A stretch of DNA of 34,169 nucleotides, taken from NCBI GenBank assembly GCA_016213775.1, contig JACQZR010000170.1, positions 1-34,169 of the forward strand, read 5' to 3'. Under the pieces are notes generated by a model. The model saw nothing but the letters and a program-made list of their open reading frames with translations, ran no database searches and was not told the origin of the DNA. Numbering within the stretch: the first letter of the stretch is position 1; the number at the start of each line of letters is the position of its first letter. The translations under genes were made by a program, and so were the position numbers. Origin of the DNA: Acidobacteriota bacterium. GTDB lineage: Bacteria > Acidobacteriota > Terriglobia > Bryobacterales > Bryobacteraceae. Below are positions 1-34,169 of the stretch, in pieces.

Positions 1-21
1 CACCGGGATACCAGCTTCAGC

Positions 22-477
22 CTACACCCCCGAGTATCCTATCCCGCAACTTCTTGGTCGGTCCAGGCGCGTAACCCTCGTACCCAGAAGCCGGAGATTA
101 ATTTGACAATTGAGCTGGGGATTATCGAGGTCCGTTACAGCATGCCAAGCCTTCTTGTATTTGGAGGTGTAGCTCAACACCTTCAAGCCCGGGTACTGGG
201 CGTGGAATCTCTCATTGTGGGCCCCGATGGCCTGCTTTCCGACCGCAGGTGGACTTCCCGCATAGAAGGCCACCGCATCGTCCGCCCGTAGGTCTATCAG
301 CCGCTTCGGGTCTTGCACTAGTGTGGCGTCAATGTCCTCTTGGTTCAGCTTTTCGATGGCCGCCAAGTCTGTGGCATGTGTCGTTCGCCGAAGCTTGTCC
401 GCAGCGTCTCGGGCGAAGTAGCCGCAGCCGAGACCCGCGACAAACACGAGAATCATGATGTGAGCAGTCCGGGTCAT
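22..477 (-). CDS. SnoaL-like/DUF4440 protein with degenerate C-terminus
   Basis: A 151-residue protein of the NTF2-like SnoaL/DUF4440 type. Residues 1-25 form a hydrophobic signal or membrane anchor. Residues about 38-108 fit the family: a helical start (DLAAIEKLNQEDIDATL), the DDAVAF strand, the GKQAI turn and YTSKYK. After residue ~110, where the family has W/Y-rich beta strands, the sequence becomes basic and unlike the family. The other two frames of this strand hit stops within a few codons, so no simple single shift restores it. I think the 3' part is lost or replaced. The start ATG has an AAGG stretch about 8 nt upstream. It is the last gene of the minus-strand operon. Substrate and function cannot be inferred. 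Confidence 0.6.
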   Translation of the reverse strand: MTRTAHIMILVFVAGLGCGYFARDAADKLRRTTHATDLAAIEKLNQEDIDATLVQDPKRLIDLRADDAVAFYAGSPPAVGKQAIGAHNERFHAQYPGLKVLSYTSKYKKAWHAVTDLDNPQLNCQINLRLLGTRVTRLDRPRSCGIGYSGV

Positions 478-529
478 AGAGGCGCCTTAGTACTTGCACG
501 GTGGCTGGGCCGCATTGCTTACTCTCGAT

Positions 530-627
530 TCATAGCATGCGCATGAACGCGATGAGTTGCTCACGTTTTTCGGGGGAAGGTCGAGACCGAATTCGTGACC
601 TCGAATGGCCCAAGCCTGACTGGACTT
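530..627 (-). pseudogene. Remnant of a cytochrome c 3' end (copy B)
   Basis: The minus strand here encodes AIRGHEFGLDLP in one frame and SPEKREQLIAFMRML followed by TGA in another. Together they match the last ~27 residues of the intact dihaem cytochrome at 4725-6290 (AIKGHEFGLKISPVERKQLIAFLRTL). At DNA level the two tails align with one base missing in the C5/A5 homopolymer region near 571-582. No haem motif or other cytochrome sequence is visible upstream, so only the tail remains. The rest of the 255 bp gap (478-529, 628-732) shows nothing I can assign. Confidence 0.7.
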
Positions 628-732
628 GCGCTCGACACACGCAGGGGCACAGGGTATTACAAGAGACCGCCGTGTCGAGATAGAAAGAACTACGCTCTTC
701 GAATCGACAACCAGTGGCTGAAATCATCGAGA

Positions 733-2187
733 TCACTTTAAGGGCCTCGGCTCAACATTCGAGTTTCGTCGAAAGAGATTGGTCGGATCGTATTTGTTCT
801 TGAGGTCCACCAGGCGCGAGAGGTTGCTGCCGAAGACGGCCTCAGACGCGCCTTTGCCGGCGTGGCTCTGGTAGTTGGCGTAAATCCGCTCGCCGGACGA
901 GGGCCGTAGCAGCCGGCGCGTTTCTTCGGCCCAGAGCATCAGTCGCCGCGCCTCGGCTGAATCTCTCCAGGCAACAATAATCTGAATGTGAATTCCACCT
1001 GATTGGCGAAGCGGGAAGGCCGTTGAGTCTGACGTTACTCGGCAAACCTGGCCGTGCATGTAATGGTTGATCCCGATCACCGTCTCAGCGGGGGCTTGAG
1101 AAAGACGACTGAGAACCGTGTCCATCACCTCGTCTGACAACTCGTCCCGGTAAACGGTCGCGACGGACCTGCTTCCAGGGCCGCCCGCCGGCACGCCGCC
1201 CGCAAGCTGAGCGAATTCCCCAAGCCTGACGGTATCTCTCGCTGGAGTAGCCACCGTTCGGAAAGCCAGGAGCAATCGCTCCGCTTCGGTCCTCTCTCCG
1301 GCGTGACACAGTCGGACGAACACACCGCGCTCACCTGCGGTCAGGTTCAGTGTGGCTTGAAACGAATCTGGCGCTTCGGCCATAAGGTCGCGGAACAACC
1401 GTAGGACCGGTCGCGCCTCTTTAGGCGGGTAGTAAATATCTCCGAAAGTGACGAGGCCCACGGAGTGGAGGCGACACTCAAAGCTTGTCGTGACGCCAAA
1501 ATTGGCGCCGGCACCCCGGAGAGCCCACAACAAGTCTGGGTTGCGCTCAGCGTCAACAGTCAGAATGCGGCCGTCGGCGGTAACGATGCGAGCGGAAAGC
1601 AAATTGTCGCAAGCCGCTCCATGAAGCCCGGAAAGCCAGCCCAAACCGCCGCCGAGCATTAGCCCCGCAGGTCCAACAGCCGGGCATTGCCCGAGTATCG
1701 GAGCAAACCCATAGCGGCCCGCTAGCCGCATGACTTCACCACTCGACAGTCCTGCATCGATGCGGCCAGTGCGCTGGTTTGGGTCGATTTCCGCCCGGTT
1801 CAGTCCGGCCAAGTCGATGACGAGACCGTTGGAGGTGCTCCAGCCCATATAACTATGGCCCCCGCCTCTGACGGCGACTTCCAGTCCATACTTGCGAGCA
1901 AACTCGACGGCGTATCGGACATCATCGGCGTGGGCACAACGTGCAACCAGGGCAGGTCGTCTCTCCGTGTCGGGATTCCAATAGTAGACGCGTCGCGCTG
2001 CCTCATAACCGGAGTCGGTGGGGAGAATGAGACCGCCCTTCAGCCGTGTACGAAGGTTCTTGAGTGCGTCCGAATCGATGTTGCGGATTTCCATCTGACC
2101 AGAAGCTGTCGTGAGCCCCAGCGTTCCAGTGGTGGCGAGCGTCCGCTTGATAAATTGGCGGCGATTCTGGTGGGTGTGAACGCTCAT
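733..2187 (-). CDS. Tat-exported FAD-dependent oxidoreductase, berberine-bridge type
   Basis: A 484-residue flavoprotein of the PCMH/BBE family. These enzymes oxidise alcohols, sugars or other small molecules with O2 or another acceptor. A twin-arginine signal (RRQFIK, residues 9-14) precedes a hydrophobic stretch, so export through Tat is likely. The FAD domain has RGGGHSY with His111 and GQCPAVGPAGL with Cys168. These are the positions used for bicovalent 8-alpha-histidyl/6-cysteinyl FAD attachment in BBE-like enzymes. The C-terminal BBE motif is present at about 435-480 (YANYQSHAG, then NKYDPTNLFRRNSNVEP). Length and ends look complete. The ATG has an AGGA about 8 nt upstream. It lies 9 bp after the DUF6868 gene, in the same operon as a dihaem cytochrome that could be an electron partner (inference). 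Substrate unknown. Confidence 0.93.
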   Translation of the reverse strand: MSVHTHQNRRQFIKRTLATTGTLGLTTASGQMEIRNIDSDALKNLRTRLKGGLILPTDSGYEAARRVYYWNPDTERRPALVARCAHADDVRYAVEFARKYGLEVAVRGGGHSYMGWSTSNGLVIDLAGLNRAEIDPNQRTGRIDAGLSSGEVMRLAGRYGFAPILGQCPAVGPAGLMLGGGLGWLSGLHGAACDNLLSARIVTADGRILTVDAERNPDLLWALRGAGANFGVTTSFECRLHSVGLVTFGDIYYPPKEARPVLRLFRDLMAEAPDSFQATLNLTAGERGVFVRLCHAGERTEAERLLLAFRTVATPARDTVRLGEFAQLAGGVPAGGPGSRSVATVYRDELSDEVMDTVLSRLSQAPAETVIGINHYMHGQVCRVTSDSTAFPLRQSGGIHIQIIVAWRDSAEARRLMLWAEETRRLLRPSSGERIYANYQSHAGKGASEAVFGSNLSRLVDLKNKYDPTNLFRRNSNVEPRPLK

Positions 2188-2196
2188 AATGGATTC

Positions 2197-2451
2197 CTAT
2201 CGCGATTCCAACGGAACAAGCCACGAAACTAGGCACGGGACGAGGTTCAACAGCAGCCATCCGATTTTGTAAAACAGAATCCCCGCGAAGTTGATCGCAT
2301 CCAACTGCTCTGCCGGGATTGGAAAGGCCCGGCTTATTAGCCGGTGAGTCCACTCGCGGCCCAACAGTAACAGCAACCCCCAGACGCCGATAAAGGCCCC
2401 GTTCAGCAGTGTGCAGTACAAGAGTAAGTGGCGCACAGTCTCAAGGTTCAT
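2197..2451 (-). CDS. Small DUF6868-like membrane protein
   Basis: An 84-residue protein with two hydrophobic segments: residues ~7-30 (LLLYCTLLNGAFIGVWGLLLLL) and ~53-80 (FAGILFYKIGWLLLNLVP). A short loop with REWTHRLISRAFPIPAEQLDAINF lies between them. This matches my recollection of the DUF6868 family of ~80-residue inner-membrane proteins of unknown function. AAGGAT lies just upstream of the ATG. It sits between the ester-cyclase remnant and the flavin oxidase, 9 bp before the latter, so it is probably co-transcribed. No catalytic residues are evident. Confidence 0.75.
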   Translation of the reverse strand: MNLETVRHLLLYCTLLNGAFIGVWGLLLLLGREWTHRLISRAFPIPAEQLDAINFAGILFYKIGWLLLNLVPCLVSWLVPLESR

Positions 2452-2521
2452 ATTTCATCCTTTCCGTTCTGACGAACGTTTCGTATCACAGCCAGCTCGG
2501 CCTCCACGATGCCGGGCGTTA

Positions 2522-3002
2522 TCACCGCCCGCCCGAACCCTTCTTGAGAACACCGGCACTAAGCAGCATTCCAAGTTCGTCCCGGTTGACCCACTCTTCA
2601 GCGACCTTCCCAATCTGCAACCGGAAGATGGCGATGGCATCCCACCTCAGAGTCTTGCCTGACCCCCTGATGGGTGACGCGCACCGCTACCCGGTCGCCA
2701 GATTCGAAGATATCGTGGACCTCGGTTGTGAACGTCGAGAAGTTCGCTCGTCTGGCGGCAAGCATGTTCCGCATGGCGGCAAGTCCCTTTAGCTCGCCCT
2801 CTGGTCGATGAATCACGCAGTCGGGCAGCAGTAGCTCTTCAAGCACTTCGACCTTGCCACCGTCCAGAACTTCGTGGAAGTAGCGCAAGACAATTCGTCG
2901 CTGCGCGCCGGGAGACGCTGACAGTGCTTGGCCGCCGCCGGCTCCCATGGCCAGGTGCCCGGCCAGCGTGCCTTGCAAGAGTTGACGCCGCGACTGTTTC
3001 AT
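2522..3002 (-). pseudogene. Ester cyclase (SnoaL-type), frameshifted with internal deletion
   Basis: The intact first part (from ATG 3002, RBS GGAGAG) gives a twin-arginine-like leader (SRRQLLQGTL). It continues into a SnoaL/ester cyclase domain through residue ~115 (RYFHEVLDGG, CVIHRPEGELKG, SGDRVAVRVTHQG). That frame then reads nonsense and stops at 2598. The family C-terminus is present in a shifted frame from about 2640 down to a TGA at 2522-2524: AIAIFRLQIGKVAEEW, then VNRDELGMLLSAG. The expected stretch between VTHQG and AIAIFR (GIPPTGR-like) is mostly missing. So a small deletion plus a frameshift broke the gene near 2640-2660. A truncated 134-residue product could still be made. Confidence 0.8.
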
Positions 3003-3026
3003 TTCGTTCTCTCCTTCAACAACGCG

Positions 3027-3746
3027 TTAGCCCGGTGCGGCGGCGGAACCGAGCAATTCGACGACCTCGGCCGTTGACCGAACGCGCCCAAAGACCCAAC
3101 TGAATGCCAGCAAGGCCGATTCGTGCATCTGCTCACTCATCTCGGTGCAGGCATCCTCGGCAATGATCACTCGAAAGCCACGATCGGCAGCCTCGCGGGC
3201 CGTCTGGCTTACGCAAACGGCTGTGGTGAGGCCGCAGACAACCAGGGAGTTGATGCCCATGTTGTGCAGGGTCTGGTCGAGCCGTGTGGAAGCGAGGGCG
3301 CCACTGGATGTCTTGTTGAGCACCATCTCGCCCGGAAGCGGCGCGACGGCGTCGTCGATCTGCCAACTTTCGTCGTTGACCGGTGGGCAGACCGGCGACC
3401 CTAGCAGTTCCATCCCAAGCCGGTCGAAGTCCCTCATCCAATCGGGCAGGTCGCGTCCGTCCGGCACGCAAGTGCCGACCGCAAGGAAGATCACAGGCAG
3501 GCCGTGCGAGCGGAACGCGTTCTGAAGCCGGCGGATGTTGCCGAGCACCTTGGTATGGACTCTCTCGAAGTACTCGTCCGAGGCGCCACTGACCAGCTTG
3601 TCGATGATCTGCGCGCGCGGATAGTCCGGCCGCGTGAACCAGCGCTGAACGTCGACGACAATCAGCGCGGACGTGGCGGGCTCGATCGAGAGAGGAGCCT
3701 GATCTTTAGTGCGGAGAAGTTCTTTCACCTTGTCATGGTCAGTCAT
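3027..3746 (-). CDS. Isochorismatase-family cysteine hydrolase
   Basis: A 239-residue isochorismatase/nicotinamidase-superfamily hydrolase. Members cleave amide, ureido or vinyl-ether bonds through a Cys-Asp-Lys triad. All three are visible: Asp32 (ALIVVDVQ), Lys145 (LNKTSSGAL) and Cys178 (GLTTAVCVSQTA), with the usual cis-peptide context before the cysteine. Length is typical and no signal peptide is present, so it is cytoplasmic. AGGAC lies upstream of the ATG. Its first nine codons and upstream DNA are duplicated at 4664-4690 (see repeats). It lies between the cytochrome and flavin oxidase genes. The true substrate cannot be told from sequence. Confidence 0.93.
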   Translation of the reverse strand: MTDHDKVKELLRTKDQAPLSIEPATSALIVVDVQRWFTRPDYPRAQIIDKLVSGASDEYFERVHTKVLGNIRRLQNAFRSHGLPVIFLAVGTCVPDGRDLPDWMRDFDRLGMELLGSPVCPPVNDESWQIDDAVAPLPGEMVLNKTSSGALASTRLDQTLHNMGINSLVVCGLTTAVCVSQTAREAADRGFRVIIAEDACTEMSEQMHESALLAFSWVFGRVRSTAEVVELLGSAAAPG

Positions 3747-3821
3747 GGTTCATCGTCCTTTGATCGTGGTTCATTGCGCATTTACAGGTTGCTCAAGTAC
3801 GCGATGGGCTGCTTGCGCTCG
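3720..3821. repeat. ~100 bp direct repeat, copy 1
   Basis: This segment aligns to 4664-4764 in the same orientation with about 11 differences including one indel (~89% identity by eye). It contains the first nine codons of the isochorismatase gene, the short spacer, and the 3' end of a cytochrome-like gene. In copy 2 the same spacer lies beside the intact cytochrome tail and a fragment of the hydrolase start. The two copies bracket about 840 bp carrying the SnoaL gene and a broken cytochrome fragment. Confidence 0.9.
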
Positions 3822-4137
3822 TCGGGGCCGATCTTCGCCGAGAAGGATGTTTCGATTGCCGGGTACCGGACGACGCGCAGGACATCTTCGATTGACCAGG
3901 TCTTAGGACGGCCAGTGGAACCCGCTCAACGCCGTATCCCCAGTCAACGCTTGGCGCTCGAAGCTCTTCTTCTGTGAGACACCTGCCCTCGACGCTCGGG
4001 AGTGGGGCCGGCAAGCGGTTTGGCGGTGTGCGTGCGCCCTGCGACCGGGCAAGCCAGGGCAGCACGAGGACGGAGCCCGTTTGAAGGAAGTAGGGCCGGA
4101 CCGTCAGGGAACGCATCGTGGTTTTTGGCAGCGTCAT
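3782..4137 (-). pseudogene. Broken cytochrome-like gene (copy A), internally deleted and frameshifted
   Basis: Starting at ATG 4137, which overlaps the stop of the SnoaL gene as ATGA, is a leader-like segment (YFLQTGSVLVLPWLA). It continues in one frame to about 3910. A second frame then carries PKTWSIEDVLR and a tail SAKIGPDERKQPIAYLSNL ending at TAA 3782-3784. The tail matches the C-terminus of the intact cytochrome (GLKISPVERKQLIAFLRTL). PKTW resembles its mature N-terminus (DIPKTWDEAAL). So this may be a cytochrome copy reduced to its two ends. Both haem motifs are absent. The tail homology is clear; the N-terminal match is suggestive only. Confidence 0.6.
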
Positions 4138-4637
4138 TGCCGCACCTCCGGCCGGCGGGCGTCTATTGTCGTGATCTGGAAAGCGGTGACGAGCCAACGG
4201 TCCTTCGTCTTGGTCAGGACCCGCAGCCCGATCTCCTTGTGCGGTGGCATGGTTACTCCGTCGGGACCTGTCATCCCGGAGATCTCGTAGGTTGCATGGG
4301 CGATCGCGACATCAGGCCGAACAAATCTCACGCGAATGTCGAGCAGCCGGATACTGGCTGATTTCAAGACGCCTCTGAACTGGGCTTGCCGGCCGCGTTC
4401 GATTGCATCCGCTCCCTGCAGCCAAATCCCGCGTGCATTGACGAAATCGGCGTCGGTGGTGAACAGTGAGCGATCGACTTCATGCCGATTGAACGCCGCA
4501 GTTTGATCGTCGATGACGCGTCGAATCGCGCGCTCATCGCCGGCACGGCTCGCTGTCTGCGACATCTGCGAAAAAGCCACGGTGACGAGCGTGACCGTCG
4601 CGCACGCGCCCATGGTGGCAATGGACGCCCGTTTCAC
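4134..4637 (-). CDS. SgcJ/EcaC-type SnoaL-like protein (DUF4440)
   Basis: A 167-residue NTF2-like protein with a signal peptide (about residues 1-25, VTLVTVAFSQ). The SgcJ/EcaC-type fold follows: ERAIRRVIDDQTAAFNRHE, then LFTTDADFVNARG, GADAIERGRQ and VAIAHATYE. A C-terminal strand (KDRWLVTAFQIT) completes it. Members are small alpha+beta barrels; many are uncharacterised or bind small ligands. The start is GTG at 4637, preceded by AGGAGG about 8 nt upstream and overlapping the TGA of an 18-codon upstream ORF (GTGA). Its stop overlaps the next gene (ATGA). It lies inside the block bracketed by the ~100 bp direct repeats. Likely periplasmic; role unknown. Confidence 0.85.
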   Translation of the reverse strand: MKRASIATMGACATVTLVTVAFSQMSQTASRAGDERAIRRVIDDQTAAFNRHEVDRSLFTTDADFVNARGIWLQGADAIERGRQAQFRGVLKSASIRLLDIRVRFVRPDVAIAHATYEISGMTGPDGVTMPPHKEIGLRVLTKTKDRWLVTAFQITTIDARRPEVRQ

Positions 4638-4690
4638 GTCCGCGCCTCCTGCTTGATTCCAAATTCTTTCACTTTGTCATGGTCAGTCAT
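4634..4690 (-). other. 18-codon leader-like ORF from a duplicated hydrolase start
   Basis: From ATG 4690 the minus strand reads MTDHDKVKEFGIKQEART and stops at TGA 4634-4636. The first nine residues equal the N-terminus of the isochorismatase (MTDHDKVKEL...). Its stop overlaps the GTG start of the SnoaL gene as GTGA. It therefore looks like the duplicated hydrolase start now acting as a short upstream ORF that could couple translation. No claim of a functional peptide. Confidence 0.6.
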
Positions 4691-4764
4691 GGTTCGTCGT
4701 CCTTGATCGTGGTTCATCGCGCATTCACAGGGTGCGTAAGAACGCGATGAGCTGCTTCCGCTCG
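4664..4764. repeat. ~100 bp direct repeat, copy 2
   Basis: Partner of 3720-3821, same orientation. It covers the last ~13 codons of the intact cytochrome, the spacer, and nine codons of a hydrolase start that then diverges. Homologous exchange between the copies would remove about 943 bp and place the cytochrome directly before the isochorismatase. I infer that was the original order. Confidence 0.9.
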
Positions 4765-6290
4765 ACTGGGCTTATCTTCAATCCGAACTCGTGGCCCTTG
4801 ATCGCCCGTTGGGGCTTGTCCGGCGGCGTGAACCCTCCCGGCGCGTGCGTTTCCTTCAGCCGATCAGGGTCGAGCAGTTCCTCCAGGCTGGCGACCGAGC
4901 CATCATGCAGGTAGTGGCCGCGGTACCAGACGCCCTTCAGCGAGGGGATCTTGTAGAAGCCTGTGCCCTTGCGGGTGTGCAGCGCCAGGCCCGGGTCGGT
5001 GCCGACTGAGACCGGCAGGACATCCAGCGTCTTGGGCAAGTCCTTGGGGGGCGTAAAACCTTGAGCGAGAGTGAGCTTATTGCTGGTGTAGAGCGGCGGG
5101 ACGTGGCAGCCGGCGCACCCTTCGCGTTGGAACAGCTTCTCGCCGGCCTTAGCATCATCGTCGTACGGATGCGGGTTGCGCGGCGGCTGTAAGGACTGGA
5201 TGTAGAGCGCCAGCGCATACAACGCCGCGTCCGAACGCCGCGCTTTGGGCATCTCTGCTCCACCGCCGAGCATTTGGTGACCGCCGAACTCGGTGCTCTC
5301 GGCCCAACTCACCAGTGCAGCGTAGCGCATGATGTCGCCGATGCCGCGGTTCAGGTGAGTGGCGGTGTGGTCGATGTACTTGCGGTCGTTGATGCCGATC
5401 AGGTCCGGTATCTTGGCGGGGTAATACAGGCTGCCGTTCCAGCGGGGCAGTGCGCCGCCTTTGCGTCCAGCAGCGAACCAAGCAGTGAACTCCACTTGTG
5501 ACATCGTCTTTAGGCCGGCGTTGACATCGTTTGGCTCCCACGGCATGCCGGAGCTCCGATACCGCCACATGCTGGACGGCTCGGGTCCCATCCGGATGGG
5601 TGAACCGCTCTCGACAAAACGTCCTTCGAGTTGGACTTGGCCGATTAGCGTCGATCCCGCCGGACCCGGCCGGCGAACCACGCCCGCCAGCACGGGAGCG
5701 CCCGGAACGAGAGTGCCGTCATGCAACTGGAGCACATGGCATTGGGCGCAATTAGGGAAAGTGAGAGCTACGCCCCCCTTCGTGGGTACCCAGCGCATGT
5801 TCGAGGCCGTACCATCCGGCCGGATGTCCGCGCTAAAGCCTCGCCGCGCCATAGCGATGAACTTCGCGTCGTAAGTGCGCAGGTGGATGTGGTCGTTCTG
5901 ATCAAAGACGATTCGGCCCGCCTTCAGCCAGTCGGCCTCCGTCTGGAGCTTTTCCGGATCGATCATCGGCTGCGGACCCACCTTTTGTAGGAACTCCCAG
6001 TAGCCTGGGGGTTCCTTGCCCTCCACGTACACCGGATAGGTCTTCAAGTTATCGACCGGCAACGCGTAGTATTGCGCTGCCGTCATATGTTTCGGCCGTG
6101 CATTCAGACTCGCGAGCGGTGTGGCCCAGTCCTTCAGCGCCGCTTCATCCCACGTCTTAGGGATGTCCGGCGCCCGAGGCGGACGCTGCTGGGCTATTGA
6201 CACGACGGCCAGACCGCTGGCTAGCAGCACCAACCGGGCAAGCGGCGGGCACCGATAATTCCTTTCAGGACGGATACTATGGCACGTCAT
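4725..6290 (-). CDS. Secreted dihaem c-type cytochrome
   Basis: A 521-residue exported protein with two CxxCH haem motifs: Cys181-Cys184-His185 (NCAQCHVLQLHDG) and Cys392-Cys395-His396 (GCAGCHVPPL). A signal peptide spans residues ~17-33. The second half has the pattern GFYKIPSLKGVWYRGHYLHDGS, seen in the C-terminal domain of MauG/cytochrome-peroxidase-like and related dihaem proteins. The N-terminal half (PKTWDEAAL through GYWEFLQKVGP) is a lineage-typical region. A periplasmic electron carrier or peroxidase-like role is inferred. The start overlaps the stop of the DUF418 gene (ATGA), implying co-translation. Its 3' end exists in two further broken copies in this window. Confidence 0.92.
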   Translation of the reverse strand: MTCHSIRPERNYRCPPLARLVLLASGLAVVSIAQQRPPRAPDIPKTWDEAALKDWATPLASLNARPKHMTAAQYYALPVDNLKTYPVYVEGKEPPGYWEFLQKVGPQPMIDPEKLQTEADWLKAGRIVFDQNDHIHLRTYDAKFIAMARRGFSADIRPDGTASNMRWVPTKGGVALTFPNCAQCHVLQLHDGTLVPGAPVLAGVVRRPGPAGSTLIGQVQLEGRFVESGSPIRMGPEPSSMWRYRSSGMPWEPNDVNAGLKTMSQVEFTAWFAAGRKGGALPRWNGSLYYPAKIPDLIGINDRKYIDHTATHLNRGIGDIMRYAALVSWAESTEFGGHQMLGGGAEMPKARRSDAALYALALYIQSLQPPRNPHPYDDDAKAGEKLFQREGCAGCHVPPLYTSNKLTLAQGFTPPKDLPKTLDVLPVSVGTDPGLALHTRKGTGFYKIPSLKGVWYRGHYLHDGSVASLEELLDPDRLKETHAPGGFTPPDKPQRAIKGHEFGLKISPVERKQLIAFLRTL

Positions 6291-7474
6291 GACCTGCCGG
6301 ACCTCCTCATAATGGCGGCATTCTCACTCGATCGGGCCACAGCAGGAGGCGCCGCGAGGATCGGCTGCCGCACTCCATACGCCATCGATCGCCACAGCCA
6401 CTCCGCCGGTCCATAGCGAAACCGGCGCAGCCAAACGCGGCTGATTTGTACCTGCGGTGCGAAGAGCGCTATCCCGATGCAAAACGCAGCCGCGGATCCG
6501 ACTCGCCCGAGCAGCCCCAGGCCGTAGCCGTAGAATACGAAACCCAAAACGATGGATTGGGTGAGGTAATTTGTCAGTGACATCCTCCCGACGGCGGCGA
6601 GCCCGGACAGCCCAGAAGCGCGGCGCGACGTGAGTAAAAGCAATAATCCGGCGAGGTACGCGAGCGCAAGCAGCAAAGGGACGGATGGATTTAACAAACC
6701 AAGTGGGAGTCCTAGAGCCAGTGCGGCCAGCAACTTGCCACGATGCCGGTGCGGCTCGTGCAGGATCCCACTGCGCCAGCCGGCCATACCCCAGAACATC
6801 AATCCGGCGGTCCTTGGCAGGATGTTGGCCAGAAGCGGCAAGATCAGTATCTCGGTTTCCCGTAAGCGAAACCGGAAAATCGAGACGAGGCTGCCTGATG
6901 AATAAACAGTGCGAGCCTCCTCTATCAGTGTCGTTGCTGTGGCCCGCCGGGGTAGGGGGAGGTTGAAGGACAAGGCCTCTGGAGTAACCATGATCACTGC
7001 GCCGATCACCAACAGCGCGGGCCAGCGGAGGCCGAGCGCCGGCAGCAGCAGTAACCCCGACACGGCGTAGAGAGCGAGAATGTCTCCATTCCAAATCAAT
7101 AGAAGGTGGAGCAAGCCAAACACGTAAAGCCACCCCAGCCTGCGCGCCAGAAAGGAGAATGGCTGGGTGGTTCGCTCTGCCTGTATCGCCACTCCCACCC
7201 CGAAGAGGAAGGAAAAGATCGTCAGAGCCTTGAACTCCAGGCCGCGAGCCACCACTAAATCGACGACCTGATCCGCCACTGTAGCGGATGCTTGTTCCAG
7301 TCCAACAATGTGTTCGAGCAATGGGATCCGGAAGGCCGCCTCGATGTTGACGATCAGCACTCCGAAGAGCGCAAGCCCACGAATGATGTCAAGGCGCGCC
7401 AACCGGTCGCTGGGAGAGACCGGTTGCGGGCACAAGACTCGCCGTGGTTGTTTCGCTTCAGCATCCGGGTACAT
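6287..7474 (-). CDS. DUF418-family multipass membrane protein
   Basis: A membrane protein of about 395 residues from the chosen start. It opens with the family hallmark RLARLDIIRGLALFGVLIVNI, followed by about eight to ten hydrophobic segments. The C-terminal DUF418 region has MSLTNYLTQSIVLGFVFYGYG and ends FRYGPAEWLWRSMAYG. Members are predicted inner-membrane proteins related to acyltransferase-3/HGSNAT-like folds; function is mostly unknown. I placed the start at ATG 7474 because the frame upstream (to 7564) is basic and overlaps the divergent regulator gene. No clear RBS supports either choice. It is the first gene of the minus-strand operon and overlaps the cytochrome start by 4 bp. Confidence 0.88.
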   Translation of the reverse strand: MYPDAEAKQPRRVLCPQPVSPSDRLARLDIIRGLALFGVLIVNIEAAFRIPLLEHIVGLEQASATVADQVVDLVVARGLEFKALTIFSFLFGVGVAIQAERTTQPFSFLARRLGWLYVFGLLHLLLIWNGDILALYAVSGLLLLPALGLRWPALLVIGAVIMVTPEALSFNLPLPRRATATTLIEEARTVYSSGSLVSIFRFRLRETEILILPLLANILPRTAGLMFWGMAGWRSGILHEPHRHRGKLLAALALGLPLGLLNPSVPLLLALAYLAGLLLLLTSRRASGLSGLAAVGRMSLTNYLTQSIVLGFVFYGYGLGLLGRVGSAAAFCIGIALFAPQVQISRVWLRRFRYGPAEWLWRSMAYGVRQPILAAPPAVARSSENAAIMRRSGRS

Positions 7475-7558
7475 AATGAACAAAACGCCGGAACAAAGTG
7501 CTCTGGTAGCCCTCGGTTTCGTCTGGGAAATTTCTCGGTGATTCCTCGCAAGTCGCCC

Positions 7559-8989
7559 ATGCAAACGGATTCAAAAGACTTATACGAGTTCGGCCAATTT
7601 CGGGTGATCGCATCCGAGCGTCAGTTGCTGCTCGATGGCGAGCCGGTTCCCCTCACCCCGAAGGCTTTCGACCTGCTGTTGGCTCTGCTGGAGCAGCCCG
7701 GCCGGCTGATCACGAAAGAAGCCTTGATCGAACGGGTTTGGCCGAACACGTTTGTTGAAGAAAACAACCTCGCCGACAACATATCCAGACTGCGGAAGGC
7801 TTTGGGAGAATCGGGGAACGGCGCGAAGTTCATCGAGACAGTTCCGCGGCGCGGATACCGGTTCGTCGCGGCTGTGGCGAGCCAGAACGGCGAGGCTTCT
7901 TGCCCTGATTCGGCAACGCCGCCAATCCCTCAGCCCTCACTTCACACGCGGCCGTCCTGGCTCAGATGGTGTGTGGTTGTTGTGGCTCCCGTCCTGGTGG
8001 GCGCAGTCATCTGGGTCCAGATGCGGTTGTCGGCCAAAGCGGAGGCGCGCAATCTCGAATTCAAGGGGTCGTTCTACTACAACCAGTGGACGGACCCCGA
8101 GATCCGTAAGGGGATCGCATTCCACGAACGCGCCATCTTACTGGATCCGGGCAACGCCGGTCTTTACAACGGGCTCTCCACAGGGTGGCTATTTCTGGCC
8201 GATCTTTACGCTCCGCCGCGAGAGACGATACCCCATGCCAAGGCCGCTATCGCAAAGGCGCTGGAACGGGATCCTTCAAACGCCTGGTCCCACACTTCCA
8301 GAGGCCTGATCGCCGCCCAGTACGACTGGGACTGGGCCAGCGCCGAGGCCGAGTTCAAACAGGCCATACGCATTGCACCTGAATTTGAGTCCGCCCACAT
8401 CCTCTATGGTTGGCACCTAATGGCGGTGGGTAGACTCCAGGATGCGGTGAACGAGATCAAGCCTATCGTCGAAGCAAATCCGTTGAACGACTTTGCCATG
8501 TGGAGCCTCGGTCTGGCGCTGCACTTCTCCGGCCGGCTGGACGAAGCGATAGAGCAATACCGGCGAGCCGTTGGGATCGACCGCAGGTCCCATTGGGCGC
8601 ACATGCTTCTGGGATGGTCGCTGGAACAGCAGGGAAAGTTCGAGGAGGCCGTGGCGGAATTGAAGCTTGCCTACAGTGTGAACGACAACCCGCAGGTCTT
8701 GGCTTCAATGGGGCACACATACGCCGTTTCCGGCCGGCCTGCCGAGGCCCGCAAAATCGCCGGCCAGCTCTTGGAGTTGGCCCGCGGCCGCTACGTGTCA
8801 CCCTACGACGTCGCCGTACTCTTTGCCGCCTTGGGCGAGAGGGAGGATGCCTTTTCGTGGCTTGAAAAGGCCTACCAACATCGCTGCGGTTGGCTGGCGT
8901 TATGGCTCAAAGTGGATCAGAGGTTTAACGGACTGCGGGACGATTCGCGATTCCAGGGTCTGCTTCGGCGCGTCGGCCATCGCATTTGA
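7559..8989 (+). CDS. ToxR/CadC-like winged-helix regulator with TM segment and TPR repeats
   Basis: 476 residues from ATG 7559. Residues ~8-104 form an OmpR/PhoB-type winged helix: EFGQFRVIASERQLLLDG, then PLTPKAFDLLLALLEQPG and the wing motif ETVPRRGYRFVA. There is no receiver domain. A transmembrane helix follows at about 136-153 (WCVVVVAPVLVGAVIWV). TPR-like helices then run to the end, closing with KVDQRFNGLRDDSRFQGLL. This is the one-component, membrane-bound regulator layout common in Acidobacteria, with a periplasmic TPR sensor. An upstream in-frame extension to 7292 overlaps the divergent gene and is unlikely to be coding. It diverges from the DUF418-cytochrome operon across ~84 bp, so it may control that operon (inference). 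Confidence 0.9.
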   Translation: MQTDSKDLYEFGQFRVIASERQLLLDGEPVPLTPKAFDLLLALLEQPGRLITKEALIERVWPNTFVEENNLADNISRLRKALGESGNGAKFIETVPRRGYRFVAAVASQNGEASCPDSATPPIPQPSLHTRPSWLRWCVVVVAPVLVGAVIWVQMRLSAKAEARNLEFKGSFYYNQWTDPEIRKGIAFHERAILLDPGNAGLYNGLSTGWLFLADLYAPPRETIPHAKAAIAKALERDPSNAWSHTSRGLIAAQYDWDWASAEAEFKQAIRIAPEFESAHILYGWHLMAVGRLQDAVNEIKPIVEANPLNDFAMWSLGLALHFSGRLDEAIEQYRRAVGIDRRSHWAHMLLGWSLEQQGKFEEAVAELKLAYSVNDNPQVLASMGHTYAVSGRPAEARKIAGQLLELARGRYVSPYDVAVLFAALGEREDAFSWLEKAYQHRCGWLALWLKVDQRFNGLRDDSRFQGLLRRVGHRI

Positions 8990-8996
8990 ATCTGCG

Positions 8997-10382
8997 CTAC
9001 GCCGCCTCGATCCGCGGCAGCGACGCCGCGGCAGCGGCCTGGCCCACGCGCCGGCTCGCTTCATCGGGAAGCCGCACGTCAATTGCGAGGTCGGGGAACT
9101 CGCGCGAGAGAACTTCGTTCGCCACCTTGAGGATGATCTCGCCGCCAACTCCAGTGGTCACCCGGCCCATCACCAACACCGTGCCGATGTCGTAGTAATT
9201 CGTGTAGTGCGCCAGCGCGTAGCCGAAGTACGCGCCGATGGTCTGGTAGATCCTCTCAGCGCGCGGGTCGCCCTCCCGCATGAGCGCCTGAACATGTTCG
9301 AGCCGTTCCGGGACGCCCATGTCCATTGGCACTTCAATGCCCGCGGGTCCGAGCAGACGGTTCACCGCCTGCTGCGACAGGTACTGTGCGCCGCATCCGC
9401 GGTCGCCCGACCATTCATCGGCCGGTGCGCGCGGGTTCACGTCCACGGGCACGAAGGCCAACTCATCGAGCCAAGTTGTGATGTTCCCTGTCGCATCCAC
9501 GTATCCCGCCGCCAAACTGCTGCCGAAGGCCAAGCCGAGCACGCGGTTGCGATTGAGCGACATCGAGCCAGCCAGGGCCGAAACCGACCCGTCGTTAGCG
9601 ACTACAAAAGGAACGCCCCCAAATTCCGCCTGAATGCGGTGGTACATCGGCACAATATCGCTTTGGAAGAGGTGGCGAGGCACTCCACGAAAGAGCGACG
9701 CGATGCGCATCTCATTTGCCACGCAGACGCCCGCCGTACTCACGCCGATCGCATCCACGCGCGGCAGAGTGGACGCAGCGGCACGCAGCCCGTGCATGAT
9801 GTGCTCGTAGTGGTAAGCAGGATCGCTGTTCGGTTTTGGGTCCCACTTGAACTCCGCGGCGTATGTCATCTGCCCGTCCTGCTCGGCATAGGCTTTGATA
9901 TCCGAGGCGCCCTCGTCAATCGCGACGCGGCAGCCGCCGGTGTGGCGGCCGAGGGGCATCGTCACGTGCGACGCAGTTGGAAACGAACCGCCGCAAGCAT
10001 GCCGGATTTCGAACGGACGCCCGTAGATGATGGGCCCCATGACTTCCATATCGAACAGGCAGCTTGGCGAGTAGCGGTAGACATAATCCCGCAGCATCCC
10101 GACCAGCAGTTCGGGAGCGTCAATATGGAGCCGGAATCCGCCGACTGCCCAGAGCATGAATTTCACCTCGCGCTCGAGAAATCGCAGGTTCAGCGCCGTT
10201 GCGGCGCTGCTTGTGTCGCGGGCGATGGCGCGCTCGAACACATAAGTGGAGCCGTTACCCTGCTCGATGGCAATGCGAATGGGCTCAGAGTGGCCGGCGA
10301 TGCGGCGCTCGAAGTCACGCCGCGCGAGCGCGGCCGGTTGGAATTCCGGATCTAGAACCGGTTTCAATTCCGTGGTTTCCAT
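8997..10382 (-). CDS. ROK-family sugar kinase-like protein
   Basis: A 461-residue protein whose second half fits the ROK (repressor/ORF/kinase) actin-like fold. The phosphate-1-like motif is CRVAIDEGASDIKAY. VANDGSVSALAG carries the expected catalytic Asp region, and GLAFGSSLAAGYVD is the phosphate-2-like loop. The N-terminal ~165 residues are an extra domain that I do not recognise. No helix-turn-helix is evident, so a kinase or sugar-binding role is likelier than a repressor. RBS GAGGA lies upstream of the ATG. It follows the NagA-like gene by 18 bp. Phosphorylation of an amino sugar such as GlcNAc is inferred from context alone. Confidence 0.8.
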   Translation of the reverse strand: METTELKPVLDPEFQPAALARRDFERRIAGHSEPIRIAIEQGNGSTYVFERAIARDTSSAATALNLRFLEREVKFMLWAVGGFRLHIDAPELLVGMLRDYVYRYSPSCLFDMEVMGPIIYGRPFEIRHACGGSFPTASHVTMPLGRHTGGCRVAIDEGASDIKAYAEQDGQMTYAAEFKWDPKPNSDPAYHYEHIMHGLRAAASTLPRVDAIGVSTAGVCVANEMRIASLFRGVPRHLFQSDIVPMYHRIQAEFGGVPFVVANDGSVSALAGSMSLNRNRVLGLAFGSSLAAGYVDATGNITTWLDELAFVPVDVNPRAPADEWSGDRGCGAQYLSQQAVNRLLGPAGIEVPMDMGVPERLEHVQALMREGDPRAERIYQTIGAYFGYALAHYTNYYDIGTVLVMGRVTTGVGGEIILKVANEVLSREFPDLAIDVRLPDEASRRVGQAAAAASLPRIEAA

Positions 10383-10400
10383 TTCAATTTCCTCAAGAAC

Positions 10401-11438
10401 CTACTGGGCCGGCATGTAAGCGCCGTCGCGGAACACAACGCCAGCGCCGTGCGTAGGCGCGTCGTTGAGACGGATGCCGAGTCGATCGAGGGCCGGTTTG
10501 AGAAACGCGGCCGCGTTGGTAGTGACGGCGCGTTGCACCGTTTCGCGTGGGACGCCCCAATTCAGAGCGACGTTCATGCATTCGACGAGCGAGGTGCACG
10601 AACCGCTCAGATCGTAGGACCGCACGCGTCCTGCCTCATCGAGCCGCACCTCGAAGGTGCGCCCCCAAAGCTGGGCAGTGGTAGGCACCGGCGCTCCGAT
10701 GAGCGGACTCTCGTCGGCCACAAAAATCACCTTATCAGGCCCCTTGCCGTCGACCATCAGTTTCACAGCGTAGGGCGGCACGTGGATCGCGTCGGGAATG
10801 ACCATCGAATACGTGTGGCGGTCAGTGAACTGCGCGATCATGCGGAGATCCTTGGCTGCGATCTTGTCCCGGGTGGCAGCATTCAACACATGAGTGAAGC
10901 CCGTCGCACCCGCTTCAATGGCGGCCAGAATGTGATCCACCGCCGGATTTTGATGGCCCAGACTCACGCTCACGCCGCGGGCGGTGAGGTAGCGGATCAC
11001 CTCGCTGGCGCACGGGCGCTCCGCCGCCATGGTGACCCATCCGATGAAGTCGTCCGACCACTCCATGAGCTTGGCGGCGAACTCGACGCTGGGATCACGG
11101 CGTAGTTCCGGATTATGTGCGCCGATGCACTCGGGCGCTATAAACGGGCCCTCGAGATGGGGCGGGAGAATGCCTTGCCCCCACGCAAACTCACGTGCCT
11201 GTCGGAACACGGGGAGGTTCGTCTGGTACGCCTCCGGACTGGCGGTAACCATCGTAGGGCAAAAAAAGCCGTAGCCGAGGCGGTAGTAGTATTGTGCGAC
11301 CGCTTCGAGCTTCTCCAACGTCAGGCCGGCGGCGTCGAACGCGACGAACCCCGACCAGACACCGTTGTCGAAGACTGGTCCCCCGTTGACCTGTAGCGAA
11401 ATGGGGTAGCATCTTTCACTCACAGATCCATAGGTCAT
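10401..11438 (-). CDS. nagA: N-acetylglucosamine-6-phosphate deacetylase-like amidohydrolase
   Basis: A NagA-type amidohydrolase of about 345 residues. Metal ligands are present: Glu in HLEGPFIAPECIGAH, His in VSLGHQNPA, and His in GFTHVLNA. A substrate-binding-type segment is DAIHVPPY, and the catalytic Asp position appears as VADESPLIGAP. The entry SLQVNGGPVFDNG corresponds to the QLNG variant of the usual HxH site, as in E. coli NagA. The protein starts right there, so the N-terminal beta-sandwich part (~50 residues in other NagA) is missing. ATG 11438 has TAGGA 7 nt upstream. A GTG at 11492 overlapping the previous stop (GTGA) is an alternative start. With the GH9 and ROK genes it suggests GlcNAc-type sugar use. 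Confidence 0.85.
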   Translation of the reverse strand: MTYGSVSERCYPISLQVNGGPVFDNGVWSGFVAFDAAGLTLEKLEAVAQYYYRLGYGFFCPTMVTASPEAYQTNLPVFRQAREFAWGQGILPPHLEGPFIAPECIGAHNPELRRDPSVEFAAKLMEWSDDFIGWVTMAAERPCASEVIRYLTARGVSVSLGHQNPAVDHILAAIEAGATGFTHVLNAATRDKIAAKDLRMIAQFTDRHTYSMVIPDAIHVPPYAVKLMVDGKGPDKVIFVADESPLIGAPVPTTAQLWGRTFEVRLDEAGRVRSYDLSGSCTSLVECMNVALNWGVPRETVQRAVTTNAAAFLKPALDRLGIRLNDAPTHGAGVVFRDGAYMPAQ

Positions 11439-11488
11439 TCGGGGTCCTAAATCCACGATACACCCCATGCTAACGGCAGGACAAGCTA

Positions 11489-12198
11489 TCACCGGCGCAG
11501 GGTGGGTGGACGTCGAACGGGCGCTTTGATGGCCTCAATCACGGCGGCCCTGGCTTGGAGAAACTCGTCACTTCCTGATGCCGGGACAACTGGGGCGTTC
11601 TGCGCACGGTCAACGTATGTCCGATACCAGCGCGCATCGTATCCGGCCCGGGCAACAAGTTCCACTCCGAGTTGATCGGCTTCCAGTTCGTACTCACGCT
11701 GAAAGCGCAGGAAGCCCATCGGGATCAGAGTTCTTGCGGCGGCGATGCATGGGTCCCGCTCCAGCCTCCCATGAAGATCAGTGGGATGCTTGCAGTGTTC
11801 GTGATCTGTCCACGGGTGGCGCTGCGCGTGCCGTGGCGCAAGGCGGAATGGCTGATGCTGTGCGCGAGCACGCCGGCGAACTCGGCTTCATTCTGTGTGG
11901 ACAGAAGGAGATTTGCGGGAACAAAGATGTGACCACCGGGTAGAGAGATCGGTTCGGTTGCCTCGCTGACGATCACCTCAAAGTTGTAGGGGAACGCCGA
12001 GCCTGGCAACTGGGCCACCAGTTGAGCGCCCACGCGCTTCACATAAGCATCCACCCTGGCATCTTCCAATGGCTTACTTTGACGCCGGACGCCGGCGGCG
12101 AGCGCCTCACCCAATACTCGTTCCTTCTCCAGACTGAAAGCGTTCTCGCTTTGCTGCGCCAGCATCGGCAGAGCTAGCAGGCCGATCAGGGTTACCAT
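11489..12198 (-). pseudogene. M48-type metalloprotease, frameshifted and lacking the catalytic Glu
   Basis: From ATG 12198 the protein has a signal peptide (LIGLLALPMLAQQ) and then the M48 core. It runs ISLPGGHIFVPANLLLSTQNEAEFAGVLAHSISHSALRHGTR, quoted here in parts: LPGGHIFVPANLLL, NEAEFAGVLAH, HSISH. The zinc motif HExxH therefore reads HSISH, with Glu replaced by Ser. After IPLIFMGGWSG the frame shifts and stops at 11725. The continuation (AAARTLIPMGFLRF, EYELEADQLG with the third ligand Glu) is in another frame down to TGA 11489. One small indel near 11745-11755 explains this. It overlaps the GH9 stop by 7 bp and the alternative NagA start by 4 bp. It is very likely not an active protease. 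Confidence 0.85.
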
Positions 12199-14918
12199 TT
12201 CGAAGCGCTCCTGGCAATAGCGGACGCGCGCGGGGAAGGCATCGTTTCCAGGCGATTGGACATATCGCCGTCGGGAATTACCACGGCGACCCACGGAGAT
12301 CCTGGACTTATGACCTTTCCTTTCCATTCGAGTATCTGCGGAGCTTCTGAGCGCAGAATGAGGCGGCGAGAGGGCTCCTGCACCACAAGGTTATCCGCAC
12401 GCAAAGCGAATGTGTGATTGCCCGACCCGCGTACTGTCAGAAGGACGCTGACCGCACCAGAGGCACTGGTCTGCTGCGTTACTCGCATGTCGATCGCACG
12501 ATCGGGCCGCAGATCGACAGATTGTGAGCCTGCATAGCCCAGCCTGACGCGCCCTTGCACCAGGGCGGCGCCGGACAAATCCTCGAGCATCCAAAGCCAG
12601 CGAGCCGAAGGATGCACCCACACCTCCTTGAAGACGTAGCTGTTCTGCGCAGGCCAGTACGGGAGATCGCTGTTGCCGCGGGTCATCATGCCGACAGGCA
12701 ACGATCCGACAAAATCACCGGATGAAACCGAGTACTGCTGGGCGAAGTCGTAGCCCTCGCCCCACATGGTGCTTTGCGAAAACGGATTGCGGCCGACCAC
12801 CCATTGCAGTTGCCTTTGGGCAAGTTCCGCAGCGGCTCCATCGCGGCGAAGATGAGCCGCGGTGGAGAGCGCTTTGCCCTGGCTCAAGAGCGAGCCGTAA
12901 TTGCCTCGCCGGCCGAACCAGACCGGAAACACCTTGAGATAGTAACCGTCGCCCATCGGTGTGCCGCCGAGCACCTGCTGGCGGTAAGCTTCACGGCTCG
13001 ATTGATACCGATCACCGTCCACGGCTTTCCGATATTCGTCATCTTTGTATACATAAGAAGGGAGAACGCCGTATGGTTCGGTGATGCGCGCTGATGTCTT
13101 TTGATATTCGGAATAATATGCCACCACGGAATACCATTTCATCCAGTCCGGATGATCCGGGAAGAGAGAGCACATTCTGGCCATCGCCACAATCGGCGCC
13201 TGATCGTTGCCGCGATGAAACTGATGGAAGATATCCTGGCGCGCGGGGCTGTTATAGAAGAACCCCGCGAGTGGAAACTCCTTGCCAACGTAGCTGCGCT
13301 GTTGCGAAGCGATGACGATCGTTGCGAGTTCGCGCGCTTTATCGGCATACAATTGCCGTCCAGTTGCTTCGAACAACTCGAGGGACGCAAGAATGCCCAC
13401 TGATGCGAGTTCCATTTCCGTCGCCGCGAAAGCGGGAGTGTGCTGTGTTTCCGGAATCTCCTTGCCCACGATCGCGAACTGCCAGTCTTCTTCAGCGAGG
13501 CGAAGACTACGTGCGGCCAGTTGCGGTTCACTGTCCTTCAAAACCCGGTAGGCGATCGCCTCGGCCGAGGCCGCCAGATAGTTGACGTTGGGATTGTTCA
13601 ACGCCGCTCGGGAGCGATCATCCGCATCGCCGATGATGCCGTTGGTCCAGACGTTCATGCTCGCGAAACCGATCCGATGGCCGGTGGGGAAGCGCACTTT
13701 GAGCACCCATTCGAGTCCCCATTTGGCCTCGTCGATGAGGCGCTTCACAAGTGCGGGATTCTCGCCGCGCGCTTTCATCCGCTGTGCGAGTGAGAACATT
13801 GCGTAGACCGATTCCGCCGTGTTCACCAATCCCTGCGAGAGATCGCCGGCATCGTGCCAGCCGCCGTTCATGATGATCTTCCGGTCTCCGAGCGTGGCTT
13901 GCCAATCTCGATGGCAAGCGTCGTGAATGCCGGGAATCGCCATGCCGCAACGCTCGCCGTAGAAGAAGTTGATGGTCTTCCAGATGGTGCCGGCCCAAAC
14001 GTCGTCGTCGATTCGAAACGGTTTGCTGCGGACCTTGCCGGCTTGCAGTGAGTAAGTCGCCGGCTTGCGAATCTCTGAGAAATCGAGTTCCTGGAATTCG
14101 CCGAGAGCAGTCTTGATGGTGCGCACGGGCTTTCGCAACACAGTTTCTCCGCTATCGAGCCGGATGACGCTGAACTCGCGCGCCTCCAAGCCGTTCGCGA
14201 TCGCGGTCTTGCCTGCGCCCGGCAGATACCCTGTATGGCTGAAGGCGATCCGTCCTGGCGCCGCATTCCAGCCTTCATAAGGATCAGGAGTCACCCGCTG
14301 CAGTTCCACCGGGCCGATCTCCAGGGTGACGCTGTCGCCGGGGTCAGGCAGCACTTTGGTCAGCCAGTACCGAATGTCGATGGACGTCACCTTGTCGCGG
14401 GCCACGGGCTCGATCTCCCAGTTGATATCCGTCCAACGGTTGTTCTCGAGCGTGAGGTAGTGGCCACCTTCGCGCTGATAGACGTCGGGCACCTTCACTT
14501 TGCCATCGTTTCGTAACGAGACCAGCAGAGTAGCGGCATAGAAGCCTGTGAGGTGGGCGCGAATGCGGAAGGAGACGCGATTGAACCGGGTCCAGTCCTC
14601 GCCGCCCGGAAATGCTTTCGTCAGGGAGACGGCTGGAGCGCCCCATCCGGTGGAGACTCCAGGCTCATGAACGCCGACATCCACGCCGAGCAGAGGCCCA
14701 GCGGAAGAGCGGATGCTGGTCACCTTTCCCCGTCCGCGGAAGGTCCATGTGGAGGGCTCAGTCATTCCGTCGAGGACGCGGGAATCAAGTACTTTCTTCT
14801 TCGCCCAGCCGGATTCGGCCGAATCCTCAAAGTTGGCTTTCATCGGCATGTGCGGGACTTGCGCGGTTGCACCGATCGCGAGGGCCAGCACAAACCAGAC
14901 TGGAAGTATGAAGCTCAT
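12192..14918 (-). CDS. Secreted glycoside hydrolase family 9 protein
   Basis: 908 residues. A signal peptide (1-20, ending GATAQ) is followed by a beta-rich segment to ~220 that may be carbohydrate-binding. A CelD_N-like Ig domain follows (~220-305, IAFSHTGYLPGAGKTA). The GH9 (alpha/alpha)6 domain has GGWHDAGD with catalytic Asp356/Asp359. VVGRNPFSQSTMWGEG follows, and a late acidic motif FKEVWVHPSARW has Glu765 as the candidate acid. GH9 includes endoglucanases and exo-beta-glucosaminidases. The downstream NagA-like and ROK genes favour an amino-sugar substrate (inference). About 100 residues after the catalytic domain form a C-terminal beta region. RBS AAAGGA precedes the ATG. Confidence 0.92.
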   Translation of the reverse strand: MSFILPVWFVLALAIGATAQVPHMPMKANFEDSAESGWAKKKVLDSRVLDGMTEPSTWTFRGRGKVTSIRSSAGPLLGVDVGVHEPGVSTGWGAPAVSLTKAFPGGEDWTRFNRVSFRIRAHLTGFYAATLLVSLRNDGKVKVPDVYQREGGHYLTLENNRWTDINWEIEPVARDKVTSIDIRYWLTKVLPDPGDSVTLEIGPVELQRVTPDPYEGWNAAPGRIAFSHTGYLPGAGKTAIANGLEAREFSVIRLDSGETVLRKPVRTIKTALGEFQELDFSEIRKPATYSLQAGKVRSKPFRIDDDVWAGTIWKTINFFYGERCGMAIPGIHDACHRDWQATLGDRKIIMNGGWHDAGDLSQGLVNTAESVYAMFSLAQRMKARGENPALVKRLIDEAKWGLEWVLKVRFPTGHRIGFASMNVWTNGIIGDADDRSRAALNNPNVNYLAASAEAIAYRVLKDSEPQLAARSLRLAEEDWQFAIVGKEIPETQHTPAFAATEMELASVGILASLELFEATGRQLYADKARELATIVIASQQRSYVGKEFPLAGFFYNSPARQDIFHQFHRGNDQAPIVAMARMCSLFPDHPDWMKWYSVVAYYSEYQKTSARITEPYGVLPSYVYKDDEYRKAVDGDRYQSSREAYRQQVLGGTPMGDGYYLKVFPVWFGRRGNYGSLLSQGKALSTAAHLRRDGAAAELAQRQLQWVVGRNPFSQSTMWGEGYDFAQQYSVSSGDFVGSLPVGMMTRGNSDLPYWPAQNSYVFKEVWVHPSARWLWMLEDLSGAALVQGRVRLGYAGSQSVDLRPDRAIDMRVTQQTSASGAVSVLLTVRGSGNHTFALRADNLVVQEPSRRLILRSEAPQILEWKGKVISPGSPWVAVVIPDGDMSNRLETMPSPRASAIARSASKW

Positions 14919-15061
14919 TATTATCCTTTCCTAAAATCGCTAGACTCGCACATCATGGCGGAGCTCTCTTCAGTATGGGTCTTAGCTGACCTGATGGCCA
15001 AAGACACTTCGGGCATGGTCGTGCCGGAGTGGGTTGTCAAAGAGCGACCGGAGGAGGCAGG

Positions 15062-15802
15062 TTAGCGGTTGAGGGTGACCAGGCGGCCATGCAGTATGAG
15101 CGGCTGACGTGGTTCAGCGGGCTTGGGATCCGGCGGCTTCGGTTCGTTTTGTAATTGGGCTGTTGGCGCTTCGGCAAGCTCACCCGGGGTCTGGCTGTCT
15201 ATGAAGGCGATCATGTTGCGGGGGTATTGGTCCGCTGCTGCGTCATGATCCGCTGCAGCCTGGCGTGCGCCGGCCTCGGCCTTTTCCTCGGCGGCAGCTT
15301 CGGGTTCGCGCTCACCTTCCTGGGCATCCGGTGCGGCTTGTTGCAGTTTGGCGCGGCGGTCCTGAATATTCTGGAGTTGCTGGACGGCCTTGTCGTACTG
15401 ACGCTGGAACTTGGTTTCGTATCGCAGGAGAAGCGGCAGCGTGGGACCCTCTTTGGCGAGGTGATGGAACGCCCCGGCTGCGGATTGCTGGGTTTCGCGC
15501 ATCACTTTGGATTGCAGATCGACCATTTGGGACCGGACACGTTGGAGGCGCCACTCAGCATCGGCGAGGTCCTGAACGTAGTGGTGTTCGGTTGGGGTAG
15601 CCGGAAGGTACTCTTCGGTGTAGGCATCGCGGAGGGCATCAAACTGCGCGCGATCCTCGTCCGGCAAGGCGGCGAAGGAGGCGAAGAAATTGTGTTTACA
15701 GGCGTTTTGGGAAGAGCGGCGACGGCCTTCCTCAGTAACGGGCCCGTGCGACTGCGCGCCGTTGCGGCGGGCGGCTTCGGAATGTGCATCAGAGATAGAC
15801 AT
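15062..15802 (-). CDS. Conserved hypothetical protein, charged coiled-coil type
   Basis: 246 residues with no signal or TM segment. The N-terminus has the pattern AARRNGAQSHGPVTEEG, then RRRSSQNACKHNFFA. This resembles a repeated family of unknown function in Acidobacteria and relatives (typically ANAQ-S-GP-T-EG-SS-NA-KHG). The middle (~75-165) is helical and charged, probably a coiled coil (AEWRLQRVRSQMVDLQSKVM, KFQRQYDKAVQQLQNIQDRR). The tail (165-240) is rich in Ala, Glu and Pro and looks disordered. Multi-copy members of this family are often near rearranged regions, which fits the permease remnant beside it. No function is assigned. Confidence 0.8.
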   Translation of the reverse strand: MSISDAHSEAARRNGAQSHGPVTEEGRRRSSQNACKHNFFASFAALPDEDRAQFDALRDAYTEEYLPATPTEHHYVQDLADAEWRLQRVRSQMVDLQSKVMRETQQSAAGAFHHLAKEGPTLPLLLRYETKFQRQYDKAVQQLQNIQDRRAKLQQAAPDAQEGEREPEAAAEEKAEAGARQAAADHDAAADQYPRNMIAFIDSQTPGELAEAPTAQLQNEPKPPDPKPAEPRQPLILHGRLVTLNR

Positions 15803-16016
15803 TGGATTTAGTCTCCTGGCTCTAGCGGAGCATGTGCACCGCTGAGTGACCCTCGAACCACAGATGGATGTTGTTGATTTGGAAGGAAAAATAAATTTGG
15901 ATTTTCGGAACTGGTTACTCTTGAGCGAGAGAAGTTTGTGGACGAGGTTAACGCGGCCTACGAACGGTACGAATCGCGGGCAGGCGATCGAGTTCCCGAG
16001 AAAGGGCGCGGCGGAC

Positions 16017-16529
16017 GCCGTTTACCGCATCGCCGGCGTCGTTGGCGACACGAAGCACAACGATCTTCGCGAGCCATCTCCGCGGTTCGTCTTCATCCCG
16101 ATTCAGCAGTCATTGGTTGCGTACGGCCGGTTCACATTGACAGTCGCCGCCGCGCCTGGCGGGCAGACAGCGCTGCTCCGAAGCCGGCTCGGCGCCGTCC
16201 CATGCCGGATTGTTAGTTTCCGAGGTGATCACGATCAGGCGGCAGCTTGATAGCACGCTGTTCACGGAGCGGCTGCTGTCCGGATTATCCACGACTTTCG
16301 GAGTGCTGGCGCTCATCTAGCCTTGGGAGCATCGGCTTCCTCCATTGCCCTCAACGTGCTGCGGCAGTGCGTCTGGATCATTGGGGTGTGGCTCCTCTCC
16401 GGCCTGCCGTTTGCTTTTCTCGCCGCACGGATGGCTGATTCCCTGTTGTGGGGAGTGAAATCGAACGATCCCAGCACTTATCTCATAGCAGCCGCGACGT
16501 TGTGTATCGTCGGACTCGTCAGCGGTTGA
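16017..16529 (+). pseudogene. MacB-like (ADOP-type) ABC transporter permease, C-terminal remnant
   Basis: Three frame-separated pieces match the C-terminal part of MacB/FtsX-like permeases of the acidobacterial type. At 16017-16200 one frame gives AGVVGDTKHNDLREPSPRF and VFIPIQQSL. At about 16213-16316 a second frame gives LVSEVITIRRQLDSTLFTER and LLSGLSTTFGVLALI, then a TAG. At 16322-16529 a third frame gives LGASASSIALNVLRQCVWII and ADSLLWGVKSNDPSTYLI. The segment expected between the last two (GLYG... through EIGIRMA) is deleted, and the N-terminal bulk is missing. The gene is dead. Bases 15803-16016 upstream hold no gene I can support. Confidence 0.85.
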
Positions 16530-16671
16530 GAACCTGTAGAAGCCTTGCGGCACAGTTGAATTGCCCCTGGCATTCCGAACGACAATGCTGATATAGTGCC
16601 CAATCGCCGGTCAATCCGCGCGAGACGTAATGGTGATCCGTTTTCCGATTGATTGCAAATGGAGGACCCCT

Positions 16672-17337
16672 ATGAACACACTCTTCCCTTCGGCCATGGC
16701 CGTGACGCGCGTGTGTATATTTGCGCTGATCGCTGTCCCGCTTGCGGCGCAAAGTGCCGATCGGCTGTCAGCAAAGAACGTAGCGATCGCACAAACCAAC
16801 TACAAAGGCCGGAGCGCAATCCAGGTAATCGCCGCGCCCGCTGCCGCAAACGCTACTTCCTATGCCGTGATCAAGGACGTGTCTTTTCGTGACGGCACAA
16901 TTGAAGTGGATTTGGCCGGCCAACCCGCCGCCGGCGCTGGCGGTGGCGCGCGTGGATTCATTGGCGTCGCCTTTCGGCTCCAAGGCGATGGAAAGTACGA
17001 GTACATCTATCTAAGACCCACCAACGGCCGGGCCGACGATCAAGTCAGGCGGAATCACTCCACTCAATACAGTTCGCACCCGGATTTCAGCTTCGCCCAA
17101 TCCCGGAAGGAGGCTCCTGAGAAGTATGAGTCGTATGTGGATTTGCAGCCCGCTGTCTGGACCAAGTACAAGATTGAGGTGGACGGCCGAAAGGCGCGCC
17201 TCTACGTGCACGGAGCGGACCAACCCTGCCTCATCGTGAATGATCTGAAGCTCGAGCCGCGCGAGGGAGCAGTGGCATTATGGGTCGGACCCGGCACCGA
17301 GGGCTACTTTTCCAATCTGAAAATTGCACCCAAGTGA
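16672..17337 (+). CDS. Secreted protein, probable lectin/glucanase-like beta-sandwich
   Basis: 221 residues from ATG 16672, which has GGAGG 7 nt upstream; an earlier in-frame start at 16630 has none. A signal peptide spans ~1-27 (ending PLAAQS). The mature part is beta-rich. It includes DVSFRDGTIEVDLAG, RGFIGVAFRLQGDGKYEYIY, LRPTNG, WTKYKIEVDGRKARLYVHG and EGAVALWVGPGTEGYFSNLK. This order of strands is typical of concanavalin-A-like/DUF1080-type domains found in Acidobacteria and Planctomycetes. It lacks obvious catalytic acid pairs, so carbohydrate binding is as likely as hydrolysis. It is followed by a strong composite hairpin that probably ends transcription. Confidence 0.82.
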   Translation: MNTLFPSAMAVTRVCIFALIAVPLAAQSADRLSAKNVAIAQTNYKGRSAIQVIAAPAAANATSYAVIKDVSFRDGTIEVDLAGQPAAGAGGGARGFIGVAFRLQGDGKYEYIYLRPTNGRADDQVRRNHSTQYSSHPDFSFAQSRKEAPEKYESYVDLQPAVWTKYKIEVDGRKARLYVHGADQPCLIVNDLKLEPREGAVALWVGPGTEGYFSNLKIAPK

Positions 17338-17346
17338 GTTGGATCT

Positions 17347-17409
17347 AAAACCTGATCGCTTGGGGAGAGCCACCAAATTCGTCCTCTCCCCGTGAGGCTG
17401 CCAGGTTTT
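17347..17409. terminator. Composite hairpin between convergent genes (bidirectional terminator)
   Basis: Two nested perfect inverted repeats: AAAACCTG (17347-17354) with CAGGTTTT (17402-17409), and inside them GGGGAGAG (17362-17369) with CTCTCCCC (17384-17391). The loop is 14 nt. It sits 10 bp after the stop of the plus gene and 1 bp past the stop of the convergent minus gene. The A-run at one end and T-run at the other fit intrinsic termination in both directions. Confidence 0.75.
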
Positions 17410-17410
17410 C

Positions 17411-17641
17411 CTATCGCATCACTGAAATGCGCGACAGCTCGAACTCGTAGCCCTCGTCAACCACCGTTTCGTGTGCCGCGGAGCGCAGTTTCTCTTCGTC
17501 TGTGTCCCGTGGTTGAGCACAGTGGCGGCGTATTGCCTCAGCGCCAGCCTGTATCCGTACCTGCCATTTGTGCTTGCTATCGTCCCAGGAAACTTCGACT
17601 TTGTCGGCATGCATACCTATAACATCGCAGAATTTCCGCAT
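17411..17641 (-). CDS. Small conserved hypothetical protein
   Basis: About 76 residues. The core DKVEVSWDDSKHKWQVRIQA, then GAEAIRRHC, DTDEEKLRSAA and VVDEGYEFELSRISV, looks like a real compact alpha/beta protein. Its pattern recalls small uncharacterised proteins I have seen in this phylum. I prefer ATG 17641 because GGGGG lies about 9 nt upstream. ATG 17614 (MHADKVEV) is an alternative, and the frame is open further upstream. No motif gives a function. It ends at the composite hairpin shared with the secreted gene. Confidence 0.6.
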   Translation of the reverse strand: MRKFCDVIGMHADKVEVSWDDSKHKWQVRIQAGAEAIRRHCAQPRDTDEEKLRSAAHETVVDEGYEFELSRISVMR

Positions 17642-17694
17642 CGGCGCACCCCCGCTGCCGCGCGCAGACATTTGCAGCATCGACGGATGCATCG

Positions 17695-17783
17695 ACATCA
17701 ACCGTCGCACCGATCCCATGTTTGCACCGTTGCATTCCGAACCGCGGTTTCGAGCGATCATGAAGAGCGTCGGATTGGAGTAG
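17695..17783 (+). pseudogene. C-terminal remnant of a TPR regulator or kinase
   Basis: The plus strand reads DPMFAPLHSEPRFRAIMKSV and ends GLE then TAG at 17781-17783. This is the usual last segment of acidobacterial winged-helix/TPR and Ser/Thr-kinase/TPR proteins. The intact regulator at 7559-8989 ends in the same way (DQRFNGLRDDSRFQGLLRRV). No TPR or other domain precedes it; upstream is the minus-strand small gene. It is a leftover tail. The remaining bases to 17887 contain nothing I can assign. Confidence 0.65.
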
Positions 17784-17887
17784 TGGCGGATGCTTCCCCG
17801 TGAGTTCCTGTCAGCCGCAGACCGGCCACGGCTCGGAATCGCTCTTGTCGCGAAGCTGAAGTTTCCCCTAAACTGTAGTTTCCTTTG

Positions 17888-20590
17888 ATGAGCTCCTCCG
17901 CTGTCGCGCCGATCCTGACCCCGCACGGCCGTCTGACGCTGGTGGAGTCCGCGGAGGCGGCGCCACTTGATTTCTTGCTTGCCGAGCGGCTGCAGGGCGC
18001 TTTTGGGCGTGGGCCCGGGCATGGGCTTCTGCAACTCGGGGCGAATGAAGTTGGAACGGTGCTCCCTCCCGTATTCTCCTACTGGCGCGATTTCGGGTCT
18101 GCCTATGTGACCGCGCTGTGCATGCACACGGAAACCGATGCGACACCGCGGAAAGTACCGGCGCCGCCAATCGCCGAGTTGGAGCAGTTGGTGATGGCCG
18201 CACCGCCGATCACCGGCGCGGAGTATCTGACCGCGGAAGTTCTGGGCGCGCTCTGGCAGGAGTTGGACGCGGCATTCGGCATCGAATTGGCGGAGTCGAA
18301 GAGCGGAATACAGGAGTTTCTCAAAGCAAGGAACGCGGCGTGGAACCTAGTGGGGCGGGTACACTTCAACCTCGCCGAGAACCGCAAGGATCCGGATGCT
18401 CCCTTCGCGTTCCTGGCCACCTATACGACGCGGTTGACAGCGGGCGCGAAGGCGCAACATCTACCGCTGGGGAAAGCGCTCGGCGAGTATGCGGGGGCGG
18501 CGAACAAGGACCGCCTGCTGTCACTGCTTCTTCCGGTACAGAGAGCGTCCGAGACGTGCCCGTGGCTGAAGAGCCTCGTCGATGGCGGCGAGATTTTTCA
18601 TCCGCTGCGATGGACGCCCGCTGAGGCGATGCAGCTATTGCGAGACGTGCCCCACCTGGAAAGCGCCGGAGTGGTGGTGCGAATGCCCGCGACATGGCAG
18701 GCCAACCGGCCGCCACGCCCCAAAGTGTCCGGAAGGATCGGCGGGAATTCGCCAGCGGGCGTTGGCTTCGAGGCATTGCTCGATTTCCAGATGGAAGTGA
18801 CGCTGGATGGCGAACGACTCACGGCTGAAGAGATCCGTGAGCTGTTGGCGAAATCGGACGGGCTGGCTCAGGTACGGGGCCGTTGGGTGGAAGTGGATGC
18901 CGAACGGCTGCGCCGGATGCTGGAGCATTTTGAGGAGGTGGAGCGGACCGCGGCGGAGCAAGGGCTCGGCTTTCGCGATGCGGCTCGCCTGCTTGCCGGG
19001 GCGGATGTCACGGGGAGCGATGCGGCGGAATGGGATTCGGTGGGATGGTCGGAGGTGGTGGCGGGGCCATGGCTGGCGGAGACGCTGAAGGGCCTGCGCA
19101 GTCCCGAGGGACTGGCCCGAGTGGACCCCGGCGCGGAGTTGAGGGCCACGCTGCGGCCCTACCAGCAAGTGGGAGTGCGCTGGCTGTACCTGGTGGCGAA
19201 ACTGGGACTCGGGGCGTGTCTCGCGGACGATATGGGACTTGGAAAGACCATCCAGGTGCTTTCGCTGCTGCTTGTTCTGAAGAGCCAACGGGGCGGGGAA
19301 TCGCAGCCGAGCCTGCTGGTAGCGCCTGCTTCGTTGCTGGCGAACTGGGCTTCGGAGATCGAGCGCTTTGCTCCGGGTCTGAAGGCGCTGATCGCGCATC
19401 CGTCGGCGCTTCCGGCCACCGCTCTCAAAGCGGGCGCGCCTGAAGGGCTGCGCGATGTGGACCTGGTGATCACCAGCTATGGCTCGCTGCTGCGTGTGCC
19501 ATGGATCGCGGAATCGCGCTGGCACATGGTAGTGATAGACGAAGCACAGGCCATCAAGAACCCCGGGGCCAAGCAAACACAAACCGTGAAGGCACTGCAG
19601 GCGAGCGCGCGATTTGCGCTGACGGGGACCCCGATCGAAAACCGGCTCGGCGATTTGTGGTCGATTTTCGACTTTGTCAATCCGGGGCTGTTGGGGTCGG
19701 CGAAGGAGTTCGGCAAGTTCGTCAAACGGCTCGAGGACAGGCCGCACAATCCATACGGTCCGCTGCGCGAGCTGGTGCGGCCTTATATACTGCGGCGGCT
19801 GAAAACGGATCGGGCGGTAATCGCGGACTTGCCGGACAAGATCGAAGTGAAGGCGTTTTGCCAACTGAGCCGGAAGCAAGCCGCGCTCTACGAACAGTCC
19901 GTGAAGGAGTTGGCTACGCAGTTGGAGGACGCCGAGGGGATCCAGCGCAAGGGCTTGGTGTTGTCGTTCCTGATGCGGTTCAAGCAGATCTGCAACCACC
20001 CGTCACAGTGGCTGGGAGACGGCAGTTGGGGCGAAGACGAGAGCGGCAAATGGGCCCGCTTGCGGGACATCGCGGAAGTGATTGCGGCGAAACAGGAGAA
20101 GATGCTGGTGTTCACGCAGTTTCGGGAAGTGATCGGGCCGCTGGAGAGATTCCTCGGATCGATCTTCGTGCGTCCCGGACTTGTTCTGCATGGGGAGACG
20201 GATGTGAAGAAGCGCAAGGAAATTGTGCGGCGCTTTCAGGATGACGAAGCAGTGGGGTACTTTGTGCTTTCGCTGAAAGCCGGCGGCGCCGGACTCAACC
20301 TGACAGCCGCTTCACACGTGGTGCACTTCGACCGGTGGTGGAACCCGGCGGTGGAGAATCAGGCCACTGACCGCGCGTTTCGCATCGGCCAAACGAAGAA
20401 TGTGCTGGTGCACAAGTTCGTGTGCAGAGGTACTGTGGAAGAAAAGATCGACCAGCTTATTGAATCGAAGCGACAACTGTCCACGGACTTGTTGGAAGGC
20501 GGGGCAGACCTGCTGCTGACGGAGATGAAAGACGAGGACCTGCTCAGGCTGGTGGCGCTCGATCTCGACAAGGCGCTGAAAGAGACGTGA
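17888..20590 (+). CDS. SNF2-family ATPase/helicase with N-terminal DUF3670
   Basis: About 900 residues. The N-terminal ~290 residues are uncharacterised. Residues ~295-380 (FQMEVTLDGERLTAEEIREL, RGRWVEVDAERL) fit the bacterial SNF2-associated DUF3670 region. The motor has Walker A DDMGLGKT (Lys453), the DEAQ box at 551-554, ALTGTPIENRLGDLWSI, and helicase C motifs QATDRAFRIGQTKNVLVHKF. These ATPases translocate on duplex DNA and remodel protein-DNA complexes. ATG 17888 is chosen; TTG 17885 is adjacent. The stop is 18 bp before the SWIM gene, so the two are almost certainly co-transcribed. The pairing is recurrent in bacteria, with an unclear physiological role. Confidence 0.94.
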   Translation: MSSSAVAPILTPHGRLTLVESAEAAPLDFLLAERLQGAFGRGPGHGLLQLGANEVGTVLPPVFSYWRDFGSAYVTALCMHTETDATPRKVPAPPIAELEQLVMAAPPITGAEYLTAEVLGALWQELDAAFGIELAESKSGIQEFLKARNAAWNLVGRVHFNLAENRKDPDAPFAFLATYTTRLTAGAKAQHLPLGKALGEYAGAANKDRLLSLLLPVQRASETCPWLKSLVDGGEIFHPLRWTPAEAMQLLRDVPHLESAGVVVRMPATWQANRPPRPKVSGRIGGNSPAGVGFEALLDFQMEVTLDGERLTAEEIRELLAKSDGLAQVRGRWVEVDAERLRRMLEHFEEVERTAAEQGLGFRDAARLLAGADVTGSDAAEWDSVGWSEVVAGPWLAETLKGLRSPEGLARVDPGAELRATLRPYQQVGVRWLYLVAKLGLGACLADDMGLGKTIQVLSLLLVLKSQRGGESQPSLLVAPASLLANWASEIERFAPGLKALIAHPSALPATALKAGAPEGLRDVDLVITSYGSLLRVPWIAESRWHMVVIDEAQAIKNPGAKQTQTVKALQASARFALTGTPIENRLGDLWSIFDFVNPGLLGSAKEFGKFVKRLEDRPHNPYGPLRELVRPYILRRLKTDRAVIADLPDKIEVKAFCQLSRKQAALYEQSVKELATQLEDAEGIQRKGLVLSFLMRFKQICNHPSQWLGDGSWGEDESGKWARLRDIAEVIAAKQEKMLVFTQFREVIGPLERFLGSIFVRPGLVLHGETDVKKRKEIVRRFQDDEAVGYFVLSLKAGGAGLNLTAASHVVHFDRWWNPAVENQATDRAFRIGQTKNVLVHKFVCRGTVEEKIDQLIESKRQLSTDLLEGGADLLLTEMKDEDLLRLVALDLDKALKET

Positions 20591-20608
20591 GCAAAGGAGA
20601 CGTAAACA

Positions 20609-21427
20609 ATGGACTTCTACGGATGGAGACCCTACGTCAGCGTGGCAGAGCGGCGGCGGAAGGCCTTAAAGGAGATGGAGAAACTCAAAAAGAAAGGTCA
20701 TCCGGTGTCGCCGGTGGTGGTGGATGGCCGGATGATCGCCAAGACTTTCTGGGGGAAGGCATGGTGCGAGAACCTGGAACGCTATAGCGACTATGAGAAC
20801 CGGCTACCGCGTGGCCGGACGTACGTCCGCAACGGTTCGGTGTGCGATCTTCAAATCGCGGCGGGCGAGATCAAAGCGCTGGTCAGCGGCTCCGAGCTTT
20901 ATAAGGTCGCGGTGAAAGTGGTGCCGGTGGCAAAGGCGCGCTGGCAATCTATCTGCGTGGACTGCGCCGGCGCTATCGAGTCGCTTGTTGAACTTCTCCA
21001 AGGCAAGTTGTCCAAGGGCGTCATGGAACGGGTTTGCCGGCCGAAGACCGGCCTGTTCCCGTCCCCAAGCGAGATCAAGCTGTCGTGCAGTTGTCCGGAC
21101 GGGGCGTACATGTGCAAGCATGTGGCGGCGGTGCTTTACGGTATCGGCGCACGGCTGGACCAACAGCCCGAGCTGCTCTTCCTGTTGCACGGTGTGGAGG
21201 CGATCGATCTCATCACCAGCGCGGGGAAGGGAACGCCCATGGCGCAGAAGGCCCCGGCATCCGCCAAAGTTCTTGGGGGCGAAGACCTTTCGGCTCTGTT
21301 TGGTTTGGAGATGGCCCCGGAGGGCAGTCCGGCAAGGCCGAAGCGTCCGAAGGCAGAGATGGTGAAAACCGCGGCGGCAGCGGCTCGTGTGGGTTCTGCT
21401 GGTTCGAAAAGGAAGACCAAGAAATGA
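20609..21427 (+). CDS. SWIM zinc-finger protein
   Basis: 272 residues. The SWIM motif CxC-x(6)-CxH is at Cys160, Cys162, Cys169 and His171 (LSCSCPDGAYMCKHVAAVLYG). SWIM domains bind DNA or proteins through one zinc ion. The N-terminus (FYGWRPYVSVAERRRKALKE, KTFWGKAWCENLERYSDYEN) is the conserved region of bacterial SWIM partners of SNF2 ATPases. The C-terminal ~45 residues are Lys/Ala-rich and end SKRKTKK, probably nucleic-acid binding. GGAGA precedes the ATG. A targeting or cofactor role for the SNF2 protein is inferred from the pairing. Confidence 0.92.
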   Translation: MDFYGWRPYVSVAERRRKALKEMEKLKKKGHPVSPVVVDGRMIAKTFWGKAWCENLERYSDYENRLPRGRTYVRNGSVCDLQIAAGEIKALVSGSELYKVAVKVVPVAKARWQSICVDCAGAIESLVELLQGKLSKGVMERVCRPKTGLFPSPSEIKLSCSCPDGAYMCKHVAAVLYGIGARLDQQPELLFLLHGVEAIDLITSAGKGTPMAQKAPASAKVLGGEDLSALFGLEMAPEGSPARPKRPKAEMVKTAAAAARVGSAGSKRKTKK

Positions 21428-21448
21428 TGTTGGAGATAAGGCGACACA

Positions 21449-22765
21449 TTAGCGGCGACGAACGATGGCTCGGATTCCGTTCTTCGGCCGTAGCGTGATC
21501 GTCGGACGAGGCGTCACAGACTCCTGCAGCAGCTCAAAGCGGAACCGTGGCACTATCGTGGCCAGAACCGCAACACCCTCCAGCAGAGCGAACTGCTCGC
21601 CGATACACTGGCGGACACCTCCGCCGAAGGGAAAGTAACTGAACCGCGGATGCGCGGCTCGCGATTCGCCGTGAAAGCGGCCTGGATCGAACCGTTCGGG
21701 ATCAGGGAAGTATTTCGCCAGCCGTTGTGTGACGTATTGGCAAAGGTAGATTTTGGCGCCACGTTCAATCGCTGCGCCACTGGGCAGACGATCGGTGTCT
21801 AACGCGACGCGCACAAAAATCCAAGTCGGGGGATAGAGCCGCATGGACTCCTCTAATACGCTCCGGGTGTAGGTTAGTTTCGGGATGTCCTCCACGCGAA
21901 GCGTTCGGCCCTGGCACAACGCATTGACCTCGTCCACCACCGCCTGTTCGCACGAAGGATTCCGCGCCAGTAAATAGAAGGTCCAGGAAAGAGCATCTCC
22001 AATGGTCTCGTAGCCCGTGCTCATCAGCGTCAATATCTCATCGCGCACCTGACGCTGAGACATGCGCGAGCCGTCGCCATATTGCAGGGTCTGGAAACGC
22101 GAGGCAAACGTATGGCGCGGAGGGTTCACACGGCCGGTTTCCAGCTCGATCACCGCGTCGATCAATGCCATGGCTCGCCGGTAGCGAAACACGATGGGGA
22201 GCGGCCAGTATTCGGGAAACGGTCCCAACGCAGAGTAGAAGTATTCGATGTAGGCGCGCCGGACGGTGATCGCCTTAGCTAACTGGTCCTGCTCGTCGTG
22301 GAATTCCGTTCCAAACAGCGCGCCGAGGATGATGGATAACGCGAGTCTCTCCATTTCGCTCGCGAGATTCAGTTCACTGCCATCGGTCCAGGAGGCCATT
22401 GCGCGATCAGTTCTATCCATCATCAGATTAAAAAACGCGTCCGCCGGGCGCTGGAATGCCGGCTGCAACATGCGCCGCTGGCGAAGGTGTTCGGCTCCGG
22501 TGCTGGTCTGCATGCCGCTTCCGGAGAGGCGCTTTCCGCTGGGGCTGGTCAGCCGGCTGGTCTTTGTGTAATTCGTTCCGTTATCTACCAGGACATGCTT
22601 AATGTCGGTGGGGTTTGTCAGCAGATAGGTGGGCGCTCCGATGTGCAGTCTGACGACGTCGCCGAATTCCGCCGCGCACCGGGAAAGAAAGCCGAGTTTG
22701 TCCGCGAGAAAGGAGGGTAGATTGCCAAGCAGCGGAATGGCAGGCGGACCGGGGACTACGCTCAT
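21449..22765 (-). CDS. Cytochrome P450
   Basis: A 438-residue soluble-type P450. The oxygen-activation helix reads LMSTGYETIGDALSW, with Glu253/Thr254 in place of the common AGxxT. ExxR is Glu306-Ser-Met-Arg309. The PERF-type motif is PERFDPGRF. The haem loop FPFGGGVRQCIGEQFA has Cys387. The N-terminus starts PGPPAIPLLGNLPSF with no membrane anchor. It would need ferredoxin partners, none of which are nearby. It is the last gene of the minus-strand cluster, and its ATG overlaps the glycosyltransferase stop (ATGA). That ties it to the same pathway. Hydroxylation of the cluster product is inferred; the substrate is unknown. Confidence 0.95.
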   Translation of the reverse strand: MSVVPGPPAIPLLGNLPSFLADKLGFLSRCAAEFGDVVRLHIGAPTYLLTNPTDIKHVLVDNGTNYTKTSRLTSPSGKRLSGSGMQTSTGAEHLRQRRMLQPAFQRPADAFFNLMMDRTDRAMASWTDGSELNLASEMERLALSIILGALFGTEFHDEQDQLAKAITVRRAYIEYFYSALGPFPEYWPLPIVFRYRRAMALIDAVIELETGRVNPPRHTFASRFQTLQYGDGSRMSQRQVRDEILTLMSTGYETIGDALSWTFYLLARNPSCEQAVVDEVNALCQGRTLRVEDIPKLTYTRSVLEESMRLYPPTWIFVRVALDTDRLPSGAAIERGAKIYLCQYVTQRLAKYFPDPERFDPGRFHGESRAAHPRFSYFPFGGGVRQCIGEQFALLEGVAVLATIVPRFRFELLQESVTPRPTITLRPKNGIRAIVRRR

Positions 22766-24015
22766 TCTGAACCGACCTGCGGAACTGTCAGTTGGTGCTG
22801 CCCTTTAGAGGTCCGGGCTTTCCGATCCTGAATCGACTCGATCAGCGCGAGATAATCGGAAACGTAGCGGTTCTCTGAATAGAGTTCCTCATAGGCCCGG
22901 CGGCCCAGCCGTCCCATTTGCGCAGCCAGCCTACTATCTTCGGCGAGAGCTTCGACCGCTTGTTGAAATTCGCGGTCGTTGCGGTAAACGACGCCGGCGC
23001 CGCTCCTTTCGACGGCTTCCGGCGCACCGCCAGCGGTGCTCACAATCGCTGGTGTTCCACAAGCAAACGCCTCGAGGATACAAAGAGGGAACACCTCGGG
23101 GGCTCGTGACGGCAGAATCAAGGCCGTAGCATTCTGATACCAGACAGCCATGTCCGCGTGTTCAATGGCGCCGTGAAACTGGATGGACGGGCAGTTGGCG
23201 TAGCGACGCCGCAGATCATCGAGGATATCCCCAGTGCCCAGAACGTCCAGGTCATATTGCGGCCACTTCGCGAACCATTCCGTAAGCCAGTCAACTCCCT
23301 TCGATGCAGTTACGCGGCCGGAGAATACAAACCGCGGCCGTTGATCCGCAGTCTGCCTCTCTTTTCCATTTCCCTGAACGGAAGAAAAGCTCGGCATCAC
23401 ACGGATGGGACGCCCCAGGTCCGCCTCGGCGTGGCGGCGGGCCGTGTACGCGCTCGGTGAAAGAATCTCGTCGATGTGCCGCAGTTCTTGTTTCAGTAAT
23501 CCGGTATAGCGCCAAAGCTGCGGTGGCACACCCGACTTTACACAGCAACGCAGACACTGCCGTTCATCGCATGCCTTCGACCTGTCCTTCCAGAAGATAT
23601 GCGTGCCACATAGCATCCAGTGCTCGTGAAGCGTGTAGAGATTCACGGGAGCATTACTCATCGAGAGCATGCCCGGTCCGCCGGCGAGAGAAATGTTGTG
23701 GAAGTTCACTACGTCGAAACCGCGATCGAAGATCGCCTTCAACTGCCTGCTCTTCAATCCTGGCTGGCCGGTCTGCTGCGTAATGATCGGCGACAGCGCG
23801 CCGAGATTGCTTTCCAGCCGGTGAACGACGACTCCGTCATTATAGTCGGCTGCTGTTCGCCGCCGCCCACGCCCGATGCGGAAGGCATCGCCGCAATGCA
23901 CGACTTCCACGTGATGTCCGCGAGTGGCCAGGGCGCGCGCGAGGCCCTGTACAAACACGGCATCGCCCCCATAGTGGTAGGGCGGATAATACGTGTTCAC
24001 CATGCAGAATCGCAC
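22762..24015 (-). CDS. Family 4 glycosyltransferase (GT-B)
   Basis: About 417 residues. The N-terminal domain starts VRFCMVNTYYPPYHYGGDAV and contains LYTLHEHWMLCG and a cysteine-rich loop CDERQCLRCC. The C-terminal GT4 donor domain has FVFSGRVTASKGVDWL. The E-x7-E region is APEVFPLCILEAFACGTPAIV, followed by AGGAPEAV. I favour GTG 24015, with GGGGA about 11 nt upstream; ATG 24003 is possible. It probably transfers a nucleotide-sugar residue onto the cluster product or a lipid-linked acceptor. It overlaps the P450 by 4 bp. The 84 bp upstream contains the tandem repeat at the end of the ligase gene. Confidence 0.92.
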   Translation of the reverse strand: MRFCMVNTYYPPYHYGGDAVFVQGLARALATRGHHVEVVHCGDAFRIGRGRRRTAADYNDGVVVHRLESNLGALSPIITQQTGQPGLKSRQLKAIFDRGFDVVNFHNISLAGGPGMLSMSNAPVNLYTLHEHWMLCGTHIFWKDRSKACDERQCLRCCVKSGVPPQLWRYTGLLKQELRHIDEILSPSAYTARRHAEADLGRPIRVMPSFSSVQGNGKERQTADQRPRFVFSGRVTASKGVDWLTEWFAKWPQYDLDVLGTGDILDDLRRRYANCPSIQFHGAIEHADMAVWYQNATALILPSRAPEVFPLCILEAFACGTPAIVSTAGGAPEAVERSGAGVVYRNDREFQQAVEALAEDSRLAAQMGRLGRRAYEELYSENRYVSDYLALIESIQDRKARTSKGQHQLTVPQVGSE

Positions 24016-24082
24016 GTTTTCAGCATTCCCCGAGGTTGAAAATCTCAGGCAATTGTAGCAGAGGCATTCCAAGCGCTGTGTT

Positions 24083-24120
24083 ATTTCAAGCGGAGCGCAT
24101 CATTTTAAGCGGAGCGCATC
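24083..24120. repeat. 19 bp tandem duplication at the end of the AMP-ligase gene
   Basis: ATTTCAAGCGGAGCGCATC (24083-24101) is followed directly by ATTTTAAGCGGAGCGCATC (24102-24120), 18 of 19 identical. On the coding minus strand each copy encodes DALRLK and then a stop: TGA at 24100-24102 for the present end, TAA at 24081-24083 for the other copy. The duplication shifts the frame by one but regenerates a stop at the junction. Confidence 0.9.
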
Positions 24121-25536
24121 AGGGCGAACATCGATCAAGCGCGGGACCTTGTACGGAGCGAGCCGGTTGCGGCAATACGCTGCCAACGCTTCCGGCGCAC
24201 ATGGGATACTGCAATACACAACCGCCTTCGCCGATTCGTTACCTAACCCGTCGTGGAGGGGAATGACAGAGGCCTTCGTAACACTGGGATGGCTGCAGAG
24301 AACCTCTTCCACTTCCGCCGGATTGATCTTGCGACCCGCGTTATTGAGGAACCGCTGGTTTCGTCCGGTCAGGTACAACCGGCCCTGGCTGTCCAAGCGT
24401 CCGAAGTCGCCGGGACGGATCCATCCGCCCGCATCCGGCAGCGCCAGGAGGCGTCCTCCCGTTTCGGGACCTGCGACCCAACTCGCAATCCACGGACTGC
24501 GCACCGCGATCTCCGCGGACTCGTGCGAGATAGAAATCTCGACACGGGGCAGCGGGTGTCCCGCGGAATCGGCCGCCGCTTCGGGATCGGAATCCAGATT
24601 CATGGATACGAACCCTGTCTCGGAGGCGCCATACAGTTGACGCAATCGGATACCGAACCGTCTCAGAACCTTGTCCCATACGTCCCGGTGCAGTGGTGCT
24701 CCTGAGGAGATCGCCAGCCGAAGCGAAGGGAATCTCATTTCGCCAGGAGTCCGTGTGTCGGCCATCACTGAATAAACGAAAGGTGGCGCCGCGAAAGCAG
24801 TGACCTCTTGCTCGGCCAGCAGTCGCAGCGTATTGCGGCGGTCGAAGCATTTCTCCAGAATCAGCGTCGCACCGGAAAAAAGCGCGGCGAGTAATCCGGT
24901 GCTAAAACCCATACCGTGATGGATGGGCGTCACGCAAAGTATGCGATCACCGCCAACGATGCCGGCTGTTCCACAATAGGCGGACGCCATTGCCGCTAAT
25001 GAAGTGTGTGAGCGAACGACACGCTTGGAAATGCCGGTACTCCCGGATGTACGCAGATGAAGAAACGGCAGAGCGGCTGCCGCATGATTTTCCATGCGAG
25101 CCGCGATGCCCTCGACTGCCATGCGCCTCAGACTGGGCAGCCCGAAATCTTCGCGCGAAACTTGCAGAACCCGCATCCCGGGCTTCCTTTCGATCACATC
25201 CCTGCATAAGTCCGCCATGAAATCATCGGCGATGAGCGTCGTGCATGCAGCCGACTCCAGAGCAGCGTGGATTTCCGGACTCGTGAGTTCGGCGCCCAGT
25301 GGTAACACCTGCGCACCAAGCCGCGACAGCGAGAGCAGCGAGATAAGAAAGGGGGCGGAGTTGGGCAGCACCAGCGCCACAGTGTCCGCAGGGCCCATGC
25401 CGAGATCAGAAAGCCCATGCGAAAGGCGCGAGGTCTGGTCGAGCAACTGGCCCCACGTGTGGGTTTCCCCAGCGTGAACCAGCGCCGGCCTTGCGGAATC
25501 ATCAGCGCCCCGGCGTTCGAGAAGTTGGAACAACAT
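24100..25536 (-). CDS. AMP-dependent acyl/aryl-acid ligase (ANL superfamily)
   Basis: 478 residues. It has ANL core motifs A3 RTSGSTGISK (162-171) and A5 YGASETG (302-308). A7 is IRPGDFGRLDSQGRLYLTGR, and the hinge region is NNAGRKINPAEVEEVL. These enzymes adenylate a carboxylic acid and transfer it to a thiol such as an ACP arm or CoA. The protein ends PRLIDVRPDALRLK, about where the A10 loop with its catalytic lysine (xxGK) should follow. That lysine is therefore missing unless the terminal Lys substitutes. The start overlaps the ACP stop by one base (TAATG). This argues strongly that the ACP is its thiol partner. The acid is unknown; no aryl-specific code can be read by eye. Confidence 0.92.
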   Translation of the reverse strand: MLFQLLERRGADDSARPALVHAGETHTWGQLLDQTSRLSHGLSDLGMGPADTVALVLPNSAPFLISLLSLSRLGAQVLPLGAELTSPEIHAALESAACTTLIADDFMADLCRDVIERKPGMRVLQVSREDFGLPSLRRMAVEGIAARMENHAAAALPFLHLRTSGSTGISKRVVRSHTSLAAMASAYCGTAGIVGGDRILCVTPIHHGMGFSTGLLAALFSGATLILEKCFDRRNTLRLLAEQEVTAFAAPPFVYSVMADTRTPGEMRFPSLRLAISSGAPLHRDVWDKVLRRFGIRLRQLYGASETGFVSMNLDSDPEAAADSAGHPLPRVEISISHESAEIAVRSPWIASWVAGPETGGRLLALPDAGGWIRPGDFGRLDSQGRLYLTGRNQRFLNNAGRKINPAEVEEVLCSHPSVTKASVIPLHDGLGNESAKAVVYCSIPCAPEALAAYCRNRLAPYKVPRLIDVRPDALRLK

Positions 25537-25820
25537 TAAGACTTCGCTTGGCGAGCGATCTCTCTTTGGACGGCGCCCGCCAGCGAACCAAGGGACTCGA
25601 AATGTTCGCGCGTGAGAACCCCGTCGTCGAGAATGATGCTGAACTCGTTCTCAATGCGCACGACAAATTCAAGCAGCGCGACGGAATCAAGCGAGAGGCC
25701 TTCGTTTATCAGCGCCACTTCAGAGCGAATCTGGCTGGGGTCCACTTCGTCCCTAACCACGTCGAGCAGTATTTGTTTCAAACGCTCTTCTACCGCCTCG
25801 GTCTCAAGGTTCATAAGCAT
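25536..25820 (-). CDS. Acyl carrier protein
   Basis: 94 residues with the four-helix carrier-protein pattern and the phosphopantetheine site at Ser46 (INEGLSLDSVALLEFV). The usual DSL reads DSV, as in many stand-alone secondary-metabolism carriers. AGGAG repeats lie just upstream, so both ATG 25820 and ATG 25814 are served. It lies between the LpxL-like acyltransferase (12 bp away) and the AMP-ligase (1 bp overlap). It is probably loaded by the ligase and unloaded by the acyltransferase (inference). No phosphopantetheinyl transferase is visible here, so a genomic one would be needed. Confidence 0.93.
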   Translation of the reverse strand: MLMNLETEAVEERLKQILLDVVRDEVDPSQIRSEVALINEGLSLDSVALLEFVVRIENEFSIILDDGVLTREHFESLGSLAGAVQREIARQAKS

Positions 25821-25832
25821 CTCCTATTCTCC

Positions 25833-26759
25833 TCATGCGGGAATCCGCAGCGAGTAACGCGGATGGGCGATATTCGTTGGATGACGCAAGATGTACGCTT
25901 CCAGCCGGGCGGCGTAGGCTTCCACTAACATTCTTGTGTTCCCGGTCCGATCGCGAGGGTCATGCGTAGTTGGAAGCGCTAGCGCCTCCTCGAATACAAG
26001 GCGGAATCGCGGAGCCTTGCCGATGATGGTGAAACATGGAAGGATCGCCGCGCCAGCCATCAGTCCGAGGGAAATGCCCCCGGCGGGGACCGAGTGGTTG
26101 CGGCCGCAAATGGTTACCGGATATCGCCGCTCTCCCGTGCTGCCGTCACCGGATATGCTGACGATCCCGTTTCGACGCAGATGATTGTAGGCCTTTTTCA
26201 TGTACTGAACACTTAGTTCATCGTTCCCAAGGAGATGATCCGAGTCCAGACGGAAGCGGTGCAGATGCCAGCGTTGGAATCTCGCGCCCCACGATGTCGC
26301 GCCCGGAGCGGCGAAGCCGATTCGATAGAGATAATACACCAGATGTGGCTGGGTGCGAAGAAACCAGCGTTCCAGTCTCGGCAGGCCGGTGTGGCAGGTA
26401 AGCAAGACGACTCCCCTGTTCCTCGCCAGTGCCTGCTCTACATGTTGCCAACCAGCCACCTCGAGCCACTCCCGCCAATCGTTGGCATCGTGAAGCGACA
26501 GCACATAGTTGAGATAACGGCGAAATGCCGCATGCACAAAAAGCTCACGGGCATGCTTCGGCATTTCCGGGGAAGGAGTCTGCGGAGGAACCGTCTCGCG
26601 TAACCAGTGGATGGCCTTTCTTCGCTTGCTCCACGAAAGTGCGTACATCGCGTGCGCGGATGCGGTAATCAACTGTACAGCACGCGGCAGGGGTAAAAGA
26701 CGAAGCACTTCCAGCATCACGTAGAACCGCAGTTTGTCAGCAATCTCGAGCAACGTCAT
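25833..26759 (-). CDS. LpxL/HtrB-like acyltransferase
   Basis: 308 residues resembling the lysophospholipid/lipid A acyltransferase group that uses acyl-ACP. An N-terminal amphipathic or membrane-binding part (LRFYVMLEVLRLLPLPRAVQ) is followed by the active region GVVLLTCHTGLPRLERWFL. There His123 and Glu130 are separated by six residues instead of the canonical HX4D/E. Further family features are GIVSISGDGSTGER, VPAGGISLGLMAGAAILPCF and a C-terminal ARLEAYILRHP. It probably works at the inner membrane. Its place beside an ACP suggests transfer of the ACP-bound acyl group to a sugar or amine. It overlaps the radical SAM gene by 23 bp. Confidence 0.82.
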   Translation of the reverse strand: MTLLEIADKLRFYVMLEVLRLLPLPRAVQLITASAHAMYALSWSKRRKAIHWLRETVPPQTPSPEMPKHARELFVHAAFRRYLNYVLSLHDANDWREWLEVAGWQHVEQALARNRGVVLLTCHTGLPRLERWFLRTQPHLVYYLYRIGFAAPGATSWGARFQRWHLHRFRLDSDHLLGNDELSVQYMKKAYNHLRRNGIVSISGDGSTGERRYPVTICGRNHSVPAGGISLGLMAGAAILPCFTIIGKAPRFRLVFEEALALPTTHDPRDRTGNTRMLVEAYAARLEAYILRHPTNIAHPRYSLRIPA

Positions 26760-27945
26760 CCCATCCGCCTAGGATCGACCCGCCAGTGACTTCACAACGC
26801 TGAGCCGGCGATGCAAAAGGTCGTGGCAGCAAACTCTGATGCTGGCATCGGACGCAGCGCACCGGCTCCGGGGCTCGGCCGGAGCTTCGCTTCAAGTGCC
26901 GAACGACTATGCCGGCCATTTGTTCGGTTAGTTCGACATACCATTCGGCGTAAGGGGCGCGGTGGCCGGAATAGAGGGTGCCTGCCGAGGGGCTCCAGAC
27001 CAGCGGAATCGCCGCCACTCCCTCTTCCGCGAGTTCCTGCACCCCTTCCAGAAACCGGCTCTTCGGCTCGATGCCTGCGAGGAATCCGGAAAAGATGCGC
27101 CCACCGTCACCGAAAATCTCAACCGCGGCGCGAAGTGCTTCCCTGTACCGGCCATAACCGATGCGCTCTTCTTTCCCCGGGCAAACGGCGCGGAAATAGG
27201 CAGGGTCGAAACACTCGAGGTTAAGGCCGATGGAGCGCAATCCGAGGCGTTGAAGGCGTTCGAACTGGCGCAGGTCCGGCGGCGGCGTCATGATCGCAGC
27301 ACCGGGCAGTTCCGTCATTCCGGCCGCCTCGTGAATCGCTTCAAGGTAGGCAGCCAGTACTTCCATCTCCTGGTTTCCCGGAAGTATGCCACCCGTGATC
27401 AGGAAATGGCGCGCCGGTCCCTCGCGGAAAGCGGCTGCCATCACCTCGCCAACCTCCGCCGCGCGCTTGCGGATCAACACTTCGTCGTACTGTCGCGGAG
27501 TGAAGTTCATGTTGCAAAATGCGCATTCCTTTTTGTTGGAAAAAGTAATGCAGGCATTCGTATGGCAGACGGAGAGGCAGTCTTCGCCGACCAGTTCGGC
27601 GATAGCCGACATCGGTAGACCAAGTGAGGTCTTGCGCGAATAGAAAGCGGGGCGCTCGATCCAACTGAGCGCGGAAAGCCTCTGGCCGTAGCACTCTACA
27701 AAAAGATCGCCTTCCTCGATCCGGATCAAGTATGGCGACCTTTCGTTGAGACGGACCTGGACGATCGCTCCTCCGGGAAGCCGCAATTCGCTCGTCGCCG
27801 CATAAGTCTTGTGGACATCGAAGTCGTACTCGAACAGATGATGCAGTTGTTCCTTGTACTGGGAGCCCATGCCCGACAATGCCAGGTTGTCGATTCGAAC
27901 GCCGTCTGTCAAAAGGCGAGCTTTCAACAAAATCTCATCCGTCAT
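26737..27945 (-). CDS. Radical SAM enzyme with atypical cysteine spacing
   Basis: 402 residues from ATG 27945 (RBS AGAGGA). The frame is open upstream to 28146, but that part lies inside the methyltransferase gene. A ~110-residue N-terminal domain precedes the cluster motif SVCHTNACITFSNKKECAFC. Its cysteines are 127, 132, 141 and 144, so the spacing is CX4CX8CX2C rather than CX3CX2C. The TIM-barrel part has FLITGGILPGN (GGE-like), PGAAIMTPPPD, GLRSIGLNLECFDP and PLVWSPSAGT. The C-terminus has a further CxxC (RCVRCQHQSLLP) and one more Cys, possibly for an auxiliary cluster or zinc. The reaction is unknown. It overlaps both neighbours, so it belongs to the pathway. Confidence 0.88.
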   Translation of the reverse strand: MTDEILLKARLLTDGVRIDNLALSGMGSQYKEQLHHLFEYDFDVHKTYAATSELRLPGGAIVQVRLNERSPYLIRIEEGDLFVECYGQRLSALSWIERPAFYSRKTSLGLPMSAIAELVGEDCLSVCHTNACITFSNKKECAFCNMNFTPRQYDEVLIRKRAAEVGEVMAAAFREGPARHFLITGGILPGNQEMEVLAAYLEAIHEAAGMTELPGAAIMTPPPDLRQFERLQRLGLRSIGLNLECFDPAYFRAVCPGKEERIGYGRYREALRAAVEIFGDGGRIFSGFLAGIEPKSRFLEGVQELAEEGVAAIPLVWSPSAGTLYSGHRAPYAEWYVELTEQMAGIVVRHLKRSSGRAPEPVRCVRCQHQSLLPRPFASPAQRCEVTGGSILGGWDDVARDC

Positions 27946-28654
27946 GGGAATCCTCTCTGCGTGCGACCACCCGCCAGAAGTACGACTTCGAGATGGGCAG
28001 CCACGAAACAGTCGTACCGCGACGGGCTGGCAATGCGAGACGGAGTTCTTCATGCGCGAGCGACTGGATGGAGTAGCGCCGGTAGAACTGATGCACTTCC
28101 TCCCGCGAGGAAAAGTGGTGGGGCACGCCGCTTTCTCCTTCGCCACCTAAGAGTTCCTTGTACATCCTCGGGTCACAGAAGGTATGCGGTTCGATCATTT
28201 CGCCCTTGCCGTACAAGCGGTTGTCCCGCGAGGGCAGAGTTGCGAAAAATTCCCCTCCGGCGCGCAGCTTTCTCCGCACCAGTTCCACCATAGCGTCCAC
28301 CTCGCGCGCCGTTCCGTGATAGATGGTGTTGAACGCCACCACGGCATCGAAATATCCGTCGGCAAACGGAAGGTCGTTCATCTGGCCCCGGTGCAGTTGC
28401 GCAGTCAGCGCCGCCGCCTGTAATCGCGCGCGGCAAGTCTCCAAGGCGGCTTCGGAATGGTCGAGGCCGTATGTTTCAAAGCCCATTGAGGCGAGCAACA
28501 GAACATGCCGTCCTACACCACACCCCAGGTCGAGGACGCGGTGGATGCTTGCGGATTGTTTCCATCTCGTCGCGAGTTCGAGAACGAGACAGTCCGGAAC
28601 CGACCACAATTCGCGCGCACTGGTCTCCTGCCAGATTTTTTCCCATCCGCTCAC
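27935..28654 (-). CDS. Class I SAM-dependent methyltransferase
   Basis: 239 residues from GTG 28654, which has GGAGG 12 nt upstream; the longer frame to 28882 runs into the divergent gene. SAM motif I is VLDLGCGVGRHVLLLASMG (residues ~40-58). Motif II has the acidic residue in YGLDHSEAALE. LPFADGYFDAVVAFNTIYHG is the post-motif. The C-terminal half (RLYGKGEMIEPHTFCDP, SREEVHQFYRRYSI) resembles small-molecule methyltransferases of unknown substrate. It is the first gene of the minus-strand cluster, overlapping the radical SAM gene by 11 bp. O-, N- or C-methylation cannot be distinguished. Confidence 0.92.
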   Translation of the reverse strand: MSGWEKIWQETSARELWSVPDCLVLELATRWKQSASIHRVLDLGCGVGRHVLLLASMGFETYGLDHSEAALETCRARLQAAALTAQLHRGQMNDLPFADGYFDAVVAFNTIYHGTAREVDAMVELVRRKLRAGGEFFATLPSRDNRLYGKGEMIEPHTFCDPRMYKELLGGEGESGVPHHFSSREEVHQFYRRYSIQSLAHEELRLALPARRGTTVSWLPISKSYFWRVVARREDSHDG

Positions 28655-28673
28655 CGTTAAAGATGCCTCCGTG

Positions 28674-28693
28674 GATGATAGTCTTCTATCATC
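28674..28693. promoter_or_regulatory. Perfect 8 bp palindrome between divergent cluster genes
   Basis: GATGATAG (28674-28681), spacer TCTT, CTATCATC (28686-28693). It lies between the GTG of the methyltransferase (28654) and the preferred GTG of the pyruvyltransferase-like gene (28699). The position fits an operator for divergent control or a hairpin in the 5' end of the plus transcript. No convincing -10/-35 pair was seen in this short gap, so the promoters probably overlap coding sequence. Confidence 0.5.
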
Positions 28694-28698
28694 GCATT

Positions 28699-29493
28699 GT
28701 GTACGCCATTCTGCTTTATCGAGTTCAAAATCTTGGTGACATGATTCAGACTGTGGCGCTGTCCCGCCTGCTGCCGGCCGCTGCCGGCGTGTATCGGCAT
28801 CGCTTGGAGGACGCGCCGGCGAATGCCACGTTCGTGATGAATGGTTTCCTCGATAAGGATTCCCCGCCACCGGGCGGCACAAGCCGCTGCGTTTTCGCGG
28901 GCGTCAGCGGACCACACTTTCGCAGGCGGCAATACCTCGACTGGATGCGCACTTCGCCCTTCCCGATTGGGGCGCGTGATCCGGCGACTATGGAGTTTTT
29001 AATCAAGGCCGGGCTGCCCTCAATCATGGTCGGCTGCGCGACGTTGACCCTGCCCCGGTATGACGGGACGCGGAGCGGTGTGTACTCGGTTGACTACTAT
29101 GGCCCGGGTACACGGCTTAGCCACCGGATATCGAGAGAGCTTTCTGTGGAGCGGCAGTGGAAAGCCGCGCTCGAAGCGCTAGACACCTATCGCAGGGCCG
29201 AGGCTGTATACACATCCCGGCTGCACGTCGCGCTGCCCTGCCTGGCGTTCGGTACGCCGGTGTGGATCGCCAAACCGTCTGGAGCAACATGGCGTCCCAG
29301 CCGCTATTCGCTGCTGGAACAGTTGGAGATCCCCTACGAAACGCTGATCACCGCGGACGTAACTCTTTGCTCAAGCGCTTATCTGCAATTCCTCGAACAG
29401 AGCTTGTCCACATCCATTATCCCCGGCGAACCTAAGATGCCTTCCGTGCCGCCAGACGCCGGCGTGCCGCGCTGGCGATTCCCGTGGCCCTGA
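28699..29493 (+). CDS. Polysaccharide pyruvyl transferase-family protein
   Basis: 264 residues from GTG 28699. The start VYAILLYRVQNLGDMIQTVA matches how the family begins (xNxGDxxQ). Other family marks are FPIGARDPATMEFLIKAGLP, VGCATLTLP and the late TSRLHVALPCLAFGTPVWIA (SRLH motif). These enzymes add pyruvate from PEP as a ketal on sugars; some relatives do other sugar or peptide chemistry. It is shorter than typical members. ATG 28663 and 28675 are in-frame alternatives that would shrink the divergent gap to 8-20 bp. It diverges from the methyltransferase, so it is probably part of the same cluster. Confidence 0.82.
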   Translation: MYAILLYRVQNLGDMIQTVALSRLLPAAAGVYRHRLEDAPANATFVMNGFLDKDSPPPGGTSRCVFAGVSGPHFRRRQYLDWMRTSPFPIGARDPATMEFLIKAGLPSIMVGCATLTLPRYDGTRSGVYSVDYYGPGTRLSHRISRELSVERQWKAALEALDTYRRAEAVYTSRLHVALPCLAFGTPVWIAKPSGATWRPSRYSLLEQLEIPYETLITADVTLCSSAYLQFLEQSLSTSIIPGEPKMPSVPPDAGVPRWRFPWP

Positions 29494-29503
29494 CAGACAG
29501 GCC

Positions 29504-30223
29504 TCAGGACGGCCAAGCGTCCACCTGGCTGGAAAGTTGGATCTGCACAAAGTTTCGCGGCGAGTCCTGCCTCAGAATGTCGGGCACCGAATGGAAGGAA
29601 ACCGGACTGCAGGCGAACCCCGCCATCAGGTTCCGTTTCGGCCGGATACGCGCAGCTTCCGGATGCAGGATGCGAAACTTTCGTTTGTGAAGAACCAGGT
29701 CGCCGCCATCGAAACCCGACTCATCCGCGTCACAAAAATAGATGAGCAGCGTCGCAACGCGCCGCCGGTGATCCAGGTGTATTTTGCGGCGATAGCCAAT
29801 GTAGCCCTGGTGAAGGTCCAGCCTCACGAACAGCTCATGCGGCTGGAGATTGATTTTCCGGATATGCCGCCGTTCCTTGTCCTGGCGGCTCTCCTGGTAC
29901 GGTACATAGACTGCCTTCGAGAGATCGATGATGCAGCGGTGGCGCTGGTAAGCGCGGTGGAACTGTGTCCGGCAATACTCCACAAAGCGCTGCGAGTGCG
30001 CAGTCTCGAAGAACTCCTTCCAGGCCCAGTTTTCCGCGATCAGCCGCTGATATTCGCCGTCGCCCCAATAGTAGGAAAATCCGGAGGGACCAGTGCTTGG
30101 TGGGCACACTGGGAAGCTTCGCTCAAGCTCCCGGTACAGGTCCTCGCGAAGAAACTGCTCCTGTTGAATGAAGTCGAAGGGCTCCGCGTGAACGAATCGC
30201 GGCTCGAATGAAAAAGCGCTCAT
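29504..30223 (-). CDS. 2-oxoglutarate/Fe(II)-dependent oxygenase (prolyl-hydroxylase-like)
   Basis: 239 residues. The iron triad is His149-x-Asp151 (KIHLDHRRRVATLLIYFCDA) and His211 (VSFHSVPDI). Arg223 (PRNFVQIQL) is suited to bind 2-oxoglutarate. The strand between (FDGGDLVLHKRKFRILHPEA) is typical of the P4H-like group. Such enzymes hydroxylate peptides or small molecules. It is convergent with the pyruvyltransferase-like gene, 10 bp apart. It may be a tailoring enzyme for the cluster, though its own promoter and opposite end make that less certain. No signal peptide. Confidence 0.9.
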   Translation of the reverse strand: MSAFSFEPRFVHAEPFDFIQQEQFLREDLYRELERSFPVCPPSTGPSGFSYYWGDGEYQRLIAENWAWKEFFETAHSQRFVEYCRTQFHRAYQRHRCIIDLSKAVYVPYQESRQDKERRHIRKINLQPHELFVRLDLHQGYIGYRRKIHLDHRRRVATLLIYFCDADESGFDGGDLVLHKRKFRILHPEAARIRPKRNLMAGFACSPVSFHSVPDILRQDSPRNFVQIQLSSQVDAWPS

Positions 30224-30425
30224 CGATTTCTAAGGTACCTCATCACGAGTGTGGGAGATGAGGCGGACGCCGGAGGTCTTGCAGCGGATTCGAAGCTGCT
30301 GCCGTCGCGACTGCTGGGGCCCCGTGTCGGTAGGGAGCAATCGGTGGGTGGGTTTGCGGTAGGATAGCAGGCGCAACGAAGATCAATCGAACATCAGGTG
30401 CGGAGATAGCGGGGCGGTAGGAAGC

Positions 30426-30725
30426 ATGGTGTTTACCAAACGGTTGCGGGATGGGGTGAGGCGCGGGGAGATTACCTGCAGTGTGCGCATCTGGAAGAGT
30501 GCGCGGGTGAAGGTGGGACACCGGTACCGGATGGAAGAGGGGGAAATTGAGATAGATTCGATCGAGCCGATTGGTTTCCTGGATATTACGCCCCAGCTTG
30601 CTCGGGAGTCGGGGTTTCTGGGTGTCATCGACTTATTGAAAGTGGCTAAGCACGGGGCGGGGAACAATATCTACTTAGTCAGGTTCCACTATGTAGCGCC
30701 GAAGGGCCTGCGCAGGCCGCGTTAA
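30426..30725 (+). CDS. Small ASCH-domain-like protein
   Basis: 99 residues. The sequence begins VFTKRLRDGVRRGEITCSVR, then IWKSARVKVGHRYRMEEGEI, IEPIGFLDITPQLARESGF and NNIYLVRFHYV. This fits the ASCH fold (PUA-related beta barrel), whose members bind RNA or modified nucleosides. TAGGA lies a few bases before the ATG. It appears monocistronic. The ~200 bp upstream (30224-30425) show no gene or clear promoter. Confidence 0.78.
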   Translation: MVFTKRLRDGVRRGEITCSVRIWKSARVKVGHRYRMEEGEIEIDSIEPIGFLDITPQLARESGFLGVIDLLKVAKHGAGNNIYLVRFHYVAPKGLRRPR

Positions 30726-30770
30726 CAGATCGTCGCGGAAGGCCAATCCGCACAGACCCGTGATCGGGTG

Positions 30771-30798
30771 TATACTGGCCCCGTACCGGGAGCCAAAA
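30771..30798 (+). promoter_or_regulatory. Likely -10 element and strong RBS of the TonB receptor gene
   Basis: TATACT at 30771-30776 resembles a -10 box, with no good -35 at the normal distance. A short inverted repeat ACCCG-TGAT-CGGGT (30756-30769) lies directly upstream. GGGAG at 30788-30792 is 6 nt before ATG 30799 and supports that start. Confidence 0.4.
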
Positions 30799-33700
30799 AT
30801 GGAAATCGTACATAAAATGTCCCGCAAAATCACGCTCGTAATTCTGGCCGGCCTCATCGCCGCTACCCTCGTTGCCCAGGTGGAGCGCGCGACCATCTCC
30901 GGAATCATTCATGACAAAAGCGGCGCGGCCCTCCCCGAGGCCCGTGTCGACGCTGAAAATCTCGCCACCGGTGTGCGCGCTACCTCCGTCACCAACAGCA
31001 GCGGCAACTACTATCTCCCGCTGCTTGCCGGCGGCTACAAGATCAGCGTCTCACACGCAGGCTTTTCCACTGCTGTAGTCCCCAATCTGACTCTTACTGT
31101 GGGTCAGAATGCTACTGTTTCCCTCGCCCTCGAAGTCTCTTCCCTGCAGCAGCAAGTCACCGTCGTCGAAGTAACTCCTCTTATCGACCAGGAAACAGCC
31201 AGCCTGGGAGCTACCATCAATTCTGAACAGATCAGCGAACTGCCGCTACTCGGCCGAAATGCCTTTTCTCTCGTCGTGCTCGCACCAGGGGTAAACCCGA
31301 AAGGCAATCCCGGTACTGGTCCGCTCATCAGCGGTGGGCGATCCAACGCTAACGCGGTCCTCCTCGATGGCGCGCAAATGCTGAACTCCACCACCAACGA
31401 CACCTCTTACTCGCCACCGCTTGAGTCAGTGCAACAGTTCAAAGTGCAGACCAGTAGCTTTCAAGCTGAGTACGGCCGCACTGCCGGCGGCGTCCTGAAC
31501 GTCACCACCAAAATGGGGACGAACGAATTCCACGGCGCCGTCTACGAGTACTTTCGCAACGACGCGCTCAACGCCAACACTTATTCCAACAATCTCGTTG
31601 GCCTCCGTAAGAGCGTCGTCCGCCGCAACGAATTCGGCGGTGCGCTTGGCGGACCAGTGCTGCTCCCACGCCTCTACAATGGGCGCAATCGTACGTTCTT
31701 CTTTCTCGCCCTGGAAGCCGTTCCCGATCGTGCCCCGCAATCCCTGATCAGCAATGTCCCGTCCACGCTACAGCGCAACGGCGATTTCAGCCAGACTTTC
31801 GGCGCCAATGGCCGACAAGTTACCATCTATGACCCCACCACGTCCGCAGTCGACTCCGCGCGTCCCGGCCAATACCTGCGGCAACCATTCCCTGGCAACC
31901 AGATTCCCGCGGCACGCATCAGCCCGGTTTCCTCCAGGCTCCTGGCCTATTATCCACAGCCCAACGCTCCAGGCGACGCAATCGTAGGCACACGGAATTT
32001 CCTCAAGAACGGTAATAGCGCCAGCGCGGCGAAGAAACTGCTCGCTCGCTTCGATCATTCTCTCAGTGATCGCCAGCGCCTGTTTGGACGCGCCGGCGTG
32101 ACATTCAATTCCACCACCTCAACCGCAGTCATCAATGACGCTTTTCCTCAGCAGACCTCAACTGCGTTCGAACCCATCACATCGCTCACTGGCAGCGCGG
32201 TGGCCGGTGACACCATCACGTTCCGGCCGAACCTGATCGCTGAGTTTCGTGTCAGCTACCTCCGCAATCATAAGGACAGCGTCCCGTCGAGCATGGGTTT
32301 CGATCTCACTCAGCTCGGCTTCTCGCCGGCGGTGGCCGGCACCGCTCGAGCCGCGATTTTTCCCGGTATCGCCATCACCGGCCAGGCTCCCCTCGGTACT
32401 GCCACCACCGCACTCCGGCTGAGCGTTCAGGAGAATCGCCAGGCACAAGGCGTCTTCACATGGGTCACGGGCAAACACACCGTGAAAGCCGGCGGTGATT
32501 TCGAAATCTTCCGCAACAACACCTACTCGCCAAGTAGTCCTGCCGGCACGTATTCGTTCAACGCCGCTTACACTCAGGGCGCCAACCCGACGACTGCATC
32601 TCCAAACGCCGGCCTTGGCTTAGGCTCCTTCCTCCTCGGTCTCCCCGCTAGCGGCTCGCTCAGTCTCGATCCCGCTCTCGCCGCGCAGCAGGTGTACTAT
32701 GCCGGGTTCGTTCAAGACAATTTCAAGATCAGCCGGCGATTCACACTCGATCTCGGTCTCCGTTACGAACTCACCACGCCGTGGCAGGACCGCTTCAACA
32801 ATCTGGCGTACTTCGACCCTGCTACTGACGACGTGGTGACGGGCCGTCCCGGCGCCATCCGTTTTGTCTCTCCCAATCAACGGGGCCAGACCGATACCCA
32901 GACGCGAAACTTCGGCCCTCGTGCCGGTATCTCCTGGTTATTCGCGCCGAAGACCACCTTCCGCGCGGGTTACGGCATGTTCTACGCGCAGGGCAATCGC
33001 GGCATAGGTGCTGTGTCCAGTGAACTCGGCCAGGGGTTCCAGACCAGCACATCCGTTTATCTCGGACCAGCAGGTGTCAACCCCTACGTCCCACCCGTCG
33101 GCGCCAACATGTCCAATCCGTTCGTCACCGGCTTTCTGATTCCGCCGTCGAACCTGGTGGGAGGTGGCGTGAGCACCATCATTCGCAACGTCGCCAACCC
33201 AACGCAGCACCAATGGACTGCCAACATCCAACGCCAGGTCACATCGAACCTCGTCATCGAGACTGCCTACTCCGGCAGCCGCGGTTTGCATATCTGGCAG
33301 GACACTCCGCTGAACGCCGCCCACCCGGTCTATCTATCCCTTGGCACGGCCTCGGCGCAACAAACGCCGAACCCCTTCTTTGGAAAGATCGCGACCGGCA
33401 CATTGAGCGCCGCCACGGTGGTCGCCCGGCAGCTTTTGCTGCCTTTCCCGCAGTACACTTCCATCAACCTTCACCAGTACCCGGTGGGCGACTCCAGCTA
33501 TCACGCCTTCATCATCCGTCTCGACAAACGCGTCTCCCGCGGCTTCACCGTGCTTGCGTCCTACACCGCGAGCAAACAAATCGACAATGTTGGCGAGCAC
33601 TTCAGCGGACGCAGTGGCATCGCCAATCCCTATGACCTCCGCATGGGCCGTTCTCTCACTGATTACGATGTCCCGCAACGCCTCGTCGTCAGCTACATCT

Positions 33701-34169
33701 GGCAGTTGCCGCGGTTGCGTCAGGGGATCGCCGGGAGCATCATCGGAGCCTGGCAGATGAACGGTATCACCTCGATACAAAAAGGAATGCCCATCGTCAT
33801 CACCGCCCCTAATACAGCGGCCCTGCCCGGACTCACTTCCCGCGCCGACCGCCTTCGCAGTGGAGTGCTATCCAGCGGCCAGACTCGCGACCACTGGTTC
33901 GATACGACAGCCTTTACGGCCGCGCCCGCTTACACACTCGGAACCGATTCCCGCAGTGAGCCCAACCTGCGTTCCGCCGGCATGTTCAACTTTGACTTCT
34001 CACTCATGCGCAACATCCAGTTGCACGAACGGATCCGCCTTCAAGTCCGCGCCGAAGCATTCAACATCATGAACCATGCGCAGTTGAACGAGCCCGACAG
34101 CAGCGTCAACTCGCCCACTTTCGGTCGTATTCTCGGCGGAAGCGGCAATCGCTCCCTCCAGTTGGGAGC
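30799..34169 (+). CDS. Oar-like TonB-dependent receptor (3' end cut by window)
   Basis: At least 1123 codons, open to the right edge with no stop. A signal peptide (RKITLVILAGLIAATLVAQ) is followed by a carboxypeptidase-regulatory-like Ig domain (~30-115, ATISGIIHDKSGAALPEARV). The plug region has ELPLLGRNAFSLVVLAPGV and GGRSNANAVLLDG, then FQAEYGRTAGGVLNVTTKMG. A long beta-barrel follows, with repeated aromatic strands (LARFDHSLSDRQRLFGRAG, LDLGLRYELTTPW). The last residues (FGRILGGSGNRSLQLG) match how these proteins end, so only a few residues should be missing. It is an outer-membrane importer of unknown ligand, a family strongly expanded in Solibacteres. No partner gene lies in the window. 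Confidence 0.93.
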   Translation, partial: MEIVHKMSRKITLVILAGLIAATLVAQVERATISGIIHDKSGAALPEARVDAENLATGVRATSVTNSSGNYYLPLLAGGYKISVSHAGFSTAVVPNLTLTVGQNATVSLALEVSSLQQQVTVVEVTPLIDQETASLGATINSEQISELPLLGRNAFSLVVLAPGVNPKGNPGTGPLISGGRSNANAVLLDGAQMLNSTTNDTSYSPPLESVQQFKVQTSSFQAEYGRTAGGVLNVTTKMGTNEFHGAVYEYFRNDALNANTYSNNLVGLRKSVVRRNEFGGALGGPVLLPRLYNGRNRTFFFLALEAVPDRAPQSLISNVPSTLQRNGDFSQTFGANGRQVTIYDPTTSAVDSARPGQYLRQPFPGNQIPAARISPVSSRLLAYYPQPNAPGDAIVGTRNFLKNGNSASAAKKLLARFDHSLSDRQRLFGRAGVTFNSTTSTAVINDAFPQQTSTAFEPITSLTGSAVAGDTITFRPNLIAEFRVSYLRNHKDSVPSSMGFDLTQLGFSPAVAGTARAAIFPGIAITGQAPLGTATTALRLSVQENRQAQGVFTWVTGKHTVKAGGDFEIFRNNTYSPSSPAGTYSFNAAYTQGANPTTASPNAGLGLGSFLLGLPASGSLSLDPALAAQQVYYAGFVQDNFKISRRFTLDLGLRYELTTPWQDRFNNLAYFDPATDDVVTGRPGAIRFVSPNQRGQTDTQTRNFGPRAGISWLFAPKTTFRAGYGMFYAQGNRGIGAVSSELGQGFQTSTSVYLGPAGVNPYVPPVGANMSNPFVTGFLIPPSNLVGGGVSTIIRNVANPTQHQWTANIQRQVTSNLVIETAYSGSRGLHIWQDTPLNAAHPVYLSLGTASAQQTPNPFFGKIATGTLSAATVVARQLLLPFPQYTSINLHQYPVGDSSYHAFIIRLDKRVSRGFTVLASYTASKQIDNVGEHFSGRSGIANPYDLRMGRSLTDYDVPQRLVVSYIWQLPRLRQGIAGSIIGAWQMNGITSIQKGMPIVITAPNTAALPGLTSRADRLRSGVLSSGQTRDHWFDTTAFTAAPAYTLGTDSRSEPNLRSAGMFNFDFSLMRNIQLHERIRLQVRAEAFNIMNHAQLNEPDSSVNSPTFGRILGGSGNRSLQLG

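What the first reader, a model, noticed from the sequence alone, without database searches (positions are those of the whole stretch)
21449..30223. Compact PKS/NRPS-free cluster combining ACP, AMP-ligase, LpxL-like acyltransferase, radical SAM, methyltransferase, GT4, P450 and pyruvyltransferase
Seven minus-strand genes are chained, five of the six junctions being 1-23 bp overlaps or a 12 bp gap. A divergent pyruvyltransferase-like gene and a flanking 2OG oxygenase add two more tailoring activities. The set has a loading module (ligase plus ACP), an acyl-ACP-using transferase in place of a condensing enzyme, a glycosylation/pyruvylation pair and four redox or alkyl tailoring enzymes. I know no characterised pathway with this exact set. 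My model is an activated acid on the ACP transferred to a sugar or amine acceptor, then glycosylated, pyruvylated, methylated and oxidised. The gene calls are from sequence; the model is inference.
Basis: partly seen in the sequence, partly recalled or inferred. Interest (0 to 1): 0.85.

Follow-up and report, generated by a model that had tools for sequence, protein, structure and literature searches.

The report
Rare carrier-protein cluster without PKS/NRPS
A Solibacter-like acidobacterium carries a rare, compact set of enzyme genes that probably loads an acid onto a small carrier protein, hands it to another molecule and then decorates it, without the usual assembly-line enzymes; the product is unknown.

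Summary
The gene calls hold; four starts are too long. The cluster is real: MT-rSAM-LpxL-ACP-ligase recurs in the same order in a second Solibacteraceae genome, and with ACP-ligase on the other strand in a MAG labelled Geobacter; a decayed fourth locus keeps MT, rSAM, pyruvyltransferase-like, GT4 and P450. The 2OG gene overlaps a pyruvyltransferase-like gene in a lasso-peptide-like locus elsewhere. So the nine genes look like a mosaic of recurrent modules: MT-rSAM, LpxL-ACP-ligase, and a tailoring set. LpxL-ACP-ligase also occurs without MT-rSAM in five more family genomes. Where LpxL sits with ACP and ligase, its catalytic HX4D/E motif reads HX4R (8 of 8 first copies); 11 of 11 copies read in another genus keep HX4E. 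Best model: the ligase charges the ACP, the HX4R LpxL-fold enzyme moves the acyl group to an acceptor, the CX8CX2C radical SAM enzyme and methyltransferase modify it, and GT4, P450, 2OG and pyruvyltransferase-like proteins tailor it. The logic resembles mitomycin's ACP-channelled start; homology to its enzymes was not tested. Product unknown; no assay. New variant of a known kind.

The parts
27935..28654 (-). class I SAM methyltransferase (MT), trimmed start GTG 28654; beside the rSAM in 4 of 4 close loci
   Evidence: Pfam Methyltransf_25 73.6 bits; 68%, 51%, 44% identical in L009, L010, L013; start by alignment
26737..27945 (-). variant radical SAM enzyme (NF045502), CX8CX2C, start ATG 27945
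   Evidence: 382 bits to NF045502; 85%, 63% and (135-aa fragment) 55% in L009, L010, L013; the three motif cysteines invariant in 16 of 16 aligned; only NF045502 match in its own genome
25833..26759 (-). LpxL/PatA-fold acyltransferase with HX4R in place of HX4D/E
   Evidence: Pfam Lip_A_acyltrans 36 bits; Foldseek: all 14 matches at E<=0.001 are PatA or LpxM, E 2.6e-11 to 6.1e-10; motif
25536..25820 (-). acyl carrier protein, LSLDSVALLE phosphopantetheine site
   Evidence: Pfam PP-binding 23.7 bits; 64% and 52% in L009, L010; site identical or nearly so in both
24100..25536 (-). ANL-family acyl-AMP/CoA ligase ending in ...RLK-stop
   Evidence: AMP-binding 198 bits; 48% and 41% in L009, L010 (L010 copy cut by the contig end); C-terminus
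22762..24015 (-). GT4 glycosyltransferase (start GTG 24015 by homology; ORF from TTG 24072)
   Evidence: Glyco_trans_1_4 80.7 bits; 57-62% in L013
21449..22765 (-). cytochrome P450
   Evidence: p450 224.5 bits; 64% over its C-terminal 221 aa in L013
28675..29493 (+). polysaccharide-pyruvyltransferase-like protein (PYR), start ATG 28663 or 28675
   Evidence: PS_pyruv_trans 44.4 bits over residues 149-264 of the ORF; 52-59% in L013; 30% beside 2OG in L111
29504..30223 (-). 2OG-Fe(II) oxygenase
   Evidence: 2OG-FeII_Oxy_3 30.6 bits; 53% in L111, where it overlaps the PYR gene; no match in L009, L010, L013

Best explanation
A small specialised-metabolite cluster built on carrier-protein channelling without a condensing enzyme. 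Proposed order: (1) the ANL ligase adenylates a carboxylic acid and loads it on the ACP serine (family knowledge; not shown here); (2) the LpxL/PatA-fold enzyme, with an altered HX4R active site, moves the acyl group from the ACP to an amine or hydroxyl acceptor (fold and synteny; inferred); (3) the variant radical SAM enzyme and its partner methyltransferase make the characteristic modification of the acid or the acceptor (their pairing in 4 of 4 loci is shown, the chemistry is not); (4) in this genome GT4, P450, 2OG oxygenase and the pyruvyltransferase-like protein add decorations that are optional to the kind, because no match to any of them lies in the five-gene locus L009.
For: MT-rSAM-LpxL-ACP-ligase conserved in order and strand in L009/G075 (68, 85, 65, 64, 48% identity), with PdxS/PdxT downstream and a pirin-like gene upstream (by eye), so the unit looks complete at five genes. 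L010 keeps the five with ACP-ligase on the other strand and adds a CN_hydrolase gene. L013 keeps MT, rSAM fragment, PYR, GT4, P450. LpxL-ACP-ligase also in L089, L090, L091, L045, L046 with other neighbours: 7 of the 9 LpxL-like loci found at E<=1e-12 in 237 family genomes have ACP and ligase beside them. LpxL model matches PatA/LpxM. Overlapping genes.
Against: No assay; substrates unknown. The LpxL-like protein lacks the HX4D/E acid of LpxL and PatA, so it may do something other than acyl transfer. The ligases of the window and L009 lack the ...GK... tail that L089 and L090 keep and end ...RLK-stop; that the terminal lysine is the catalytic one is a guess. No transporter, regulator or resistance gene among the nine. 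The conserved loci are few (window, L009, L010, and the decayed L013); the three besides the window are titled MAGs, and L010 could be a misbinned contig.
Confidence: 0.5

Rival explanations
1. ACP-channelled building as in mitomycin: the acid stays on the ACP while GT4 glycosylates it and the radical SAM enzyme makes a C-C or C-S bond; the LpxL-like protein is the off-loading enzyme at the end rather than an early acyltransferase.
For: Mitomycin uses ligase MitE, ACP MmcB, ACP-dependent glycosyltransferase MitB and, as proposed, radical SAM MitD (passages of PMC8621148 and PMC9570651). The top fold hits of the rSAM model are lipoyl synthases, which act on a protein-bound acyl chain. MitM is among the PDB hits of the window MT.
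Against: No GT4 match in L009 or L010, so glycosylation is not part of the shared core. The rSAM model is weak (mean pLDDT 57.3, pTM 0.61; TM to lipoyl synthase about 0.4, with ThiH, MiaB, HydE and others close behind). MitM accounts for 2 of 55 generic methyltransferase sequences hit. MitD, MitE, MitB were not compared.
Confidence: 0.2
2. A membrane-lipid route: a special fatty or aryl acid is loaded on the ACP and esterified to a glycolipid or phospholipid by the LpxL-like enzyme, as proposed for aryl polyenes; GT4 and PYR build the headgroup.
For: LpxL and PatA are lipid acyltransferases and the model has their fold; aryl polyene clusters hold ACPs, an acyl-ACP synthetase, a methyltransferase and acyltransferases (passages of PMC8253772). 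L091 has a UDP-glucose dehydrogenase gene upstream of the trio.
Against: No ketosynthase, export or thioesterase gene among the nine; the catalytic motif differs from HX4D/E.
Confidence: 0.2
3. Two neighbouring units that share a region by chance: MT-rSAM-LpxL-ACP-ligase as one pathway, GT4-P450-PYR-2OG as another.
For: L009 has only the first unit; L111 has PYR-2OG in a lasso-peptide-like setting; six family genomes have PYR relatives at 41-44% identity with no other cluster gene in the stretch read.
Against: L013, of another genus (G009, g10), has MT and rSAM together with PYR, GT4 and P450 at 44-64% identity and in a different order; GT4 and P450 overlap and the divergent MT/PYR starts nearly touch.
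Confidence: 0.1

Closest known systems
Mitomycin ACP-channelled start (MitE, MmcB, MitB, MitD)
   Same: discrete ligase plus discrete ACP, a glycosyltransferase, a radical SAM enzyme and methyltransferases, start without PKS/NRPS (passages)
   Different: no LpxL-like protein is named in the passages seen; no AHBA-type gene among the 20 window proteins scanned; GT is not part of the conserved core here; sequence relation to MitE/B/D not tested
Aryl polyene clusters (ApeB, D, E, F, H, J)
   Same: ACP, acyl-ACP synthetase, methyltransferase, acyltransferase in one cluster (passages)
   Different: aryl polyene clusters have ketosynthases, a ketoreductase and dehydratases; none among the nine here; no radical SAM enzyme in the gene table of PMC8253772
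Nit1C (nitrilase, radical SAM, GNAT, AIRS; PMC1199592 section 7)
   Same: radical SAM enzyme of related kin (TIGR04043 match below cut-off); a CN_hydrolase gene sits in the L010 relative
   Different: no GNAT, AIRS or flavin monooxygenase among the nine; 127.5 bits against the 303.7-bit cut-off of TIGR04043
PatA / LpxL-LpxM acyltransferases
   Same: fold and Pfam family
   Different: HX4R instead of HX4D/E; linked to its own ACP and ligase

Membership tests
Lip_A_acyltrans (LpxL/PatA) family | profile match and fold | tested here: met
   Pfam 36 bits over a 22.3 cut-off; Foldseek PatA E 2.6e-11, TM 0.59-0.63 by query and 0.70-0.77 by target for PatA chains (model mean pLDDT 72)
Lip_A_acyltrans (LpxL/PatA) family | HX4D/E catalytic motif (recalled as the family hallmark) | tested here: not met
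   H123 kept, position +5 is R in window, L009, L010 first copy, L089, L090, L091, L045, L046, L093; T in L010 second copy; His absent in L092; E in 11 of 11 rows of genus g114
NF045502 variant radical SAM domain | score above the curated cut-off | tested here: met
   382.2 bits, cut-off 125
MSMEG_0568 radical SAM, TIGR04043 | score above the curated cut-off | tested here: not met
   127.5 bits, cut-off 303.7
Nit1C cluster | neighbouring nitrilase, GNAT and AIRS genes | tested here: not met
   none among the Pfam/NCBIfam matches of the ten proteins at 20609-30223
Mitomycin-type ACP-channelled cluster | ligase, ACP, glycosyltransferase and radical SAM enzyme together, no PKS/NRPS domain | tested here: met
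   mitomycin side from passages
Mitomycin-type ACP-channelled cluster | homology of the individual enzymes to MitE, MmcB, MitB, MitD | not tested
   their sequences were not fetched
Aryl polyene cluster | ketosynthases in the cluster | tested here: not met
   no ketosynthase among the nine proteins
Polysaccharide pyruvyltransferase (PF04230) | profile match over the gathering score | tested here: met
   44.4 bits, cut-off 25.3, but only profile positions 110-273 of 280; no PDB relative by sequence at E<=1
Polysaccharide pyruvyltransferase (PF04230) | pyruvyl ketal on a sugar | not testable with these tools
   needs an assay

The most novel reading that the evidence does not exclude
LpxL(HX4R)-ACP-ligase is an undescribed, recurrent and probably mobile biosynthetic cassette: a stand-alone replacement for the condensation step, in which a lipid-A-type acyltransferase fold with a re-built active site joins an ACP-bound acid to varied acceptors, and to which different lineages attach different tailoring genes (here a CX8CX2C radical SAM enzyme with its own methyltransferase).
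Probability: 0.3. Interest if true: 0.72.

Novelty: new variant of a known kind. Interest (0 to 1): 0.55.

Why it matters
Cluster finders commonly key on ketosynthase or condensation domains (general knowledge). A recurrent ligase-ACP-acyltransferase cassette with a diagnostic HX4R motif would give a search handle for pathways that such rules may miss (not tested here), and an entry to the chemistry of a radical SAM enzyme that has no solved relative detectable by sequence (window protein: single hit, HydG, E 0.21). It is testable with the five genes of L009 or the nine of the window.

Tried and rejected
RiPP reading: PYR-2OG sit in a lasso-peptide-like locus in L111 and the window 2OG protein weakly hits a RiPP oxygenase family (22.2 bits, cut-off 150), so I looked over the ORF list for a short precursor gene; ORFs under 70 aa were not listed, the 99-aa ORF 30426-30725 gave no Pfam hit, and the 78-aa ORF 21213-21449 was only read by eye. 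Not supported, not excluded. tRNA or RNA family as an insertion mark: none. Promoter and terminator scans: numbers near those of shuffles (4 against 3.9; 12 against 9.2, sd 3.4), no conclusion. Plasmid-borne relatives: LpxL none at E<=1e-5; rSAM in 513 records, all under 60% identity, the 20 listed at 26-31% and 17 of them annotated MSMEG_0568 family. The rSAM model was too poor to place its cysteines. A C-terminal CxxC is kept in the five close sequences and in some distant ones only; a second Fe-S cluster is possible but not argued. The tree of 22 LpxL-like rows puts the window/L009/L010 copies and the L089-L091/L045/L046/L093 copies in two separate supported groups whose relation to the HX4E group is not resolved (85/64), so HX4R may be ancestral or have arisen twice. 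Literature: ten searches; no described cluster with this set was in the titles and abstracts listed, but searches listed only 5 of 1,384 and 8 of 1,048 papers, and the library holds only open-licence papers.
Full report
Setting. The window is contig 81 of an 11-Mb, 314-contig genome (98.5% complete, 4.6% contamination). Its close relative L009 is titled a 'Candidatus Solibacter usitatus' MAG, and the tree tool labels that locus Solibacteraceae, Acidobacteriota. The flanks look unrelated: a SNF2 helicase and a SWIM-domain protein at 17885-21427, and from about 30800 an ORF that looks like a carboxypeptidase-regulatory/TonB-type protein (read by eye, not tested).

Gene calls. The rSAM protein is a strong member of NCBIfam NF045502 'variant_rSAM' (382 bits, cut-off 125) and below the cut-off of TIGR04043, the MSMEG_0568 family (127.5 bits, cut-off 303.7). 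Its cluster cysteines are C131-x8-C140-x2-C143 (numbers, in which residue 1 follows the ATG), kept in 16 of 16 aligned homologues, with a longer gap in some. C122 is kept in the five sequences; the neighbouring C126 is not (serine in L010). It is the only NF045502 match in its own genome; PYR likewise has no second copy there at E<=1e-3.

Conservation. tblastn of the window proteins on the five loci that the search for related loci returned: L009 has MT, rSAM, LpxL, ACP, ligase in the same order and strand, and no match of GT4, P450 or 2OG at E<=1e-3; its neighbours are a pirin-like gene on one side (by eye) and PdxS/PdxT on the other. L010, a 6.5-kb contig of a MAG labelled Geobacter, has MT-rSAM-LpxL plus a second LpxL copy with one stop, with ACP-ligase (ligase cut by the contig end) and a CN_hydrolase gene on the other strand. 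L013, an acidobacterial MAG, has MT (with a stop in frame), an N-terminal rSAM fragment with stops, PYR on the opposite strand in two pieces, GT4 in two frames and the C-terminal half of P450, next to a transposase-like end (by eye): a decayed relative, in whose genome no LpxL-like gene was found at E<=1e-3. L011 and L012 (Firmicutes MAGs) have only a 35-37% identical rSAM after an Lrp/AsnC-type regulator (Pfam for L011; L012's gene is its blast relative). So of the four close loci (window, L009, L010, L013) MT-rSAM are together in 4, LpxL-ACP-ligase with them in 3, PYR-GT4-P450 in 2, 2OG in 1.

Rarity. rSAM: 7 of 200 family genomes match at E<=1e-3, of which 3 (own, G075, and the G009 fragment) are at 55% identity or more; 113 of 396 phylum genomes match, the own genome included, but no other above 109 bits; 1 of 282 in the phylum of the L010 genome, and 2 of 10 in the class of the L011 genome, at E<=1e-45, all three being genomes already known. 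LpxL: 8 of 237 family genomes at E<=1e-12 and 13 of 396 phylum genomes at E<=1e-18, the own genome and 12 of one genus, g114. The genome-contig scan used exact peptide patterns and would miss distant relatives.

Control for the neighbourhood. Of 26 loci with distant rSAM homologues, none has LpxL, ACP, ligase, GT4, P450, PYR or 2OG matches at E<=1e-4 and one has a short methyltransferase match. These 26 are the two Firmicutes loci, four of the family search and the 20 best other places of the phylum search; 112 other phylum genomes had a match, so most were not examined, and many contigs are short.

The trio on its own. The nine LpxL-like places were examined (window, L009/L014, L089, L090, L091, L092, L093, L045, L046). 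Seven have ACP and ligase beside LpxL in the same order: the window, G075, G137, G082, G034, G103, G094 (for L045 the LpxL was seen by profile only, and its ACP match is 29 aa); the two places of G033 showed none. Around the trio the neighbours differ: a class V aminotransferase upstream in L089, an O-methyltransferase in L046, a UDP-glucose dehydrogenase in L091; the ALAD and RecA genes downstream of L089 and L091 look like housekeeping. The L091 ligase frame stops early.

Active site. On a profile alignment of 22 LpxL-like proteins, the residue five after the catalytic-position histidine is arginine in 9, threonine in 1 (L010's second copy), glutamate in 11 (all of genus g114; the twelfth g114 match had no locus and was not read), and one protein (L092) lacks the histidine. 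The 8 first copies beside ACP and ligase all have arginine; L093 has it without a detected ACP or ligase. A downstream aspartate (D205 in the window) is kept in 21 of 22. That HX4D/E is the family hallmark is recalled; the PDB title 'LpxM with catalytic residue substitution (E127A)' agrees. The tree does not tell whether HX4R arose once or twice.

Ligase. Its best PDB relatives are FadD13, oxalate-CoA ligase and aryl-CoA ligases, which does not fix the substrate. The window and L009 proteins end ...RLK-stop, without the tail that L089 and L090 keep (...GLGKNPKEW...AAGKQPKEW).

Tailoring set. PYR matches in 10 of 236 family genomes at E<=1e-8: the own genome, the G009 relic, six with 41-44% identity (L105-L110), G602 and G156; in L105-L110 and in the G156 stretch (L113) no other cluster protein matched. 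2OG matches in 3 of 230 family genomes; in G602 (L111) it overlaps a PYR gene (2OG 53%, PYR 30% identical) within 4 kb of a lasso-cyclase-like protein (94 bits, cut-off 525), a PqqD-type protein (65.5 bits Pfam) and an HPr-kinase-like protein. The third, in G034 (L112), has stops in frame in one piece and no PYR match.

Mechanism. Shown: gene content, overlaps, conserved pairing, fold family of LpxL, altered motif. From family knowledge: ANL ligase charges an ACP serine; P450, 2OG oxygenase, GT4 and methyltransferase decorate. Inferred: ACP-to-acceptor transfer by LpxL; rSAM and MT acting on the acid or acceptor. The closest logic in print that I saw is mitomycin's (passages of PMC8621148 and PMC9570651) and, for ACP plus acyltransferase, aryl polyenes (passages of PMC8253772); for the rSAM kin, Nit1C (PMC1199592, passages and section 7).

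Verdict. A real, rare, mosaic cluster of a known general kind (carrier-protein channelling without PKS/NRPS), with an unusual combination and an HX4R acyltransferase cassette that my searches did not find described. Product unknown.

Noticed in passing
L089, L090, L091, L045, L046: LpxL(HX4R)-ACP-ligase trio without a radical SAM match, with different neighbours (class V aminotransferase in L089, UDP-glucose dehydrogenase in L091, O-methyltransferase in L046); may be an undescribed cassette of the family.
   Followed up: partly
L111:1-7409: Lasso-peptide-like locus (cyclase-like, PqqD, HPr-kinase-like) with two 2OG oxygenases, a luciferase-like monooxygenase, a pyruvyltransferase-like protein and a GT17-type glycosyltransferase.
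   Followed up: partly
L013:1-3400: Decayed cluster: fragments of MT, rSAM, PYR, GT4 and P450 beside a transposase-like end (the last by eye).
   Followed up: partly
L010:1359-2321: CN_hydrolase gene (N-carbamoylputrescine-amidase-like, 73.9 bits, cut-off 410) between the ACP-ligase and MT-rSAM halves of the relative.
   Followed up: no
L092:7711-8742: LpxL-like protein that lacks the catalytic-position histidine as well.
   Followed up: no
window 733-2187 and 3027-3746: Berberine-bridge-type FAD oxidase and isochorismatase-family hydrolase genes, distant from the cluster.
   Followed up: no
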